A stretch of DNA of 64,000 nt. Source: Roseobacter cerasinus. Lineage in GTDB: Bacteria > Pseudomonadota > Alphaproteobacteria > Rhodobacterales > Rhodobacteraceae. Positions 1 through 64,000 of the stretch are shown piece after piece; position 1 is the stretch's first letter; the number at the start of each line of letters is the position of its first letter. Below the pieces are notes generated by a model. The model ran no database searches, was not told where the DNA came from, and worked only from the letters and a program-made list of their open reading frames with translations. The position numbers and the translations under genes were made by a program. The stretch is taken from contig NZ_BLIV01000004.1 in the NCBI RefSeq assembly GCF_009811755.1, forward strand, positions 248,001 to 312,000, written 5' to 3'.

Positions 1-2
1 TG

Positions 3-509
3 TCGCATGACCTGCTGAAAGGGCAACTCACGCCGAATATGTCGGAGAAATCCGAACTGATGGCGGCGCGGCTCTCGATGGCGGCGGCAATCGTGGTGGC
101 GGTGCTTCTGGGGCTCAATCCACCGGGCTTTGCGGCGCAAACCGTGGCCCTGGCCTTTGGTCTGGCAGCAGCTTCGATCTTCCCGGCGCTGATGATGGGG
201 ATCTTCTCGACCCGCATCAACAACTCCGGTGCCGTGGCGGGCATGCTCGCAGGCCTTGCGGTCACGCTGCTCTACATCTTCCTGCACAAAGGCTGGTTCT
301 TCATCCCGGACACCAACACGTTCACGGATGCTGACCCACTCTTGGGCCCGATCAAGTCGACCTCCTTCGGTGCCATCGGTGCTGCGGTCAACTTCGCGGT
401 GGCCTACTTTGTCTCCGGCATGACCAAGGAGACCCCGCAGGAAATCAAGGACCTCGTCGAAAGCGTGCGCATCCCTCGTGGGGCGGGCGTAGCTGTCGAA
501 GGTCACTAG
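3..509 (+). CDS. Sodium/solute symporter, C-terminal part (partial at window start)
   Basis: The reading frame is open from the first bases of the window, so only the last 168 residues are present. They contain at least three hydrophobic segments (around residues 24-44, 47-68 and 75-92) and a last one near residues 124-142, followed by a short hydrophilic tail. The spacing and the 'FSTRINNSGAVAGML' stretch resemble the C-terminal helices of ActP-like (VC_2705-type) members of the SSS family, which import acetate or other monocarboxylates with Na+. The substrate cannot be told from this fragment. The next gene (cNMP/CBS/DUF294 protein) is a common neighbour of such symporters, which supports a regulated carboxylate uptake unit. 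Confidence 0.8.
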   Translation, partial: SHDLLKGQLTPNMSEKSELMAARLSMAAAIVVAVLLGLNPPGFAAQTVALAFGLAAASIFPALMMGIFSTRINNSGAVAGMLAGLAVTLLYIFLHKGWFFIPDTNTFTDADPLLGPIKSTSFGAIGAAVNFAVAYFVSGMTKETPQEIKDLVESVRIPRGAGVAVEGH

Positions 510-522
510 GACTGCCTGACAT

Positions 523-540
523 CGCCACGCGTGCGTGGCG
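523..540. other. Short perfect hairpin downstream of the symporter
   Basis: Arms CGCCACG (523-529) and CGTGGCG (534-540) enclose a 4-base loop. It lies 14 bases after the symporter stop. There is no T-tract, so it is more likely an RNA 3'-end stabiliser or part of an attenuator than a classical terminator. Confidence 0.45.
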
Positions 541-560
541 GTGCCTCCCAAATCAGGCCC

Positions 561-589
561 GTCCTGCCCGAACCTCCCTCGGGCAGGAC
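561..589 (+). terminator. Strong intergenic hairpin (terminator or attenuator-like)
   Basis: An 11-bp perfect stem, GTCCTGCCCGA (561-571) with TCGGGCAGGAC (579-589), and a 7-base loop lie between the symporter and the next gene, 24 bases before its start codon. No U-run follows. It could reduce read-through or protect the upstream mRNA end. Confidence 0.45.
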
Positions 590-612
590 ATCCCGCTTAA
601 AGAGGCTGACAC

Positions 613-2433
613 ATGCCCCTTACCGCTGAGCTCAGACAATTCCTCGCTTCCGTGCACCCTTATGACAGCCTGTCGGACGCGGATCTCGACACGCTGGCGC
701 AGCTTTGCGAGGCGCAAACCTTTGCGCCCGGAGAGACGGTGTTTGCGGTCGGAGATACTGCGACACGCCTCTACATCATCGCCGCTGGTGAGGTCGATGT
801 GACCGACGAGGCGGATGTTCAGATTTCCATCCTCGGGCCGCGCAACTCCTTTGGCGAGCGGGCCTTGCTGCGCGGTGAAGATGCCAGCCGAACAGCGACA
901 ACGACCCAGGAAACGACACTGATCGTGATGTCGTCGGAGACGTTCTTTGCGCTGATCGACGCTCACGCAACTGTTGCAAAATTCTTCGACCGTCGCCGCC
1001 CGCCGCGCTCGGATCAAAAAGACCTCACCATCCTGCCGGTGGGGCAGCTTATGACGCGCGACCCCATGACCTGCCCGCCTGAGACGTCGATCCGCACGGC
1101 CGCAGGTCAGATGCATGCCAGACATATCTCGTCGATCTGTGTCAGTGGCGCAGGTGGCTTTGAAGGCATTGTGACCCTGCGCGATATCAATGGCCGCGTG
1201 GTGGCGGAGGGGGGCGACTCAGCGGCCCCGATCTCTACCATCATGACGGAAGCCCCCCTCACGCTGGCACCAACCGCCTTGGTCACCGACGTGCTGCACC
1301 TAGTGGTCGAACGCGGCATCGGTCATGTGCCCATTGTCGACGGCGCGGAGCTTGTGGGGATTGTGACCCAGACGGATCTCACCCGCGCGCAGGCGATGTC
1401 CTCCGCCGATCTGGTGGGCCGCGTGGCCAAGGCCGCAGACGCGGGTGAGATGGCCCGCGTCACGGCCCAGATCCCAGATCTACTGGTGCAGCTGGTCGAA
1501 GCGGGTAACCGGCACGAGGTCGTTACGCGCCTCATCACCGACATCGCCGATACCGCGACCCGGCGCTTACTCGCGCTCGCCGAAGCGGAACTTGGCCCGC
1601 CGCCTGTCCCCTACCTCTGGCTCGCCTGCGGATCACAAGGGCGGCAGGAGCAGACGGGCGTGTCGGATCAGGACAACTGCCTGATCCTCTCGGACGATGT
1701 GACCGAAGCGCAGATGCCCTATTTCACAGACCTCGCCAAATACGTGAGCAACGGACTCGACACCTGCGGCTACTTCTACTGCCCCGGCGACATGATGGCG
1801 ACCAACCCGCGCTGGTGCCAGCCGCTGCGGGTCTGGCGCGACTATTTCCACGGCTGGATCGCGACGCCGAACCCCGAAGCGCAGATGCTCGCCTCGGTCA
1901 TGTTCGACCTACGGCCCATCGGCGGCGACCAGAACCTCTTCAGCGACCTGCAAGAGACCACTCTGGCCGAAGCCTCCAAGAACTCCATCTTCACCGCGCA
2001 TATGATCGCCAATTCGCTCAAGCACCAGCCGCCACTGGGCCTCCTGCGCGGGCTTGCCACGATCCGCTCGGGCGAGTACCGCAACCAGCTGGATCTCAAG
2101 CACAATGGCGTCGTACCTGTGGTCGATCTGGGCCGGGTCTACACTTTGCAAGGCCAGCTCAAGTCGGTGAGCACCCGCGCCCGACTGGAGGCGGCGCAGA
2201 AGGCGGGCGTGCTCTCGGCGTCCGGCGGGGCCGATCTGCTGCACGCCTATGATCTGATCGCGACCATGCGGCTGGAGCATCAGGTGACCCAGATCAAGGC
2301 AGGCCAGAAACCCAACAACTATCTTGATCCCGCAACGCTCTCGGATTTCGCCCGCAGCCACCTGCGCGACGCCTTCGTGGTTGTGAAGACCATGCAATCC
2401 GCTGTGGGATCGGGCAAAGGCGCGCTAGGATAG
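613..2433 (+). CDS. Cyclic-nucleotide-binding / CBS / DUF294 nucleotidyltransferase-like signalling protein
   Basis: 606 residues. An N-terminal cNMP-binding domain (about 20-130, with 'GEVDVTDEAD' and 'GPRNSFGERALLRGE') is followed by a CBS pair (about 140-265), then a DUF294 putative nucleotidyltransferase domain (about 290-430, motif GSQGRQEQTGVSDQDN) and the DUF294 C-terminal helical domain. Proteins with this architecture are thought to sense nucleotide state; the GSxGR...D-x-D signature is that of the nucleotidyltransferase fold, but the reaction is not known to me. It follows a symporter gene, with which such proteins are frequently paired, so control of uptake or acetate metabolism is an inference. 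An AGAGG ribosome site lies 8 bases before the ATG. Confidence 0.85.
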   Translation: MPLTAELRQFLASVHPYDSLSDADLDTLAQLCEAQTFAPGETVFAVGDTATRLYIIAAGEVDVTDEADVQISILGPRNSFGERALLRGEDASRTATTTQETTLIVMSSETFFALIDAHATVAKFFDRRRPPRSDQKDLTILPVGQLMTRDPMTCPPETSIRTAAGQMHARHISSICVSGAGGFEGIVTLRDINGRVVAEGGDSAAPISTIMTEAPLTLAPTALVTDVLHLVVERGIGHVPIVDGAELVGIVTQTDLTRAQAMSSADLVGRVAKAADAGEMARVTAQIPDLLVQLVEAGNRHEVVTRLITDIADTATRRLLALAEAELGPPPVPYLWLACGSQGRQEQTGVSDQDNCLILSDDVTEAQMPYFTDLAKYVSNGLDTCGYFYCPGDMMATNPRWCQPLRVWRDYFHGWIATPNPEAQMLASVMFDLRPIGGDQNLFSDLQETTLAEASKNSIFTAHMIANSLKHQPPLGLLRGLATIRSGEYRNQLDLKHNGVVPVVDLGRVYTLQGQLKSVSTRARLEAAQKAGVLSASGGADLLHAYDLIATMRLEHQVTQIKAGQKPNNYLDPATLSDFARSHLRDAFVVVKTMQSAVGSGKGALG

Positions 2434-2437
2434 GCTT

Positions 2438-2956
2438 ATGTTTGTCGAACTCATCGCCACCATCTTCGCCGGGATCGCCTGTGCTGGCCTCGCCATGTTG
2501 CTCAACATCATGACGGGACGGCGACTGCCGAAATGGGTGATGCCGGTGGCGGCGGGCGCTGGCATGATCGGTATGACCATCTCGAACGAATACACCTGGT
2601 TTGGCCACACGGCAGAGCGCCTGCCCAAGGGCGTCGAGATCGCAATGACAGTGGATGAGCAAGGCTGGCTGCGCCCCTGGACACAGGTCTGGCCCTATAC
2701 CAAGCGCTTTGTCGCTGTCGACACGGGCACCGCGCGCAAACATCCCGATTTGCCCGAGCAGCGGCTTGCCGATATCTATTTCTTTGGCCGCTGGTCACCG
2801 GTGAATCAGGCGCCGATGCTCTTTGACTGTGGTCAGGCGCGCTCGGCCCTTCTGATCGACGGCGCCGAATTTGCCGCCGATGGCACCGTCAGCAATGCGG
2901 AGTGGGAGGGCGTGCCCGAAGGCGACCCGATCCTGCAGATGGTGTGCGAGACCTGA
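2438..2956 (+). CDS. Small membrane protein of unknown function
   Basis: 172 residues; starts 4 bases after the preceding stop and ends 1 base before the exonuclease gene, so the three genes form one operon. Two N-terminal hydrophobic helices (about residues 4-26 and 33-50) are followed by a soluble domain of about 120 residues. I recognise no catalytic motif. The domain contains 'TRFVAVDTGTARKHPD'-like sequence and a single Cys near residue 130. Its fixed place between a cNMP/DUF294 protein and a membrane-anchored DnaQ-like exonuclease suggests it belongs to that module. Confidence 0.75.
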   Translation: MFVELIATIFAGIACAGLAMLLNIMTGRRLPKWVMPVAAGAGMIGMTISNEYTWFGHTAERLPKGVEIAMTVDEQGWLRPWTQVWPYTKRFVAVDTGTARKHPDLPEQRLADIYFFGRWSPVNQAPMLFDCGQARSALLIDGAEFAADGTVSNAEWEGVPEGDPILQMVCET

Positions 2957-2957
2957 G

Positions 2958-4346
2958 ATGTTCACCACCCTCTCCCTGCGCCTGCGCGTCTTTCTCTTCT
3001 TCTGCCTCGTGGCCGCTGCAAGTGCTGCGCTGGCGGCGGGGGCGCTGAGCTTTGGCTGGTCGCGGGGCGAGCCGGGGCTGCCTGCTGGGCCTTTCGTCAC
3101 TGCCTTTGTGATGTTTGCCTTTCTGAATACCGGCTTTGCGCTCGGCATCTGGGTGCTCTTTGATGAGAACATGGCCAAGCCGATCACACGGCTGTCCGCA
3201 GATCTGCGGCTGCGCGCCCATGCGGGCGTCGCGGGCGAGGTCGACACGGATGCGGCGCGCTATCTCGGCGATTTGGCCCCGGCGGCCAGCGCCCTGTCCG
3301 AGAGCATGAGCAGCGCGGCAACAGGCACCGCCGCCGAGATTGCGCGCGAGACGGAGCGTCTGACGGCGGACCGGGACCTGCTGACCGCCCTGCTCACCGA
3401 GATTCCGGTGGCCACGATCCTGCTGAACCCCGCGCGCGAGATCGTGCTCTACGACGGGCAGGCGGCTGAAGTGCTGTCACAGGTCGCGCCGCCGCGTCTG
3501 AAAGCGCCGCTGGGTGACTATCTTGAGATCAGCGGCGAGGGCCCTGCGGCGGATGGTGCCGTTGACCTGCGCGCGGTGTCGGGCAAGGCCCGGTTTACAG
3601 GGCGCCTGCGGGCTCTGGGCGATGACGGTCACGTGCTGCTGATAGATGTGGAGGAGGCCCCGGGGCGTCCTATCGACCCTCGCCCGCTGGTCTTTGATTT
3701 CGATTTGATGACGGCCTCCGAGACAGCCGATATCAAGGACACGCCCCTGCAAGACCTCTGCTATGTGCCCTTTGACACAGAGACCACCGGCCTCAGCGTT
3801 GAGACGGATCACATCGTGCAGATTGGTGCGGTGCGGGTGTTGAACGGTCGGGTGATCGAAGGCGAGAGCATGGATCTCTACGTCAACCCGGGCTGCCCGA
3901 TCCCGCCGGCCGCGACGCGCATTCACAGCGTTACCGATGCTGATGTGGCCGGTGCGCCGGACATCAGCGAGGCGGGGCAACGCCTGCACCATTTCGCGCG
4001 TGATGCTGTGCTGGTGGCGCATAACGCGCCGTTTGACATTGGTCTTCTGCGGCGGTGCGCGCCGCAGATGGGGGTGACGTGGGAGCATCCGGTGCTAGAT
4101 ACGGTGCTGCTCTCCGCCGTGGCGTTTGGCATCACGGAAGATCACTCGCTTGATGCGCTCTGCGATCGGTTGGAGGTGGCACTGCCCGATGTGGTGCGCC
4201 ACACGGCTTACGGCGATGCGCTGGCCACGGGGCAGGCGCTGGTCAAGCTGTTGCCGCTGTTGCAGGCGCGGGGCTTGCGCACCTTTGGCGACGTGATGGC
4301 GGAGACGCGGCAGCAGAGCCGTCTATTGCAGGACCTCAATCCCTAG
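2958..4346 (+). CDS. Membrane-tethered DnaQ-like 3'-5' exonuclease
   Basis: 462 residues. Two transmembrane helices (about 8-33 and 47-70) are followed by a helical linker of about 190 residues and a C-terminal DEDD-family exonuclease domain (about 268-440). Motif ExoI is FDTETTG (D and E near residues 272-274), ExoII is HNAPFD, and ExoIII is HTAYGDALAT, all intact, so it should be active on 3' ends. An in-frame ATG exists upstream at 2871, but 2958 is chosen because it starts just after the preceding stop and gives a normal hydrophobic N-terminus. The exonuclease domain resembles the proofreading subunit of Pol III, but membrane tethering and the cNMP/CBS neighbour argue for a signalling or nucleotide-turnover role rather than replication. 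Confidence 0.85.
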   Translation: MFTTLSLRLRVFLFFCLVAAASAALAAGALSFGWSRGEPGLPAGPFVTAFVMFAFLNTGFALGIWVLFDENMAKPITRLSADLRLRAHAGVAGEVDTDAARYLGDLAPAASALSESMSSAATGTAAEIARETERLTADRDLLTALLTEIPVATILLNPAREIVLYDGQAAEVLSQVAPPRLKAPLGDYLEISGEGPAADGAVDLRAVSGKARFTGRLRALGDDGHVLLIDVEEAPGRPIDPRPLVFDFDLMTASETADIKDTPLQDLCYVPFDTETTGLSVETDHIVQIGAVRVLNGRVIEGESMDLYVNPGCPIPPAATRIHSVTDADVAGAPDISEAGQRLHHFARDAVLVAHNAPFDIGLLRRCAPQMGVTWEHPVLDTVLLSAVAFGITEDHSLDALCDRLEVALPDVVRHTAYGDALATGQALVKLLPLLQARGLRTFGDVMAETRQQSRLLQDLNP

Positions 4347-4672
4347 TGCGAGATCATCCACGGCCGTTTGGTTGGGAAGCTCTTGGAGCCGTCGGGGCGG
4401 TACAGCGTCTTGTTCGACACTTTCTTGCCACCACCGCAGCATCCGCAACCCGGCCCATGCGCGCTGCGCTTGGGGCTGTCGGCAGAGCGTTCGTTGGTTT
4501 CATGCGCGCGTCGGGTTGCCGAGGCCATGCCCGAGATATGCGGTACGGAGAACATGACGCGCGGTGCGGTTTGGCCGCAGGCGGGGCAGTCGCAGGGGTC
4601 GGCGAAGGCCGACATGGGCGCGGTTTCTTCAAAGACGCCGCAGTCGGTGCATTGGTATTCGTAGATGGGCAT
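4343..4672 (-). CDS. fmdB: FmdB family zinc-ribbon protein
   Basis: 109 residues. It opens with the family-typical MPIYEYQCTDCG and has a CxxC...CxxC zinc ribbon (CTDC near residues 8-11, CPAC near 33-36), then a basic tail with a Cys/Gly-rich stretch (GCGCCGGG). FmdB proteins are putative regulators first described next to formamidase, where they accompany amide-inducible expression. It is the last gene of the minus-strand amide operon, downstream of fmdA. Its stop codon and that of the convergent exonuclease gene both lie in one CTAG (4343-4346). A longer in-frame start exists but the MPIYEY start fits the family. Confidence 0.88.
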   Translation of the reverse strand: MPIYEYQCTDCGVFEETAPMSAFADPCDCPACGQTAPRVMFSVPHISGMASATRRAHETNERSADSPKRSAHGPGCGCCGGGKKVSNKTLYRPDGSKSFPTKRPWMISH

Positions 4673-4695
4673 AAGGGGGTCTTCCAATAGAGGAT

Positions 4696-4718
4696 GTCGG
4701 CGCCGATGTGGCGCCGAC
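4696..4718 (-). terminator. Hairpin between fmdA and fmdB
   Basis: A 9-bp perfect stem, GTCGGCGCC (4696-4704) with GGCGCCGAC (4710-4718), and a 5-base loop lie 9 bases after the fmdA stop. No strong U-tract follows on the minus strand. It probably reduces read-through into fmdB or stabilises the fmdA message. Confidence 0.5.
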
Positions 4719-4727
4719 CAAAAGGTG

Positions 4728-5957
4728 TTAGAGATCGGGCGCCAGGGGCACATCGATGCTGCCGTCGAGGTACTTCGTCGGCCCCTCGGCATTGGGCATC
4801 ATGTCCCATTCGAAGATATCATTGGGCAGCCAGAGCGTGGCACAGGCGTTTGGAATGTCCACGACACCAGAGATATGCCCCTGCACCGGCGCGGTGCCGA
4901 GGATCGCATAGGCCTGCGCGCCGGAGTAGCCGAATTTCTTCAGGTACTCGATGGCGTTGAGGCACGCCTGCCGATAGGCGATATGCACATCGAGGTAGTG
5001 CTGTTCGCCCTGCTCGTCGACCGAGATGCCTTCGAAGATCAGATAATCGTTGTAGGCGGGCGTGATCGGCGAGGGTTTGAAGATCGGGTTCTTGATCCCG
5101 TATTTCGCCATGCCGTCCTTGATCAGCGAGACCTTCAGGTGCAGCCAGCCGGCCATTTCGATAGCCCCGCAGAAGGTGATCTCGCCATCACCCTGGCTGA
5201 AGTGCAGATCCCCCATCGAAAGCCCGGCGCCGTCCACATAGACCGGGAAATAGATCTTGGAGCCGCGGGAGAGATCCTTGATGTCGCAGTTCCCGCCGTG
5301 CTCGCGCGGCGGCACGGTGCGCGCGGCCTCAGCGGCGGCGGCGTCGCGCGCCTCCCCTTTCATGGCCCCCATATGCGCGCTTTGCGTGTTGGGCAGGGCG
5401 GCCAGCGGCGGTGTGCGGTCGGGGTCGGTGTTGAAAAGCGCGGTTTCGCGGCTGTTCCACATATCCAGCATCTTGCGATCCGGCAGACAGCCGATCAGCC
5501 CGGGGTGGATCAGCCCTGCGTATTTCACGCCGGGCACGTGGCGCGATTTGGTGAACATCCCGTCAATGTCCCAGATCGACTTCTGCGCCTCGGGGAAATG
5601 TTCGGTCAGAAAACCGCCGCCATTCTGTTTGGAGAAGAACCCGTTGAAGCCCCAGAGCATCTCCTCTTTGGCGCCGATGTCGAGAATATCAACAACCAGC
5701 AAATCGCCCGGCTCCGCGCCCTTCACGCCGATGGGGCCGGAGAGGTAATGCACCTGCTCCAGCTCCACGTCCCGCACATCCGACGCATCGTCGTCGTTCT
5801 TGATCTGCCCGCCGGTCCAATCATAGGTCTCGATCTTGAAATCATCGCCCGGCTCGACCCAGACGTTGATCGGTATGTCCGGGTGCCAGCGATTGTGCAC
5901 ATTCTCATTGGTGTGTGGGCTTTCGCTGAGCTCTACGGAAATCAATGTGTCAGCCAT
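4728..5957 (-). CDS. fmdA: Formamidase (acetamidase/formamidase family)
   Basis: 409 residues, full length for the FmdA/AmdA family. It hydrolyses formamide to formate and ammonia (EC 3.5.1.49) in the cytoplasm, with possible side activity on acetamide or other short amides. Family features visible are the N-terminal 'HNRWHPDIP' and 'GDDFKIETYDWTGGQ' segments, the 'EPGDLLVVDI' strand, the 'HPGLIGCLPD' segment, and the 'YCGAIEMAGW'-like central region. A good ribosome site (AGGAGG) lies 5 bases before the ATG. It follows the ABC transporter ATPase gene by 21 bases, so imported amide is hydrolysed by the product of the same operon; the formate and ammonia feed C1 and nitrogen metabolism. Confidence 0.93.
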   Translation of the reverse strand: MADTLISVELSESPHTNENVHNRWHPDIPINVWVEPGDDFKIETYDWTGGQIKNDDDASDVRDVELEQVHYLSGPIGVKGAEPGDLLVVDILDIGAKEEMLWGFNGFFSKQNGGGFLTEHFPEAQKSIWDIDGMFTKSRHVPGVKYAGLIHPGLIGCLPDRKMLDMWNSRETALFNTDPDRTPPLAALPNTQSAHMGAMKGEARDAAAAEAARTVPPREHGGNCDIKDLSRGSKIYFPVYVDGAGLSMGDLHFSQGDGEITFCGAIEMAGWLHLKVSLIKDGMAKYGIKNPIFKPSPITPAYNDYLIFEGISVDEQGEQHYLDVHIAYRQACLNAIEYLKKFGYSGAQAYAILGTAPVQGHISGVVDIPNACATLWLPNDIFEWDMMPNAEGPTKYLDGSIDVPLAPDL

Positions 5958-5978
5958 GTCTACCTCCTGTTTTGGTCT

Positions 5979-6668
5979 TCATACGGATAGGAATTTCGAG
6001 ACCTTGGCCTCGTCGAGCCCCGCGCGCGGGCTGTCGTGCACGAAGGTGCCGTTTTCGATGACCATCACGCGGTCAGCGACATCGAGCGCGAAGCTCAGCA
6101 CTTGTTCGGAAACGACGATGCTCAGCCCCTTTTCATCGCGGATGCGGCGCAGAGTGCGCGCCATCTCGCGGATGATCGACGGCTGAATGCCTTCGGTCGG
6201 CTCATCCAGCAGCAGCACCTTGGGGTTCGAGGCCAGCGCGCGGGCAATGGCCAGCTGCTGTTGCTGGCCACCGGATAGGTTGCCACCCCGGCGGTTCTTC
6301 ATCTCCAGCAGCACCGGGAACAGCTCGTAGATGTCCTCGGGCACGTTCGACTGGCCGGTCACAGTCAGCCCGGTTTCCACGTTTTCCTGCACGGTCATGG
6401 CGGAAAAGATCATCCGCCCCTGCGGCACATAGGCGATGCCGCGCGCCACGCGCTGGTGCGATTTCAGCCCGGTGATCGCCTGATCTCCCACCGAGACATC
6501 GCCGCCCCGTTCAGGCACGATGCCCATCAGCGTCTTCATCAGCGTGGTCTTGCCCATGCCGTTGCGGCCCATGATCGCCACGATCTCGCCGGGGGCCACA
6601 TCAAGGTTCAGACCGTGCAGGATTTCGCTTTCGCCGTAAGCCGCGCGGAGGGATTTCACATTCAGCAT
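5979..6668 (-). CDS. urtE: Urea/short-chain amide ABC transporter ATPase (UrtE/LivF-like)
   Basis: 229 residues. Walker A GRNGMGKTT, signature LSGGQQQQ, Walker B VLLLDEPTEGIQP and the switch region are present. The 'GRNGMGKTT' and 'TEGIQPSI' forms are characteristic of UrtE-type subunits. An ATG 39 bases upstream is in frame, but the internal ATG at 6668 has a clear AAGGAG ribosome site and begins 13 bases after the urtD stop, so it is preferred. Together with UrtD it energises the UrtB/UrtC permease pair. Confidence 0.92.
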   Translation of the reverse strand: MLNVKSLRAAYGESEILHGLNLDVAPGEIVAIMGRNGMGKTTLMKTLMGIVPERGGDVSVGDQAITGLKSHQRVARGIAYVPQGRMIFSAMTVQENVETGLTVTGQSNVPEDIYELFPVLLEMKNRRGGNLSGGQQQQLAIARALASNPKVLLLDEPTEGIQPSIIREMARTLRRIRDEKGLSIVVSEQVLSFALDVADRVMVIENGTFVHDSPRAGLDEAKVSKFLSV

Positions 6669-6681
6669 CTTGGTCTCTCCT

Positions 6682-7422
6682 TCAGTGGCCCAAGTAAACT
6701 TCGACAACCTTGGGATCGTTCTGCACCCGCTCCATCGAGCCTTCGGAGAGCGTTTTGCCCTGGTGCAGCACGGTCACGCGGGTCGCGATGTCAGCGACAA
6801 AGCCCATGTCATGCTCGATCACGATGACGGAGCGGTCCTGGATGATGCGGTTGAGCAGCTCGGCGGTTTTCTTGCGCTCGGCCACCGACATACCGGCGAC
6901 CGGCTCATCGAGCATCAAAAGCTCCGGGTCCTGGATCAGCAGCATTCCGATCTCCAGCCATTGCTTTTGCCCGTGGCTGAGAAAGGCGGCCTTTTCGTCC
7001 AGCTGATCGGCGAGGAAGATGGTTTCGGCGATCTCCTTGATCCGCGCCCGCACATCCGTATCGCGTTTGAAGACCAGCGCGCCAAAGACGCTGTGGCCCT
7101 TGGGATAGCTGAGCTCCAGGTTTTCAAAAACGGTCAGGTCTTCGTAAACCGAAGGTGTCTGGAATTTGCGGCCCACACCGGCATTCACGATCTGGTCTTC
7201 GCGCATGGTCAGAAGCTCTTGGTCGTGGAATTTGACCGACCCTGCGGTGGCCTTGGTGCGGCCGCAGATCAGATCCAGCACCGTGGTCTTGCCGGCCCCA
7301 TTCGGCCCGATGATCACGCGGCATTCGTTCGGCTCCACGTAAAAGCTCAGCGCGTCGACCGCCTTGAACCCGTCGAAGGAGACGGTGAGGTCTTCGACTT
7401 TCAGGATGAAACGCTCTTGCAT
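6682..7422 (-). CDS. urtD: Urea/short-chain amide ABC transporter ATPase (UrtD/LivG-like)
   Basis: 246 residues. Walker [10 protein letters not shown], a signature region ending LSHGQKQW (the family-typical degenerate LSHGQ form of UrtD), Walker B LLMLDEPVAGM and the H-loop IEHDMGF are visible. The LSHGQKQW variant distinguishes UrtD from ordinary LivG. It starts 5 bases after the urtC stop in the same operon. Confidence 0.92.
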   Translation of the reverse strand: MQERFILKVEDLTVSFDGFKAVDALSFYVEPNECRVIIGPNGAGKTTVLDLICGRTKATAGSVKFHDQELLTMREDQIVNAGVGRKFQTPSVYEDLTVFENLELSYPKGHSVFGALVFKRDTDVRARIKEIAETIFLADQLDEKAAFLSHGQKQWLEIGMLLIQDPELLMLDEPVAGMSVAERKKTAELLNRIIQDRSVIVIEHDMGFVADIATRVTVLHQGKTLSEGSMERVQNDPKVVEVYLGH

Positions 7423-7427
7423 GTCGC

Positions 7428-8552
7428 TTACTCCGCCGGGGCGCCGTCGGGCGCAGATTTGTCAGCGGGCGCCTTGCCCAGCAGGGCGAGCAGCCGCGGT
7501 TCGATCTTCTCAGACCAGACCCCTGCGAGGCCGTTGGGGAAGAGCATCACCACCGCGATGAACAAGCCGCCCAGGCCAAAGAGCCACAGCTCGGGGAAGC
7601 TTTCGGAGAAGGTGGTTTTGGCCCAGTTGACCAGCAGCGCGCCATAGACAGCGCCGAGGATCGACAGCCGCCCGCCCACGGCGCAGAAGATCACCATTTC
7701 AATCGAGGGCACGATGCCCACGAGCGTTGGCGACATGAAGCCCACCTGCAGCGTGAACATGGCCCCGCCGATGCCCGCGAAGGCGGCGCCCAAGCAGAAG
7801 ATGAAAATCTTGAAGTTTGCCACGTTGTAGCCCGAGAAGCGCACCCGGTCCTCCTGATCGCGCATTGCGATCAGGAGCCGCCCAAGCTTGGATTTGCGCA
7901 CATATTGCGCCGCGAACAGCACCGCAAAGAGCAACACACCGTTCACGAAGTAAAGCGTGGTCTTGGCCTCGTCGGTGCGAATATCCCAGCCCAGCAGCGT
8001 GCGCAGATCGGTGATGCCGTTCACGCCGCCGGTATAGCCTTGCTGGCCGATGATCAGGATTGTCAGGATGGCGGCAAATGCCTGGGTGATGATGGCAAAA
8101 TAGACCCCGCCGACGCGCCGGGTGAACATGGCCACCCCGATGATGAAGGCGAAGACCACAGGCACCGCCACCACCGCAAACAGGGCCAGCGGCAGCGAGT
8201 AGAAGGGCTGCCACCACACCGGCAGTTCGGTCAGCTGGTTCCAATCCATGAAGTCCGGGATGCCGGGGGTGGATTGGATCGACGTGTTCTCGGGCGTGGA
8301 GGCTTCGAGCTTGAGGAACATCGCCATGCAGTAGCCGCCCAGGCCAAAGAACACGCCCTGCCCAAGGCTCAGGATGCCGCCCGCGCCCCAGCAGAGCGCG
8401 AGGCCCACGGCGACAAACGCGTAAGTGAGGTATTTGCCAAAGAGGTTGAGGCGGAAGCTGTCCAGCATCATCGGAAAGACGATGAAGATAAGCGCGGCAA
8501 GCAAGGCAAAGCCGATCATCTCTTTGCGGCTGAGGAAGGCGGAGGATTGCAT
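7428..8552 (-). CDS. urtC: Urea/short-chain amide ABC transporter permease (UrtC/LivM-like)
   Basis: 374 residues with about ten hydrophobic segments and the LivM-type signature 'GAGGILSLGQGVFFGLGGYCMA'. The hydrophilic loop at about residues 87-117 and the tail after residue 350 are typical of UrtC. It forms the membrane channel with UrtB. The gene follows urtB by 12 bases. Confidence 0.92.
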   Translation of the reverse strand: MQSSAFLSRKEMIGFALLAALIFIVFPMMLDSFRLNLFGKYLTYAFVAVGLALCWGAGGILSLGQGVFFGLGGYCMAMFLKLEASTPENTSIQSTPGIPDFMDWNQLTELPVWWQPFYSLPLALFAVVAVPVVFAFIIGVAMFTRRVGGVYFAIITQAFAAILTILIIGQQGYTGGVNGITDLRTLLGWDIRTDEAKTTLYFVNGVLLFAVLFAAQYVRKSKLGRLLIAMRDQEDRVRFSGYNVANFKIFIFCLGAAFAGIGGAMFTLQVGFMSPTLVGIVPSIEMVIFCAVGGRLSILGAVYGALLVNWAKTTFSESFPELWLFGLGGLFIAVVMLFPNGLAGVWSEKIEPRLLALLGKAPADKSAPDGAPAE

Positions 8553-8564
8553 CTGGCTGGGTCC

Positions 8565-9491
8565 TTACTTGCGCAGCTTGAGAGAGAAGAGGCCCTGCGG
8601 GCGGATCATCAGGATGCCCACGACCACCAGCAGGGTCAGCACCTTGGCCATTGAGCCGGAGAGGAAGAACTCCATGATCGACTGCGCCTGGCTGATCGAG
8701 AAGGCGGAGGCGATGGTGCCGAGGAGCGAGCCTGCGCCGCCGAAGACCACCACGAGGAAGGTGTCGACGATATAGAGCTGCCCGGCGGTCGGTCCGGTCG
8801 AGCCGATCATCGTAAACGCCGAGCCCGCGACACCTGCCACACCACAGCCGATGCCAAAGGTCAGCCGGTCGGTCCATTCGGTGTTGATGCCGACAGCGCC
8901 TGCCATCACGCGGTTCTGATTGATCGCGCGCACCTGTTTGCCCCAGCGGGAGCGGAACATCATGATGTAGACGGCCAGTGAAATGCCCACGGCGAGCACC
9001 ATCACAAAAATGCCGTTGATCGGTACTTCAATTAGGTCGGTCAGGGGTAGGGACCCCATCATCCAATCGGGGATCGACACACCAACCTCCCGCGCACCAA
9101 AGACGCTGCGATATGTCTGCTGCAGAATGAGGCTCAACCCCCAGGTGGCCAGCAGCGTATCGAGGGGCCGTTTATAGAGGTGTCTAATCATCGCCCATTC
9201 GACGAAGAGGCCAAGCAGCCCGGAGGCGATGAACGCGAGGATCATCGCCACGAAGAAATAGATACTGAACAGTGCAGGCATGTAGTCCGCAAAGAGGTTC
9301 GACATCAGATAGGTGACGTAAGCGCCGAGGATCATGAACTCCCCATGCGCCATGTTGATCACGCCCATCTGGCCGAAGATGATCGCCAGACCCAGAGCCA
9401 TGAGCACAAAAACAGAAAACAGGATCAGCCCTGCAAAGCCCTGCATGGCGAAAATAGCGCCAAGCTCGGCCATTGAATAATCGGCAAACAT
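8565..9491 (-). CDS. urtB: Urea/short-chain amide ABC transporter permease (UrtB/LivH-like)
   Basis: 308 residues with eight or so membrane segments and the LivH-type motif 'GQMGVINMAHGEFMILGAYV'. A GGAGG ribosome site lies 6 bases before the ATG. 'ARE(V)GVSIPDWM' and 'GINTEWTDRLTFGIGCGVAGVAG' match urea-type permeases rather than branched-chain amino acid ones. Partner of UrtC. Confidence 0.92.
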   Translation of the reverse strand: MFADYSMAELGAIFAMQGFAGLILFSVFVLMALGLAIIFGQMGVINMAHGEFMILGAYVTYLMSNLFADYMPALFSIYFFVAMILAFIASGLLGLFVEWAMIRHLYKRPLDTLLATWGLSLILQQTYRSVFGAREVGVSIPDWMMGSLPLTDLIEVPINGIFVMVLAVGISLAVYIMMFRSRWGKQVRAINQNRVMAGAVGINTEWTDRLTFGIGCGVAGVAGSAFTMIGSTGPTAGQLYIVDTFLVVVFGGAGSLLGTIASAFSISQAQSIMEFFLSGSMAKVLTLLVVVGILMIRPQGLFSLKLRK

Positions 9492-9563
9492 CTCATGCCT
9501 CCGGGTGTCTTTTGGGAAAGTAGGGGCGGCCCGGGTCTGGCACCCCGGACCGCGAAACCGGCC

Positions 9564-10835
9564 TTATTGGTAGCCTTCGGGGAAGGGATCAGGCTCCACC
9601 AGGTCGGCGGTCTCGAACACAACCTCGTACTGACCATCCGCCTGCGCACGACCCACACGCGTCTTGGACCAGAGGTGATGGTTCTCATGCACTTTCACGT
9701 AGCCTTCGGGCGCGCTTGTCAGCTCGATGCCTGGGCTGGCCTCGCGCACCTTGTCGACGTCGAAGCTGCCTGCTTTTTCGACAGCGGCTTTCCAGAGCCA
9801 AGGGCCGAGATAGGCGGCTTGGGTCACGTCGCCGATCACCATGTCGTCGCCCCACATCTCCTTGAAGGCACTGACGAAAGCGAGGTTGTTTTCGTTTTCC
9901 AAGGACTGGAAATACTTCATGCAGGCATAGGCGCCGTCGATGTTCTCGCCGCCGATGCCGCGGATCTCGTCCTCGGTCACCGAGATGGTCAGCAGGATCG
10001 GCTTTTCCTTGGTCATATCGATGCCAGCCGCCTTGAGTTGCTTGTAGAAGGCAACGTTCGAGCCGCCCACAACGATGGCGTAGATCACATCGGGCTTGCG
10101 CAGACGGATCTTGTTGATGACCGAGTTGAACTGCGTATGGCCGAGCGGATAGTATTCTTCGCCCACGACCTTGCAACCGTCCATGAAGTTCTCGATGTGC
10201 TTACGTGCGATCTTGTTCGACGTGCGCGGCCAGATGTAGTCAGAGCCGAGCAGATAGAATGTCTTGGCGCCCTTCGTCTGGTTCACCCAGTCGAGACCCG
10301 CGATGATCTGCTGCGTGGCCTCCTGCCCGGTGTAGATCACGTTCGGGCTCTCTTCGAGACCTTCATAGAAGGTTGGGTAGTAGAGGAATCCATTGTGCTG
10401 CTCAAAGACCGGCAGCACCGCCTTGCGCGAGGCCGATGTCCAGCAGCCCATGACGCTCGCGACCTTGTCGTTGACCAGCAGCTTGCGCGCTTTCTCCGCA
10501 AAGGTCGGCCAGTCGGAGGCACCATCCTCCTGGATATATTCGATTTTGCGGCCCAAGATGCCGCCCTGTGCGTTGATCTGTTCAATCGCAAGCTTCTCGG
10601 CCTGCACCGAGCCGGTCTCGGAGATCGCCATAGTGCCAGTGATCGAGTGCAGAATGCCGATGGTGACCGTATCATCGGTGACCGCGAGACCGGTTGTGTT
10701 CACCTCTGCCGTCGGAAAGTCCGCCGCGCGCAGGCCCTTTGGCATGAACAGCGAGGCTGTCAGCGCCGTGCCCCCGGCAAGCACCGCCCTGCGGCTTACC
10801 CCGTTGGTTTTATTGTCAGAAATATCGTCAGACAT
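9564..10835 (-). CDS. urtA: Amide/urea ABC transporter substrate-binding protein with Tat signal
   Basis: 423 residues. The N-terminus has a twin-arginine signal (SRRAVLAGG near residues 14-22) and a hydrophobic stretch ending AAD, so the protein is exported folded to the periplasm. The rest is a type I periplasmic binding protein (Peripla_BP_5/UrtA-FmdD family, 'VTIGILHSITGTMAISETG', 'EYYPLGHTQFNSVINKI'). Because the operon ends with fmdA and fmdB, the cargo is more likely formamide or another short-chain amide (FmdD role) than urea, but the families are not separable by eye. First gene of the operon; AAGGGGG precedes the ATG. Confidence 0.92.
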   Translation of the reverse strand: MSDDISDNKTNGVSRRAVLAGGTALTASLFMPKGLRAADFPTAEVNTTGLAVTDDTVTIGILHSITGTMAISETGSVQAEKLAIEQINAQGGILGRKIEYIQEDGASDWPTFAEKARKLLVNDKVASVMGCWTSASRKAVLPVFEQHNGFLYYPTFYEGLEESPNVIYTGQEATQQIIAGLDWVNQTKGAKTFYLLGSDYIWPRTSNKIARKHIENFMDGCKVVGEEYYPLGHTQFNSVINKIRLRKPDVIYAIVVGGSNVAFYKQLKAAGIDMTKEKPILLTISVTEDEIRGIGGENIDGAYACMKYFQSLENENNLAFVSAFKEMWGDDMVIGDVTQAAYLGPWLWKAAVEKAGSFDVDKVREASPGIELTSAPEGYVKVHENHHLWSKTRVGRAQADGQYEVVFETADLVEPDPFPEGYQ

Positions 10836-10919
10836 GTTGCCCCCTTGTCAGATGCTCAAGAAATGGGCGATTCCAGATCACCCGCTGTTGGAATGATCGC
10901 GGGCAATGCTGCGGCGCAG

Positions 10920-10939
10920 TATACGTCAAATGACGTATA
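10920..10939. promoter_or_regulatory. Perfect inverted repeat in the divergent amide/kinase promoter region
   Basis: TATACGTCA (10920-10928) and TGACGTATA (10931-10939) are perfect reverse complements separated by AA. It lies 84 bases upstream of the binding-protein gene and 70 upstream of the kinase gene. The dyad symmetry and size fit a dimeric LuxR-type response regulator, and the regulator encoded at 14401 is the obvious candidate. Binding is inferred, not shown. Confidence 0.65.
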
Positions 10940-11009
10940 GGGATGCGCGTTTTGTGCACGTACTGTCATGCCAATGATAAGGGCTGGGGGAGCCTGACCA
11001 CTTTTTGCG

Positions 11010-14000
11010 ATGGCTGACGTGGGGCAGAGCATCTCCTTTCTGCATGGGAGCGGTATGGTCGCACGTCTCAAAGCCACGCGTGAAAAGCGCACCTACAATC
11101 GTTGGGTCGCCAACGAGACGATGGAGGATTTTGCGCTGCGCTATACTGCGCGGCGCGCGCGGCGTTGGAGCTATGGCCGGGTGGCAAACACCGCCATCGG
11201 GTCGATCTCCTTCCTCGCGCTGGAGGCCATTGGTGCCACCATCACGCTGACCTACGGGTTCGACACGGCGATCACTGCGATCATGCTCGTGGGTGCGATC
11301 CTGTTTCTGACCGGATTCCCGATTTCCTACTATGCTGCCAAATACGGGCTAGATATCGACCTGATGACGCGCGGGGCGGGCTTTGGCTATCTCGGCTCGA
11401 CGATCACCTCGCTGATCTACGCGTCTTTCACCTTCATCTTCTTTGCGCTGGAGGCCGCTATCCTGGCGCTTGCGCTGAAATTCACACTCGGAGTGCCTCT
11501 GTTCCTGGGCTATGTGGCCAGCTCACTGGTGGTCATCCCGTTGGTCGTGCATGGGTTTTCCAAGATCTCCACCTTTCAGGCCTGGACCCAGCCGCTTTGG
11601 GTGCTGCTACATGCGCTGCCCTTCGTGTTGCTGGCCTTTTCGGGATATGATCTGGAGATGTGGACGGGGTTTGAGGGTAACCCCGCCGTGCCCGACACCT
11701 CGCGTCTGCTGATGCTGGGTGCGGCCTCGGGGGTGGTGTTTTCGCTGGTGGCGCAGATCGGCGAGCAGGTGGATTTCCTGCGCTTTTTACCGGAACCGAA
11801 AACCCGAAGCGACAAGCGGAAATGGTGGCTGGCCCTCATCTGTGCCGGCCCCGGCTGGTCGGTGCTGGGGATGCTCAAGATGCTGGCCGGGTCCTATCTC
11901 GTCACCCTCGCCATCCGCGAAAGCGTGCCACCACAGGAGGCGACGGACCCCACGCGCATGTATCACACCGCCTTTGAACAGGTGTTGAGCTCACCCGCCC
12001 TGGTCTTAGGGTTGACGGCGATTTTTGTGATTTTGTCACAGCTGAAGATCAACGTCACCAACGCCTATGCGGGCTCCATTGCCTGGTCCAACTTCTTCTC
12101 TCGCCTGACCAAGAGCCACCCGGGCCGCGTGGTCTGGCTGGTCTTTAACGTGGCCATTGCGCTGATGCTGATGGAGCTTGGGGTCTTCACCGGGCTGGAA
12201 CACGTGCTCAGCCTCTATTCTCATGTGGCTGTGGCCTGGATCGGGGCACTGGTGGCGGATCTGGTGGTGAACAAGCCGCTGGGCCTCAGCCCCAAGGGCA
12301 TCGAATTCCGGCGCTCACATCTCTATGACGTGAACCCGGTGGGTATCGGCGCGATGGTCGTGTCCTGTGTGGTCTCGCTGCTGGCCTACGCCGGGCTGTT
12401 TGGCCCTCTGGCGCAGGCGTTCTCATCCTTCGTGGCGCTGCTGACGGCCTTCACGCTGGCGCCGATCCTCGCCTGGGCGACGGGTGGGCGCTACTATCTG
12501 GCGCGGGACGACACCGAGACGTCGGAAGAGCCTGGGCTGCAGACCTGCACGGTCTGCGAATACCGGTTCGATGCCGAGGATACGAGCCACTGCCCTTTCC
12601 ATTTCGGGCGCATATGCTCGCTGTGTTGCAGCCTCGATGCAGCATGCCAGGACCATTGCAAACCGCATGGGCGGCTAGACAAGACCGTCAGCGAAGCGCT
12701 GCACGCCGCCCTGCCGGAGCCCGTGGCCAAGGCGTTGCAGTCGCGGCTCTCGCGGTTTCTGGTCACGACCAGTGCCATTTCACTGAGTTTCGGCGTCTTG
12801 CTGCTCTTTATCCGGGGGTTTGCAGGGGCCGATACCCAAGATGCGGTCCTGACCATCATCTTCTGCATGATCCTGATTGTGATCGGCATTTCTGTCTGGA
12901 TGTTCATTCTGGTGGGCGAGAGCCGCCGCAACGCCATGGCGGAGGCGGAGCGGCAGACCGAACTGTTGCTCAAGGAAATTCGCGCCCATGACCGTACTGA
13001 ACAGGCGCTGCAACAGGCCAAGGAAAAAGCCGAGGCCGCCAATCTCGCCAAGACCCGCTATATGTCGGGCCTCAGCCATGAGCTACGCACGCCGCTGAAC
13101 GCGATCTACGGCTTTGCGCAGCTCCTTGAAAAGGACCCGGGCCTGACGGATTGGCGCGGGTCTATCACCAGCATCCGCCGGTCATCAGAACATCTCGCCG
13201 GGCTGATCGATGGCCTGCTGGACATCGCCCGGATCGAAGCGGGGCGGTTGGAGATCATGCGCGACCGCGTCAACCTGCGCGTTCTGCTACATCAGATTGC
13301 TGCGATTTTCGAAGCGGAGGCCGCCGCAAAGGGTATCGCCTTTGACTGGACGATCCGGGGACGGTTGCCGACGCTGGTGGGCACCGACGAAAAGCGTCTG
13401 CGCCAGATCATCATCAACCTGCTGTCCAACGCGATCCGCTACACCGATACCGGGCGTGTTGCGCTGGATTTGGCCTACCGCAACGAGGTTGCTCTGATCA
13501 CGGTCACCGACACCGGCATTGGCATTGAACCGCAGAACATCCCGCGCATCTGGCGGCCCTTTGAACGTGCAGGCCAGTCGGGGCAGCAAGGCTCAGGGCT
13601 CGGGCTGACGATCACCAAACTGCTGGTTGAAATCCTCGGCGGCGAGATCGATGTGGAAAGCAGCCCGGGGGAGGGCAGCATTTTTTCCGTCAAGCTCATG
13701 CTGCCATCGATCACGCCCGGTGTATTTGATCTGGAAGACCGGCGCGATGATGCCGCTTTGCCCGCATTTGTCGGCTACACCGGCCCGCGTCAGACAGTGC
13801 TGGTTGTGGATGACGACACCAACCATTTGTCTCTGGTCGAACAATTTCTCAGCCATCTCGGGTTTGTTGTGCTGATCGCCCCATCCACGGATATGGCGGA
13901 GCAGATGCTGAGCGAAGCGCGGCCTGATATCATGCTGCTGGACATCGATATGCCTGACCAGGACGGATGGTCCTTTGCGCAGGAACTGCGTTTTGGCGAC

Positions 14001-14399
14001 TGGCCGCATCTGCCGATTATTGTGATTTCAGGGCATGCGGATGAAGAGAGCGTCAGCCGACCGAAGATCGCGCTGCATGATGCGTTTATGGCGAAGCCGT
14101 TCAATCTTGACGAGCTCCTGATGCAGATCGCCGAGCTTTTGAAGCTCAAGCTGGTCCCGAAGGAGGATCAGGATACACGTGAGATCGACGCGGTCCGGCT
14201 GGGCGCCGAGGATCGGATGCGGCTGATCGAAAGTGCGTCTCTGGGCCACATCGCAGGGGTCCGCCAACAGCTGCACCGGCTGCGGGCTAAGGGGCTGTGT
14301 GATGCGGGCACGCTGCGCAAACTGGACAAGCATATGGAGCATTTCGACCTCGGAGGGATCGTGAACCTGCTGGAGGATGTCGAAGATGCGGCCCAGTGA
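11010..14399 (+). CDS. Hybrid sensor histidine kinase with NCS1 permease-type sensor domain
   Basis: 1129 residues. Residues 1-500 are a full NCS1 (nucleobase:cation symporter-1, purine/cytosine permease-like) membrane domain: 'NRWVANETMEDFALRYTARRAR', then about twelve helices. A Cys-rich stretch (about 511-553: CTVC, CP, CSLCC, CQDHC) and two more helices (about 592-635) follow. A coiled-coil leads into the HisKA domain (SHELRTPLNAI, His near residue 689), HATPase (N-box INLLSNAIRYTD; DTGIGIE; GSGLGLTI), and a receiver domain (VVDDD near 931; phospho-acceptor in LLDIDMP near 977), then a short helical tail. A permease fused to a kinase probably reads out ligand uptake or binding, as in CbrA-type sensors. 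Its divergent placement beside the amide transporter suggests an amide, urea or nucleobase-breakdown signal. An alternative start at 11055 has a GGGAG site; both are plausible. Confidence 0.9.
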   Translation: MADVGQSISFLHGSGMVARLKATREKRTYNRWVANETMEDFALRYTARRARRWSYGRVANTAIGSISFLALEAIGATITLTYGFDTAITAIMLVGAILFLTGFPISYYAAKYGLDIDLMTRGAGFGYLGSTITSLIYASFTFIFFALEAAILALALKFTLGVPLFLGYVASSLVVIPLVVHGFSKISTFQAWTQPLWVLLHALPFVLLAFSGYDLEMWTGFEGNPAVPDTSRLLMLGAASGVVFSLVAQIGEQVDFLRFLPEPKTRSDKRKWWLALICAGPGWSVLGMLKMLAGSYLVTLAIRESVPPQEATDPTRMYHTAFEQVLSSPALVLGLTAIFVILSQLKINVTNAYAGSIAWSNFFSRLTKSHPGRVVWLVFNVAIALMLMELGVFTGLEHVLSLYSHVAVAWIGALVADLVVNKPLGLSPKGIEFRRSHLYDVNPVGIGAMVVSCVVSLLAYAGLFGPLAQAFSSFVALLTAFTLAPILAWATGGRYYLARDDTETSEEPGLQTCTVCEYRFDAEDTSHCPFHFGRICSLCCSLDAACQDHCKPHGRLDKTVSEALHAALPEPVAKALQSRLSRFLVTTSAISLSFGVLLLFIRGFAGADTQDAVLTIIFCMILIVIGISVWMFILVGESRRNAMAEAERQTELLLKEIRAHDRTEQALQQAKEKAEAANLAKTRYMSGLSHELRTPLNAIYGFAQLLEKDPGLTDWRGSITSIRRSSEHLAGLIDGLLDIARIEAGRLEIMRDRVNLRVLLHQIAAIFEAEAAAKGIAFDWTIRGRLPTLVGTDEKRLRQIIINLLSNAIRYTDTGRVALDLAYRNEVALITVTDTGIGIEPQNIPRIWRPFERAGQSGQQGSGLGLTITKLLVEILGGEIDVESSPGEGSIFSVKLMLPSITPGVFDLEDRRDDAALPAFVGYTGPRQTVLVVDDDTNHLSLVEQFLSHLGFVVLIAPSTDMAEQMLSEARPDIMLLDIDMPDQDGWSFAQELRFGDWPHLPIIVISGHADEESVSRPKIALHDAFMAKPFNLDELLMQIAELLKLKLVPKEDQDTREIDAVRLGAEDRMRLIESASLGHIAGVRQQLHRLRAKGLCDAGTLRKLDKHMEHFDLGGIVNLLEDVEDAAQ

Positions 14400-14400
14400 C

Positions 14401-15282
14401 ATGAGCCAAAACTGCATCGCGCTGGTGGTGGACGACAATCCGGAGGCCTTGGGCATGGTCTCAACGGCCTTGGAGCGGAATGGCATTACCGTTCTTGTGG
14501 CCACGGACGGGCAATCCGCGATAGACCTGACGCATCGCGTGCGGCCGGATGTCATTCTGATGGATGCGGTCATGCCCGGGCTCAGCGGGTTCGAGACTTG
14601 CCGCACCCTCAAATCGGGGCCTGATGCGGTGATGGCGCCGATCATTTTCATGACCGGGTTGTCCGATCAGGAGCACATCCTCGAAGGGTTGAGTTCCGGT
14701 GGGGTCGACTACATCACCAAACCGGTGATCGTTGAGGAGCTGATCGCCCGTCTCAGCACTCACATCGCAAATTCGCGCCTGTTGCAGAGCGCGCGTGCGG
14801 CACTGGACAGCTCTGGCCGTTCGGTGCTGGCCTTTGATCTGGACGGCACGCTGCTCTGGGGGTCATCGCAGGCGAAGGAGACGTTTCGCAGCTTTGACCT
14901 CTCCCACCACGCCCCGGCCTGGAGGGCCTGGATTGCCTCTTGTGGGCGTCAGCCGGTGTCAGCCGTGCTGCCCTATGAGGTCGGGCCGCTGACATTTCAG
15001 TTCATGGGTGTGACGCCTGTGCCGGAGGTTCTGGTCAAACTCATCCTGCGATCGTCGGATCGCAAGGAGGACGTGCTGGCGCGGCAGTTTGATCTGACAC
15101 CGCGCGAGGCCGAGGTTCTGTTCTGGCTGACGCTTGGGAAGACCAACCGCGACATCAGTTCGATTCTCGGCTTGAGCGCGCGGACGGTGAACAAGCATCT
15201 GGAGCAGGTCTTTCAAAAGATGGGGATCGACAATCGCACCTCGGCTGCGGTGATGGCGGATCGGGTGCTGAACGCGCAGTAG
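14401..15282 (+). CDS. LuxR-type response regulator paired with the NCS1-kinase
   Basis: 293 residues. N-terminal receiver domain (about 5-120; acidic pair VVDDN, phospho-Asp in ILMDAVMPG, Lys in ITKPV), a middle segment of about 100 residues unlike common response regulators, containing 'LAFDLDGTLLWGSSQA', and a C-terminal LuxR HTH (about 230-290: LTPREAEVLFWLTLGKTNRDIS...RTVNKHLEQVF). It starts one base after the kinase stop, so both are co-expressed. The likely target is the inverted repeat at 10920. An in-frame ATG at 14377 would overlap the kinase gene and is less likely. Confidence 0.9.
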   Translation: MSQNCIALVVDDNPEALGMVSTALERNGITVLVATDGQSAIDLTHRVRPDVILMDAVMPGLSGFETCRTLKSGPDAVMAPIIFMTGLSDQEHILEGLSSGGVDYITKPVIVEELIARLSTHIANSRLLQSARAALDSSGRSVLAFDLDGTLLWGSSQAKETFRSFDLSHHAPAWRAWIASCGRQPVSAVLPYEVGPLTFQFMGVTPVPEVLVKLILRSSDRKEDVLARQFDLTPREAEVLFWLTLGKTNRDISSILGLSARTVNKHLEQVFQKMGIDNRTSAAVMADRVLNAQ

Positions 15283-15420
15283 GCGGCATCATGAGAGGCT
15301 CCATCAAACGGTGCTGTGACCGTTGCGCCGCAGGGCGCCGGTGATGCAGCCGCGTTAACCAAAGATCAAATGACGGCGCGGGACTCTGGTGCTAGGCTTG
15401 CCACCATAAGGAGAATCCCC

Positions 15421-15975
15421 TTGAGCCATATTTTTTCTGCCAGATCAGATGGCCCGCATTTTTCCCGCAAGCGGCAGAGCAGCGCCCCCTCCGCCACCGT
15501 GGCCTCCATTGCCTCGAAAAGCCATGCGTTGCAGGCCCGCGCGGATCAGAGTGCCGCAGTACGGCAGTTGGCGCGCTGGACGGGAAAACCGGTGCTGCAG
15601 CGTGAGGGGATGCCAGAGGAGCAAGCCTCGGGCGGTCTGCCCGCAGATCTGCGCAGCGGGGTGGAATCTCTATCCGGTATGGATATGAGCGACGTGCGGG
15701 TGCACTACAACTCAAGCGCGCCGGCACAGTTTCAGGCGCATGCCTACGCGCAGGGCAGTGATATTCATCTTGCTCCGGGGCAGGAGAAACATCTGCCGCA
15801 TGAGGCCTGGCATACCGTGCAGCAGAAACAGGGCCGCGTGCAGCCGACCCGCCAGTTGGCCGGTAGCGGTGCTGCGATCAATGACAATGTGGCGCTGGAA
15901 CGGGAAGCCGATGTGATGGGCGCGCGCGCGGCCTCCGCCCCGGCGCAAAGGGTTGCCGAGCAACGGGACGACTGA
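15421..15975 (+). CDS. DUF4157 (eCIS core domain) protein, TTG start
   Basis: 184 residues if started at the TTG at 15421, which has an AAGGAG site 7 bases upstream; longer in-frame options (GTG 15316, ATG 15370) lack one. The domain shows the DUF4157 hallmarks: 'LPADLRSGVESLSGMDMSDVRVHYNS', 'AYAQGSDIHLAPGQE', 'LPHEAWHTVQQKQGRV' with an HEXXH (HEAWH) zincin motif, and a terminal acidic 'NDNVALEREADVMG'. DUF4157 is the most frequent eCIS-associated domain and is found on or beside injected cargo. There is no additional toxin domain, so it may act as a loader, adaptor or maturation protease. Its stop overlaps the start of the channel-like gene by 1 base (TGATG). Confidence 0.85.
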   Translation: MSHIFSARSDGPHFSRKRQSSAPSATVASIASKSHALQARADQSAAVRQLARWTGKPVLQREGMPEEQASGGLPADLRSGVESLSGMDMSDVRVHYNSSAPAQFQAHAYAQGSDIHLAPGQEKHLPHEAWHTVQQKQGRVQPTRQLAGSGAAINDNVALEREADVMGARAASAPAQRVAEQRDD

Positions 15976-17258
15976 TGCGCCGATCTCAATGCCACGTCCT
16001 CCTTTGGGGTCTCTGCCTTCTTAGCTTGTTCGCGGTCTCTGCCGTGCAGGCCTGTGACGCGCCCGAGGGCCAGCACGATCTGGTGGTGGCGATCCGGTCT
16101 GCGGAACCCTTTACGTTCACCGGGCCGGACGGGTTGCCGCGGGGTTTTGCGGTGGATCTGTGGCACTCCATCTCGACGGATATCGACAAGACGACGGCTT
16201 TTGTGAATTGCGACAGCATTGACGCGCAGGAGGCCGCTCTGCGGCGCGGCAGCGTCGATGTGGTCATCTCGCCGCTGACAATCACGGCCGAACGGATGCT
16301 GACCTATGACTTCAGCCAGCAGTATCTGTCGTCGGGGCTGACGCTAGCCGTGGCGCAATCGGGGGCCATCGATTTTGAGGTGGCCATCAACACCATAAGC
16401 GAAACCGTGTTTCAGCCGACGGTGGCGCGGGCGATCATTCTCTTCCTGCTGCTTAATCTGGTCACGGCGTTTCTGCTGCGGGCGCTGATGCGCAGCCTAC
16501 CGGATGGGTTGGACGACCATGGCGAGGTTGGCCGGTTTCGCGCCTCGACGGCCTATATGCTGGAAGCTGTCGCGCGCACCTCTGGTCTCAAAGGGGTTGG
16601 CGATGGGTTCCGCACATTGCTGGGCAAGGTGTTCGAGATGGTGATGGCCGTGGTCGGCACCGCGCTGTCGGCGATGATACTGGGCGTGATCACATCGGCC
16701 TTTGTCGGCGCGATTGGAGAGAACCCGCCCGTCTCCGCGCAGGCGCTGCCGGGGATGAGCATCGCCGTTTTGCGCTGCTCTACTGCGCAGGAGTTTCTGC
16801 GGCAGGAGGTGACCGAAGCGGCCTTTCGCGCCGATGAGGACAGCGCGGAGCAGGAGGGGTTGATGGCGCGGGCGGCCTGGCTTGACTGTGCGGCGCATCA
16901 GGCGGACAACATGCGCAAGGTAGATGCAATGCCACAGGATGGGCTGCCGGGTGGCTTCATACTGACACCGACGTGGAAAGAGGCGGTGGAGCAGCTCTAT
17001 CAGGGTAAGGTGGAGGCGGTGCTGGGGGATTGGGTCGCGTTGTCTTACCTGTCGCGCCGTGCGCCTTACGACGGGCAGGTCAGTGTACAGAACAGCGTCT
17101 ACCGCAACGAGCCCTATGGCTGGGCGATCACGCGGGCGGGTGGCAATGAGGAGCTGCGCCGCGCCATTGACAGCGCGCTGATTGTGCGGATGCGCGACAC
17201 CGATTGGCGCAAGCGCATCGAAAACACCTTGGGCTCGGGGGCGATTGCGCCGAACTGA
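15975..17258 (+). CDS. Ionotropic glutamate receptor-like ligand-gated channel candidate
   Basis: 427 residues. Order of parts: signal peptide (1-27), first lobe of a bacterial SBP_bac_3 binding domain (about 33-135, 'LVVAIRSAEPFTFTGPDGLPRGFAVDLW', 'GSVDVVISPLTITAERMLTYDFS'), a membrane helix (about 146-168), a 50-residue re-entrant-like segment, a second long helix (about 218-247), then the second binding lobe (about 255-420). This S1-M1-P-M2-S2 order is that of prokaryotic iGluR channels (GluR0 type). The classical TVGYGD filter is missing; 'SGLKGVGDGF' occupies the region. Two Cys pairs are possible in the lobes. It is translationally coupled on both sides. Alternative: a binding protein with a membrane insertion that only senses. 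Confidence 0.7.
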   Translation: MRRSQCHVLLWGLCLLSLFAVSAVQACDAPEGQHDLVVAIRSAEPFTFTGPDGLPRGFAVDLWHSISTDIDKTTAFVNCDSIDAQEAALRRGSVDVVISPLTITAERMLTYDFSQQYLSSGLTLAVAQSGAIDFEVAINTISETVFQPTVARAIILFLLLNLVTAFLLRALMRSLPDGLDDHGEVGRFRASTAYMLEAVARTSGLKGVGDGFRTLLGKVFEMVMAVVGTALSAMILGVITSAFVGAIGENPPVSAQALPGMSIAVLRCSTAQEFLRQEVTEAAFRADEDSAEQEGLMARAAWLDCAAHQADNMRKVDAMPQDGLPGGFILTPTWKEAVEQLYQGKVEAVLGDWVALSYLSRRAPYDGQVSVQNSVYRNEPYGWAITRAGGNEELRRAIDSALIVRMRDTDWRKRIENTLGSGAIAPN

Positions 17259-18046
17259 TGGGACATCACCAGGATATCCGCCCGGTTCAACGGGACAACC
17301 CGACCGAAGGGTCCTACAGGCTCTACTTCCGGTCGGGCCATTACGACAAACGCTATCCGGGGCCGAATGTGACGACGTGGGATAAGGTACTCGATCTGCT
17401 GCCGCAGGGCGGGCATGTGATCGACTATGGCTGTGGCAACGGGCGGTATCTGTTGCGACTGCAGGAACGCGCCGGTCGGGCTGCGGGCTATGACATCAAC
17501 CCGGCAGCGCTGGAAATTCTGGCGCAGCGCGCGGTCGAGATGGGCTGGAAAGATCTCAAGGTACTCGGGCCGAACCCGGAGGCGTTGACCGCGCATGTGC
17601 GTGCGTGCGGACAGGCTGATTTGATCCTCTGTCTTTTTGGCGTGCTGGCTCACATCGAAGCGCGCGAAGAGCGTCTGACTGTGCTGCGCCAAATGCGCCG
17701 CATGCTCCGCCGGGGCACCGGGCATCTGCTGATCTCGGTGCCAAACCGGCGGCGGCGGTTCTGGCACGAACAGCGAAAGGCCGGCCCAAAGGCCAAAGGG
17801 CTGATCCGCTATACCCGCGTCATTGATGGCACCGAGGTGGGCCTGCCTTACCAGCTTTATGACCCTGCCACCTTGCAGGCCGAGCTGGCAGAGGCGGGCT
17901 TCTGGATCAAGAGCATCGAGGCCGAGAGCGTGCTGCCAGAGAGCTGGCTGACCAGCCATAACGCGCTGCGCCGGATTGACACGGTTCTGACCCGCATCTG
18001 CCCGGCGGCCCTGGGTTATGGGCTGATCGCTGTCGCCACCCCATGA
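17258..18046 (+). CDS. Class I SAM-dependent methyltransferase
   Basis: 262 residues. Motif I is VIDYGCGNGRYL (about residues 47-58), followed by an acidic motif II (GYDINPAALEI) and a 'LILCLFGVLAHIEAREER' segment typical of Methyltransf_11/25-type enzymes. The substrate is unknown; 'YRLYFRSGHYDKRYPGP' near the N-terminus and 'LPYQLYDPATLQAELAEAGF' near the C-terminus recall small-molecule or wobble-base methyltransferases. The start at 17258 overlaps the preceding stop (TGATG); an upstream in-frame ATG at 17204 is less likely. It is embedded between two binding-protein-type membrane genes, so a role in modifying a ligand or the sensor is possible but unproven. Confidence 0.82.
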   Translation: MGHHQDIRPVQRDNPTEGSYRLYFRSGHYDKRYPGPNVTTWDKVLDLLPQGGHVIDYGCGNGRYLLRLQERAGRAAGYDINPAALEILAQRAVEMGWKDLKVLGPNPEALTAHVRACGQADLILCLFGVLAHIEAREERLTVLRQMRRMLRRGTGHLLISVPNRRRRFWHEQRKAGPKAKGLIRYTRVIDGTEVGLPYQLYDPATLQAELAEAGFWIKSIEAESVLPESWLTSHNALRRIDTVLTRICPAALGYGLIAVATP

Positions 18047-19647
18047 TCCGCGTGCTGGCGCTTGTGTTGGGCCTGCTGGGGCAGGGTGCCTTGGCGGATG
18101 CGCAGGTGCCCGCAGCAGCTGATGGGCGGCTTGCGCATATCCTGCAGCGCGGTAGCCTGATTGTCGGGGTCAAGACGGACTATCCGCCCTGGGGCATGCT
18201 AGATGCCGAGGGGACGATCATCGGGCTGGAGCCGGACCTCGCCCAGCTGCTGGCGGAGCGTCTGGGCGTGGGGTTGGAGTTGGTGCCCGTGACCGCCTCC
18301 AACCGGCTGGCCCGACTTGAGCAAGGGGTGGTGGATGTGGTGATCGCCACCATGGGCGACACCGCAACACGGCGCGCGCAATCGGGTCTGCTGCAGCCGA
18401 GCTACTATTCCAGCGGCGTGGTGGCCTATGTCCCTGCTGACAGCCCTTACCAGTCCTGGGCGGATCTGCGTGGCCAACCGGTCTGCATGACGCAAGGCGC
18501 CTACTACAATCGGACGCTGGAAGAGACCTATGGTGTCGCAGGGCAATATTTTCCGGCCAATCGCGAAGCCAAGATGGCGCTGTCGTTCGGGCGCTGCGTG
18601 GCCTGGGCCTTTGACGACACCGCCCTTGTGCAGCGGGTGCTGGCGAATCCGGAGGACGGCTACACAGTTATGCAGGATCGTATCCTGGTGACCCCCTGGG
18701 CCGTGGCTGTGGCCCGCAGTGATCGCGAGGCCAGCCTTGGTCGGTTCGTTTCTGCCATGATTGGGGAGTGGCACAGCGCCGGCACGCTTCTGGCGCTGGA
18801 GCGCAAATGGCAAATCGGAGAAAGTGCCTATCTGCAGGGGTTGAACAAGGTCTGGTCAACTCCGGGCGCCTGTTTGCGGGGTGCGGATGGCTTGCCGCCC
18901 GCCTGCCAGGGGGCACCGCCCTTTGCGGCGCATGAGGATCCCAGGGCGCCGCCCGACTGGATGACCCGCCTGCGTGATCACACCGGCATCGATGTTCTCG
19001 TGCTGCATGAGGCTTACACGAGAGGGAGGCTGGCGCAGGGGTTGGGGATGACGCTTGCGCTGTCGGCGACGGCGATCCTGGGTGCGCTGACGGTTGGATT
19101 GTTGCTGGGGATGATGGATGCTGCGCTGCAAAGACGCGGCGTCTGGGGGCAGGTGCTGCTCTTGCCGCAAAAACTGCTTGTGACCTTGGCGCGGATGACG
19201 CCACCGATCCTGCAGATGTATATTGTCTTCTTCGGCCTGGGCGGGGTGCTTGCGCAATCCGCGATCATCACGCCCGGGGCCTTTGCCACAGCGGCGCTGA
19301 TCCTGTCGCTTTATGCAGGATCGACCAACGCCGTGCTGATCTCGCATGCGCTTGCGCAGGAGCGTGCTGTGTATCCCGACGCCGGGGTTTGGTCGCTGCT
19401 GCCGCACGCGTTCCAGCGGGCCTATGACGGGCTGGTTGCCACCTGCGTGAACATCGTCAAGGCCGCCGGGATGGCGAGCGCCATCGCTCTGGCCGAACTG
19501 GTCTCGACCGTGAACCTGATTGTCTCCGAAGGCGGTGATGTGGCCACCTTCATGAACGGGTTGCTGGTGTTTTATTTCCTGCTGATGCTGGGCGTGCTGT
19601 GGCTCTTCCGGCTTTTGCGGCGCTGGATCGTCGGGTCCGAAGCATGA
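18043..19647 (+). CDS. Substrate-binding protein/ABC permease fusion
   Basis: 534 residues. Signal peptide (1-20), SBP_bac_3 binding domain (about 30-262: 'GSLIVGVKTDYPPWGMLDAEGTIIGLEPDLAQLLAERLG', 'GVVDVVIATMGDTATRRAQ'), a linker with two Cys (about 275-290), then an amino-acid-type permease domain (about 325-530) with five to six helices. Such fusions import polar amino acids when joined by an ATPase, but no ATPase gene lies nearby. It overlaps its neighbours by 4 bases on each side (ATGA), so it is co-translated with the methyltransferase and the second permease. Either it recruits a distant ATPase or it is a sensor. Confidence 0.85.
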   Translation: MIRVLALVLGLLGQGALADAQVPAAADGRLAHILQRGSLIVGVKTDYPPWGMLDAEGTIIGLEPDLAQLLAERLGVGLELVPVTASNRLARLEQGVVDVVIATMGDTATRRAQSGLLQPSYYSSGVVAYVPADSPYQSWADLRGQPVCMTQGAYYNRTLEETYGVAGQYFPANREAKMALSFGRCVAWAFDDTALVQRVLANPEDGYTVMQDRILVTPWAVAVARSDREASLGRFVSAMIGEWHSAGTLLALERKWQIGESAYLQGLNKVWSTPGACLRGADGLPPACQGAPPFAAHEDPRAPPDWMTRLRDHTGIDVLVLHEAYTRGRLAQGLGMTLALSATAILGALTVGLLLGMMDAALQRRGVWGQVLLLPQKLLVTLARMTPPILQMYIVFFGLGGVLAQSAIITPGAFATAALILSLYAGSTNAVLISHALAQERAVYPDAGVWSLLPHAFQRAYDGLVATCVNIVKAAGMASAIALAELVSTVNLIVSEGGDVATFMNGLLVFYFLLMLGVLWLFRLLRRWIVGSEA

Positions 19648-20255
19648 TCGAACTTTTGCTGAGCCATACGGACTACCTGATACGCGGGTTCGCCATCAAC
19701 CTGTTGATCTCGGTGTTGTCCATGGGGCTCGGCACCGTGCTTGGGGGCGCGCTGGGGTGGTTGCGCGCGCAGCGCGTCACTGCCCTCGGGTCCGTGGCGC
19801 ATATGGGCACCAACGTCTGCCGCAACGTGCCCAGCTTTGTGTTGCTCTTCTACATGGCCTCGATGATCCCCAGCGAGGTCACGATCAGCGGCACCATCAT
19901 GGCCGTTCCGCTCTGGATCAAGGCGACGCTGGCGCTGACCTTTCCTGTTGTCGGCTTCACCTCCGATCAGTCGCGCGGCTATTTTGCGCAGCGCATGGCC
20001 GGGCTGACCGGCGCGAGGGAGACCTTTGTGGTCGCCTGGGTGCAATACTTCCTGATTATCCTCATGGCCTCGGCCACCGCCTCTGTCATCGGCGCGGATG
20101 AGATCGTGGGTCGGGCCAATATTGTCATTTCGCAGAATGAAAGCCCGCAGTTCCTGCTGCTCACCTATCTCTACGTCTCGTTCTGGTTTCTCGCGGCGGG
20201 GCTGGCGCTGACCAGCGCAGCGCGGCTCCTCACCGGGCGGCGTGGGGTGACCTAG
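19644..20255 (+). CDS. Amino-acid-type ABC transporter permease (short)
   Basis: 203 residues with about five hydrophobic segments and the HisM/GlnP-like layout ('INLLISVLSMGLGTVLGGALGWLR', 'RNVPSFVLLFYMAS'). The EAA-like loop reads 'GYFAQRMAGLTGARETFVVAWVQ', only partly conserved. It starts inside the preceding stop (ATGA) and would form a heterodimer with the fused permease at 18043. No ATPase is encoded in the operon. Confidence 0.8.
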   Translation: MIELLLSHTDYLIRGFAINLLISVLSMGLGTVLGGALGWLRAQRVTALGSVAHMGTNVCRNVPSFVLLFYMASMIPSEVTISGTIMAVPLWIKATLALTFPVVGFTSDQSRGYFAQRMAGLTGARETFVVAWVQYFLIILMASATASVIGADEIVGRANIVISQNESPQFLLLTYLYVSFWFLAAGLALTSAARLLTGRRGVT

Positions 20256-20368
20256 GGGAAAGGATGCTTGCTTTTTGGCGACTCATCGGTACGGTTAATT
20301 CAAATTAAAGTTGAAATTCCCGGAAGGGCACACGCAGCAGTGCCCGTTCGGACCTTGGATTACCGCCG
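20256..20368. promoter_or_regulatory. Gap before the eCIS structural operon, likely promoter
   Basis: This AT-richer gap of 113 bases holds a perfect 6+6 inverted repeat TTAATT (20295-20300) / AATTAA (20303-20308) and a 6-bp hairpin GGGCAC (20326-20331) / GTGCCC (20340-20345). It is the largest gap between 15421 and 29093 and the natural place for the promoter of the structural genes. No clear -35/-10 pair stands out. Confidence 0.4.
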
Positions 20369-20941
20369 ATGATCGACCAGGCATTACAACTCGTCCGTGA
20401 TCGGCTGAACGATCACCTGCGCATACGCTTTGCCGTGTCCGAAGACCTTGTCAGCCTGTCACCCCTGACCGATGTGGAAGGCAAACCCGCAAAGGAAGCG
20501 CGCAATCGGCTGGTGCTCTTCATGGTCAACATCGCGCGCGACACAGTGCCGCGCCAGCGCACCGCGCGGGGTGCCGCGCCCACGCTGCAGGCGCAGCCTT
20601 TGCACATGGATGTCTATTTCATGGTCGCTTCGGGCCATGACGTCGATCTCTACCCCGAAGGGCTGAAGCTGGTGTCTGCGGCGCTGATGTTCTTTCAGTC
20701 CCAGCCTGTCTTCACCCCGCAAAGCACGCCGGACATGCCACAGGGGCTGTCGCAGCTGACGGTGGAGGTCAGCAACATGGGGCTGGAGGAGGTTGGCCAG
20801 ATCTGGTCGAACCTCGGCAGCCGTTACGTGCCCTCGGTGATGTTCAAGATGCGCTCGGTCATGATCGACGCGAGCATGACGACGGGCATTGCACCGACCA
20901 TCACAGCGCCCTCGCAGCGGGCCGAGGCGGAAACCGTCTGA
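20369..20941 (+). CDS. DUF4255 protein, eCIS tube terminator/cap (Afp16/Pvc16-like)
   Basis: 190 residues. The N-terminus 'MIDQALQLVRDRLNDHLR', the central 'NRLVLFMVNIARDT' and 'LHMDVYFMVASGHDVDLYPEGLKLVSAALMFFQSQPVFT' are the conserved parts of DUF4255. In Afp and PVC particles this protein (Afp16) caps the distal end of the tube and sheath and sets particle termination. It is the first structural gene, as is common in non-Photorhabdus eCIS loci. The stop overlaps the next start (TGATG). Confidence 0.9.
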   Translation: MIDQALQLVRDRLNDHLRIRFAVSEDLVSLSPLTDVEGKPAKEARNRLVLFMVNIARDTVPRQRTARGAAPTLQAQPLHMDVYFMVASGHDVDLYPEGLKLVSAALMFFQSQPVFTPQSTPDMPQGLSQLTVEVSNMGLEEVGQIWSNLGSRYVPSVMFKMRSVMIDASMTTGIAPTITAPSQRAEAETV

Positions 20942-21681
20942 TGGGGTATTCGGAACGCCTGCGTCTGGAGGTGCAGCACGCCTTCTTTGACGAGGCGGTG
21001 CCGCCATTGGAGATGCGCCCGAGCGATCCGCGTGGCTTTGACGCGGCGCGGCTGCTGCTGCGCCAACGGGGTCGGTTTGTGCATGTGCTGCAGGACGATG
21101 CGGTCGAGGATCAGCCCTCGGAGATCGCGCTGACACTGCTGGCCACCGCGCATGATCTCTTTGCTGTGACCAAGGGCGCCGTCTGGGGCGCTGTGGTGCA
21201 TCTGACCGCCGGGCTGGACCAAGAGGCGCTGGCCTTTGATGAGGCTGGCCCTGCGCAGCCCACGGATACGGCGGGCCGGTTCCTGCCCGTTCTGGCGACC
21301 CTCGACATAGCACTTCCGTCCGAGGGCCGGCGCGATCTGCTGCTGCGCTGCGACGCCGTGGCCGCGCATTGGGCCTATCATCTGATTGGTGCGGGGCAAA
21401 TCGACGCCTTGGAGGTGGTTGACAGCGCAGGCGCTGTCGCCTTCGAAGATCTGGGCGAGCAGGACCTGCCCAACGGCCAGGCCGCGCGGGTGATCCGCTC
21501 TATCCAGGCGTTGGCCGCCCGGGCCCGCCCGCCGGAGCGGTTTGCGCTGCAAAAGGCCGGACCATTCGGCCCGGAAACGCTTGTGCCTGTGCTGCCCGCT
21601 GCCGCCATCGATTTCAAACCCATCCCCGACACGGGCGCCCCGCCGCGTCTGCAATCCGACATCTTCGTCACGCTTTGGTAA
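20941..21681 (+). CDS. Uncharacterised eCIS-associated protein
   Basis: 246 residues, soluble, no signal peptide and no motif I recognise. The first half contains 'RGFDAARLLLRQRGRFVHVLQDD' and 'EIALTLLATAHDLFAVTK'; the end is 'DIFVTLW'. It is translationally coupled to the cap gene and lies 13 bases before the sheath gene, so it is probably a structural or assembly component (for example a cap adaptor at the same end of the particle). Confidence 0.75.
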   Translation: MGYSERLRLEVQHAFFDEAVPPLEMRPSDPRGFDAARLLLRQRGRFVHVLQDDAVEDQPSEIALTLLATAHDLFAVTKGAVWGAVVHLTAGLDQEALAFDEAGPAQPTDTAGRFLPVLATLDIALPSEGRRDLLLRCDAVAAHWAYHLIGAGQIDALEVVDSAGAVAFEDLGEQDLPNGQAARVIRSIQALAARARPPERFALQKAGPFGPETLVPVLPAAAIDFKPIPDTGAPPRLQSDIFVTLW

Positions 21682-21694
21682 AGGAGAGCCCAGA

Positions 21695-23869
21695 ATGGCT
21701 ATGAAGACCCCCGGTGTTTACATCGTTGAGAAGAACGCGTTTCCCAACTCGGTGGTGCAGGTGGCCACGGCTGTCCCGGCCTTCATCGGGTACACCGAAA
21801 CGGCGATGAACGGGAATGTCTCGCTGGCGGGCACACCCTGGCGGATCACCTCGATGTCGGAGTTCCACAGCTACTTCGGCGGCGCGCCGGAGCCGATGTT
21901 CGAGGTCAAACCCTTTGAGGCGTTCACCGGGGTCTCGCCCCTGTCGGCCGATGGCGCGGACAAGAAGCCCACGATGCCGCGGGCGGTCTTCACCACACAA
22001 GGCCCGCGCGGGGCGGAAGAGTTCGAGCTGGTGCAGACCAACCCGGCCTATGCGCTTTACGGCGCGATGCGGCTCTTCTTCCAGAACGGCGGCGGCGCCT
22101 GTTATGTGACCTCGATCGGCTCTTACAGTGACGACATCGACGCGGATGCGATGATGGCAGCAATCGACCGGCTGAAGAAGGAGCCGGAGCCGACGATGGT
22201 GGTGATCCCGGAAACCACGCGGCTGGTGCGGCAGAACGCGGTCAAGGTGCAGCAGGCGATGCTGAAGCACTGTGGCAACGACATGAAGAACCGCTTTGCG
22301 ATCCTCGACATCTCGGGCGGCTACCTGTCGCAGTCCGATCCTTTGGGCAACCCGGTGGCGACCTTCCGCAATGATGTTGGCACGAACAATCTGGACTTCG
22401 GCGCGGCCTATTACCCGTGGCTTGACAGCTCGATCTATCAGTCGCGTGATTTCACCTTCGAGAATATCGACCCCGGCAGCCGCAAGACGCTGATTGGCCT
22501 CATGCGCCGCTCGGTCGGCAAATCGGACGAGCTGCGGCAGGAGATCGAGCGGATCTCGGCGCCCTCGATCATGGGGGATTTCACCCTGTCCGTGCCGAAG
22601 GGCGGTACCATTGCAGTGACGACCACAGACATCACGGCGACCGATGATGAGAGTAGCGCTGAGGGCCTGACCTACACCGTCGAGGGCAGTGAGGACGCGA
22701 TGGCGGGCAAGCTGGTCAAGACCGGCTCGACCGATGCGATCACCAGCTTCACCCAAGCACAGTTGGAAGCCGGTGAGGTCAGCTTTATCCACGACCCGGA
22801 GAAAGGCAGCACGGGTCAGTTCGACCTGGTGGTGAGTGACGAGAACGACATCGCCACCGATGCCCGCACCATCGCGGTGGATGTGGTCGGCGGTTTGCTT
22901 GATGCGCCTTCGGTGGCGGCGGGCAAATCGGTTGTGGTAGACGTGCCCGCCGATCACCCCGACGGCGACAAGGCCAGCGTGAAGCTGATCGACGCGGACA
23001 CCGACGCAGGCAAGGCCAAGACCGAAGAAGGCGTGGGCACATGGAAAGTGGGCAGCGGCGGCAAGGTCACCTTTGCACCCGACCCCGCGTTCATCGGGCC
23101 TGAAGCCTCGGTCAGCTACACCATCGAAGTAAATGGCGCAGTGCAAGGCCCACAGCAGATCCGCATTCTGATGAATGACAGCGACGCGGGCGTGGAAGAG
23201 GGCAGCCCCTCAGCCGCGACCATCGACAAGACGCTGCGCGCTGTTGTGCCGCTCTACACGGAAGTGATGAACGAGATCACTGGCTATATGAACTCCATGC
23301 CGCCGTCCTCGGCGATGGCCGGGCTTTACACCATGGTCGACAGCAGCCGGGGCGTCTGGAAGGCGCCCGCGAATGTTTCGGTCAACTCGGTCGTGGCGCC
23401 GATGGTCAACATCAGCCACGAGGAGCAGGAAAACCTCAACGTCTCGACCACCGGTAAATCGATCAACGCGATCCGGCCCTTTGTGGGCGAGGGCACGCTC
23501 GTCTGGGGCGCGCGCACGCTGGACGGCAACTCGCTTGACTGGCGCTACATCAACGTGCGCCGGACTATGATCATGATTGAGGAGTCGATCCGGCTCGCCT
23601 CGAAGGCCTATGTGTTCGAGCCGAACACGGCGCAGACCTGGGTCACCATGCGCTCGATGATCGAGAACTTCCTGACCTCGATCTGGAAGCAGGGGGGCCT
23701 TGCGGGCGCGGTGCCGACGGATGCGTTCAGCGTTCATGTGGGCCTCGGCGAGACCATGACGCCGGTGGATATTCTGGAAGGTATCTTGCGCATCACCGTT
23801 CTGGTGGCGGTCACGCGGCCTGCGGAATTCATCGAGATCACCTTCCAGCAGCAAATGCAGAAATCGTAA
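21695..23869 (+). CDS. Contractile sheath protein with adhesin-like insertion
   Basis: 724 residues; sheath subunits of eCIS are commonly about 350-500. The start 'MAMKTPGVYIVEKNAFPNSVV' and the C-terminal third ('AGLYTMVDSSRGVWKAPANVSV', 'GEGTLVWGARTL', 'YINVRRTMIMIEESI', 'IRITVLVAVTRPAEFIEI'-type end) are typical T4-like sheath. Between about residues 297 and 495 is an insertion with two beta-rich modules: a CSPG/cadherin-3-like repeat ('EGLTYTVEG', 'SFTQAQLEAGEVSFIHDPE', 'FDLVVSDEND') and an Ig-like module ('GTWKVGSGGKVTFAPDPAFIGPEASVSYTI'). These would decorate the particle surface. Start chosen at 21695 with AAGGAG 8 bases upstream. It is the only sheath gene here, against three in Afp. 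Confidence 0.95.
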   Translation: MAMKTPGVYIVEKNAFPNSVVQVATAVPAFIGYTETAMNGNVSLAGTPWRITSMSEFHSYFGGAPEPMFEVKPFEAFTGVSPLSADGADKKPTMPRAVFTTQGPRGAEEFELVQTNPAYALYGAMRLFFQNGGGACYVTSIGSYSDDIDADAMMAAIDRLKKEPEPTMVVIPETTRLVRQNAVKVQQAMLKHCGNDMKNRFAILDISGGYLSQSDPLGNPVATFRNDVGTNNLDFGAAYYPWLDSSIYQSRDFTFENIDPGSRKTLIGLMRRSVGKSDELRQEIERISAPSIMGDFTLSVPKGGTIAVTTTDITATDDESSAEGLTYTVEGSEDAMAGKLVKTGSTDAITSFTQAQLEAGEVSFIHDPEKGSTGQFDLVVSDENDIATDARTIAVDVVGGLLDAPSVAAGKSVVVDVPADHPDGDKASVKLIDADTDAGKAKTEEGVGTWKVGSGGKVTFAPDPAFIGPEASVSYTIEVNGAVQGPQQIRILMNDSDAGVEEGSPSAATIDKTLRAVVPLYTEVMNEITGYMNSMPPSSAMAGLYTMVDSSRGVWKAPANVSVNSVVAPMVNISHEEQENLNVSTTGKSINAIRPFVGEGTLVWGARTLDGNSLDWRYINVRRTMIMIEESIRLASKAYVFEPNTAQTWVTMRSMIENFLTSIWKQGGLAGAVPTDAFSVHVGLGETMTPVDILEGILRITVLVAVTRPAEFIEITFQQQMQKS

Positions 23870-23890
23870 GTTTAGAGAGGATATTCAGAT

Positions 23891-24349
23891 ATGGCAGACG
23901 ACGGTTCCGCCCAAACGCAGGCCATCTGGCCGCTTCCCAAGTTCCACTTCCAGGTCAAGTGGGATGACACGGAACTCGCGTTCCAGGAGGTCTCGGGCCT
24001 CGACATTGAAAGCGAGCCGATCGAGTACCGCGCGGGCAACAACCCGGTGTTCTCGACGATCAAAATGCCGGGGATGATCAAGACCTCGAACATCACCATG
24101 AAGAAAGGTGTGTTCGTGAAGGACAACGCCATCTGGGATTGGTTCTCCGAGATCAAGATGAACACGATCACGCGCAAGGCGCTGACGATTTCGCTGCTCG
24201 ATGAGGCCCAGAACCCGACCATGGTCTGGAAGGTGCAGAACGCGTTTCCGATCAAGGTGACAGGCACGGATCTCAAGGCCGATGGCAATGAGGTGGCGGT
24301 GGAGAGCATCGAGATCGCACACGAAGGCTTTGTAATCGAGAACGCCTAA
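23891..24349 (+). CDS. eCIS inner tube protein (gp19-like, Afp1-like)
   Basis: 152 residues. 'FHFQVKWDDTELAFQEVSGLDIESEPIEYRAGN', 'MKKGVFVKDNAIWDWF' and 'WKVQNAFPIKVTGTDLKADGNEVAVESIEIAHEG' are the standard elements of the T4 gp19/Hcp-related tube family. It polymerises in hexameric rings inside the sheath. Placed 21 bases after the sheath gene, with an AGAGG ribosome site upstream. Confidence 0.95.
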   Translation: MADDGSAQTQAIWPLPKFHFQVKWDDTELAFQEVSGLDIESEPIEYRAGNNPVFSTIKMPGMIKTSNITMKKGVFVKDNAIWDWFSEIKMNTITRKALTISLLDEAQNPTMVWKVQNAFPIKVTGTDLKADGNEVAVESIEIAHEGFVIENA

Positions 24350-24353
24350 GCGC

Positions 24354-24809
24354 ATGGCCCTGTTTGACCCTCCTGTCGCGTTTCATTTTTCGGTGATGTT
24401 CATGGGGCTCTTTCCGCCCGTGCCGGACATGGCGTTTCAGGAGGTCTCGGGACTGGAAAGCAGTATCGAGCTGGAGCCGTTGGTGGAAGGGGGCGAGAAC
24501 CGCTTTGTCCACCAACTGCCGAAACCGGCAAAGCGGCCCAACCTGCAGCTCAAACGCGGCATGACCACGGCGGCCAGCGGGTTGGTGCAATGGTGCAAGA
24601 GCACGCTGGAGGGTGATTTCGCCAAGGCGATCACGCCCAAGGACATCAACGTCTCGCTGCTCAACGCCAGCCGCATGCCGGTGGCCTCCTGGTCCATCGG
24701 CAATGCCTTTCCGGTGAAATGGTCGGTGGGCAATTTCGACGCGATGAAAAACGAGTTGGCCATCGAGACTATCGAGCTGGCCTATACGACGCTGAAAAGG
24801 AATATGTGA
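24354..24809 (+). CDS. eCIS second tube-type protein (Afp5-like, tube initiator)
   Basis: 151 residues of the same gp19 family as the preceding gene ('DMAFQEVSGLESSIELEPLVEGG', 'WSIGNAFPVKWSVGNFDAMKNELAIETIELAYTTL'), but diverged. In Afp the corresponding Afp5 makes the first tube ring on the baseplate hub. It begins 4 bases after the tube gene and its stop overlaps the next start. Confidence 0.92.
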   Translation: MALFDPPVAFHFSVMFMGLFPPVPDMAFQEVSGLESSIELEPLVEGGENRFVHQLPKPAKRPNLQLKRGMTTAASGLVQWCKSTLEGDFAKAITPKDINVSLLNASRMPVASWSIGNAFPVKWSVGNFDAMKNELAIETIELAYTTLKRNM

Positions 24810-24982
24810 TGGCGATTGAGATCGGATCGCTGGTGGTCAAGGGCCGCTTTGGCCCGCCGGGGCGCAGCGAGCGCGAAACGCAGCGCGAGCTGGCGCAGCA
24901 GATGGCCGAGATGCGGCGCGATCTGCTTGATGAGATGCGCGAGATCATGGCGGAGGCGGCCCAGCGGCCGGTCGACCGCTAA
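24809..24982 (+). CDS. DUF5908 family small eCIS protein (Afp6-like)
   Basis: 57 residues, start overlapping the preceding stop (TGATG). 'MAIEIGSLVVKGRFG' followed by a charged amphipathic helix ('ETQRELAQQMAEMRRDLLDEM') is the usual form of DUF5908 proteins, which occupy this position in eCIS operons. The exact role is not known; a small baseplate or assembly factor is likely. Confidence 0.85.
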   Translation: MAIEIGSLVVKGRFGPPGRSERETQRELAQQMAEMRRDLLDEMREIMAEAAQRPVDR

Positions 24983-24985
24983 GCC

Positions 24986-25678
24986 ATGGCCAAACTGAAG
25001 ATCATCCGCTGCAAGATCCAAAACGGGCAGATCAAAGAGCAGAAGGGCACGGCCAACACCTTCGAGGCGACCATCAACCCTCAGGACTACTCGCATACCT
25101 TCGGGCTGAAGTACTCCGGCACCGGCGAGGGCAGCAGCACGGCGGGCGCCTTGGGGAAATCGGCCCCGGTGGCGAAATTTGCCAGCTCTGAGGCGGAGAA
25201 GCTGAACTTCAGCATTGTGCTTGATGGCACCGGCGTAGTGCCCGACGCCGCAGGCGTGACCGTGGCCGAGCAGGTCGATAAGCTGCGCAGCATCGCCTAT
25301 GACTACGATGGAGATGAGCATGAGCCCACCCCGGTCAAGGTGGTCTGGGGCAAGGGACTCAAGGCGTTTTTCGGACGACTGACGTCACTCAGCGTGGACT
25401 ACAACCTCTTTCACCCCGATGGCTCAGCGTTGCGGGCCAAGCTCAAGCTGGATTTTGTCGAGGCCAAGACCGACGCCGAAGAGGCGCGCGAGGCCAAGCG
25501 CAAATCCCCCGATATGACCCATATGATCCGTGTGCAGGAGGGGGACACGCTGCCGCTGCTGTGCCAGCGCGTCTACAAGGACGTGACCAAATATCTTGAG
25601 ATCGCGCGGATCAACGAGCTGGACACATTTCGCGACCTGGAGCCCAACACGCTGTTGCGCTTCCCGCCGATGCGATGA
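24986..25678 (+). CDS. LysM-domain baseplate hub protein (Afp7-like, gp53-like)
   Basis: 230 residues. The N-terminal part carries 'FEATINPQDYSHTFGLKYS', 'KLNFSIVLDGTG' and 'FFGRLTSLSVDYNLFHPDGSALRAKLKLDFVE', the conserved core of CIS hub proteins. The C-terminal part (about 178-230) is a LysM-like module ('MIRVQEGDTLPLLCQRVYKD...YLEIARINELDTFRDLEPNTLL'). It connects the first tube ring to the VgrG spike. Confidence 0.92.
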   Translation: MAKLKIIRCKIQNGQIKEQKGTANTFEATINPQDYSHTFGLKYSGTGEGSSTAGALGKSAPVAKFASSEAEKLNFSIVLDGTGVVPDAAGVTVAEQVDKLRSIAYDYDGDEHEPTPVKVVWGKGLKAFFGRLTSLSVDYNLFHPDGSALRAKLKLDFVEAKTDAEEAREAKRKSPDMTHMIRVQEGDTLPLLCQRVYKDVTKYLEIARINELDTFRDLEPNTLLRFPPMR

Positions 25679-25687
25679 GGGTTGGTG

Positions 25688-27451
25688 ATGGCGGATAGCC
25701 CTCTGAAAGACGCTGACGGGACGTTATCGGTCACGATCAAGACCAATGACAAGGCCATCAGCGATGAGTTGCAGATTGCGCGCGTGCAGGTAGATGCCGG
25801 GGTTGGGCGCATCCCCGAGGCGCAGGTGGTCCTGATGGCGGGCTCGATTGCCGAGAATGAGTTTCCCGAAGCGGATGGGTCTGACTTCAAGATCGGGTCA
25901 GAGATTTCCATTGCCGCCGCTTATGGTAGCGGGTCGGATCAGACGCTGTTCAAAGGGGTGATCCTATCAAAACGGCTCCGCGTGATCCGGGGCGCCCCAC
26001 GGCTTGAGCTGGGCTGCATCGACAAGGCGGCCAAGCTGACCTACACGCGAAAATCAGCCCTTTATGAGAAGAAAAAAGACAGCGACGTCATGGGCCAGAT
26101 CATCAAGGATGCGGGTCTGACCGCGGATGTGGCCAAGACAAAGGATACCGCGCGCGACATCCTGCGCCACGCCTGCACCGATTGGGGATATCTGCGCAGT
26201 GTGGCTGACCGCTCCGGTCATGTGATCACCGTCAGCGATGGAAAGGTGACCTCGAAAGCGCCCGATGTGAGCGCACAGCCGGTGCTCACGGTGACGCTGG
26301 GTATGGACCTGATCAGCTTTGATGCACGGGTCGATGCGCAAGGCACATTGGACGGCGCGCGGGCCACATCCTGGGACGCGGCAACGCAAAAACCGGTCGA
26401 AGGGAAAGGGGCCGCTGCAAAAGCGCCGGACTGGGGCAACTACACGCCCGCCAATCTGGCCAAGGTTCTGGGCCAACGTGAACACCTCGTCGGAACGGCG
26501 TGCGAGATCCCCACAGCTGATCTCAAGACCGGCGCGGATGCGCGCGGGTTGCGCAGCGCCCTGGCGACGATCCAGGGGCAATGCACCTTTCAGGGGGCCG
26601 GCGTGGCTGTGCCTGGCGCCATGATCGAGCTTGAGGGTCTTGGCGACCGTTTCAGCGGAAAGGCGTTTGTCAGCGGCGTGCGGCAGCTGATCGACGCAGG
26701 CGCCTGGACCACAGAGGCCCAGCTTGGGCTGCCGGACAGCTGGAACGTGGATGCCACAGGGTTTGAGGGGGAAAGTGCGGCAGGTCTGGCCCCTCCGATC
26801 CACGGGTTGCAAGTCGGCAAGGTGGTGCAGATTGACAAGGACCCGGCAAAAAAGCTGCGCTTCAAAATCAGCCTGCCGATGATCGCCGACCCCGCGCCGC
26901 AGGTCTGGGCGCGCTATGCGCAGCCCTATGCCTCCAACAAGGCGGGGATCGAATTCTACCCCGAAAAGGACGATGAGGTGCTGGTTGGCTTTCTGAGCGC
27001 CGACCCCAATGCGCCCGTCATCCTCGCCTCTTTGCACAACGCCAAACAACCGCGCCCGGATGATCCGGAGGCCAAGAACTTCATCAAGCAGATTGTCACC
27101 GCGTCCGAGCTCAAGCTGGTCTTTGATGATGATAAGAAGATCATCACAATCTCAACGCCCGGCGGGCATTCCGTGACGATGGATGACGACGCCAAGAACG
27201 TGAAGATCAAGGATTCCACTGGCAATGAAATCGAGATGGCCAGTGGTGGGATCACTATGAAAAGCCCCAAAGATATCACCCTGTCCGCCACGGGCGCGGT
27301 GAATATTTCTGCAAACACAGACGTAAGCATAAGCGGGATGAACGTGACGGCCGAGGCGGATGTAGGCTTTACCGCTAAGGGCAACGCCTCTGCCGAGGTC
27401 AGCGCCAGTGGGACGACCACGATCAAAGGCGCCATGGTCATGATCAACTAG
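25688..27451 (+). CDS. VgrG-like spike protein (Afp8-like)
   Basis: 587 residues. N-terminal gp27/gp44-like hub domains (about 1-370), then an OB-fold/gp5-type segment ('IHGLQVGKVVQIDKDPAKKLRFKISLP', 'VWARYAQPYASNKAGIEFYPEKDDEVLVGFLSADPNAPVI'), and a C-terminal beta-helix of short repeats ending 'TTTIKGAMVMIN'. It forms the trimeric spike at the tip. The ATG at 25688 is preferred over the TTG and GTG codons immediately before it. Confidence 0.94.
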   Translation: MADSPLKDADGTLSVTIKTNDKAISDELQIARVQVDAGVGRIPEAQVVLMAGSIAENEFPEADGSDFKIGSEISIAAAYGSGSDQTLFKGVILSKRLRVIRGAPRLELGCIDKAAKLTYTRKSALYEKKKDSDVMGQIIKDAGLTADVAKTKDTARDILRHACTDWGYLRSVADRSGHVITVSDGKVTSKAPDVSAQPVLTVTLGMDLISFDARVDAQGTLDGARATSWDAATQKPVEGKGAAAKAPDWGNYTPANLAKVLGQREHLVGTACEIPTADLKTGADARGLRSALATIQGQCTFQGAGVAVPGAMIELEGLGDRFSGKAFVSGVRQLIDAGAWTTEAQLGLPDSWNVDATGFEGESAAGLAPPIHGLQVGKVVQIDKDPAKKLRFKISLPMIADPAPQVWARYAQPYASNKAGIEFYPEKDDEVLVGFLSADPNAPVILASLHNAKQPRPDDPEAKNFIKQIVTASELKLVFDDDKKIITISTPGGHSVTMDDDAKNVKIKDSTGNEIEMASGGITMKSPKDITLSATGAVNISANTDVSISGMNVTAEADVGFTAKGNASAEVSASGTTTIKGAMVMIN

Positions 27452-27461
27452 GGAGCAAGAC

Positions 27462-27752
27462 ATGCCACCAGCCGCCAGAGTGACAGACATGCAGACCTGC
27501 CCGATGGTGACGGGGATCGTGCCGCATGTGGGCGGGCCCATCATCGGACCCGGCATTGCGACGGTGCTGATCACCAGCATGCCCGCCGCCGTGCTGGGGG
27601 ACAATTGCACCTGCGTCGGCCCGCCCGCCACCATCATCAAAGGGTCGGCCACGGTGATGATCGGCGGCAAACCGGCGGCGCGCATGGGCGACAGCACCTC
27701 GCATGGGGGCAGCATCGTTTTGGGCGCGCCCACAGTGATGATCGGAGGATAG
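27462..27752 (+). CDS. PAAR-domain spike tip protein (Afp10-like)
   Basis: 96 residues, one PAAR domain and nothing else. 'MPPAARVTDMQTCPMVTG', 'HVGGPIIGPG', 'NCTCVGPPATIIKGSATVMIGGKPAARMGDSTSHGG' and the terminal 'GAPTVMIGG' are diagnostic; the Cys and His residues bind the zinc that sharpens the spike. There is no C-terminal effector extension. Confidence 0.95.
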   Translation: MPPAARVTDMQTCPMVTGIVPHVGGPIIGPGIATVLITSMPAAVLGDNCTCVGPPATIIKGSATVMIGGKPAARMGDSTSHGGSIVLGAPTVMIGG

Positions 27753-27753
27753 A

Positions 27754-28191
27754 GTGGCAGAGCACGACCCCTCCTTTCTTGGACGCGGCTGGGCCTTTCC
27801 GCCCGATTTCGACAATGGCACCGGGCAGGCACAGCTTGTGCAGGCCGAGGAGGACATTGCCGAAAGCCTGCGTATCCTGATGGAGACGCGCCCCGGCGAG
27901 CGGGTGATGCACCCGAACTATGGCTGCCGCCTGCATGATCTGGTGTTTGAACCCATGGATGGCGAGACCGAAGCCGAGATTGAGACAGCCATTCGCCGGG
28001 CGATCCTGTTCTTTGAGCCGCGCATCAAGATCACCTCCATCCTTGTGGATGTGCGCAACGCGCTGGACGGGCATCTCGCGATCACCCTGACCTATACGGT
28101 GATCGAGACCAACGAACGGCACAACATGGTCTTCCCCTTCTACATCACCGAAGGCACCCTGATCTCTGACAAGCCGGTGCCTGCCGCATGA
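27754..28191 (+). CDS. gp25/W-like baseplate wedge protein (Afp9-like)
   Basis: 145 residues, GTG start one base after the PAAR stop. 'FLGRGWAFPP', 'EEDIAESLRILMETRPGERVMHPNYGCRLHDLVF' and 'ERHNMVFPFYI' are the GPW_gp25 family core, including the ETRPGER motif. It nucleates sheath assembly on the baseplate. Confidence 0.95.
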   Translation: MAEHDPSFLGRGWAFPPDFDNGTGQAQLVQAEEDIAESLRILMETRPGERVMHPNYGCRLHDLVFEPMDGETEAEIETAIRRAILFFEPRIKITSILVDVRNALDGHLAITLTYTVIETNERHNMVFPFYITEGTLISDKPVPAA

Positions 28192-29093
28192 GATATCTGG
28201 GTGCATGTCTGGCGTCGGCCCTGCTGTCTGGTTGTGGCGTCGTGGAGGCGGTGCAGACCAGCAAGGCGTTTGAGCTGGTGGGTCTTGCGCCAGATGAGCC
28301 CTGCGTTGTCACGGCGCGTGAAGGCAGGCGGCTTGCAGGTGCGTACCTCCGCCAGCCTGTCGCGTCTGGGGGGGGCGATGTGTTTTTCGTGACGGGCAAG
28401 CCTTCGAAGGCTGGTGTGCCGAAAAACCTCAAGTTCAACGATCTCACTGTGCGGAGGGTGCGCCCGACGGAGGATGGTCAGCTGGAAGGCTGGCGCAGCT
28501 CGGAGGCTGTGCCGATCCCGGGGCTTGGCTCGGATGGCAATCTGCCTGCCGCCTACACGCTGAGCTATGAGGCGGATGGGATCAGTTTTGCCGGCCCGGC
28601 TGTGATTGGTCCCAGCCCGGCGGGGTTTGAGATCCCCACGACGGGTCGGGTGATCTATGAAGGGACTGCGCAGCTGACACTGACAGCCTCTGCCGAGGCC
28701 GAAAAGACCGTGGCGCAAGCCAAGTTTATCATGGACATCGGATATGGATCGCAGCAGGCGCAGCTCTCCATTGATGCCAGCGGTGCGGGCCTGCCCTTTG
28801 ACGGGGTGACGTGGTCGCGGCTGGGGATCTGCGGCACGCGGATCGTAAGCTCGGGCCAGGGTCAGGTGTTTTTTGTGCAGCCAGACGGCGCCCGAGAAGC
28901 GCCATTTCAGAACGGGCGAGAGACGACACCGATTCGCGCAGTGCTAGAATCGTCGCAGTTCGCGCGGGCGGAGCGGCCGGGCACGCCGGACAGTTTCGGT
29001 GGCACATTCATCATCGCGGGCGATACCGGCACGCTGACCGGCGTCTTCCTTGCAACACAAGCAAAAACTGAGGTGAATACGGACCCCTTATAG
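28188..29093 (+). CDS. Putative outer-membrane lipoprotein in the eCIS operon (TbpB-like barrel)
   Basis: 301 residues, overlapping the gp25-like gene by 4 bases (ATGA). The N-terminus 'MRYLGACLASALLSGCG' is a lipoprotein signal with a lipobox (LSGC). The remainder is beta-rich and ends 'GGTFIIAGDTGTLTGVFLATQ', which recalls the C-terminal barrel strands of transferrin-binding-protein-like lipoproteins; that assignment is weak. Two Cys residues sit near 39 and 222. An envelope lipoprotein inside an eCIS structural operon is unusual for a released particle and may tie particle function to the cell surface. Confidence 0.7.
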   Translation: MRYLGACLASALLSGCGVVEAVQTSKAFELVGLAPDEPCVVTAREGRRLAGAYLRQPVASGGGDVFFVTGKPSKAGVPKNLKFNDLTVRRVRPTEDGQLEGWRSSEAVPIPGLGSDGNLPAAYTLSYEADGISFAGPAVIGPSPAGFEIPTTGRVIYEGTAQLTLTASAEAEKTVAQAKFIMDIGYGSQQAQLSIDASGAGLPFDGVTWSRLGICGTRIVSSGQGQVFFVQPDGAREAPFQNGRETTPIRAVLESSQFARAERPGTPDSFGGTFIIAGDTGTLTGVFLATQAKTEVNTDPL

Positions 29094-29226
29094 GGGTGTG
29101 ATGGCCAGTTTTCCTTGCGTCCGCAAGGGCTGGGCATAGAGTTGTGACAGGTGGGGTTTTCGCAACTGTTTATGATTGTTCAGGTTTTGGCGACCCGGCC
29201 GGGTTGCTGAGAGCGCATTTATAGAG
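29094..29226. other. Non-coding gap between lipoprotein and baseplate genes
   Basis: 133 bases. It contains a small hairpin CCTTGC (29113-29118) / GCAAGG (29123-29128) with no T-tract and an AT-richer tail. It could hold a secondary promoter for the large baseplate genes. I see no gene in it. Confidence 0.35.
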
Positions 29227-32200
29227 GTGTCGATAGCCGTCGTGCATCGAAGGTGGGAAGATATTATCGTAACGCCGGGCTCGCTGTGCAGCGACCGCCT
29301 GCCGCCTGCCTTGACGGCAGAGCGCAGGGACGTGCGGCCTGACGGGCTCGCACAGGCCTTCTGTGCGGCAGGCCACCGGTTGCACGCGATGGATGTACCG
29401 CAGCATCTGTCCGACAAGCGCTCAGGCCCGTGGATGCGGCTGTTCCGGTCGGAACCGGCCTTCACCTATGCGGAGCTTATCGCTTTCGATGTCCGGCAGG
29501 CGGCCTTTGCGTTTGATCGCGTGATGGACAGCGATGCGGAGGCCGCCGGGCGGCTGATTTCAGAGCTTGCCCACCAGCTGAAGTCGTGGATTGCGCGCTT
29601 GCCGACCGAGCGGCCATCGCTCTTTTCGAAACAGATCCAGCAACTCAACACCGAAGCAGAGCTGGAGTTGCGTTTGACTGCGCTGACCGCTGTCCGGCCC
29701 TCCGGCATCCTGCGCGCGATCCGTAGCACCATGTCCGCAACGCAGGCCCGCAAGCGCGATGCGCTCTCTCAGGCGCGCGCTGTTGTGACGGCCTACCGGT
29801 CCACCCACGCACTGCTGCGCAACGCGGTCGAGACGCTGCGCCCGCATGCGCTGTCCGCCTTTGAAGCGAGGATCACTTCGGGCGATATGGATCCTGCGCT
29901 GGGCTTGCTGATCGCCGAATTGCGTGTCGCGCTTGAGGTAGATGGCGCGATCAACGGGGTCATCGACCGCATGATCCACTATTATTATCAGGATATCATC
30001 GGGCAGTCTCCGTCAGTCGCCTCTCCGGAGAAAGTGCTGCTGCATCTCAACTCGGGCCTGCAGTCGCTGGTTGTCCCGGAGGGCGCGCGGCTGATCGCCC
30101 GTAAGGCCGATGACACGGTGCAGAGCTTTGCGACCGACGCCTCCGTGCCGGTGAGCGCGTCGCAGCTGGCGTCGGTGGCCACGCTGACCTATGAGACCGA
30201 CCCGCAGATCTCGTTCAACGCAGAATTGGGCGGCATCACCGCTGTGCGTATGACCCGCTGGACCCCGGACCAGGGACTGCCACCCGACAGCGCGGGTGTC
30301 TTTGGGGCCGGGCAGCCGGATATGTTACGCATGGGCCTCGATATCAGCACGCCGATGCTGGCCCTTGCGCAAGGCCATCGGCGCATCAGCATGTCACTGA
30401 AGCTGCAGCGGGCTTCGGGTTTGCCCGCACTGCCGGATCAGATCGACGAAGACAGGCACCCGACCGAAGACCCGGCGGGAGCCGAGACGCTGGTCGCCCT
30501 GCAATCTGATCCGGCTCTTGTTCAGGCTTTCCACCCCAAGGCGCCGCAACGCGGGTTGCAGCTGATGGCCAAGGAAGCTGAGATACTGGCCGCGCGGAAC
30601 GGCCAGACCATCTGCATGATGGGCCTGTATCACTACCTCGCCACGCAGATCGAGACCGCAGATCAGCTGCGCCTGCTGTTGGGCCGTATCGTGACGCTCT
30701 GTCTCATCGAACGGGTGCCGTTCCCGGATGGCCAGTTTCGCACACTTCTGAATGACAAGATCGCCGAACATCACAAGGCGCTCTCCGAAGGGGTGCGCCG
30801 CGTCGCGCGAGAGGCTGATGCGCCGGGGTCGATGATCCTTGATCTGTTCGTGAGTGAGGGGGACACCCTGACGCCGGAGGATCTGTTTCAGAAGCTGCTG
30901 GGCGACGCATTCGAAGCCACCTTGAGCACTGCGGACGGCCCCATTCACGCGGCGGTGGCGCAGGTTCTGCCCGCCCCGCAGGCCGGTGTTGCGGGCATCA
31001 CGCTGGCGCTGGAGCTTTCCGCCGGCATGCCGGAGATCGCGGCTGGCGAGGGCATGCCCGCGCCGACATTGTTCCTGCGCAATGCCGATACCCCGCGGAT
31101 CTGCCCGATCTCCTTTTTCGAAAGCTATGCGCTGGAGGCCATCAATATCGAGGTGACGGTGTCGGGCATGCGGCAGCTGCGGGCCTGGTCAGACGACGGG
31201 CCCTTGTCGGTCGACCAGTCTTTTGTGCCGTTTGGGGCTCGCCCCCAGGAGGGCGCGAGTTTCATCGTGGCCAGCCCGGAGATGGCGCAGAAACCGGTGA
31301 AGGAGGTTGGTGTCGAACTCACCTGGGCTGATCGCCCCGATCCTCTGGGGGGGTTCGAGGCGCACTACCGCGACTATGCGGGCAGGCCTGCGGCGCCTGA
31401 TCCGGTTTTGACCGTCAGCTACCTCAGCGGGGACGGCTGGAAACCCGTGGCTGATCCCGATTTACCTCTGTTCGAGATGCACCCCGTCACCGGTGAGTTG
31501 CTGGCTGAGCGTCGCCTTGCGGGGCGCGTCAAAGGACATTCGGTGCGGGCCGAAGGCCGGGTGCGCCCGGATATGTTTGCTTCGCGTCAAACTGTCCCGG
31601 CAGGCGCGCTGCGCCTGACGCTCTCCGGCACGGCGGGCGGGTTTCATGCGGATCAATATCCGCTTGCTCTGGTCGAAGCCATGCGCCCCCGGCTCATTCC
31701 CTTTGGCGACCGCAAGATCCCGCCGCCGCCCTTTGTGCCGAAGATCGACGCGTTTTCGCTGTCATATACCGCCCGCGCGACGATGGAGGTGAACGCCCCG
31801 GATGCGGCAAACCCGGGCGAGCGTATTGTGCAGATCAATCCCTTTGGCCGGGTCGAAGTGTTTCCCAAACGCATGCTGCGCGAGATCGGTATCTTTCCAC
31901 CGCGTCTGGGCTATGGGCACCTCTTTCTGCATCTGACAGGGGATCAGGCCACCGGGCCTGTGCCGCTGCTGTTCGATATGGCCGAAAGCGGGCATCTGCG
32001 TCTCGTGCCGCGACCCAACCCGGTCAAATGGTACTATCTGGCTGCCCATGGGTGGGCGGAACTGCCCGATACAGCGATTTTCTCCGATACGACCGGGGGG
32101 CTGATGCGCTCCGGTCTGGTGATGGTGGACTTGCCAGAGGATGCCACGACCCATTCGCCTGAGATGCCGGAGGGCGGCGTCTGGATTGCCGCCGTGGCCA

Positions 32201-33147
32201 CCGAGCCGGATCTCGGCGGTTTTCCAAAGCTGGCGGATCTGAAGATCAACGGCGTCTGGGCGACCTGCACGGATGGCAGCTACCACGCGCGGGATCCAGA
32301 CCGGGTCTGGGTGTTCGAGCCCGCGCAGCCGGGCATTTCGGCCATCACGGAAGTGCCCACACCCGCCGAAGTGCGCCCGCCCGAGCAGCGGGACGCCTTT
32401 CTGGCGCGCGTGGCAGAGCGGCTGCATCACCGCAAGCGCGCGGTCACCCCCTGGGATGTGGAGCGGCTGGTGCTGGACGCCTTTCCTGAGGTCTGGATGG
32501 CCAAGTGCCTGCCGGGGTTGCAGCGTGACGATCCAGCGCCGGCACCCGGGCGGGCCATGCTTGTGGTGGTGCGCCATCCGCCCAACACCCCGTCGGCACA
32601 GATGTTTGATGTGGGTACCTTGCAGCGGATCAGTGATTTTGTGGCCAAGCACGCCTCGGGCTTTGCGCAGATCGAGGTCGCCAACCCGGCCTATGACAGG
32701 CTTTATGTGCGGGCCAAGCTGGCCTTTGATCCTTACCGGGATGATGGTGCCATGGCGCAACGCCTGCAACGGGATCTGCGGCACTATCTGTCGGTCTGGA
32801 CCGCGCCGCCGCCGCTGCGCCGGTTTGGCTGGTCGGTCAATCTCAAGATGCTGACGGCCTATGTGAATGATCTCGACTATGTGCGCGGGGTCACCGATTT
32901 TTCGCTTTTGCATCTGGCCGCTGATGACGCGGGCGCGCATGCGTTGCTCGACTCCGCGCAAGCAGATTGGCGCGGCCCGATTGGCCCTGTCCTGTGCGGC
33001 TCGCGCCCATGGAGCCTGCCGCTCTCGGCAGAGGAACACGCGTTGACCATCGTGCAGGCCACGCCGACCGAAACACCTGTGCAAAGCGGCATCGGGCGCC
33101 TGTCGGTGGGCGGTAATCTCATCGTCGGACAAGGGGGTCCCTCGTGA
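29227..33147 (+). CDS. Large baseplate J-like protein (Afp11-like)
   Basis: About 1306 residues with a GTG start at 29227; the frame is open from TTG 29176 and the true start is uncertain because no strong ribosome site is seen. The middle contains 'HYYYQDIIGQSPSVASPEKVLLHLNSGLQSLVVPEGARLIARK', as in Afp11/Pvc11 baseplate proteins, and the C-terminal region 'HHRKRAVTPWDVERLVLDAFPEVWMAKCLPG' followed by 'YDRLYVRAKLAFDPYRDDGAM' is the conserved gpJ-type ending. It forms the wedge ring of the baseplate. The next gene overlaps by 4 bases (GTGA). Confidence 0.88.
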   Translation: MSIAVVHRRWEDIIVTPGSLCSDRLPPALTAERRDVRPDGLAQAFCAAGHRLHAMDVPQHLSDKRSGPWMRLFRSEPAFTYAELIAFDVRQAAFAFDRVMDSDAEAAGRLISELAHQLKSWIARLPTERPSLFSKQIQQLNTEAELELRLTALTAVRPSGILRAIRSTMSATQARKRDALSQARAVVTAYRSTHALLRNAVETLRPHALSAFEARITSGDMDPALGLLIAELRVALEVDGAINGVIDRMIHYYYQDIIGQSPSVASPEKVLLHLNSGLQSLVVPEGARLIARKADDTVQSFATDASVPVSASQLASVATLTYETDPQISFNAELGGITAVRMTRWTPDQGLPPDSAGVFGAGQPDMLRMGLDISTPMLALAQGHRRISMSLKLQRASGLPALPDQIDEDRHPTEDPAGAETLVALQSDPALVQAFHPKAPQRGLQLMAKEAEILAARNGQTICMMGLYHYLATQIETADQLRLLLGRIVTLCLIERVPFPDGQFRTLLNDKIAEHHKALSEGVRRVAREADAPGSMILDLFVSEGDTLTPEDLFQKLLGDAFEATLSTADGPIHAAVAQVLPAPQAGVAGITLALELSAGMPEIAAGEGMPAPTLFLRNADTPRICPISFFESYALEAINIEVTVSGMRQLRAWSDDGPLSVDQSFVPFGARPQEGASFIVASPEMAQKPVKEVGVELTWADRPDPLGGFEAHYRDYAGRPAAPDPVLTVSYLSGDGWKPVADPDLPLFEMHPVTGELLAERRLAGRVKGHSVRAEGRVRPDMFASRQTVPAGALRLTLSGTAGGFHADQYPLALVEAMRPRLIPFGDRKIPPPPFVPKIDAFSLSYTARATMEVNAPDAANPGERIVQINPFGRVEVFPKRMLREIGIFPPRLGYGHLFLHLTGDQATGPVPLLFDMAESGHLRLVPRPNPVKWYYLAAHGWAELPDTAIFSDTTGGLMRSGLVMVDLPEDATTHSPEMPEGGVWIAAVATEPDLGGFPKLADLKINGVWATCTDGSYHARDPDRVWVFEPAQPGISAITEVPTPAEVRPPEQRDAFLARVAERLHHRKRAVTPWDVERLVLDAFPEVWMAKCLPGLQRDDPAPAPGRAMLVVVRHPPNTPSAQMFDVGTLQRISDFVAKHASGFAQIEVANPAYDRLYVRAKLAFDPYRDDGAMAQRLQRDLRHYLSVWTAPPPLRRFGWSVNLKMLTAYVNDLDYVRGVTDFSLLHLAADDAGAHALLDSAQADWRGPIGPVLCGSRPWSLPLSAEEHALTIVQATPTETPVQSGIGRLSVGGNLIVGQGGPS

Positions 33148-33971
33148 CGAAACAGGATCGCACCACTCTGAAATCCTTTTTCCGCGATGGGGCCCTGCCC
33201 ACAGCGCGCGAATATCGCGACCTGATCGACAGCAGCGTCAACCAGGTGGAAGACGGGTTTGCCAAGACGCCGGGTGAGGGGTTGCAACTGAATTCCGTGG
33301 GCACATCGCTGCGGATCATGAGCCTTTACAAGGGTCTCGGCGCGCCGCGCCCCTCCTGGGTGATGGAGCATGGCAAGACAGAAGGGGCGTTGCATCTGCG
33401 GCCAGAACCTTCAGCTTTGGACCAGTCGGATGCGCCGCCACCGCAGGGCCTGTGCCTCACCGCAGACGGGCGTATGGGCATGAACACCGGCGCCCCCGCC
33501 TGGCGGCTGGATGTGGACGGTGTGGCCCGCATGGGGGGGCGCATCGGCGTGCAATCCGTCGATATCCCGCATGTGCCCGCTGATGGGAAGTGGCATGATA
33601 TCACGCCTGATATCACCGGTTGCCAGGCCTTCGAGGTCATGGCGGGTGTGGGAGGCACGCCGCGCATGGGGCGCTATTCGATGCTGCATGCGATTGCCAT
33701 GAACGCCTTTCATCCGCGCAATCCGATCCTGAACTGGCTGTTCCGGCGGCGCAGCATCCGGGCGCAGACGGCTGTCTACGGCAGCTATGCGGATCGGCTC
33801 AAGCTGCGCTGGGTCGCGGGTGAGGGGCGGCATTTCTTCAAGTTGCAGATCCGGTCGAATGCGCGGTTCGGCAAGGGCATGGTGATCCGCTACGGGCTGA
33901 CGCGGCTTTGGTTTGACACCACCATGGGCGGCTCACGCGGAGAAGGTGACCGCGATGAGGGGCTTTTGTGA
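33144..33971 (+). CDS. eCIS-associated protein, possible fibre or fibre-adaptor
   Basis: 275 residues, GTG start overlapping the preceding stop. The N-terminus 'MTKQDRTTLKSFFRDGALPTAREYRDLIDSSVNQVEDGFAKT' and the middle 'GLCLTADGRMGMNTGAPAWRLDVDGVARMGGRIG' (a 'G.GTxxPxxxLDVxG' type fibre signature) recall phage tail-fibre stalks; the last 120 residues ('GKWHDITPDITGCQAFEVMAGVGG', 'RYSMLHAIAMNAF') form a small globular domain. This fits an Afp13-position receptor-binding or adaptor protein, but it lacks long fibre repeats. Function is inferred from position and sequence style. Confidence 0.65.
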   Translation: MTKQDRTTLKSFFRDGALPTAREYRDLIDSSVNQVEDGFAKTPGEGLQLNSVGTSLRIMSLYKGLGAPRPSWVMEHGKTEGALHLRPEPSALDQSDAPPPQGLCLTADGRMGMNTGAPAWRLDVDGVARMGGRIGVQSVDIPHVPADGKWHDITPDITGCQAFEVMAGVGGTPRMGRYSMLHAIAMNAFHPRNPILNWLFRRRSIRAQTAVYGSYADRLKLRWVAGEGRHFFKLQIRSNARFGKGMVIRYGLTRLWFDTTMGGSRGEGDRDEGLL

Positions 33972-36151
33972 GCGGCGCCGCGTCATCGGATTTTGACAGC
34001 CTGCGTCTGCGGGCCATTGCCTTCGCGCAGGCCGCCTCGGGCAACATCTGGACCGATTACAACCTGCATGATCCCGGTGTCACGCTGCTGGAGCAGACCT
34101 GCTTTGCGCTCAGCGAGATCGGCTATCAGGCAGCTCACCCGATCCGCGACTTGCTGACCGATGAGGCGGGCGCGCTGCGTTACGCCGATCTGGCGCTATT
34201 CGAGCCCGCGAAGGTTCTGCCGGGACAGCCGGTTACCGAGACGGATCTGGCGGCCTATCTCTCCGACCATCCGGGCGTTGCGCGGGTGAACGTCTTGCCC
34301 GTCGGTTCGCCGGGGCTCTATTCCCTGGTGATCATTCCTGACGAGCGAGACGCAGCTGATGATGCGGACCTGGTGCAAGGCGTCCGCGCGCGGTTTGCCT
34401 GCATGCGCCCGCTCGCCACGGATCTGGCTGAGGTCATCGTCGCCCGCAAGCGCCAGATGATCCTGAGCTGCGAGGTCGAGATCAGCCCAACCGCAGACCC
34501 TGAGCGTGTGGCGGCCTGGCTCTACTTCAAAGTGTCCCAGATCCTGCGCAGCCAGCCGTTGGGGGATCGCTCGGGAGGCGGTGCAACCCGCAAGGCGGTC
34601 TATGACGCGCCCGAGCTGTTCTTCCGAACGCAGGCGAGCGCGGACGTTGGCGCGCCGGATGTCGAGGCGCATCTGGCGCAGCTGCGCCAGATCCCGGGCA
34701 TCAGAGACCTTGGCGCGCCGGTTCTGCGCGACGATCCGGAAAGTGCGCTCCACGACCCTGACGCACCGGTCTATCGCGCGTTGATGCTGCCGGAGGCTCC
34801 AGAAGAAATCGAGCTTGAGCTGCGGGTTGGCACCACGGTTCTGACGCTCGATCACAACCGCATTCAGGAGGAATACATCCGCGTCGCGGCTGAGAACATC
34901 GCGCGCGCGCGTCACCATTTGGATGACGCAGACTGGTCAGTGCTGAAAGACGGACGCTGCCGCCGGTTCGCGCGCAGCCACGTCGATGACATGCTGCCAG
35001 CGATCTATCGCATCTATGGGGGCGCTCCGAAGGCAGCCCGCGCGGTGCAAAGCGACCAGACCACGCCTCCGCCGCGCGACGCGCTGTTTGTCCAGTACCG
35101 GGGCGCGATCAATGCGCAGCTTGATGAGATGTCCGCGACTTTGGCGCAACTGCCGGTTCTGTTCACCGCCGAGACCGGATGCGGCACCGATGATCCGGCC
35201 TTGCACGCGCGCCGGATCAAACTGCTGGATCTGATGCTGGCGTTGCAGGGTGAGGTTCTGCCCTCCACCCGCCATTCAGGGCTGCACGCCTATCGGTCCG
35301 CTGCCGCGCGGCAGGATTTTGAGCTGCACTGGCGTCTGGCCTATCTGCGCGCGCTCCCGGCCTTGAACTACGCGCGTGGTACCGGGCCAGATGGTGCGGC
35401 ACCCGGCGGGTTCATGGCGCGTTTTGGCCTGCTGGCAGATCTGACGGTTCAGACCTTTGGCGACGTGATCCGGTCACTGGCCGATCAGGGCTGGCAGCTC
35501 GATGCGGGCGCAACACCGCCCGCCCCCGGCTTTGCACGTCGCGATCTGCTGTTGCCGCTGAACCCCTTCGACATGATTGTGCCGCTGGATGACCGAGCGC
35601 CCCCACTCGACCTGCAGGCGCTGCGCGAGAGTGCGCCGTGGATCGAGGATGGCAAGCTGCAGAGCGATCTCTTCCTGCGCGCCGCTGATCCCGATGCCTT
35701 TGCCGTCACGCCCGTGGGTGGGGGGCAATATGCGATTGTATTTGATGGTGGTGATGCCGATGCGCTCTACCACATCGGGACCACGGACAACAAAGCGACC
35801 GCGATGGCGCGGGTGAACTGCCTGCGCGCCGGGTGGCGGGCGATGCACAAGCAGGTGGAAGTGGCCTATCTGGTTGAGGACATCCTGCTGCGTGAGCGGG
35901 GCGGTGATTTTGTGCCGAACCACTGCACCTTGGTTCTGACGGGCTGGACCGCGCGCACGCGTCTGGACAGCTACCGCAGCTATGTGGCTGATCTGGTTCA
36001 GGCGCTGGCCCCTGCGCATATCGTGGTGTCCCTGCTGTGGCTGGAGCAGCCCGACATGGATAAGTTTCTGACATTGCAGGAGAATGTTGCAAGCCTTGAG
36101 GGTCGGGCGGCGCTGCAGCGGTTCCTTGACCGCAGGCAGGTTGGGTCATGA
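33968..36151 (+). CDS. Baseplate protein (Afp12-like)
   Basis: 727 residues, GTG start overlapping the preceding stop. The N-terminal 'GNIWTDYNLHDPGVTLLEQTCFALSEIGYQ' is the conserved motif of the Afp12/Pvc12 group of baseplate proteins (W-T-D-Y-N-x-H-D-P-G). The middle is helical and the C-terminus contains 'HCTLVLTGWTARTRLDSYRSYVADLVQALAPAHIVVSLLWLE', typical of wedge proteins that contact the fibre or the tape measure. Overlaps the tape-measure gene by 4 bases. Confidence 0.88.
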   Translation: MSGAASSDFDSLRLRAIAFAQAASGNIWTDYNLHDPGVTLLEQTCFALSEIGYQAAHPIRDLLTDEAGALRYADLALFEPAKVLPGQPVTETDLAAYLSDHPGVARVNVLPVGSPGLYSLVIIPDERDAADDADLVQGVRARFACMRPLATDLAEVIVARKRQMILSCEVEISPTADPERVAAWLYFKVSQILRSQPLGDRSGGGATRKAVYDAPELFFRTQASADVGAPDVEAHLAQLRQIPGIRDLGAPVLRDDPESALHDPDAPVYRALMLPEAPEEIELELRVGTTVLTLDHNRIQEEYIRVAAENIARARHHLDDADWSVLKDGRCRRFARSHVDDMLPAIYRIYGGAPKAARAVQSDQTTPPPRDALFVQYRGAINAQLDEMSATLAQLPVLFTAETGCGTDDPALHARRIKLLDLMLALQGEVLPSTRHSGLHAYRSAAARQDFELHWRLAYLRALPALNYARGTGPDGAAPGGFMARFGLLADLTVQTFGDVIRSLADQGWQLDAGATPPAPGFARRDLLLPLNPFDMIVPLDDRAPPLDLQALRESAPWIEDGKLQSDLFLRAADPDAFAVTPVGGGQYAIVFDGGDADALYHIGTTDNKATAMARVNCLRAGWRAMHKQVEVAYLVEDILLRERGGDFVPNHCTLVLTGWTARTRLDSYRSYVADLVQALAPAHIVVSLLWLEQPDMDKFLTLQENVASLEGRAALQRFLDRRQVGS

Positions 36152-39100
36152 GCCAACCGCTTGCACGGGCGCCGGAGGGGGCGGATCACCGTATCGGCAC
36201 GGTACTGGCTGAGTTTGAAGTCACGTCTCAGGGCAGTCCGCTCGCGGCACCAGAAACGTTGGCCCAGAAGGTCCGGCTGGAGCTGTTGCCCGCTCTCGAA
36301 GATGTCTTTGCGCATCCGCAGACCACTGGCCATGATGCGGTCATTGAGGCTTTGGAGATTGACTTGGGGGACTGGCCGGACAATCCGGACTGGTCTGCCG
36401 TGCGCCTGTGTCTTCGCGAACGGATGCTGTCTGCTCTGGCGCCTTACCTGCGTCGCGCGTCAGTGTCGCCGCAGGATTTCGGCGGCGCTACCGTGCCGGA
36501 GAGTTCGGACAGAGTTGGACAGGCCGCGCAGGTCCTCGCACCGCTGCAGATCAGTACCGCTGACCAGTCAGATCCGTCGCAGAAAGATGGGGGTCGCGCG
36601 CGACCGTCAATGCCATCGGCAGCCGAGCGGATTGTTCAAGCGATTTGGGTGTCTCGGGGGCAGATACCGGCGACCGTGTCGGGCGAGGCCCGCAAGCAGG
36701 CTTCTTCTGCTTCTGACGATCTGTGTGGCCCGACCAATGATCAGGGGCCGGTCGACTCAGTGTCGGCACCTGCGGCTGAGCGAGGTTTCGATGTGTCTGG
36801 GGTGCCTGCGGGGCAGACGTCTGCCTCCGTGCCGCAGGCGGGGCACAGGCAAGGGCCGTCCGCTTCGGATGATCTGCCCGGCTCGGCCAATGATCAGGGG
36901 CCCGTCGACCCATTGTCGGCACCTACGGCTGCGCGAGGTTCCGATGCGTCTGGGGTGCCTGCGGGGCAGACATCTGCCTCCGTGCCGAAGGGGGCGCACA
37001 GACAAGGGCCGCCCGCTTCTGACGATCTGTCTGGCTCGGCCAATGATCAGGGGCATGGCGAGCCATGGTTGATACATGCGGCTGAGCGAGCCTTCGAGGT
37101 GCCTGAGATGTCCGGAGGGCAGACATCCGCCACCCTGCTGCAAGCCGCCCACAAGCAGGAGCCTTCCGCGTTTGAGGATCTGCTTCGGGATCTGCCCGAC
37201 GCTGCGCATCGTGCGCTGTTGGCTGCAGTGAGTACTGGCGATGTGGCAGGTGCGATACCCGGTATCCAGGCCATGGAACGTGCGATGCAGGCCGTCTTTG
37301 CTGCGGCAGGCCATTCTGCCCAAGCCGCGGAAGGTTTGGCGGCTCAGATGGTGGCTCAACTGTTGGTCCGTCCCGTCGGAGCTGCTCTTGCCACGCCCAC
37401 GTCCGGGGAGCCGCTGGACGATACCGTGTCGGCCCGGAAGGACGGAAAAGCGCCCATCGCCCCGCGCCAGTCGATAGGTCGTGCGCCGAGAGAACAGATG
37501 GCGGTACCCACCGAGCCTCCGTCGGGTCAGCGGCCTGAGGAGGGCGCCGCGCCCTCCGAGGATATGGCAAAAGTGGCTGGCGGTCAGCGGGATCTCCGCG
37601 ACCTCAAAGCGGATTGGTCACGCGACCCTGAACGCAGCTTGCAGACCTTCGCGGCTCTTGATGTCCCAGGGCTTTTGGCGCTCATCCAATCCCTTCTTCC
37701 GTCTCAGCATGATGGCTTTGACGCAGCGCTGCAGAGACTGGTTCAACGCTCCACGAGACCGCAAGGCGCTTTGATACGCGTGCTGCGCGCTGTTCTTGAC
37801 GGGCGTCCGATTGACTTTGAAAAGATCGAGCATGCGGCTTCCGCAACTGCGCCCGAGCCGCGGGCGGCGTCCTCTCAGACCGAGGTAGACACCTCGGATC
37901 ACAGAGGCATGTCGTCTCTGTGGCGCGATGTGATTGCGCGGCTTACAGGTGACAGCCTGCCTCCGAACGCGTCTGCACTCCGCGACAATAGGGCTGCGAC
38001 CTCTGCTGTCCGCGGCACAGCGCATACCTCTACGTCGGAAGGCAGGTCCACTGCTGGTGCGCCAACCGGAAAGACCGGGGAGACGGGGGGAGGAACAGAG
38101 GACGCAAATCAAGCGGCTTCGGAACCCGCCCGCCCATCTGAGAACAATGAGAAAAAGGGTGCGGCGATCTCAGAGCCGTCCTCTGGCGAGGCGGCGCAGG
38201 CGCCTGATGATTTGACTGCCAGCGGTGCCTCGGTACCCGCGCATCCAGATGAACTGGGCAGTCAAGAGACCGAAGCGGCAAAAGGCTCCCGGTTGTTCTT
38301 TGACACATCTGAGCACCCGGCAAAGCGTGCCGCGTCTGCATTGCGACCCCAGCCAGACCACCCTCAGCCAGAGACTGAAGCCGCGCTGTACGCATCTGAT
38401 GTAGGTGTATCTATACGTCAGCGTATTGATATCTCAACCGCAGTGGAGGCTCTCTCCGAGGCTGCCTTCGGCCCTGCGGCCAAAGATCTGGGCCAGATGC
38501 TCGACCTGATCTGGCGCACCCTCGATGCCGACATGCGCGCGGCAATACTGCGTCGGCTCCCACCGCTGGATGCTGTTGCCGATCCGGTTGCGCAAGCTTT
38601 GAACAGCGCCCAATTGCCGCTTTTGTTGCCGCTCGATTTGATTGCCCAAGCCGGGCCGGGACCCATGCGGTTTGATGAAATTCTGACCCACTTACTCAAT
38701 AGTCTTGAACCTCAGGCGGACCGTCAGACGGCCCTTTTGCGGCAGATAATCGCGCGCCTCGGCTTTGCGGGTGCGGGCATGGGCGCGTCACAAGTCCGGG
38801 ACCGGTTGCGTGCCGGTCTCGAAGATGTTCTTCGCGCCAGGTCACCTGCTCTTGTGTCAAACGAAGCGATGGGTCTGGCAGCGGCGGAAGAGGCGGAGCA
38901 GCGCTTGTTGACGCAACAGGCCGGGCTTGTGTTGCTTCATCCCTTTCTCAAACTGCTGTTTTCGAGGCTCGATGTGCTGAGTGCGGGCGGTCGGATCATC
39001 TCCGATCACTTGCCGAAGGGCCGTGCCGCTCTGGAGGCGCTTTGTGGTGCCGCCCCGTCAGAGCGCAGTTTTGATCCGCTGGCCCGTCTGCTCTTGGGCA

Positions 39101-39411
39101 TGACAGATGACCTACCCCCCCCGGGGCTGGTGGAGCTCGACGACGAGGACGCGGCGCTGATCGAGGGCCTGCTGCGCTCGGTGATTGCGCAGTGGTCAAA
39201 GCTTGGCCAGACCTCGCCTAGGGGGCTGCAGGAGGCTTTCCTTTGCCGGTCCGGCCAGATCCGCTTTGACAGTGCAGGCGCGCATCTGCGGGTCGATTCC
39301 GGCCCGTTTGATATGCTGTTGGACGGGCTACCCTGGACTGTGGATACAACGATTGCCTTGCCATGGATGGCCTTGCCCTGCCACGTGAACTGGAGATCGC
39401 AGGATGGGTGA
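36148..39411 (+). CDS. eCIS tape measure protein with internal tandem repeat (Afp14-like)
   Basis: 1087 residues. The N-terminus ('DHRIGTVLAEFEVTSQG...LAQKVRLELLPALEDVF') and the C-terminal region ('QAGLVLLHPFLKLLFSRLDVL...', 'GMTDDLPPPGLVELDDEDAALIEGLLRSVIAQWSKLGQTS', 'FDMLLDGLPWTVDTTIALPWM') are the conserved ends of CIS tape-measure proteins. The middle 650 residues are low-complexity (Ala/Ser/Pro/Gly-rich) and include three tandem 51-residue repeats (residues 187-339). The tape measure sets tube length, so repeat number may tune particle length. ATGA overlap with the upstream gene. Confidence 0.9.
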   Translation: MSQPLARAPEGADHRIGTVLAEFEVTSQGSPLAAPETLAQKVRLELLPALEDVFAHPQTTGHDAVIEALEIDLGDWPDNPDWSAVRLCLRERMLSALAPYLRRASVSPQDFGGATVPESSDRVGQAAQVLAPLQISTADQSDPSQKDGGRARPSMPSAAERIVQAIWVSRGQIPATVSGEARKQASSASDDLCGPTNDQGPVDSVSAPAAERGFDVSGVPAGQTSASVPQAGHRQGPSASDDLPGSANDQGPVDPLSAPTAARGSDASGVPAGQTSASVPKGAHRQGPPASDDLSGSANDQGHGEPWLIHAAERAFEVPEMSGGQTSATLLQAAHKQEPSAFEDLLRDLPDAAHRALLAAVSTGDVAGAIPGIQAMERAMQAVFAAAGHSAQAAEGLAAQMVAQLLVRPVGAALATPTSGEPLDDTVSARKDGKAPIAPRQSIGRAPREQMAVPTEPPSGQRPEEGAAPSEDMAKVAGGQRDLRDLKADWSRDPERSLQTFAALDVPGLLALIQSLLPSQHDGFDAALQRLVQRSTRPQGALIRVLRAVLDGRPIDFEKIEHAASATAPEPRAASSQTEVDTSDHRGMSSLWRDVIARLTGDSLPPNASALRDNRAATSAVRGTAHTSTSEGRSTAGAPTGKTGETGGGTEDANQAASEPARPSENNEKKGAAISEPSSGEAAQAPDDLTASGASVPAHPDELGSQETEAAKGSRLFFDTSEHPAKRAASALRPQPDHPQPETEAALYASDVGVSIRQRIDISTAVEALSEAAFGPAAKDLGQMLDLIWRTLDADMRAAILRRLPPLDAVADPVAQALNSAQLPLLLPLDLIAQAGPGPMRFDEILTHLLNSLEPQADRQTALLRQIIARLGFAGAGMGASQVRDRLRAGLEDVLRARSPALVSNEAMGLAAAEEAEQRLLTQQAGLVLLHPFLKLLFSRLDVLSAGGRIISDHLPKGRAALEALCGAAPSERSFDPLARLLLGMTDDLPPPGLVELDDEDAALIEGLLRSVIAQWSKLGQTSPRGLQEAFLCRSGQIRFDSAGAHLRVDSGPFDMLLDGLPWTVDTTIALPWMALPCHVNWRSQDG
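36706..37164 (+). repeat. Three tandem 153-bp repeats inside the tape-measure gene
   Basis: Units are 36706-36858, 36859-37011 and 37012-37164, each exactly 51 codons. The first two share most residues (SASDDL..., NDQGPVD, SAP, GVPAGQTSASVP, HRQGP); the third is more diverged but keeps ASDDL, SANDQG, AAERAF, GGQTSA and AAHKQE. The high nucleotide identity of the first two suggests recent duplication. Confidence 0.9.
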
Positions 39412-40765
39412 TGCGCGCCGACGTGTGGCAGAGGCGGAGCCGGTGCAGATCCATGCTGCCGCAGTTGCGGCCGAATTGAGCTGGCTGGGCCAGGTCATCG
39501 AGATGCGGCTGACCCATTTTTTCGACACACCCGACGCGGCCTTTGGTCTGCCGCCCGCCCCAGCCCCGATGATCGGAACGGCACTGGGGGATCTGGTGGT
39601 GGCCAATGATCTGGATGCACAGACGCGGCTTATCCTGGCGCTGGCCGTGGCGCCGCATGTGAACTCCGCCATTCTCGATCCGTTCTTTGTCAAGAACAGC
39701 GCCATTGACCGGGCCTTCTCGCAGTTTGGCGGGGGGGGCACAAACGCCAGCGCCTTTCAACCCACCGCCGAGACCGCGCTGTTCCTGCTTGCCGGGACCG
39801 ATACGCGCGCACGAATTGCCGCGATGGCGCTTTTTGAGGCGGATCACCCCTTGCGCCGCAAGGCGGGGGTCATCCTCAGCGCGCCGACGCCAGATGCCCC
39901 GACCTTCAGCCATGTCCTGACCATTCCGGTGCATCGGCTGGTGGCGCTGTGTGACGGCGCCTCACCCAAGCCGGATTATGCACCGGGTTTCCCGGCTCAG
40001 CGGTTGCAGACCGCGCTGGACTGGCCTGATCTTGTTTTGCCGAACGATCTGCACCATGCGCTCGACCACATGCTCGCGTGGTTGGAGAACCGCGATCAGA
40101 TCCTGCTGGACTGGGGCCTTGGTCGCCACTTTGGCCGTGGGTTCAAGGCTTTGTTCTACGGGCCGCCCGGCACCGGCAAGACCCTCACGGCCTCTCTGCT
40201 GGGCAAGCGGACGGGTATGGATGTGTACCGGGTGGATCTGTCCATGGTCGTGTCGAAATACATCGGCGAGACGGAAAAGAACCTCGGGCTGCTGTTTGAC
40301 CTCGCTGCCGAACGGGAGTGGATCTTGTTCTTTGACGAGGCCGATGCGCTTTTCGGAGCGCGTACGGCGACGACCTCCTCACATGATCGGTACGCCAATC
40401 AGGAGGTATCGTACCTGCTGCAGCGGATCGAGGATTGCCAGAGCCTTGTCATTCTGGCCACCAACCTGCGCAGCAATCTGGATGATGCATTTTTCCGGCG
40501 CTTTCAGATGTCGGTCGGGTTCGTGAAGCCGGATGCGGGCCAGCGGCAGAAGATCTGGGCCAATGTGCTGGCGCAGGTGCCGCTGGCCGAGGATGTGGAT
40601 CTGCCCCAACTGGCGCAAGATCATCCGCTGGTCGGTGGCGCGATCTCGAACGTCGCGCGCGGCGCTGCGATCACCGCGCTGCGTCGCGGTCAGACCCGCG
40701 TGACGGCTGAGGATTTGAAACACGCCATCGCAACCGAGATGCGCAAGGAGGGACGCACCACATGA
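39404..40765 (+). CDS. AAA+ ATPase of the eCIS (Afp15-like)
   Basis: 453 residues; starts 8 bases inside the end of the tape-measure gene. Walker A GPPGTGKT (about residues 253-260), Walker B ILFFDEADALFG (about 307-318), sensor 1 LVILATNL and an Arg-finger region FRRF are intact. The 180-residue N-terminal region has 'LTHFFDTPDAAFG' and 'LDPFFVKNSAIDRAFSQFGGGG'. eCIS ATPases of this kind are required for particle assembly and cargo loading; they are not part of the released particle. Confidence 0.93.
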   Translation: MGDARRRVAEAEPVQIHAAAVAAELSWLGQVIEMRLTHFFDTPDAAFGLPPAPAPMIGTALGDLVVANDLDAQTRLILALAVAPHVNSAILDPFFVKNSAIDRAFSQFGGGGTNASAFQPTAETALFLLAGTDTRARIAAMALFEADHPLRRKAGVILSAPTPDAPTFSHVLTIPVHRLVALCDGASPKPDYAPGFPAQRLQTALDWPDLVLPNDLHHALDHMLAWLENRDQILLDWGLGRHFGRGFKALFYGPPGTGKTLTASLLGKRTGMDVYRVDLSMVVSKYIGETEKNLGLLFDLAAEREWILFFDEADALFGARTATTSSHDRYANQEVSYLLQRIEDCQSLVILATNLRSNLDDAFFRRFQMSVGFVKPDAGQRQKIWANVLAQVPLAEDVDLPQLAQDHPLVGGAISNVARGAAITALRRGQTRVTAEDLKHAIATEMRKEGRTT

Positions 40766-43700
40766 GCGTTTTGATCCGGAACTGTCTTGTTTTTCTCTGC
40801 TGCCTGATCTGGCCTGCGGCAGCGCTGGCCAATTGTGCGGACTTCCGGACCATCGAGCGTGACGCGCTGCAGGGCTATGACATCGCCACTGTGCAGACCG
40901 GGCTGCGCGCCGCGCTGGAGAACGACAACGTGAACCTCAAAGACGGGCTGCTTGGCAGTGTGACGCGCAATGCGTTGGCGCAGCTCTGCCAGCGCATCCC
41001 GCGGGCCGGGTCAGGTGCGGATGTCGCCGAGACGCTGGATCTGGCGACAGACTACGGTGATCTGTCCAAGGCGCTGCCGGAGTGGCGTAGTCTGGTGCTG
41101 GATCAGCCGCTTGTATCGCGGCTTGCGACCTCAAATAGCCAGACCGGTCTGGCTCTGCATTTGGCGGCAGGCCCTGCTGTTGCGGCAGCTACACTGACAG
41201 ATGCGCGCCAGCCACAGACCTGCGATGCCTTGGGCAGTTTGGGGTCCGTGCCGGAGGCCGCTCAGACCGCACTTGACCTGCTGGCAGGGCCGGAACGGGG
41301 GTATGCGATTGCAGATATCTGCCGGACGTTTCCTGACACTGGCACGTCGGAGAATTTCCTGAACGCGATGACGCGGCTTGGCGAGATGGACCTGCAGCTG
41401 CCTGAAGCGATTGACGATCTGGCGTCGGATCAGTTCGGCGCATGGTTGTCACTGGCGCCCGGTGACCGGCTGCCCCGGTTGTTGGGATCGCCCCCTGCGG
41501 TGCTGGCCTTGCTGCAGGAGTATCAGGTCACAAAGAACACCCCGTCGCCGATTGAAGACACGCCATCAGCACCCCCGCGCCCCGCCTCCTGCGAGGTGTC
41601 TCCGGCGGACAGTTCCACGCGGTTCTTTGCTTTTTCGCAAAGTAATCTTGATGCTTTGACGGAGCCGGTGGATCTGCAAGCCGCCTTTGCTGCGGTTGAG
41701 GATCTGCGCTTTGCGAGTGCGGCACAGCTCTGGGCCGCATTGGAGGCGCAGCTTGCGCCGATCCTCGATCAATGCAGTCTCGACCAGATCGAAGCTCTTG
41801 TTCTGGAACCGGAGACGCTTGGCCTTGCTTTCCTGATCGATGAGGAGGGGACAAAATCCCTGAGCTTTCAGGACGCTTTGCAGGATGTCATGCCGGTGGT
41901 CGAGCCGTTCATCGGGCGGATTGCGCCGGACGAAGAGCGGCTGATCTCGGGCCTGACCGCAGCGGTCAGCGAGGCGGTCACCACATCCGTGCAGGCGGAG
42001 GTCGAGTTGGCTGCAACCACGCTGGCAGCCGCGGCAGAACCGGTACAGCCGCTGTTCGATACATTGCCTGAAGGTGTGCCCGAGTTTGAACGGCCGCCGC
42101 TGCCCGAGACGATTGGCGTAACCGATGCCACCGATCTCGCCCTGGCCAATACCATTGTGAACGAGGCGTTCCGTGACGCGCTTGAACGCAGCAATTATTT
42201 GCCCGCGACGCAGCCGGAAATCCTGAAAGGAGACGTGCGGCGGATCTTGCGACCGGTGGCTCAGGCGCAGATTGATACCGCTGTTGCCGCGAAGATGGCG
42301 CAGATCGAGCCTGTGATCCAATCGACCTGGATGCTGACGCCGTGGTTGCGGGCGCGTATTCTGGCGGTGCCGGATATCGGGGTGACGCTCAGCGATCCGT
42401 CCGGGGTGGATCTGGCCACCCGCATGCGCTCGCTTGTCGGGTTAGAGTACCCGAATGCAGGGCTGTTTCGGGCGGCCCTGGACACAGTGCCACCTGCACC
42501 CGGCACGAAGCCGGGTGACCCTGCGCTGTCACCGCAGCTGATCGAGGCGGCCAAGACGCTGGCCCAACGAGAAGTGGCTGATGTGTTTCGTGACCGTAGC
42601 TATGGCCCGCTTGCGGCACCCGATTGCGGCTGCGTTCCGGTGCGCCCGCCAACGGCTGAGGTCTATGGGTTCTACCCCTTCTGGTTTGCGCCGCTTGCGG
42701 ACCCGCCCGCACCGGCTGAGGGCGCAGAGGCGCCAGCGCAGACCCTGGAGCTGGTGGATTTCAGCCTGATCAGCCGCATCGCCTTCTACGGTATGGAGAT
42801 GGCCTTCGCCAACCCGGAGGGCGACGAGGACACCCGCAACCTCCGCCTTTTGCACGAGGATCGCTGGATTGAGGCGCGGCGCGATTTTGTAAATTCGGCA
42901 CACCGGCATCGGGCGCGGGTGGATGTGGCCATCGATCTGCGTGGCTGGTCGGATTGGACCGCGCAGGAGATCGACACAGCCACAACCGAGATGGCCCGCC
43001 AGCTGCGGGCGTTTGAGCGGGTCCCGACGCGCAGCTTTGCCGACATCCGCGCGGCCTTGCCGACCTTTTTTGACCCCACATCGCCCGACGGGATCACGCT
43101 GATCTTCGAGAGCTACCCGGGCAAGACCCTGAGCCAGTTGAATGTGCAGAACGTGGTCGACATCGTGAAGGGCGTGCATGCGAAGCTGCCCCAGCCCGAA
43201 CGGCAGCTGATCAACGTTGCTGTTGATTTCGACATGGTGGATGAGCCGGGCGCGCAACCGGTGTTGAGCGATCTGAGTGATCTTTTGCTGACCGGGCGCA
43301 CTCTGGATCAACGGCGCGCAGAGGGCATCGAAGAGGGCCAGCTTTCCCTGCGTGAACAGCGTGAGACAGAGATCGTGCACAAGATCCTGATCTTCCTCGA
43401 ACGCCCGACCACCGAGACCAAGAAAAGCCTGCGCGCGCGGATGGATCGCAGCACCTTCCGGGGCAAGGAACGCTCCGAGATCCTGCGCAGCATCATCCCT
43501 GTGCTGCCCCCGGGCGGGCATGAGTTCGAGTTCCAGCGCCAGCAGGCCAATGAGACACGGGATGAGGAAACGCTGCGGTTCTCGCAGTTCATTGATGATG
43601 TCATCTATTTTGAGGACAACTTTTCAGGCATAGGGTTCTGGCCGCTGCCAAGACTGGGCGGGTCCGAATTCTCAGCCATCCGCGAGGCCATCGCGCTGGA

Positions 43701-44058
43701 CTGGAACCAGCCTCGGCTGCCCGCGCATCTGGGTGGGCTGGAGGCCTCCATTGGCGATGTCTGCACCTGGGCTTGCCCGAACCGGGCGTATGTCACATTC
43801 GCCGCAGCGGCGCTCTTTGCGCTGGTGCTGCTGTTGACGGCCCGGTCGTTTTACAGCGGGGCCATCCATCAGCTGGCCTTCCGCTTTGGCGCGGTCTGGA
43901 TTGGTATGGGCGCGGTTATCGTCATGCTCTTTGTGCTGAACGTATGCGATCACGAGGCAATTTGGCCTGGCATTCTGATGCTGTGGCTGGTGGCCATTCT
44001 TGCGCTGATCATCGGCTACAACTTCGTGCAGCGCATCAAGAATGGGCCCAAACCTTAG
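40762..44058 (+). CDS. Large secreted/membrane-anchored GH18-like protein at the end of the eCIS operon
   Basis: 1098 residues, ATGA overlap with the ATPase gene. Signal peptide (1-24), then a Cys-containing helical region of about 600 residues whose start ('DIATVQTGLRAALENDNVNLKDGLLGSVTRNALAQLC') resembles a peptidoglycan-binding-like module, then 'YGFYPFWFAPL' (near residue 634) opening a segment with the look of a GH18/chitinase-like barrel ('FSLISRIAFYGMEM', 'INVAVDFDMVDE'). The usual DxxDxDxE catalytic motif is not evident, so it may bind rather than cut. Three C-terminal membrane helices (about 1010-1035, 1040-1062, 1066-1090) anchor it. It may tether the eCIS or open the wall. No homology search was possible. 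Confidence 0.7.
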   Translation: MSVLIRNCLVFLCCLIWPAAALANCADFRTIERDALQGYDIATVQTGLRAALENDNVNLKDGLLGSVTRNALAQLCQRIPRAGSGADVAETLDLATDYGDLSKALPEWRSLVLDQPLVSRLATSNSQTGLALHLAAGPAVAAATLTDARQPQTCDALGSLGSVPEAAQTALDLLAGPERGYAIADICRTFPDTGTSENFLNAMTRLGEMDLQLPEAIDDLASDQFGAWLSLAPGDRLPRLLGSPPAVLALLQEYQVTKNTPSPIEDTPSAPPRPASCEVSPADSSTRFFAFSQSNLDALTEPVDLQAAFAAVEDLRFASAAQLWAALEAQLAPILDQCSLDQIEALVLEPETLGLAFLIDEEGTKSLSFQDALQDVMPVVEPFIGRIAPDEERLISGLTAAVSEAVTTSVQAEVELAATTLAAAAEPVQPLFDTLPEGVPEFERPPLPETIGVTDATDLALANTIVNEAFRDALERSNYLPATQPEILKGDVRRILRPVAQAQIDTAVAAKMAQIEPVIQSTWMLTPWLRARILAVPDIGVTLSDPSGVDLATRMRSLVGLEYPNAGLFRAALDTVPPAPGTKPGDPALSPQLIEAAKTLAQREVADVFRDRSYGPLAAPDCGCVPVRPPTAEVYGFYPFWFAPLADPPAPAEGAEAPAQTLELVDFSLISRIAFYGMEMAFANPEGDEDTRNLRLLHEDRWIEARRDFVNSAHRHRARVDVAIDLRGWSDWTAQEIDTATTEMARQLRAFERVPTRSFADIRAALPTFFDPTSPDGITLIFESYPGKTLSQLNVQNVVDIVKGVHAKLPQPERQLINVAVDFDMVDEPGAQPVLSDLSDLLLTGRTLDQRRAEGIEEGQLSLREQRETEIVHKILIFLERPTTETKKSLRARMDRSTFRGKERSEILRSIIPVLPPGGHEFEFQRQQANETRDEETLRFSQFIDDVIYFEDNFSGIGFWPLPRLGGSEFSAIREAIALDWNQPRLPAHLGGLEASIGDVCTWACPNRAYVTFAAAALFALVLLLTARSFYSGAIHQLAFRFGAVWIGMGAVIVMLFVLNVCDHEAIWPGILMLWLVAILALIIGYNFVQRIKNGPKP

Positions 44059-44192
44059 GGGTGCTACCAGGGGCTTGACATCAAAAATGTTACTGAAATT
44101 TATAATTTTGACATTTGCGTAACTTACTTGTTGAGTGGCGCGGCGTTTTGCGATAGAACCAACCGCATGGTTGATGAAAAACTGGTGGCACC
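44059..44192. promoter_or_regulatory. Promoter region of the phenylacetate operon
   Basis: An AT-rich gap of 134 bases with two TTGACA boxes (44075-44080, 44108-44113) and TATAAT (44101-44106). The first TTGACA is 20 bases from TATAAT, longer than the usual 16-18. A weak dyad CAACC (44160-44164) / GGTTG (44169-44173) lies just before the start codon and partly resembles the operator at 52141. Confidence 0.5.
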
Positions 44193-45398
44193 GTGAATGA
44201 TGCCCTGATCTGTGACGGGGTACGAACCCCGATTGGGCGCTATGGCGGAGCCTTGTCTGGGGTTCGGGCCGATGACCTTGCAGCACTCCCGATTGAAGCC
44301 TTGATGGCCCGCAACCCTGACGTCGATTGGGAACAAGTCGACGAGGTGATTTTTGGCGACGCCAATCAGGCGGGGGAAGACAATCGCAACGTGGCGCGCA
44401 TGGCGGCTTTGCTGGCAGGCTTGCCGGAAAGCGTGCCAGGCACCACAGTCAACCGGCTCTGCGCCTCGGGCATGGATGCGGTTGGATTTGCCGCGCGCGG
44501 GATCAAGGCGGGGGACTATGACCTGACGATTGCCGGTGGCGTCGAAAGCATGAGCCGCGCGCCCTTTGTGATGCCGAAGGCGGAGGCGGCCTTTGCCCGC
44601 GCCAACGCGGTCTATGACACCACCATCGGCTGGCGGTTCGTGAACCCGAAGATGAAGGCGACATACGGCGTCGACTCGATGCCCGAGACGGCCGACAATG
44701 TCGCAAAAGACTATCAGATTTCCCGCGCTGACCAGGATGCCTTTGCGGTCCGGTCTCAGCGCCGTTGGGCGGCGGCGCAAAGTGCCGATCTTTTTGCCGA
44801 CGAAATTGTCCCCGTCCATGTTCCGCAGCGCAAAGGCGATCCGATTGTCGTGACCACCGACGAGCACCCCCGCCCCGGTACGGATGTCGAGAAGCTTGGC
44901 AAGCTGAGGGGCGTGAACGGGCCCGACCTGACGGTTACGGCAGGCAATGCGAGCGGTGTGAATGATGGCGCGGCGGCCTTGCTGATTGCGAGCGAAGACG
45001 CGGCCAGCACCAATGGTCTGACACCAATTGCGCGTGTTGTCGCCATGGCCTCAGCCGGCGTCGCACCCCGTGTGATGGGCATTGGCCCGGCACCCGCATC
45101 CAAAAAGGTTCTGGCGCACACCGGTCTTAGCATCGATCAGATGGACATTATCGAGTTGAACGAGGCCTTCGCGAGCCAGGGCCTGGCTACGTTGCGCCAG
45201 CTTGGCGTTGCGGATGATGACCCGCGCGTGAACCCGCAAGGCGGCGCCATTGCCATGGGTCATCCACTTGGCATGACCGGCGCGCGGCTCGTGATGACCG
45301 CCGCACATCAACTGAAACGCGGCCAAGGCCGCTATGCGCTCTGCACCATGTGCGTGGGTGTTGGTCAGGGCACTGCACTGATTTTGGAAAGGGTCTGA
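44193..45398 (+). CDS. paaJ: 3-oxoadipyl-CoA / 3-oxo-5,6-dehydrosuberyl-CoA thiolase
   Basis: 401 residues, GTG start. Thiolase family: active-site Cys in [11 protein letters not shown] (near residue 90), His in [19 protein letters not shown] (near 357), second Cys in [11 protein letters not shown] (near 387). The N-terminal '[30 protein letters not shown]' and the setting ahead of paaABCDE point to PaaJ/PcaF, which cleaves 3-oxoadipyl-CoA to succinyl-CoA and acetyl-CoA at the end of the phenylacetate pathway. A role in protocatechuate breakdown (PcaF) cannot be excluded. Followed by paaA after 4 bases. Confidence 0.9.
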
Positions 45399-45402
45399 AG
45401 AT

Positions 45403-46380
45403 ATGTACGCACAGATGGTCAAATCCGAAGCGACCCAGGACGACCCAGAAAAGCTCGCCGCCTTTCAGGCGCGCATCGACGCGGGGGAGAAGATCGAGCC
45501 GAAGGACTGGATGCCCGAGGGTTACCGCAAGACGCTCATTCGTCAGATCGGCCAGCACGCGCATTCCGAGATCGTGGGTCAACTGCCCGAGGGCAACTGG
45601 ATCACCCGCGCGCCAACCTTGGAACGCAAAGCGATCCTGCTCGCCAAGGTCCAGGATGAGGCGGGGCACGGGCTCTACCTCTATTGCGCGGCTGAGACGC
45701 TGGGCGTCAGCCGCGATGAGCTGACCGAGATGCTGCTCGACGGTCGCATGAAATACAGCTCGATCTTCAATTACCCGACGCTCACCTGGGCCGACATGGG
45801 TGCCGTTGGCTGGCTGGTCGATGGGGCGGCGATCATGAACCAGGTGCCGCTGCAGCGCACATCTTATGGTCCCTATTCCCGCGCGATGGTCCGCATCTGC
45901 AAGGAAGAGTCGTTCCACCAGCGGCAGGGCTTCGATATCATGATGAAGATGGCGGGCGGCACCGAGGCGCAGCGCCGCATGGCGCAGGATGCGCTCAACC
46001 GCTTCTGGTACCCCTCGCTGATGATGTTCGGGCCGTCCGATAAGGACTCGGTGCATTCCTCGCAGTCGATGAAATGGCGCATCAAGATGAACACCAATGA
46101 CGAACTGCGCCAGAAGTTCGTCGACCAGACCGTGCCGCAGGCCGAATACCTTGGGTTGACCGTGCCGGATGAAACGCTTGCATGGAACGACGAGAAGGGC
46201 GGTTACGACTTCGCCGAACCCGACTGGTCTGAGTTCCACGGCGTGCTCAAAGGCAACGGCCCCTGCAACGCCGAGCGGATGCGCGCGCGCAATGCCGCCT
46301 GGGACGACAACGCCTGGGTGCGCGAGGGGCTAATGGCCCATGCCGCGAAGAAGAAAGCTGCAAAGGTGGCTGCGGAATGA
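45403..46380 (+). CDS. paaA: Phenylacetyl-CoA epoxidase catalytic subunit A
   Basis: 325 residues, normal length. Di-iron carboxylate residues lie in 'KVQDEAGHG' and '[12 protein letters not shown]' (E-x-x-H pairs). It inserts one oxygen of O2 into the ring of phenylacetyl-CoA (EC 1.14.13.149) with PaaC as structural partner. The preceding thiolase and the following paaB overlap or nearly touch (ATGA overlap to paaB). Confidence 0.96.
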
Positions 46381-46670
46381 GTGATGCAAAGACAGAATGG
46401 CCCCTCTGGGAGGTCTTCATTCGCGGCCAGCACGGGCTCAGCCACCGGCATGTGGGCTCGCTACACGCCCCCGATGCGGAAATGGCGATCAAGAACGCGC
46501 GCGACGTCTACACCCGCCGCAACGAGGGCGTGAGCATCTGGGTGGTTGAAGCCACGCAGATCACAGCCTCGTCGCCGTCCGACAAAGGCCCCCTCTACGA
46601 GCCGTCCGAGAGCAAGGTCTACCGCCACCCGACCTTCTTTGACATTCCCAAGGACGTGGGGGCGATGTGA
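46377..46670 (+). CDS. paaB: Phenylacetyl-CoA epoxidase subunit B
   Basis: 97 residues with the family-typical '[50 protein letters not shown]'. PaaB bridges the PaaAC core with the reductase. Overlaps paaA by 4 bases (ATGA) and its stop overlaps the paaC start. Confidence 0.96.
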
Positions 46671-47458
46671 TGGCGACGCCCGCATCTTCAACCGCTGCGC
46701 AGCTTGACGAGGCCCTCTTCACCTTCCTTCTACGGATGGGAGACAACACCCTGGTGCTTGGCCACCGGGTCAGTGAGTGGTGTGGCCACGCGCCCGTGCT
46801 GGAGGAGGACATTGCGCTGGCCAACACTGCCTTGGACCTGATTGGTCAGACCCAGATGTGGCTGGGCCTCGCGGCTGATGTCGAAGGGCAGGGGCGTAGT
46901 GCCGATGACCTCGCGATGCTGCGCGACGTTTGGGACTTCCGCAACCTGCTGCTGGTGGAGCAGCCGAATGGCGATTTCGGCCAGACCATCATGCGGCAGT
47001 ATCTCTTTGACCAGTTCCACCTGCTGCTTCTGCGGGCGCTGCAAGACAGCGCCGACGACCGGATTGCAGGGATTGCCGCGAAGGCTGTGAAAGAGGTCGG
47101 CTACCACGTGGAGCGCTCTGCCGAGACGGTGATCGGCCTCGGAGACGGGACCGAGGAGAGCCACGGGCGGATGCAAGCCGCGCTCGACTGGCTCTCTCCC
47201 TACGTGGGCGAGATGTTCGTCTCTGACGAGATCGACGCCGAGATGGCCACGCGGGGCATTGTGCCGGACCCGGCCAGCCTGCGCGCACCTTACGACGCGG
47301 CCCTCGCGGAGGTGCTGGCCAAGGCGACGCTCTCCCGGCACGAGGGCGATTTTGCGCATCAAGGCGGTAAGACGGGCTTTCGCCATTCCGAGCACCTGGG
47401 CCATATGCTGACACAGATGCAATGGCTCCAGCGCGCCTATCCGGGGGCCGCGTGGTAA
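46670..47458 (+). CDS. paaC: Phenylacetyl-CoA epoxidase structural subunit C
   Basis: 262 residues. 'DNTLVLGHRVSEWCGHAPVLEEDIALANTALDLIGQT' and 'KAVKEVGYHVERSAETVIGLGDGTEESHGRM' are PaaC hallmarks; the ferritin-like fold lacks a working metal site in this subunit. ATG at 46670 overlaps the paaB stop (TGATG). Confidence 0.95.
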   Translation: MATPASSTAAQLDEALFTFLLRMGDNTLVLGHRVSEWCGHAPVLEEDIALANTALDLIGQTQMWLGLAADVEGQGRSADDLAMLRDVWDFRNLLLVEQPNGDFGQTIMRQYLFDQFHLLLLRALQDSADDRIAGIAAKAVKEVGYHVERSAETVIGLGDGTEESHGRMQAALDWLSPYVGEMFVSDEIDAEMATRGIVPDPASLRAPYDAALAEVLAKATLSRHEGDFAHQGGKTGFRHSEHLGHMLTQMQWLQRAYPGAAW

Positions 47459-47481
47459 GGCCCGGCGGAGGGGTGGGGGAG

Positions 47482-47556
47482 GTCCCGGGTCAAGTCCGGG
47501 ACGCCGCGGTGCCCGACGACACCCCTCGCACCGCATCCCGGCCCCCGCGCCGGGAT
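47482..47556. repeat. Pair of GC-rich palindromes at the paaC/paaD junction (REP-like)
   Basis: Palindrome 1: GTCCCGG (47482-47488) / CCGGGAC (47496-47502), loop GTCAAGT. Palindrome 2: ATCCCGG (47535-47541) / CCGGGAT (47550-47556). Similar small palindromic units are common intergenic repeats in alphaproteobacteria. They lie between the paaC stop and the conserved part of paaD, so translation of paaD either starts inside or carries them as an N-terminal extension. Confidence 0.6.
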
Positions 47557-48021
47557 CTCCCGGTTCGGCCCTCACCCGATCAGATCATGGCGTGGCTCGA
47601 TGCCGTCCCGGACCCTGAGATTCCGGTGATCTCGGTGGTTGATCTCGGCATCGTGCGCGGCATCCGCTGGCAGGGCGACACGCTGGAGGTCTCTGTCACG
47701 CCCACCTATTCCGGCTGCCCGGCCACCCGTGTGATCTCGATGGACATCGAGACGGCGCTGCGCGATCGCGGCCTCCAGGACGTGCGCATCACAACCCAGA
47801 TCGCCCCGCCCTGGACCACCGACTGGCTGAGCGAGAAGGGCCGCGCGCGGCTGCAAGACTACGGCATCGCGCCCCCATCGCCCGCCGGCGGGCCGGACCG
47901 CTGCCCGCATTGCAGCTCAGACAACGTCACCCGGATCAGCCAATACGGCTCCACCCCCTGCAAGGCGCAGTGGCGCTGCGCCGACTGCCTTGAGCCCTTC
48001 GACTATTTCAAATGCATTTGA
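47509..48021 (+). CDS. paaD: Phenylacetyl-CoA epoxidase maturation/Fe-S protein D
   Basis: 170 residues from the GTG at 47509; the conserved part begins near 'MAWLDAVPDPEIPVISVVDLG' (MIP18/DUF59 domain) and ends with a Cys cluster ('RCPHCSSDNVTR', 'CKAQWRCADCLEPFDYFKCI'). Other possible starts are GTG 47452 and ATG 47587; none has a convincing ribosome site because a palindromic repeat occupies the junction. PaaD is needed for an active epoxidase, probably in metal-centre assembly. Confidence 0.9.
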   Translation: MPDDTPRTASRPPRRDLPVRPSPDQIMAWLDAVPDPEIPVISVVDLGIVRGIRWQGDTLEVSVTPTYSGCPATRVISMDIETALRDRGLQDVRITTQIAPPWTTDWLSEKGRARLQDYGIAPPSPAGGPDRCPHCSSDNVTRISQYGSTPCKAQWRCADCLEPFDYFKCI

Positions 48022-48036
48022 GCAAGGACCCCGCCC

Positions 48037-48393
48037 ATGAGTGATGCAACCGCCAGCCCCGAGGCCGTGGTCGAGGCCTATGCGACCGGCACTGCGACCC
48101 GCGATATCGCCCTTCTGAAGTCCATCTTCCACGAGGACGCGGTGATGACCGGCTATCTTGGCGAGGACTTCCTGAACGGCAGCCCGGAGCCGTTTTTTCA
48201 GGCGCTTGAAGCCAGTGAGGTCGCCGCGGACTACAGCTCGCACACAACCGACCTCTCCGCGACCGGGAAGATCGCGCGCGCGACGACGACCGAGCAGAAC
48301 CTCCTGGGCCTCGATTTCACCAACCACTTCCACCTGGCGCAGCTCAGTGATGGCACCTGGCGCATCACGTCCAAGCTCTTCCGCCACGCCTGA
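48037..48393 (+). CDS. NTF2-like (SnoaL/lumazine-binding-type) small protein within the paa operon
   Basis: 118 residues. The cone-shaped NTF2 fold is suggested by 'EAVVEAYATGTATRDIALLKSIFHEDAVMTGYLGED' and the terminal 'FHLAQLSDGTWRITSKLF'. It lies between paaD and paaE, 15 bases after paaD, where the E. coli operon has no gene. A role in handling the reactive epoxide or a side product, or pure hitch-hiking, is possible; no catalytic residue is evident. Confidence 0.8.
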   Translation: MSDATASPEAVVEAYATGTATRDIALLKSIFHEDAVMTGYLGEDFLNGSPEPFFQALEASEVAADYSSHTTDLSATGKIARATTTEQNLLGLDFTNHFHLAQLSDGTWRITSKLFRHA

Positions 48394-48413
48394 CCCCGGA
48401 CCGGAGATCGCCC

Positions 48414-49484
48414 ATGGCCCGTTTTCACGAACTCACCGTCACCGAGGTGCGCAAGACCATTCGCGATGCAGTCGTGGTCACGCTGGCGCCGCGCAACGGG
48501 GGCAATTTCGACTTCGTGCAAGGGCAATACCTGACCTTCCGGCGTGACTTCGACGGCACCGAGGTGCGGCGCTCCTACTCGATCTGCTCGGGCCGCAATG
48601 ACGGCGTGCTGCAGGTCGGCATCAAGAAGGTCGAGGGCGGCGCCTTCTCGAACTGGGCCAATGACGCGCTGCAACCGGGCATGGTGGTCGAGGCGATGGA
48701 GCCCATGGGCAAATTCCACGCTGCGCTTGAGCCAGATGAGGCGAAAACGTACCTTGGCTTTGCTGGCGGCTCAGGCATCACGCCGGTGCTCTCGATCCTG
48801 AAAACCGTGCTCGCCGAGGAGCCCAAGTCGCGCTTCACACTGGTCTATGCCAACCGCGGGGTCAGCACGATCATGTTCCGCGAGGAGCTTGAGGATCTGA
48901 AGAACCGCTATATGGGGCGACTGAGCGTGATCCATGTGCTGGAATCGGATGCGCAGGAGATCGAGCTGTTCCGCGGCCGCATCGACGCAGAGAAATGCGC
49001 AGCCCTCTTTGAGCACTGGATTGATATCGCCTCGGTCGATACCGCCTTCATCTGCGGGCCGGAGCCTATGATGCTCGGCATTTCGGCAGCGCTGAAGGAG
49101 CATGGGCTGACAAAGGATCAGATCAAGTTTGAGCTCTTCAAGAGCGCCCAGCCTGGGCGGCTGACCCGCAAGGCCGGGGCGGTGGAGTCCGAGGCGCAGC
49201 AGAAGCCCACGCGCGCGCAGGTCACGCTCGACGGGGCGACGCTGACGTTCGACATGGACCGCGAGACGACGGTGCTGGAAGCCGCACTTGCCAATGCGCT
49301 CGACGCGCCGCACGCCTGCAAGGCCGGGGTCTGCTCGACCTGCAAGTGCAAGGTGATCGAAGGCGAGGTGGAGATGGTCGCGAACCACGCGCTGGAGGAC
49401 TATGAGGTCGAGCGCGGGTTTATCCTCTCGTGCCAGTCGTTTCCTGTCAGTGACAGGTTGGTGGTGGATTACGACCAGCACTAA
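48414..49484 (+). CDS. paaE: Phenylacetyl-CoA epoxidase reductase subunit E
   Basis: 356 residues: FAD domain ('RRSYSICSG', about 50-60), NAD(P) domain ('YLGFAGGSGITPVLSILK', about 115-132), and a C-terminal plant-type [2Fe-2S] ferredoxin domain ('ACKAGVCSTCKCKV...CQS', Cys near 302, 307, 310 and 340). It passes electrons from NADPH to the PaaABC oxygenase. GGAG precedes the ATG. Confidence 0.95.
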   Translation: MARFHELTVTEVRKTIRDAVVVTLAPRNGGNFDFVQGQYLTFRRDFDGTEVRRSYSICSGRNDGVLQVGIKKVEGGAFSNWANDALQPGMVVEAMEPMGKFHAALEPDEAKTYLGFAGGSGITPVLSILKTVLAEEPKSRFTLVYANRGVSTIMFREELEDLKNRYMGRLSVIHVLESDAQEIELFRGRIDAEKCAALFEHWIDIASVDTAFICGPEPMMLGISAALKEHGLTKDQIKFELFKSAQPGRLTRKAGAVESEAQQKPTRAQVTLDGATLTFDMDRETTVLEAALANALDAPHACKAGVCSTCKCKVIEGEVEMVANHALEDYEVERGFILSCQSFPVSDRLVVDYDQH

Positions 49485-49760
49485 TTATCTGCTCTAGCGT
49501 AGGTGTAGTGCGTTGAGGGCATCGCCCGACCTGGAGGGCGTTTGCACCAGTCAGGCGGCCTCCGACATCACAAAGAGAATTGACTTCGTGCTTATGCCAA
49601 AGGTCTAAATCGCCTTCCGGGGGGAGGTGTCGCCATTGTTGCTCGGACCAATGGCACGACAATGACGACCGATGCCCGGCTTCGCAGCCGGGCGGTGGAT
49701 CTCAGTCGCGTGCACCTAAAATGACAAGTGAGCTAAAGCGACGTCGTGCCCCAGACCATT
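49485..49760. other. Non-coding convergent gap between paaE and paaR
   Basis: 276 bases with no supported gene. The only structured element is an 8-bp hairpin GCCCGGCT (49674-49681) / AGCCGGGC (49686-49693) with a 4-base loop, which may end the convergent transcripts although no T-tract follows on either side. Confidence 0.5.
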
Positions 49761-50363
49761 CTAAGACGACAGCCCCTGCACCCCGCTGACCGACATCGTG
49801 GCCACAAGTCGTGCGTAGTCCTCCCGCGCCTCTGTGTCGGCGCCCGGGTTCCACATGTAAAACCAGTTGATCATCCCGAATACCGACATGGTGGCGCTCC
49901 GCAGCCGCCGCGCGTCGCCGTCAAAGGCGTCCGGGGCGATCTCGTGCAATGTCTCCGACAAATGCCGCACCATCTCGCGCTGATAGGTCTTCAGCACCTC
50001 CTGCTGCTCCGCCGACAGCAAGGGCAGCCCCTCCGACTGTATCTTGTGCTCCGCGTCCATCCCCTCGTAGGCCAGCAACGCCTCCCGAACGAAGTGCTCC
50101 AAACGGCCCTCGGGCGCCGCATCCGAAATCTCAAGACCGCAGAGCCGGTCACGCAACTCGGACAAATAAGTGTCGAGAATGTCGAAGAGCAGCGCGTCCT
50201 TACTGCCATAGTAATGATAGATATTCGCCTTCGAGATCCCGCAGGCCGCAGCGATCTGCGACATGGACGCGCGCGCAAATCCGGCATCCGCAAAGACACG
50301 CGCCGCGGTCTTCAGAATATGTGTGCGCTTCTGGTCGTGATCCTTTGCGATGGTGCGGGCCAC
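49761..50363 (-). CDS. paaR: TetR-family regulator of phenylacetate degradation
   Basis: 200 residues. N-terminal TetR HTH (about 10-57): 'RTHILKTAARVFADAGFARASMSQIAAACGISKANIYHYYGSKDALL'. The C-terminal ligand domain contains 'MINWFYMWNPGADTEAREDYARL', characteristic of PaaR/TetR_C repressors that respond to phenylacetyl-CoA. It lies 5 bases after paaK in the same minus-strand operon. The palindrome at 52141 is the expected operator. Confidence 0.88.
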   Translation of the reverse strand: MARTIAKDHDQKRTHILKTAARVFADAGFARASMSQIAAACGISKANIYHYYGSKDALLFDILDTYLSELRDRLCGLEISDAAPEGRLEHFVREALLAYEGMDAEHKIQSEGLPLLSAEQQEVLKTYQREMVRHLSETLHEIAPDAFDGDARRLRSATMSVFGMINWFYMWNPGADTEAREDYARLVATMSVSGVQGLSS

Positions 50364-50367
50364 GCGC

Positions 50368-51657
50368 TCAGCCTCCGCGCTTATCGATCACGCGGACGGC
50401 CTTGCCCTGCGACCGCGCGACCGAGCCCGGCGCGCCCACAACCACATCCGTCGAAACACCAACCACATCCTTGATGCGTTTGCGCAGGGCGGGCCCGACG
50501 TCAGCGCCGCCTTGATCCGCCTCAACCAGCACCCGCATCGCATCCATCGGCCCGTCCTTGACCAACTCGATCTGAAAATGCGGCGCGAGGCCCTCGGTGG
50601 CCAGAACCTGCTCCTCGATCTGCGTCGGAAAGACATTGACGCCGCGCAGGATGATCATGTCGTCCGAGCGCCCGGTGATCTTGTCCATCCGCCGCATGGA
50701 GCGCGCGGACCCGGCATGCAGCCGCGTGAGGTCCCGCGTGCGGTAGCGGATCATCGGCATGCCCTCCTTGGTGAGCGTGGTGAAGACGAGCTCGCCCTCC
50801 TGACCGTCGTCCAGCACCTCGCCAGTCTCCTGGTCGATTACCTCGGGGTAGAAATGATCCTCCCAGATGTGCAGCCCGTCTTTGGTCTCGACGCATTCAT
50901 TGGCCACACCTGGCCCGATGATCTCGGAAAGCCCGTAGATATCGACCGCGTGCATGTCGAAAGCCTCTTCCACCTCGCGGCGCAGCGCGTTGGTCCAGGG
51001 CTCGGCGCCGAAGACGCCCACCTGCAGGGACGTCTCGCGCGGGTCCCGCCCTGCGGCGCGGTAGGCCTCAAGGATGTTCAGCATGTAGGAGGGCGTGACG
51101 AGGATGCCCTTGGGCGCGAAATCGGTGATCAGGCTGATCTGTTTCTCAGTCTGCCCGCCGCTCATGGGCACCACCATCGCGCCCAGCTTCTCGATCCCGT
51201 AGTGCGCGCCAAGCCCGCCGGTGAAGAGCCCGTATCCGTAAGCGTTGTGCACGATGTCACCTGCGCGCAGGCCGGACGCACGCAGCGACCGCGCCATGAC
51301 CGTAGCCCAGGTGTCGATGTCCTTGGCCGTATAGCCCACCACCGTCGGCTTGCCCGTAGTGCCCGAAGAGGCATGCACACGTACGATCTGCTCACGCGGC
51401 ACAGCAAACATCCCAAACGGGTAATTCGCCCGCAGATCGTCCTTCTGGGTGAATGGAAAGCGCGCGAGGTCGGCGAGGTCCTTGAGGTCATCGGGATGTA
51501 CCCCTGTTGCCTCAAAGCGCGCGCGATACATCGGAACATTTTCATAGGCGTGGCGCAGCGACCATTTCATCCGGTCGAGCTGCAAGGCGCGGATCTCATC
51601 GACCGAGGCGGTCTCGATCGGGTCGAGCTCGCCGGGCCGGGGGCTGAGGTCTTTCAC
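50368..51657 (-). CDS. paaK: Phenylacetate-CoA ligase
   Basis: 429 residues, normal for PaaK. ATP/AMP-binding motif 'VHASSGTTGKPTVVGYT' (near 95-111), 'DIYGLSEIIGPG' and the C-terminal 'GRSDDMIILRGVNVFPTQIE' are present. It makes phenylacetyl-CoA from phenylacetate, CoA and ATP (EC 6.2.1.30). The GTG start at 51657 has a GGAGG site and overlaps the intact-frame end of paaI (GTGA); a longer frame upstream corresponds to the tail of paaI. Confidence 0.94.
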   Translation of the reverse strand: MKDLSPRPGELDPIETASVDEIRALQLDRMKWSLRHAYENVPMYRARFEATGVHPDDLKDLADLARFPFTQKDDLRANYPFGMFAVPREQIVRVHASSGTTGKPTVVGYTAKDIDTWATVMARSLRASGLRAGDIVHNAYGYGLFTGGLGAHYGIEKLGAMVVPMSGGQTEKQISLITDFAPKGILVTPSYMLNILEAYRAAGRDPRETSLQVGVFGAEPWTNALRREVEEAFDMHAVDIYGLSEIIGPGVANECVETKDGLHIWEDHFYPEVIDQETGEVLDDGQEGELVFTTLTKEGMPMIRYRTRDLTRLHAGSARSMRRMDKITGRSDDMIILRGVNVFPTQIEEQVLATEGLAPHFQIELVKDGPMDAMRVLVEADQGGADVGPALRKRIKDVVGVSTDVVVGAPGSVARSQGKAVRVIDKRGG

Positions 51658-52102
51658 GATGTCTCCTCCACGGGGTCTTCGAAGAGCTGGCCCTTGACCT
51701 GCCGCGACAAGCCGCGAAACTCGGCGATCACGGCACCGGTCTGGTTGGGACCTGCACGTCATAGGCGCCGCTGCGCCCATTGAGCGCGCGTTCCTGCGCG
51801 CGGGCGGTCAGAGTGTCGCCTTCGCGCGCCGGAGCCACATAGGTGATGTTGTTCTGCTGCGCGACCGTGGCCGCATTCCGGCTGTTGCAGGCGAAGGCAA
51901 AGGCGCTGTCGGCCAGTGCAAAGGTGATCCCGCCGTGACACATCCCGTGCCCGTTGCAGTGATGCGGCTCTACGGTCAGCCGCAGAGTTGCAGCGCCTTC
52001 ATCGACCTCGGCCAGCTCCATCCCCAGCCACTGCGAGGCGCGATCCGGTGACCACATCGCCTGCGCCGCCCGCGCGGCGCGCTCTTTCGGAGTGAGTGTC
52101 AT
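51654..52102 (-). pseudogene. paaI: paaI, hotdog thioesterase with single-base frameshift
   Basis: The first 117 or so codons (52102 down to about 51750) encode a good PaaI: 'SPDRASQWLGMELAEVDEG', active-site region 'HCNGHGMCHGGITFALADSAFAFACNS', and 'RSGAYDVQV'. The frame then shifts and stops at 51728. In the next frame the lost C-terminus continues (NQTGAVIAEFRGLSRQVKG...EDPVEETS) to a stop that overlaps the paaK start. One base is missing near 51748-51752. Either a real lesion removing the last 31 residues or a sequencing error. PaaI hydrolyses dead-end ring-hydroxylated CoA esters. Confidence 0.8.
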
Positions 52103-52133
52103 CTGTCCTGTCCCAGTCCCTTGCCGAAGCATC

Positions 52134-52163
52134 TTGTATAAACCGATCGGTTGGTCAATAAAT
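52134..52163. promoter_or_regulatory. Divergent paaI/paaZ promoter with probable PaaR operator
   Basis: A perfect 12-bp palindrome AACCGATCGGTT (52141-52152) lies between a TTGTAT (52134-52139) and an AATAAA (52157-52162) spaced by 17 bases on the plus strand, and next to TTGACC on the minus strand. ACCGATCGGT-type dyads are typical of TetR-family regulators of acyl-CoA pathways. Repression by PaaR is inferred. Confidence 0.65.
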
Positions 52164-52192
52164 GTTCCAATCACCCCCAGCCGGAGGCCGCG

Positions 52193-53712
52193 ATGACCCT
52201 GATCGACGTAAAGAGCTTTGCCGCAGGGCAATAGATCGCCCCGGATGACAGCGCGCGCATGATCGAGAATGCGGTCACCGGCGCGGCGATGGCGCGGGTG
52301 GGGAACGAGGCGCTCGACGTGCAGGCGATGCTCGCTCACGCGCGGAACGTGGGTGGGGCGAACCTGCGCAAGAGCGCCTTCCTCGGCCAGCACATCTGCA
52401 CGCCGCTGCGCGGGGTCGCGGTGCATATCAACGCCTTCAACTTCCCGGTCTGAAGCATGTTGGAAAAGCTCGCGCCGACGCTGCTGGCCGGTGTGCCCAC
52501 CATCGTGAAACCGGCCACCGCCACCTGCTATGTGACCGAACGCGCGGTGCAGATCCTGCTGGCGAGCGGCCTTCTGCCCGAAGGTGCGCTGCAGCTGGTC
52601 GCGGGAGGCTTGGGCGACATGCTCGACCACCTGACCGATCAGGATGTGGTCAGTTTCACCGACTCTGCCGACACGGCGCCGAAACTGCGCTCCGCCCCGC
52701 ATCAGATGCGAAACGCGATCGGCTTCATTGCCGAGCAGGACAGTCTGAGCGCCTCGATCCTCGGCCCGGATGCCGTTCCTGGCATGCCTGAGTTTGAGCT
52801 TTTCATCAAAAAAGTGCGGCGCGAAATGACTGCAAAAGCCGGGCAGAAATGCACCGCCATCCGCCGCATCCTGATCCCAGAGGCGCAGGTTGAGGCGGTG
52901 ACGGACACGTTCTCGCGCAGCCTCGCCAAGACGGTGATTGGCGACCTGCGATCCGAGGGAACGCGCATGGGGTCTCTGGTCTCCAATGCCCAGAAGCGGG
53001 ATGTGCTCGAAAAAGCGCAGGTTATTGCGACCGAAGCAGAACGCGTCTTTGGCAATCCGGACGATTTTGACGTCGTTGGGGTCAGCGCAGATCAGGGCGC
53101 CTTCCTGCCGCCGATGCTCTCTTACTGCGCGGCCCCCGATAGCGCCACCCGTGTGCGCGACACCGAAGCCTTTGGTCCGGTCTCAACTCTCATGGGCTAC
53201 CGCGACCTCGACCATGCGATCGCGCTGGTGAACCGCGGGCAAGGCTCGCCAGTGGCCTCCGTCTTGACCCATGATCCGGAGGTGGCGCTCGACGCAGGTG
53301 CCTTTCACGGGTGGCTCTATTTCAACAACCGCGATTCCATGGGTGAAAGCACCGGGCAGGGGTCGCCCTTGCCGCATATGGTGCGTGGTGGGCCGGGCCA
53401 CGCGGGCGGCGGCGAAGAGATGGGCGGTGTACGCGGCGTGATGCACTCCATGCAGCGCACCGCGGTGCAGGGCAGCCCGGACATTCTCACAGGTGTGACC
53501 GGCCGACGGGTGCCGGGTGCAGCTTAGATCAAACAGGACCCGCATCCTTTCACCCGCAGCTTTGACACGCTGGCCATCGGCGAGACTCTGCGCAGCCCGT
53601 CCCGCGAGGTCACACTCGAAGATATCGAAATCTTTGCGCGGTTCACGGCTATCTGTTGATCAGCTTTGCCGTCGGCCTCTTTGTTGAACCCTCCGAAGGG
53701 CCGGTTGGAGCC
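52193..53712 (+). pseudogene. paaZ: Decayed paaZ (oxepin-CoA hydrolase / aldehyde dehydrogenase)
   Basis: The start (MTLIDVKSFAAGQ) runs into a stop at codon 14, then matches PaaZ again ([13 protein letters not shown]...). About 100 ALDH residues are missing before '[13 protein letters not shown]', where TGA replaces the conserved Trp. A long open stretch (52457-53527) keeps most of the ALDH domain including the active-site Cys (KAGQKCTAIRR). A stop at 53527 precedes the MaoC-like hydratase part ('HPFTRSFDTLAIGETLRSP'), which is itself internally deleted and frameshifted ('GYLLISFAVGLFVEPSEGPV') and cut off. Normal PaaZ is about 680 residues; this one cannot give a working bifunctional enzyme. 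Confidence 0.9.
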
Positions 53713-53713
53713 C

Positions 53714-54036
53714 GACAGCCCATTGCCTGACTGGATGGCGGACAAGGTTTGCCTGCCGGACATGCTGCGCCATGCGGCGATTTTCGCAGATCTCCTGGAT
53801 GCCTGTAGCGAGGTTCTGTCGGCGCGCGCGGCGGTATCGCCACTGGAGTCGCGGTCCTGCGCATTCTGGTTGTTCATGGCTGGCGCCGGATTGTGCTGAA
53901 GGTGCGCGCGCTGCCTGCGCATGTGTTCCCGCAGGACTGGGCGGGCGAGCGGTGCTGTGCGCGGGTGCGACAACTGCTGCACGACCACCCCAGAATTGAC
54001 CTGTCCGGCCTTGAGGCGCCGAGCGCGGCTGCGTGA
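53714..54036 (+). pseudogene. Probable relic of a PaaX-family regulator (C-terminal part)
   Basis: One frame reads 'DSPLPDWMADKVCLPDMLRHAAIFADLLDACSEV'-like sequence from 53714, and after a frameshift near 53860 another reads 'VLRILVVHGWRRIVLKVRALPAHVFPQDWAG...LLHDHPRIDLSGLE' to a stop at 54036. The second part resembles the C-terminal domain of PaaX-type repressors (hydrophobic-H-x-W/Y-R-R, ...LP...PxDWxG). Fused directly to the broken paaZ, so both look like one decayed block. Shown in pieces to respect length; the match is by memory of the family only. Confidence 0.4.
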
Positions 54037-54056
54037 CGTCTCTGCAGTGTCCTGGC

Positions 54057-54758
54057 CTAGTTCCCGGATCGGCGTTGATAGACCCGCACACCGGGTTGGG
54101 AGCTTTCCCGGTCAAGGCCAAACCCCTTGTCGGTCAGCCCTGCGTTGATCTCCTGAAGCCCATCCCGACCATAGACCTGGCGATGCACCTCGAAAATCAG
54201 CGTGTTTATGCCGCCAAGGTCGGCATGGCGCAGGAATTCCAACTCGGCCCCTTCGATGTCCATCACGATCACATCATGTGGGAAACCCGCTTTGAGCGCT
54301 CCGTAGGGCAGAACAGGGACCTGAACACGCCGGGCCTTCTCGGGCTTTTTCAGGACAGTCAGGGCCGAGCCAAGGAAGTTCCCGCGCAGGAAGAAGTCTA
54401 CCTCCTTCGGCGCATTCGGCTGCGACAGCACCACCGCGTGGCGCACCGCGATGATGTCGGAGAGATCATTGTGGGTGTAAAGGCTCCGGATATGTGGGAT
54501 CAACTCCGGGTTGGCCTCGATGGCGAGCACCCGCTCAGGCGCACAGTTCCGTGCGATCACGGCACCCACGATGCCGGAGCCTGCGCCCATCTCAAAGATG
54601 CGCGCGCCGGGTGTGATGGCCGCAAAGCTGGCCTTGACCTCCTTGCCCTCATAGCGCCCATCCTGCATCGCGCGGATCATCTTGGGCCCGAAATGCGGCG
54701 CTGCGGGCACCTCGATGCCATGATAATCTGCAATGATCTCCGGGGGCTGGTCTGTCAT
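54057..54758 (-). CDS. FkbM-family SAM methyltransferase
   Basis: 233 residues from ATG 54758 (an upstream in-frame ATG at 54797 is possible). SAM motif 'ARIFEMGAGSGIVGAVIAR' (near 52-70), 'VLAIEANPELIPHI' and the FkbM ending 'DVIVMDIEGAELEFLRHADL...LIFEVH'. FkbM enzymes O-methylate sugars or lipids. Neighbouring glycosyltransferases suggest a surface glycan target. Confidence 0.85.
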   Translation of the reverse strand: MTDQPPEIIADYHGIEVPAAPHFGPKMIRAMQDGRYEGKEVKASFAAITPGARIFEMGAGSGIVGAVIARNCAPERVLAIEANPELIPHIRSLYTHNDLSDIIAVRHAVVLSQPNAPKEVDFFLRGNFLGSALTVLKKPEKARRVQVPVLPYGALKAGFPHDVIVMDIEGAELEFLRHADLGGINTLIFEVHRQVYGRDGLQEINAGLTDKGFGLDRESSQPGVRVYQRRSGN

Positions 54759-54944
54759 CGTCGGGGTCCGATCTGGGCGGGCGCGCTGCCCCTTCATGTT
54801 TCAGAAATCCGAACGGCGCGCAAACCTGGCCATCTGAGCGGCCAGTCGAGATCACAGCCGTTGATCAACGAGAACTTTGTTGTTGCGCGCGAGTGTAGTA
54901 TCGCTCACCGAAGCGCAACAAGATCAGAGTGAACAGGCCCGCCC
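54759..54944. promoter_or_regulatory. Divergent promoter region of the glycan genes
   Basis: 186 bases between the divergently oriented methyltransferase and glycosyltransferase genes. Moderately AT-rich around 54870-54900. No clear operator or -10/-35 pair could be singled out. Confidence 0.35.
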
Positions 54945-55760
54945 ATGCCCGAATTGAACCGCAGACCGGTGGCGTCACTCTGGATCGGCACGCGGCTGCA
55001 CTACCTCAACCAGCTCTGCCTGAAGTCGCATGTGGCGGAAGGGCATCCAACCACGCTCTACTGCACCGACGTGGTAGAGAATGTGCCTGAAGGGGTCGCG
55101 TGCCGCCCCGCCTCGGAGATCTATGACATTGACATGGGACTTGTGAGCAAGACCAGCGCGTCGTTCCTGTCGAATGTGTTCCGCTACAAGATGATTGAGA
55201 AGACAGGGGCGATCTGGATCGACTGCGACGCCTTCTGCCACAAACCCTTTCCTGAGGAGGAGGGGTACATCTTTGGCGAGCACAGCTATCGCGGGGCGCT
55301 GAATTGCGGGGTCGTCGGTCTGCCACAGGGCAGTGAGGTGCTGGGGATGCTGCTCGATTATTACGACGATCTGCCGGACTATCCGGCGTGGTGGGGCCGA
55401 CGCCAGCGCAAGAAGATGGACGCGCAGGATCCGGGGTTGTCGCACGCGGCACGCATCTACGCGACGGAGCGCACGGCCTTCGGGCCGCAGGCGTTCACGC
55501 ATTTTGCCAAGGTGTCGGGGATCTTTGCGCAGGCGCGGTCGCGCGATGTGCTCTACCCCGTGCCGTTCCAGCTGAATGACGTGTTCTACGACCCGCACGG
55601 GCGGGTGGAGGGGCATTTCACGGATGCGACGCTGTCGGTGCATCTTTACACCAACGGCACGCGGCGCTGGTGGCGCAAACATGTGCCGGAGCCAGGCTCT
55701 TATGCGGAGCGCATGTGCGCCCAGGTGGGTATCGATCCAAGCCTTGCGCTCGAACAGTGA
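54945..55760 (+). CDS. Glycosyltransferase with DxD motif (GT32-like)
   Basis: 271 residues. 'GAIWIDCDAFCHKPF' (near residues 86-100) holds the DxD-type metal/nucleotide-sugar motif of glycosyltransferases containing DXD; 'NCGVVGLPQGSEVLGMLLDYYDDLP' follows. The N-terminal 'VASLWIGTRLHYLNQLCLKSHVAEGHPTTLYC' matches the usual opening of this group. Probably adds a sugar to a surface glycan. It is followed after 54 bases by another glycosyltransferase gene. Confidence 0.82.
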   Translation: MPELNRRPVASLWIGTRLHYLNQLCLKSHVAEGHPTTLYCTDVVENVPEGVACRPASEIYDIDMGLVSKTSASFLSNVFRYKMIEKTGAIWIDCDAFCHKPFPEEEGYIFGEHSYRGALNCGVVGLPQGSEVLGMLLDYYDDLPDYPAWWGRRQRKKMDAQDPGLSHAARIYATERTAFGPQAFTHFAKVSGIFAQARSRDVLYPVPFQLNDVFYDPHGRVEGHFTDATLSVHLYTNGTRRWWRKHVPEPGSYAERMCAQVGIDPSLALEQ

Positions 55761-55814
55761 GCCACCGCAATCGCGCTTGAAAAACACATAAGTCCGCATG
55801 GCACGACGCTGGCT

Positions 55815-57560
55815 GTGTCGATGATGAAGGACGAGGCGCCCTATCTCATTGAATGGGTTGCCCATCATCTCGCGGTCGGCTTCACGGATATTCTCGTCTA
55901 CACCAACGATTGCACGGATGGCACGGATGACATGCTGATCCGGCTGGAGGAGCTGGGGCTGGCGCATCACCGGCGGAATGTGATCCCCGAGGGGCGCAAG
56001 CCGCAGCCCTCTGCCATCAAGCACGCGCAGGACGAGCCGATTGTGCAGCAGGCGGATTGGGTGCTGCTCTTTGATGCGGATGAGTTCTTGTGCATCAATT
56101 ATGGGGATGGCCGACTCGACAGTCTGCTGGACGCGGCGGGTGGGGCCAATGGCATTGTAATCACCTGGCGGGTGTTCGGCTCGGGCGGGGTGCAGGACTG
56201 GAGCCGCGCGCCTGTGACCGAGCAATACCAGCACGCGGCCCCGCCCTTCTGGAACAAGGGCTGGGGGGTGAAGACGCTCTTCCGGCATGATCCGGAAAGT
56301 TGGCGTCTGGGCATCCACCGCCCCAAGATCAAGGCCAAGCAGCTCAAGACCGATTTCCCCGACCGCGTGCGCTGGCTGAACGGGTCGGGCCTGCCGATGG
56401 AGGATTACTTCAAGTTCCGCGGCTGGCGCTCGATCCGGCGGACGGTGGGCTATGACTGGGTGCAGATGAACCACTATGCGGTGAAATCCGTCGACGCCTA
56501 TGCGGTGCGCAAGTTTCGCGGCAACGTGAATTTCAAGAAGGACAAGTACAACGCAGACTACTGGGCGCTGCAGGACCGCAACGAGGTGCATGACACCAGC
56601 ATCCTGCGCTACCGGGAGGCGCGTGCACGGATCGCGGCGGAACTGCTCAAGGACCCCGTGCTCAACCGGTTGCATCACGACGCGCTTGCGCAGGTCGAGG
56701 CGCGTCTGGCTGCCTTCAAGCAGACCGAGGACTATACCACGCTGAAGGCCGGGTTGCAGGCGGCCTCGCAAGTGCCGCTGGCGCAGGTCAATGCAAGCCC
56801 GCCCAAAGCGCGCGATCCTGCGAAGATAGCCGCCAAGATGAGCGAGGTGGAGCAGCGCGCGGCGGCCCGCCCGAAGTCAGAGCGCCGCAATGCGCCTGCG
56901 GTCGAGGTCGCAGATCCCTACAGCGCGGGCGCGTTCTACGTCTCGCGTGAGATTGAGGTGGATGACACGTGGTCGGGCGAGGTGGTGCCAAACCATGGTG
57001 TGGAACTGCCTCTTGATGCGCGCATATTCACGCCTCATGCGCTCGACGATATCCAGGCTGGCAAGTTCGATCGGCGCCATGCACGGCACCTGCCGGGGTT
57101 TTTGGAGGGACACACACGGGTCATGGTGGTTGGATCCGGGGTTTGCTTTCTGCCGATACTGGCCTGCTTCGCACGGCCCGATGTGGTGGTGCTGGCGCAT
57201 GAGGCGCGTGCGGATCTTGCCGCTGTCGGGCGTGGTTTGGCGCGGGCACATGGGCTGGCCAGTGACCGGCTCAAGATCGTGGACGGCCCTTTGTTTTTTG
57301 CGGGCGACGATCCCTCGAAAGACGCGCGCGGTCTGGCGGCCATGGTGGCGGATTTTGCCCCAACTGCGCTGCTGCTCGACATGCCCGGGATCACTCCGCA
57401 GGCTGTGGCCTCTTCGCTGGTCCTGCCGTTGCGGCGCATCCTGTTGACCACGCGGATGGCTGTGGCCGGTTGGCCTGATGCGCTTGCCGATCTGGGGTTT
57501 GCAGCGCCAGTTGAGCCACATAGATCCGGCATGTCCGTCTTTGATCGCAGTCGCCCCTAG
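55815..57560 (+). CDS. Glycosyltransferase family 2-like protein with extra C-terminal Rossmann-like domain
   Basis: 581 residues from the GTG at 55815; the frame is open to 55761 but has no usual start codon there. The N-terminal 320 residues are a Glyco_tranf_2_4-type domain ('SMMKDEAPYLIEWVAHHLAVGFTDILVYTNDCTDGTDDM', 'WVLLFDADEFL' with DxD). After a Pro/Ala-rich linker, the last 200 residues show 'RVMVVGSGVCFLPILACFARPDVVVLAHEA', resembling the SAM-binding motif I of a methyltransferase. It may both transfer and modify a sugar. No AUG close to the true N-terminus makes the start uncertain. Confidence 0.82.
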   Translation: MSMMKDEAPYLIEWVAHHLAVGFTDILVYTNDCTDGTDDMLIRLEELGLAHHRRNVIPEGRKPQPSAIKHAQDEPIVQQADWVLLFDADEFLCINYGDGRLDSLLDAAGGANGIVITWRVFGSGGVQDWSRAPVTEQYQHAAPPFWNKGWGVKTLFRHDPESWRLGIHRPKIKAKQLKTDFPDRVRWLNGSGLPMEDYFKFRGWRSIRRTVGYDWVQMNHYAVKSVDAYAVRKFRGNVNFKKDKYNADYWALQDRNEVHDTSILRYREARARIAAELLKDPVLNRLHHDALAQVEARLAAFKQTEDYTTLKAGLQAASQVPLAQVNASPPKARDPAKIAAKMSEVEQRAAARPKSERRNAPAVEVADPYSAGAFYVSREIEVDDTWSGEVVPNHGVELPLDARIFTPHALDDIQAGKFDRRHARHLPGFLEGHTRVMVVGSGVCFLPILACFARPDVVVLAHEARADLAAVGRGLARAHGLASDRLKIVDGPLFFAGDDPSKDARGLAAMVADFAPTALLLDMPGITPQAVASSLVLPLRRILLTTRMAVAGWPDALADLGFAAPVEPHRSGMSVFDRSRP

Positions 57561-59590
57561 CCGTGTGGCGCGGGTAGGGCGACAGCCCGGCTGCCCCGTG
57601 CCGCGAGATCTTCTTCCAGCGCCTCGATCTCACGCGCGTCCGGCAGGTCTGGCGCAAAGTTGCGGTCCACGTAGTGCAAAGCCTTTAGCTGGTCGAACAG
57701 CGCGCCAAAGTCGAGCTGACCTACGGAGCGGAAATCCACCCGTTTGGACCCGGCCACCAGCCAATCCTTGCTGATCACATCAATCACATCTGGCGTCGTA
57801 TCGCAGAAGGCCTCGTACTGACGAATATAATCGGCCGCATTGGCGCGGGAACGGCGCAGGATCAAGCAGACACGTGGCGCGGGCGGCAGGAAAAAGGCTG
57901 CCAGATGCAAGGCTGATCCATCTAGAGCCACGACCTGCCGCGCGGCCTTGTAGCGTGCGATCTGTACCTCCAGCGGATGCAGCTCCGGATGGAAAATCTC
58001 ATAGCCCTGCCGCGCGAGGTTGGCTTCGATGACATGCTCGCCCAGAACGCCGCCACGGTGCGGCGGCAGCCGGGCGCGGCTGATGTAAAGCCGCTCGGCC
58101 CCTTCGGCCTTCACCCGGCGCCCTAAGCGGTTTCGCATCAGGTGGCGGTAGTCCGGCGTGCCCGCATATCTTTCGCCCCAGCCAAATCCCAGTTCAGGGA
58201 TGTGCAATGTCTCCACCTGCGTGGGCCGCTCGATAATCTTGACGGGCACGCTCAGCTCAAGCTGGTCGAAAAACGGCGACAGCGCCTTAAGCGCGCGCCG
58301 TGCCTTTCTGACCTTCCCGCGATAGGGCAGGTAGAGGACGCTGTCGATCTCGCCCTCAACGGCCGCCAGCGCCCAGAGGCGGGCTGTGGATTCCACAAGA
58401 AAATGTCCGAAATGCCCCCGGAGGTGCCCGGCAAACAGGTGGTTACCGGCGAGCGTGTCGATGAGTTCCTCATTGGACAGTGTGGGCGGCGGGGTGAATT
58501 TCGTCGCCCTGATCCACGTGCGGGATTGCGCGCAATAGCGGCCACCCGCCAAAAGCACGCCAGAGGCGAGCGCTGTATCGTGTGGCCGTTCAGGGACAAC
58601 AATGGCCCGGCTTTCGGTCGTGATACGACCATTGAGGCGTGCCTTTTGGTGCTGCTCGGCGCGCGGGTTGTCCAGCTTTTCCAGCCTTGTTCGGGCCTTT
58701 TCCAGATAGACCGCGTCAGGGTCCAGCGCTTGCAACCTCTCCAGCGCGACCTTCGCCAGTTGCGGATGGCGGGCAGCAGTGACATTGCTGAGCAGCGCCT
58801 TGCGCCATGGGCGCAAGTTGCGCCGATGGCTCAGGCTGCGCACAAAGGCGGTGGCCTCGAATGTCCCAGCGCCGATGGCGCCAAACAGATCTTCGAGCAC
58901 CCCGCAGGCCTTCACTTGCCGCAAGGCGCGATGCCCGAAATGGCGGCACTTCACATGGGTGACGTTGGGGTGCAGCAAACGCTGGGCGTGCGCGCGATCT
59001 TCGGGAACAAAAGGATCGTAAAAGAGCAGAACCCGCGCGGCCTTGGGCACAGCCTCGGTGGCGTCAAGGAAGGCGGGGCTGTCCCAGTCCCATTTGCGAA
59101 GCGCATATTTGAACCGTGCCTCAAAGGGCGTAATCTGCTGATTGAGCGTCGTCTGCGGGCTGAAAATCGCCACCTCCGCGCCGGGGACCAAGCGGGAATA
59201 GGTCAGCGCTGCATAGCCTCCCATGGAGGTGCCGGTAAAGATAACCCGCTCGAATTGCTCAAAAAAACCGGCCTCCTGTAGGCAGGTCAGCAACATTGGC
59301 GTATCGGCGTTGCGGTACCAGTCTTTGCGGCGCGCGATGAGGCCCAAGATCGAAAATCCAAGCTTTTGCACCCGCATATGCAGCCAGGGTTGCGGCGGGT
59401 CGTATTCACCCACCGAGCCAAGGTTGTCGAATGTGACGAAGAGTACCGGCGCGCGCCGCACGAATTGCGCCTCCACCAGCTGGGATTTGAGAACAAACTG
59501 ATCGCGTTGGGCCGCCTCCGACGCGGAGCGGACCTCTGGCGGAGGCGGGCTGCCCGGCCTCGGGGTCTTCTCTGCTCGCTTTGCTGCCAT
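57557..59590 (-). CDS. Fusion of alpha/beta-hydrolase-like domain with GT61-type glycosyltransferase
   Basis: 677 residues from ATG 59590. Residues about 40-225 have the look of an alpha/beta hydrolase, with the nucleophile elbow GTSMGGYAAL and strands around it ('APVLFVTFDNLG'). Residues about 330-640 are DUF563/GT61-like: 'GHLRGHFGHFLVESTARLWAL', 'AERLYISRARLPPHRGGVLGE', 'EIFHPELHPLEVQIARYKAARQVVALDGSALHLAAF'. It overlaps the convergent gene by 4 bases. The fused hydrolase could remove an acyl group or be a non-catalytic module. Confidence 0.82.
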   Translation of the reverse strand: MAAKRAEKTPRPGSPPPPEVRSASEAAQRDQFVLKSQLVEAQFVRRAPVLFVTFDNLGSVGEYDPPQPWLHMRVQKLGFSILGLIARRKDWYRNADTPMLLTCLQEAGFFEQFERVIFTGTSMGGYAALTYSRLVPGAEVAIFSPQTTLNQQITPFEARFKYALRKWDWDSPAFLDATEAVPKAARVLLFYDPFVPEDRAHAQRLLHPNVTHVKCRHFGHRALRQVKACGVLEDLFGAIGAGTFEATAFVRSLSHRRNLRPWRKALLSNVTAARHPQLAKVALERLQALDPDAVYLEKARTRLEKLDNPRAEQHQKARLNGRITTESRAIVVPERPHDTALASGVLLAGGRYCAQSRTWIRATKFTPPPTLSNEELIDTLAGNHLFAGHLRGHFGHFLVESTARLWALAAVEGEIDSVLYLPYRGKVRKARRALKALSPFFDQLELSVPVKIIERPTQVETLHIPELGFGWGERYAGTPDYRHLMRNRLGRRVKAEGAERLYISRARLPPHRGGVLGEHVIEANLARQGYEIFHPELHPLEVQIARYKAARQVVALDGSALHLAAFFLPPAPRVCLILRRSRANAADYIRQYEAFCDTTPDVIDVISKDWLVAGSKRVDFRSVGQLDFGALFDQLKALHYVDRNFAPDLPDAREIEALEEDLAARGSRAVALPAPHG

Positions 59591-59793
59591 GCATGGTCCC
59601 AATGCCTGCTGCCCCTGCGGACAGCTGTCAGCGGCACCTTAGGCGCGCTCGTCGGCCTGTGCCACGGTCTTTTCCCGCCGGGTTCTTTTGCCGACAGGCG
59701 CACAGAGCTTATCGTTGTATGTGCGCTGGCGCGCTGTTAACTTCATGGATCGCCGCCTAGGGTGCGCGTGAGCAGGCAGAGGACGTCGATCAG
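59591..59793. promoter_or_regulatory. Divergent intergenic region before the ABC-2 exporter
   Basis: 203 bases between the GT61 fusion (minus) and the exporter genes (plus). It is AT-richer near 59700-59750 and should hold both promoters. A GAGGA ribosome site precedes the ATG at 59794. Nothing else is recognised. Confidence 0.35.
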
Positions 59794-60732
59794 ATGACAC
59801 CAATTCTTGATGTCAGGCAGTTGCGTAAGTCTTACGCAGACGGGTTCGAGGCCCTCAAAGGTGTCGATCTGCAGATCGAGCAGGGCGAGATCCTGGCGCT
59901 TCTCGGGCCCAATGGCGCAGGCAAGACAACCTTGATTTCAACTGTCTGCGGGATCACGCGGGCCACCTCCGGTCAGGTCATCGTGGGTGGCCACGACATA
60001 CTCACAGAGTTTCGCGCGGCGCGGACGATGATCGGGCTGGTGCCGCAAGAGATCAACCTGGAGCCGTTCGAGAAGGTCATCAACACCGTGCAGTTCTCGC
60101 GCGGGCTGTTTGGCAAGCCGCGCGATGATGCGACCATCGAGCGGATTTTGCGGCAGCTCTCGCTTTGGGACAAGAAAGACAACCAGATCCGTGCGCTTTC
60201 AGGCGGTATGAAACGCCGGGTCCTGATCGCCAAGGCGCTCAGCCATGAGCCGCGGCTGCTGTTCCTTGATGAGCCCACCGCCGGTGTCGATGTGGAGCTG
60301 CGCAAGGACATGTGGGAGATTGTCGAAGGTCTGAAAGCCGACGGCGTGACCATCGTGTTGACGACCCACTACATCGAAGAGGCCGAGGCGATTGCAGATC
60401 GGGTTGGCGTGATTGCCAAGGGTGAGCTGCTGCTGATCGAGGAGAAAGCCAGCCTGATGGCGCGCATGGGCCAGAAGCAGCTCGATGTGCAGTTGTCAGA
60501 GCCGCTGGAGGCCGTGCCCGATGCGCTGGCGCGGTACAATCTGACGCTTTGCGACAACGGGTGCACACTGACCTATGCATACGACACCCGGGCGGAGCGC
60601 ACGGGCATCACCAAGCTGTTGCGCGATGTCTCGGAGACGGGGCTGGTTCTGCGCGATGTGGTCACGCGGCAAAGCAGTCTGGAAGACATCTTTGTGGGCC
60701 TCGTGCAGGACGAAACGGGAGATGCGGCATGA
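59794..60732 (+). CDS. ABC-2 type exporter ATPase
   Basis: 312 residues. Walker [10 protein letters not shown] (near 38-46), signature ALSGGMKRR, Walker [15 protein letters not shown] and the H-loop LTTHYIEE are intact. The C-terminal extension (about 225-312) is typical of drug/NodI-like exporter ATPases. Its stop overlaps the permease start (ATGA). Confidence 0.9.
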
Positions 60733-61490
60733 ACTGGTCTGCGATCCGGGCAATCTATGTCTTCGAAATGGCGCGGTTCTTCCGCACGCTGGCGCAGAGC
60801 TTTCTTTCGCCAGTGCTGTCCACCTCTCTTTATTTCGTCGTCTTTGGCGCGGCCATTGGCAGCCGCATCCAGGAGATTGAGGGCGTGAGCTATGGCGCCT
60901 TCATCGTGCCGGGGCTGATCATGCTGTCGGTGATCACGCAGGCGATATCCAATGCGTCTTTCGGCATCTATTTTCCGAAGTTCATCGGCACAATCTATGA
61001 GCTGCTCTCTGCGCCGGTGAGTTTTCTGGAAATCGTCGCGGGCTATGTAGGGGCCGCAGCCACCAAGGCGCTGTTCATTGGCGTGATCATTCTGATCACC
61101 GCGTTTTTCTTTGTCGATGTGACGATCCAGCACCCGCTGGCGATGGTGGCGTTCCTGCTGCTCACCTGTCTCAGCTTCGCACTATTGGGATTCATCATCG
61201 GCATTTGGGCGGGCAGTTTCGAGCAGTTGCAACTGGTGCCGCTGCTGGTGGTCACGCCGCTGGTGTTTCTGGGTGGGTCGTTCTACTCAATCTCGATGCT
61301 GCCGCCGGTGTGGCAGACGATCTCCTATTTCAATCCTGTGGTGTATCTGATCTCGGGCTTTCGATGGGCGTTCTTTGGCAGTGCCGACGTGCCGATTGCC
61401 GTCTCTTTGTTTGCCATCGCCGGTTTCACCGCCGCCTGCCTGCTTGTGATCGGCTGGATCTTCAAAACCGGCTGGCGCATTCGGCAATAA
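60729..61490 (+). CDS. ABC-2 type exporter permease
   Basis: 253 residues with six hydrophobic segments; 'GRSKGFIE'-like ABC-2 layout is visible as '[42 protein letters not shown]' and '[37 protein letters not shown]'. Works with the preceding ATPase; the substrate is unknown (drug, lipid or glycan). Confidence 0.9.
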
Positions 61491-61558
61491 AGCCGCAGCG
61501 AAAAAGCTTATCACCTGCCATCTTGTTTGCGGGGGGGTGCCATTCTACATGGGGTCAC

Positions 61559-62356
61559 ATGAAACGCTGGATCCCCTTCTTGAAATCAGAGCCGACGGTC
61601 GCCGTGATCCGCCTGTCGGGGATGATTGCCGCCTCCGGGCGGGCCACGCTGAATGACGCGAACCTCGCCCCCGTCATCGAAAAGGCCTTTGCCCGCGGCA
61701 AGCCCGAAGCGGTGGCGCTCGAGGTGAACTCGCCCGGCGGCAGCCCGGTGCAGTCTTCGCTCATTGGCGCGCGCATCCGGCGGCTGGCGGAGGAGAAAGA
61801 GATCCCCGTCATAGCCTTTGTCGAGGATGTGGCGGCCTCGGGTGGCTATTGGCTCGCCGCCGCGGCGGATGAGATCTATGCCGATGAGAGCTCGGTCGTG
61901 GGCTCCATCGGGGTGATCTCGGCCTCCTTTGGCGCGCATGAATTTCTGGTGAAGAACGGGATCGAGCGGCGCGTCTATACCGCGGGCGAGTCGAAATCCA
62001 TGCTCGATCCGTTCCGGCCCGAGAAGCCCGAGGATGTGGAGCGGCTGAAAGAGCTGCTGGAGGATATCCACAGCAACTTCAAGGATCATGTCAGCGCGCG
62101 GCGCGGGGGCAAGCTGCCCGAGGATCGTGATCTTTTCACCGGGGAGGTCTGGCTGGCGCGCAAAGCGACGGAGCTGGGGCTGATCGACGGGATCGGGCAC
62201 CTGGGGCCGATGATGAAGGAGCGCTTTGGCGAGAAGGTGAAGTTCCGCCGCTATGGCGTGCGCAAGCCCTTCCTGGCGCGGTTCGGAGGGCAGCTGGTGA
62301 GCGACGCCCTGCACGGACTGGAAGAGCGCGCCGCCTACGCGCAGTTCGGACTGTAG
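61559..62356 (+). CDS. S49-family peptidase (SppA/SohB-like)
   Basis: 265 residues, the short SppA form. Probable catalytic Ser in 'VAASGGYWLAAAADEI' (near residue 94) and Lys in 'AGESKSMLDPF' (near 146) form the S49 dyad. 'VNSPGGSPVQSS' and 'SVVGSIGVISASFGA' are conserved. No signal peptide; likely membrane-associated, cutting signal-peptide remnants or membrane protein fragments. Confidence 0.88.
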   Translation: MKRWIPFLKSEPTVAVIRLSGMIAASGRATLNDANLAPVIEKAFARGKPEAVALEVNSPGGSPVQSSLIGARIRRLAEEKEIPVIAFVEDVAASGGYWLAAAADEIYADESSVVGSIGVISASFGAHEFLVKNGIERRVYTAGESKSMLDPFRPEKPEDVERLKELLEDIHSNFKDHVSARRGGKLPEDRDLFTGEVWLARKATELGLIDGIGHLGPMMKERFGEKVKFRRYGVRKPFLARFGGQLVSDALHGLEERAAYAQFGL

Positions 62357-62361
62357 ACTTC

Positions 62362-62532
62362 ATGATCTTCAAGATTGTCACCCTGTTCCTTGTCGTCATG
62401 GGCGTGCTCGCCATGTTCGGCAAGATGCACTGGCTGGGGGGCAAGCGGCTGTCGAACGTCAAATGCCGCGCCTGCGGGCGCTACCGCATCGGCAAGGGCC
62501 CGTGCCCCTGTGGTAAGGATCGCCGCGCATGA
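62362..62532 (+). CDS. Small membrane protein with zinc ribbon
   Basis: 56 residues. One N-terminal hydrophobic helix (about 3-21) is followed by a zinc ribbon with CxxC pairs (CRACG and CPCG). It starts 5 bases after the peptidase stop, and its last bases overlap the antiporter start, so it is a real coupled gene. Function unknown. Confidence 0.75.
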   Translation: MIFKIVTLFLVVMGVLAMFGKMHWLGGKRLSNVKCRACGRYRIGKGPCPCGKDRRA

Positions 62533-63479
62533 TCATGCCGTGGATCTTCTGCGGTTTTGGTCTGGTGCTTTTGCTTCTTGCGGGGGATGCGCTGGTCAAG
62601 GGCGCGGTGAACATGTCGCTGCGCCTCGGGGTCCCCGCGCTGATCGTGAGCCTGACGATTGTGGCTTTTGGCACCTCGGCGCCGGAGTTGCTGATCTCGG
62701 TACAGGCGATCCTGGAGGCGTCGCCGGGGCTGGCGCTGGGCAATGTGGTGGGCTCGAACACGGCGAACATCCTGCTGGTGCTGGGGGTGCCTGCGCTGCT
62801 CGCCACGATGCACACGTCGGAGTGCAACACGCGCAAGACCTACAATCAGATGCTCTTCGCCAGCGTCCTGTTCATCGGGTTGGCGTTTCGCGGTGTTTTT
62901 GACTGGATCGCGGGGGGGGTGCTTCTGACCGGGCTTGCGCTGATGCTGGGGGTCGCCTTTCGCGATGCCCACCAGCACCGGCAGGCCTGCAAGGGGGAGC
63001 CCGAGGAAGAGCCGGAGGGGGCCGACCCCGACCTGCCGTGGTGGCGGATTGTCATGTTCCTGCTGCTGGGGCTTGCCGGGCTGCCGCTGGGCGCGGATCT
63101 GCTGGTCGACAATGCGACGATCATCGCCAAGACCTATGGGGTGTCGGATACGGTGATCGGGCTGACGCTGGTGGCCATCGGCACTTCGCTGCCGGAGCTG
63201 GCCACGACGGTGATGGCGGCACTCCGGCGGCAGGCGGATGTGGCCTTGGGCAATGTGATCGGCTCGAACATGTTCAACCTGCTGGCGATCATCGGCATTG
63301 CCAGTTTCGTAGGGCCGATCCCGGTGGACCGGGAGTTTCTGACCTTCGATCTCTGGGTCATGCTCGGCGCCTCTGTTCTTTTGCTGCCCTTCGTCTATCT
63401 GTCTTGGAACATCACGCGGGTCTGGGGCGTGATCCTGAGCGGGCTCTATGTGGCCTACCTGGTGATCGTGCTGGCTTGA
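62529..63479 (+). CDS. Na+/Ca2+ exchanger-type antiporter (YrbG-like)
   Basis: 316 residues, about ten helices in two inverted halves, each with the CaCA alpha-repeat: 'LTIVAFGTSAPELLIS' and 'LTLVAIGTSLPELATTVMAA', plus 'GNVVGSNTANILLVLG' and 'GNVIGSNMFNLLAIIG'. An acidic cytoplasmic loop separates the halves. It should move Ca2+ against Na+ or K+ across the inner membrane. Overlaps the small zinc-ribbon gene by 4 bases. Confidence 0.92.
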   Translation: MIMPWIFCGFGLVLLLLAGDALVKGAVNMSLRLGVPALIVSLTIVAFGTSAPELLISVQAILEASPGLALGNVVGSNTANILLVLGVPALLATMHTSECNTRKTYNQMLFASVLFIGLAFRGVFDWIAGGVLLTGLALMLGVAFRDAHQHRQACKGEPEEEPEGADPDLPWWRIVMFLLLGLAGLPLGADLLVDNATIIAKTYGVSDTVIGLTLVAIGTSLPELATTVMAALRRQADVALGNVIGSNMFNLLAIIGIASFVGPIPVDREFLTFDLWVMLGASVLLLPFVYLSWNITRVWGVILSGLYVAYLVIVLA

Positions 63480-63500
63480 CGGGCAGGTCAGGGAGATTTT

Positions 63501-64000
63501 ATGCCGACAGCTTTGGTGACGGGCGCGAGCCACCGGATTGGCCGCGCCATGGCGCTCTATCTCGCGGGGCGCGGGTATGATGTGGCGGTGCACTATGCGT
63601 CTTCGGCGGCTGGGGCCGGGGAGACGGTGGCAGGTGTTGAGGCGGCGGGGACGCGGGGCGTGGCGCTGCAGGCGGACCTGTTGGACGATGCGGCGAGTGA
63701 GGCGCTCTTCGATCAGGCAGCGGGGGCCTTTGGCGGGCCGGTGACCTGTCTGGTGAACAATGCCTCGATCTTCGAGTATGACACGGTCGCCTCGGCCACG
63801 CGGGAGAGCTGGGACCGGCATATGCAGAGCAACCTGCGCGCGCCCTTCCTGCTGACCCAGAAGATGGCGGCACAGGGGCTGGCCCCACTCGCGGATGCCG
63901 CGGGCGAGCCGCAGGCCGCCGGGCTGATCGTGAATATGATCGACCAGCGGGTGCGCAAGCTCACGCCGGAATTCATGACCTATACGCTGGCCAAGATGGG
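63501..64000 (+). CDS. SDR-family reductase, N-terminal part (partial at window end)
   Basis: The first 166 residues. Rossmann motif TGASHRIGRAMA (near 7-18), 'LVNNASIFEYD' and the catalytic 'YTLAK' (Tyr/Lys) are present. The 'GASHRIGR' form and 'GYDVAVHYASS' resemble pteridine/dihydrofolate reductase-like SDRs (FolM group). GGGAG precedes the ATG by 5 bases. The gene runs off the window. Confidence 0.85.
   Translation, partial: MPTALVTGASHRIGRAMALYLAGRGYDVAVHYASSAAGAGETVAGVEAAGTRGVALQADLLDDAASEALFDQAAGAFGGPVTCLVNNASIFEYDTVASATRESWDRHMQSNLRAPFLLTQKMAAQGLAPLADAAGEPQAAGLIVNMIDQRVRKLTPEFMTYTLAKM

Follow-up and report, generated by a model that had tools for sequence, protein, structure and literature searches.

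The stretch of DNA analyzed here (the window) is 64,000 nt long and comes from a marine, Roseobacter-like bacterium; all coordinates are positions within it. Between positions 15316 and 20255, its forward strand carries a unit of five genes encoding, in this order, a DUF4157 protein, a glutamate-receptor-like (iGluR-like) protein, a methyltransferase, a fusion of a solute-binding domain to a permease (SBP-permease), and a second permease (perm2). An earlier note on this DNA had described five genes joined by 1- and 4-base overlaps; all five are in place, with gaps of -1, -1, -4, and -4 bases along the unit, and the start given in the note, 15421, lies in the same frame as the DUF4157 gene. Directly downstream, an operon for a contractile injection system (CIS), a phage-tail-like injection machine, extends on the same strand from 20369 to 44058, separated from the unit by a spacer of 113 bases in which we found no terminator-like site. 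As the note had also stated, the ORFs of the unit include no ABC ATPase. The closest ABC-type ATPase frames are those of an opposite-strand operon (4343 to 10835), which we take, from names assigned by eye, to encode a urea transporter.

Table 1. Features at the locus and the basis of each assignment
Positions	Strand	Feature	Basis
11010..15282	+	Hybrid histidine kinase (multi-helix N-terminus) and LuxR-type response regulator, upstream of the unit	Pfam
15316..15975	+	DUF4157/eCIS_core protein, 219 aa, HEAWH metallopeptidase-like motif	PF13699, E 2.7e-12
15975..17258	+	iGluR-like receptor, 427 aa	SBP_bac_3 (Pfam) split over residues 37-413
17258..18046	+	Class I SAM methyltransferase, 262 aa	PF13489, E 2.2e-12 (Methyltransf_23/25)
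18043..19647	+	Amino-acid-type solute-binding domain fused to ABC-importer permease domain without EAA loop	SBP_bac_3 at 39-256
19644..20255	+	Second permease (perm2), 203 aa, EAA loop (20 residues) missing	Profile match to 4yms_D
20369..28191	+	CIS structural genes	Pfam
28188..29093	+	Predicted lipoprotein, lipobox LSGC	Nearly confined to the CIS subtype of the module
29176..40765	+	Further CIS genes	PF19268, PF00004
40762..44058	+	Inner-membrane protein, 1098 aa	Hydropathy

The first part of the CIS operon encodes a Pvc16-like protein, the unknown protein 20941, a sheath protein with an Ig/cadherin-like insert, two T4 gp19-type tube proteins, CIS_tube, a spike, a PAAR protein, and gp25, and the later part comprises genes 29176, 33144, and 33968 (no Pfam family), a tape measure (36148), and an AAA+ ATPase (39404). 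With sheath, tube, spike/PAAR, gp25, Pvc16-like, tape measure, and AAA+ proteins predicted from one operon, the genes can be classed, by content, as eCIS type. The operon also encodes two predicted envelope proteins. A lipobox was found by pattern in 13 of 15 homologues of the 28188 lipoprotein, and the 40762 protein has, by hydropathy, a signal-peptide-like helix followed by ~980 residues, presumably periplasmic, and three C-terminal hydrophobic helices. Among 51 genomes, the lipoprotein had matches in 20 (18 genomes with the receptor genes described below, plus weak matches in G577 and G591) and the 40762 protein had homologues in 19 (18 such genomes plus G591); G591 has a close CIS and no receptor genes. 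At E 0.01, neither protein had a match in Pfam or NCBIfam, so that there is no sign of TssJ/TssM homology. The pair is unlike the T6SS trans-envelope complex in this respect and like it in that a lipoprotein and a large inner-membrane protein are encoded with a contractile machine. That the CIS subtype has its own lipoprotein and inner-membrane protein would fit a machine that docks to the envelope of its producer; the two would also be compatible with an anchored, internal use of the particle.

Upstream of the unit, the kinase and regulator have no close homologue beside the CIS in loci L022 to L027, L031, and L055 to L061, and we rejected them as a conserved two-component partner. Likeness was limited to the kinase domain in L026 (31%) and the receiver domain in L070 (32%), both more than 5 kb upstream of DUF4157. 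The DUF4157 protein has no second recognized domain, and its motif, as HE[AT]WH, was present in all 16 homologues counted (the one from G591 included, the one from G017 excluded). The note had placed DUF4157 in one translational unit with the receptors, an arrangement that proved not to be general: among 16 loci with both genes, DUF4157 and the iGluR-like gene overlap only in the window and in one close relative, are 12 to 160 bases apart in nine, and lie on opposite strands in five, and at a 17th locus (G575) no DUF4157 gene stands beside the receptor genes. DUF4157 is no fixed translational partner, since its position relative to the iGluR-like gene is not conserved. We hereafter refer to the other four genes as the module.

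The iGluR-like protein is ordered as a signal-peptide-like helix, S1, M1, pore loop, M2, and S2, and the spread of its SBP_bac_3 match indicates that the binding domain is split by the membrane insert. Residues R107 and D352, invariant in nine of nine iGluR-like sequences, align with the ligand Arg (S1) and Asp (S2) of 2pyy. On the strength of this split around M1-pore-M2 and the ligand residues, we class the protein, by sequence, as a putative iGluR, resembling GluR0 and the group 1 and group 2 receptors of the prokaryotic iGluR passages in Ger et al. 2010 (PMC2950845), which count ten sequences in group 2 and do not mention injection systems. Unlike GluR0-type potassium iGluRs (group 1), it lacks the K+ selectivity filter and carries the signature RTx[G/A]L, present in 19 of 19 aligned module members (L062 and L073, which are not module members, were left out of this count); in the same alignment, L062, the protein of G021, has an ordinary filter. 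The pore varies outside this signature, so that conduction through it is uncertain. An AlphaFold model of the protein had low confidence (pLDDT 63.5); Foldseek searches with this model listed 50 matches, all iGluRs, at probability 1.00 over 412 to 438 columns, but with TM-scores to the query of only 0.32 to 0.38 among the matches listed.

In the methyltransferase, D56, G58, G60, G62, and D79 are invariant across 11 sequences. The second permease of the window had no Pfam match at E 0.01 and scored below the family cut-off of TIGR01726, and the only PDB entry that its profile matched was 4yms_D, the Art(QN)2 permease (E 2.5e-6). PF00528 was detected in five of five controls, but in none of the 12 fusions and in just two of the 14 second permeases (best E 0.004), and two PDB fold searches with the SBP-permease model listed only SBP-type domains, the permease half being assigned by sequence. 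The module thus appears to encode the parts of an amino-acid importer, a type 3 SBP domain and two homologous permease units, with the permeases below curated cut-offs. However, the EAA loop, at which the ATPase of amino-acid ABC importers docks, is missing from the window permeases as from all aligned module members (20/20 SBP-permease and 21/21 perm2 rows), whereas it is present in the ABC controls (three in the SBP-permease alignment and four in the perm2 alignment). The SBP-permease alignment omits L023 and the truncated L070, and its controls omit L034, whose permease was read as a 132-aa fragment. The window unit is like GlnPQ and Art(QN)2 (4yms) in its SBP-permease fusion and two permease units, and unlike them in lacking both an ATPase and EAA docking loops. 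The dN/dS ratios were 0.04 to 0.19 for the four module genes in all 17 computable values from five pairs of relatives (saturation removed one methyltransferase value, and permease genes were absent from one pair) and 0.04 to 0.13 for the three receptor genes, too low for a decayed transporter. Loss of the EAA loops under purifying selection suggests that the permeases are receptors rather than importers, and the note's impression that the transporter-like parts look like sensors is the better reading, given the lost docking loops. No soluble output domain was recognized by Pfam in the three membrane proteins.

A strong iGluR match (E <= 1e-60) was obtained in 15 of 59 genomes of the family, the very genomes that have the 15 best sheath matches (E <= 3e-137; next best, 1.6e-82), and in none of 40 other genomes of the same search. 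Across 295 genomes of the family, the four with a strong iGluR match were those with the four best sheath matches, and the 263 genomes without a sheath match had none. Because the comparison was among related genomes, and because the sheath threshold was chosen after the results were seen, Fisher values for this co-occurrence overstate the case. Distances between iGluR-like proteins correlated with those between sheaths (r 0.82, 17 genomes), with none of 2,000 permutations as high. In Paracoccus marinaquae, module and CIS lie side by side, and in G575 the CIS is split into two convergent arms, one of which is headed by the module, adjoining the lipoprotein gene; the module stays with the CIS through operon rearrangement. 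The co-occurrence, the rearranged locus, and the distance correlation together argue against chance neighbors. What stands of the link to eCIS drawn in the note is therefore that four genes track one CIS subtype; DUF4157 as their translational partner does not. Three of the 15 genomes (G011, G013, and G016) have the iGluR-like and methyltransferase genes but lack perm2 at the locus and an SBP-permease anywhere in the genome, which suggests that this half is dispensable.

A Halomonas MAG (2.9 Mb) and an Alcaligenaceae MAG (2.6 Mb), both with no completeness given, also carry the four-gene block, and we found neither a tube gene nor DUF4157 in either genome. The note had named such a setting, away from eCIS and DUF4157, as one that would make the link coincidental; it exists in these two MAGs, and the tie to the CIS subtype is kept elsewhere. 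These occurrences suggest that the block is a portable receptor module adopted by one CIS lineage and not exclusive to eCIS. Loci L028 and L030 carry the iGluR-like gene without a CIS, part of the module lies near a T6SS in another family, and G264 has a partial module near a DUF2589 gene, kept in three relatives, and a GH19 (lysozyme/chitinase-like) gene. A class III cyclase gene is located 389 bases upstream of the module in L029, and in Marinomonas a gene for a Cache protein overlaps perm2 and is followed by a sigma-54 regulator gene.

As to how CIS particles know when to dock and fire, CisA of Streptomyces coelicolor has pointed to an SBP-like membrane sensor. In the passages on it in PMC12237407, CisA is a bitopic membrane protein from the CIS cluster with an SBP-like extracytoplasmic domain, a proposed sensor and checkpoint that is needed for firing and whose cytoplasmic N-terminus may contact the baseplate protein Cis11. 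By architecture, and as far as those passages describe CisA, the iGluR-like and SBP-permease proteins are like it in being membrane proteins with SBP-like extracytoplasmic domains encoded with a CIS. They differ in having several membrane helices and in starting with a signal-peptide-like helix in place of a cytoplasmic, particle-contacting N-terminus. We propose, giving it an even chance of being correct, that positions 15975 to 20255 encode an inner-membrane receptor module that senses a ligand, serves one CIS subtype in Roseobacter, Paracoccus, and relatives, and licenses its docking, firing, or release in the manner of CisA; the conserved Arg and Asp of the iGluR-like protein count in its favor, as do the matching distribution of the 28188 and 40762 proteins and the signaling genes next to the module in L029 and Marinomonas. 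Counting against the proposal are G591, with a close CIS and no module, the three genomes that lack the permease half, and the two MAGs that have the module without a CIS. The SBP domains would bind an amino-acid-like ligand in the periplasm, upon which the membrane proteins would change, through movement of the former coupling face and perhaps ion flow through the iGluR-type pore, and this change would license docking, firing, or release of the cytoplasmic CIS. A role for the methyltransferase may lie in adjusting a receptor or in synthesizing the ligand. The membrane receptors would probably tell the CIS when to act, with a signal passing from the module to CIS assembly or firing, and the module would work like CisA from different parts.

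The module might instead be regulatory rather than mechanical, sensing its ligand and altering expression or cell state via other signaling proteins, with no contact with the particle and with the CIS as a neighbor through a common lifestyle. This is unlikely but deserves serious weight: the module is found without a CIS in other lineages, signaling genes adjoin it in L029 and L035, the window has a LuxR-type regulator and a kinase upstream of the unit, and the part of Geller et al. 2021 (PMC8213781) that concerns GerE regulators has them as common in the vicinity of eCIS. On the other side stand the three membrane proteins without a recognized output domain, the upstream pair, for which the loci compared show no conservation next to the CIS, and a module that follows the CIS through rearrangement. 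A role in release or self-protection, in which the iGluR-type pore and the ATPase-less permeases control membrane integrity, for example by a ligand-gated depolarization or lysis that frees particles or by protecting the producer, seems to us improbable. The conserved amino-acid ligand residues of the SBP domains argue for ligand sensing, one lineage has the module near a T6SS, which needs no lysis, and no holin family matched the module proteins credibly (best chance-level E 0.19, one perm2 member); yet a passage of Geller et al. 2021 (PMC8213781) has eCIS thought to exit by lysis, and the genes near the G264 partial module, as well as a RebB gene in Marinomonas, would suit such a role.

Ordinary amino-acid uptake, by an importer whose ATPase is encoded elsewhere and which lies beside the CIS by chance, would agree with the homology of the parts to HisM/ArtM-type importers and with the closest true importers found (L032, L033, L034, and L036), which combine an SBP, two permeases, and an ATPase. 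In the related loci, an ABC ATPase query matched in only L026 and L060, 3 to 5 kb from the module and on the other strand. Against these points, the docking loop is missing from all aligned module members and the module co-occurs with one CIS subtype, and we regard uptake as very unlikely. Hardly credible, in our view, is that the iGluR-like protein is a cargo effector inserted by the CIS into target membranes: toxins associated with eCIS are overrepresented among the neighbors of DUF4157, as a passage of PMC11297309 has it, but adjacency to DUF4157 is not conserved, the protein has a signal-peptide-like N-terminus, and the same gene occurs in two loci without a CIS.

Like the eCIS with a GerE regulator and a histidine kinase in part of Geller et al. 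2021 (PMC8213781), the CIS operon of the window adjoins a LuxR-type regulator and a kinase; the main text of that paper, however, contains no word that starts with transporter, permease, glutamate, or methyltransferase. In the literature searched, we found no description of an iGluR-like/SBP-permease module beside a CIS, in agreement with the note, whose author knew of none. If a receptor module does license the CIS, it would be a second, independently built SBP-like CIS sensor, in Gram-negative marine bacteria and with a glutamate-receptor-type protein as one part, and the ABC permeases, kept under selection despite their lack of the ATPase-docking loop, would be a natural case of a transporter turned receptor. 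A broader version, which we find doubtful, holds that an amino-acid ABC importer repeatedly became a motorless receptor on injection machines (the CIS in Roseobacteraceae, a T6SS in a second family, and perhaps R-body-type loci in a third), and that Roseobacter added an iGluR-type receptor as the first known ligand-gated, channel-based CIS trigger, docked to the envelope of the producer via the 28188 and 40762 proteins.

Other origins and settings of the module were rejected. A tblastn search of PLSDB (72,556 plasmid records) with the iGluR-like protein yielded two partial matches at 33% identity, arguing against a plasmid reservoir, and pattern matches among viral contigs included no iGluR or perm2 relatives. 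The one PADLOC match at E 0.01 was that of the methyltransferase with mads_2 (E 7.8e-14), the other four genes having none, so an anti-phage defense module was not retained. In Marinomonas, the RebB gene is ~9 kb from the methyltransferase gene, with opposite-strand genes between, and the Marinomonas genome G733 has a DUF4157 gene elsewhere and no tube. In G570, the iGluR-like protein is a distant one (26% identity) that is encoded apart from the SBP-permease pair, and both G570 and G264 carry a tube gene elsewhere in the genome.

The window carries a contractile injection system (CIS) together with a membrane accessory module of what we judge to be a new type, made up of an ionotropic glutamate receptor (iGluR)-like gene, a methyltransferase gene, a gene fusing a solute-binding protein (SBP) to a permease, and a second permease gene (perm2). 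The earlier note had placed a DUF4157 gene directly before these four, and that five-gene set is correct: all are present on the + strand, and successive genes overlap by 1, 1, 4, and 4 bases. The CIS operon encodes Pvc16-like, sheath, two gp19-type tube, CIS_tube, spike, PAAR, gp25, tape-measure, and AAA+ proteins, and the genome that holds it measures 4.47 Mb. Elsewhere in the window, a hybrid histidine kinase-response regulator (11010-14399) adjoins an apparent urea transporter operon; the N-terminal half of this kinase resembles a multi-helix transporter, presumably NCS1-like, and showed no Pfam match at an E value of 0.01.

Coordinates in the window of the DUF4157 gene, the module, and the CIS operon
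Feature	Position	Strand	Remark
DUF4157	15316-15975	+	
iGluR-like gene	15975-17258	+	
Methyltransferase	17258-18046	+	
SBP-permease fusion	18043-19647	+	
Second permease (perm2)	19644-20255	+	
CIS operon	20369-44058	+	Pfam; downstream of the five genes

The iGluR-like protein shares the iGluR plan. Its binding domain is interrupted by a membrane insert (Pfam), and an alignment of 19 module members with 2 other proteins gave the order signal-peptide-like helix, S1, M1, pore helix, M2, S2. In iGluRs, an S1 Arg and an S2 Asp hold the amino acid (PMC2950845); both residues were invariant in 9/9 iGluR-like sequences and aligned with those of 2pyy. An AlphaFold model built from 9 sequences had a pLDDT of 63.5, and the 50 Foldseek matches listed for it were all iGluRs, over 412 to 438 columns with a TM-score to the query of 0.32 to 0.38. 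The pore motif of the module members reads RT in 19/19, followed by xGL in 18 and xAL in one, and at the RT site a protein of genome G021 has an ordinary potassium-type filter in the same alignment. We thus rejected a GluR0-type potassium channel identity for the module protein, since this pore replaces the potassium-type filter. The G021 protein (locus L062, 6616-7713) is a conventional GluR0-like protein from the same bacterial family as the window, and sheath and tube queries found no CIS genes in its genome.

In ABC permeases, the EAA loop docks the ATPase. The SBP domain of the fusion is of the amino-acid type, and the perm2 profile found one relative in the PDB at an E value of 0.1, the Art(QN)2 permease. 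The closest true importers that we found (L032, L033, L034, and L036) each have an adjacent ABC ATPase, confirmed by Pfam for L032. Alignment with true importers established that the EAA loop is gone from 21/21 perm2 proteins (20 residues) and 20/20 fusions (10 to 15 residues) but is kept in 4 and 3 controls, respectively. The Pfam permease model likewise matched 0/12 fusions and 2/14 perm2 proteins (best E value, 0.004) versus 5/5 controls. Decay of the receptor genes was rejected, because the dN/dS of the three genes was 0.04 to 0.13 in those pairs that allowed a calculation. Given the docking role of the loop, its absence, and the lack of decay, the permease pair is, judging from sequence, unlikely to be an ATP-driven importer.

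We then compared the occurrence of the module and the CIS. Both genes were sought in 59 family genomes. A strong iGluR match (E ≤ 1e-60) occurred in 15 of them, and exactly these 15 ranked highest for the sheath; in G010, G031, and G053, the sheath matches were all weaker (1.6e-82 at best) and an iGluR match was lacking at 1e-10. Across 295 genomes spread over the family, the 4 with strong iGluR matches were the 4 with the best sheath matches, the fifth-best sheath match belonged to G591, which had no iGluR match, and a strong iGluR match occurred in 0/263 genomes without a sheath match (G570 had a weak one). Fisher values were 2.5e-14 and 1.2e-4 for the 59- and 295-genome sets, in which the genomes are related to one another. 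Distances between iGluR and between sheath sequences were correlated (r = 0.82, 17 genomes). Wherever one contig carries both, the module adjoins the CIS, with two provisos: in G015 and G017 a contig break falls inside the methyltransferase gene, leaving the remaining module and the CIS at the opposite contig end, and in G565 module and CIS lie on two contigs that both end within the SBP-permease gene. The CIS of G575 is split into two arms that converge, and the module stands first in the one holding the lipoprotein and later CIS genes. G011, G013, and G016 retain the iGluR and methyltransferase genes, while SBP-permease is absent from these genomes at an E value of 1e-30 and perm2 is absent at the locus; therefore, what this CIS lineage keeps throughout is the pair of iGluR and methyltransferase genes. 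In several relatives, module and CIS sit on contigs of 76 to 87 kb (L023, 85,347 bases; L024, 86,645; L025, 85,355; contig C11 of G017, 76,046), and circular plasmids would fit the picture in G015 and G017, where both ends of the contig appear to interrupt the locus.

The DUF4157 gene is a nearby CIS gene. The fixed translational coupling to the iGluR gene suggested in the earlier note did not hold: across 16 loci, which differ slightly from the 16 homologues read for motifs, the two genes overlapped in 2, were 12 to 160 bases apart in 9, and lay on opposite strands in 5. HE[AT]WH was present in 16/16 homologues. The L026 and L027 proteins have 536 and 531 amino acids, with a C-terminal extension (most relatives, about 190 to 230), and are possible cargo.

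Outside the family or away from a CIS, all four module genes occur in a Halomonas MAG (L028) and an Alcaligenaceae MAG (L030), in whose genomes no tube or DUF4157 genes were found. In Marinomonas MED121 (L035, 82-8579), RebB and two DUF2589 genes lie upstream of methyltransferase, SBP-permease, and permease genes, the DUF2589 genes adjoining this set and RebB about 9 kb from it; perm2 there shares a one-base overlap with a Cache-domain gene, followed by a sigma-54 regulator. In a Rhodobacteraceae MAG (L029, the genome G570), the permease pair lies downstream of a cyclase gene on the same strand, 389 bases separating it from the EAA-less SBP-permease gene; this cyclase (6312-9542) is a SAM-domain class III adenylate/guanylate cyclase with an AAA part. 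A second family, f107, has perm2 relatives in 8/195 genomes. Four, of one genus, carry a TAXI-type SBP, a methyltransferase, and the permease pair, and have a DUF2589 gene close by; of these, G264 alone has a confirmed GH19 gene, and there coordinates and frame suggest that a large DUF4157 protein ends about 5.6 kb upstream of the methyltransferase. The other four have the permease pair alone in the stretch read, with T6SS VipA and VipB 5 to 7 kb away in 3/4, the fourth contig starting short of that point. In a 398-genome phylum sample, full-length perm2 relatives of this kind occurred in three genomes, one of them that of the window, and five further matches were partial. From these occurrences across lineages, the module is therefore portable and lies repeatedly, though not always, near injection-type machines. 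In L081 (G790; 13518-17213), Pfam also placed two Sodium:dicarboxylate symporter-family genes and an SBP_bac_3 protein in the T6SS cluster that lies close to the permease pair; by eye, the cluster of L083 (G847; about 1023-4727) holds the same set.

We infer the ligand, the coupling, and the output of the module as follows. In the periplasm, the SBP and iGluR domains would capture an amino-acid-like ligand, which damaged neighbors or hosts may release, and relay of this signal to the CIS would run through the membrane parts. CisA offers the closest functional model for the module: Streptomyces requires this membrane protein for CIS firing, and CisA, which has an SBP-like extracytoplasmic domain, is proposed to be a sensor and checkpoint (PMC12237407). 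Literature searches that reached few subscription papers returned the CisA paper as the one linking a contractile injection system with a solute-binding protein and a membrane, none joining contractile injection with an ionotropic glutamate receptor, and none on a contractile injection gene cluster with solute-binding and permease genes.

Two further CIS operon genes, named by their starts, encode candidate envelope proteins: 28188, a predicted lipoprotein, and 40762, a protein of 1,098 amino acids that has a signal-peptide-like helix as well as three hydrophobic helices at its C terminus. Neither matched a known family at an E value of 0.01. The 40762 gene is present in 19/51 genomes, namely G591 and 18 that carry the module; 28188 is present in 20/51, these being the same 18 and, as weak matches, G577 and G591. 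A tie between this CIS subtype and the envelope of its producer is possible. The sheath protein (21692-23869) contains a cadherin/Ig-like insert at about residues 298 to 479 (PF16184, PF19076, and PF17963); sheath frames in module-bearing genomes mostly span 747 to 805 amino acids (534 in G575). By eye, one stretch of a 275-amino-acid protein (33144-33971) is like phage tail-fiber tips, and this product may be a fiber.
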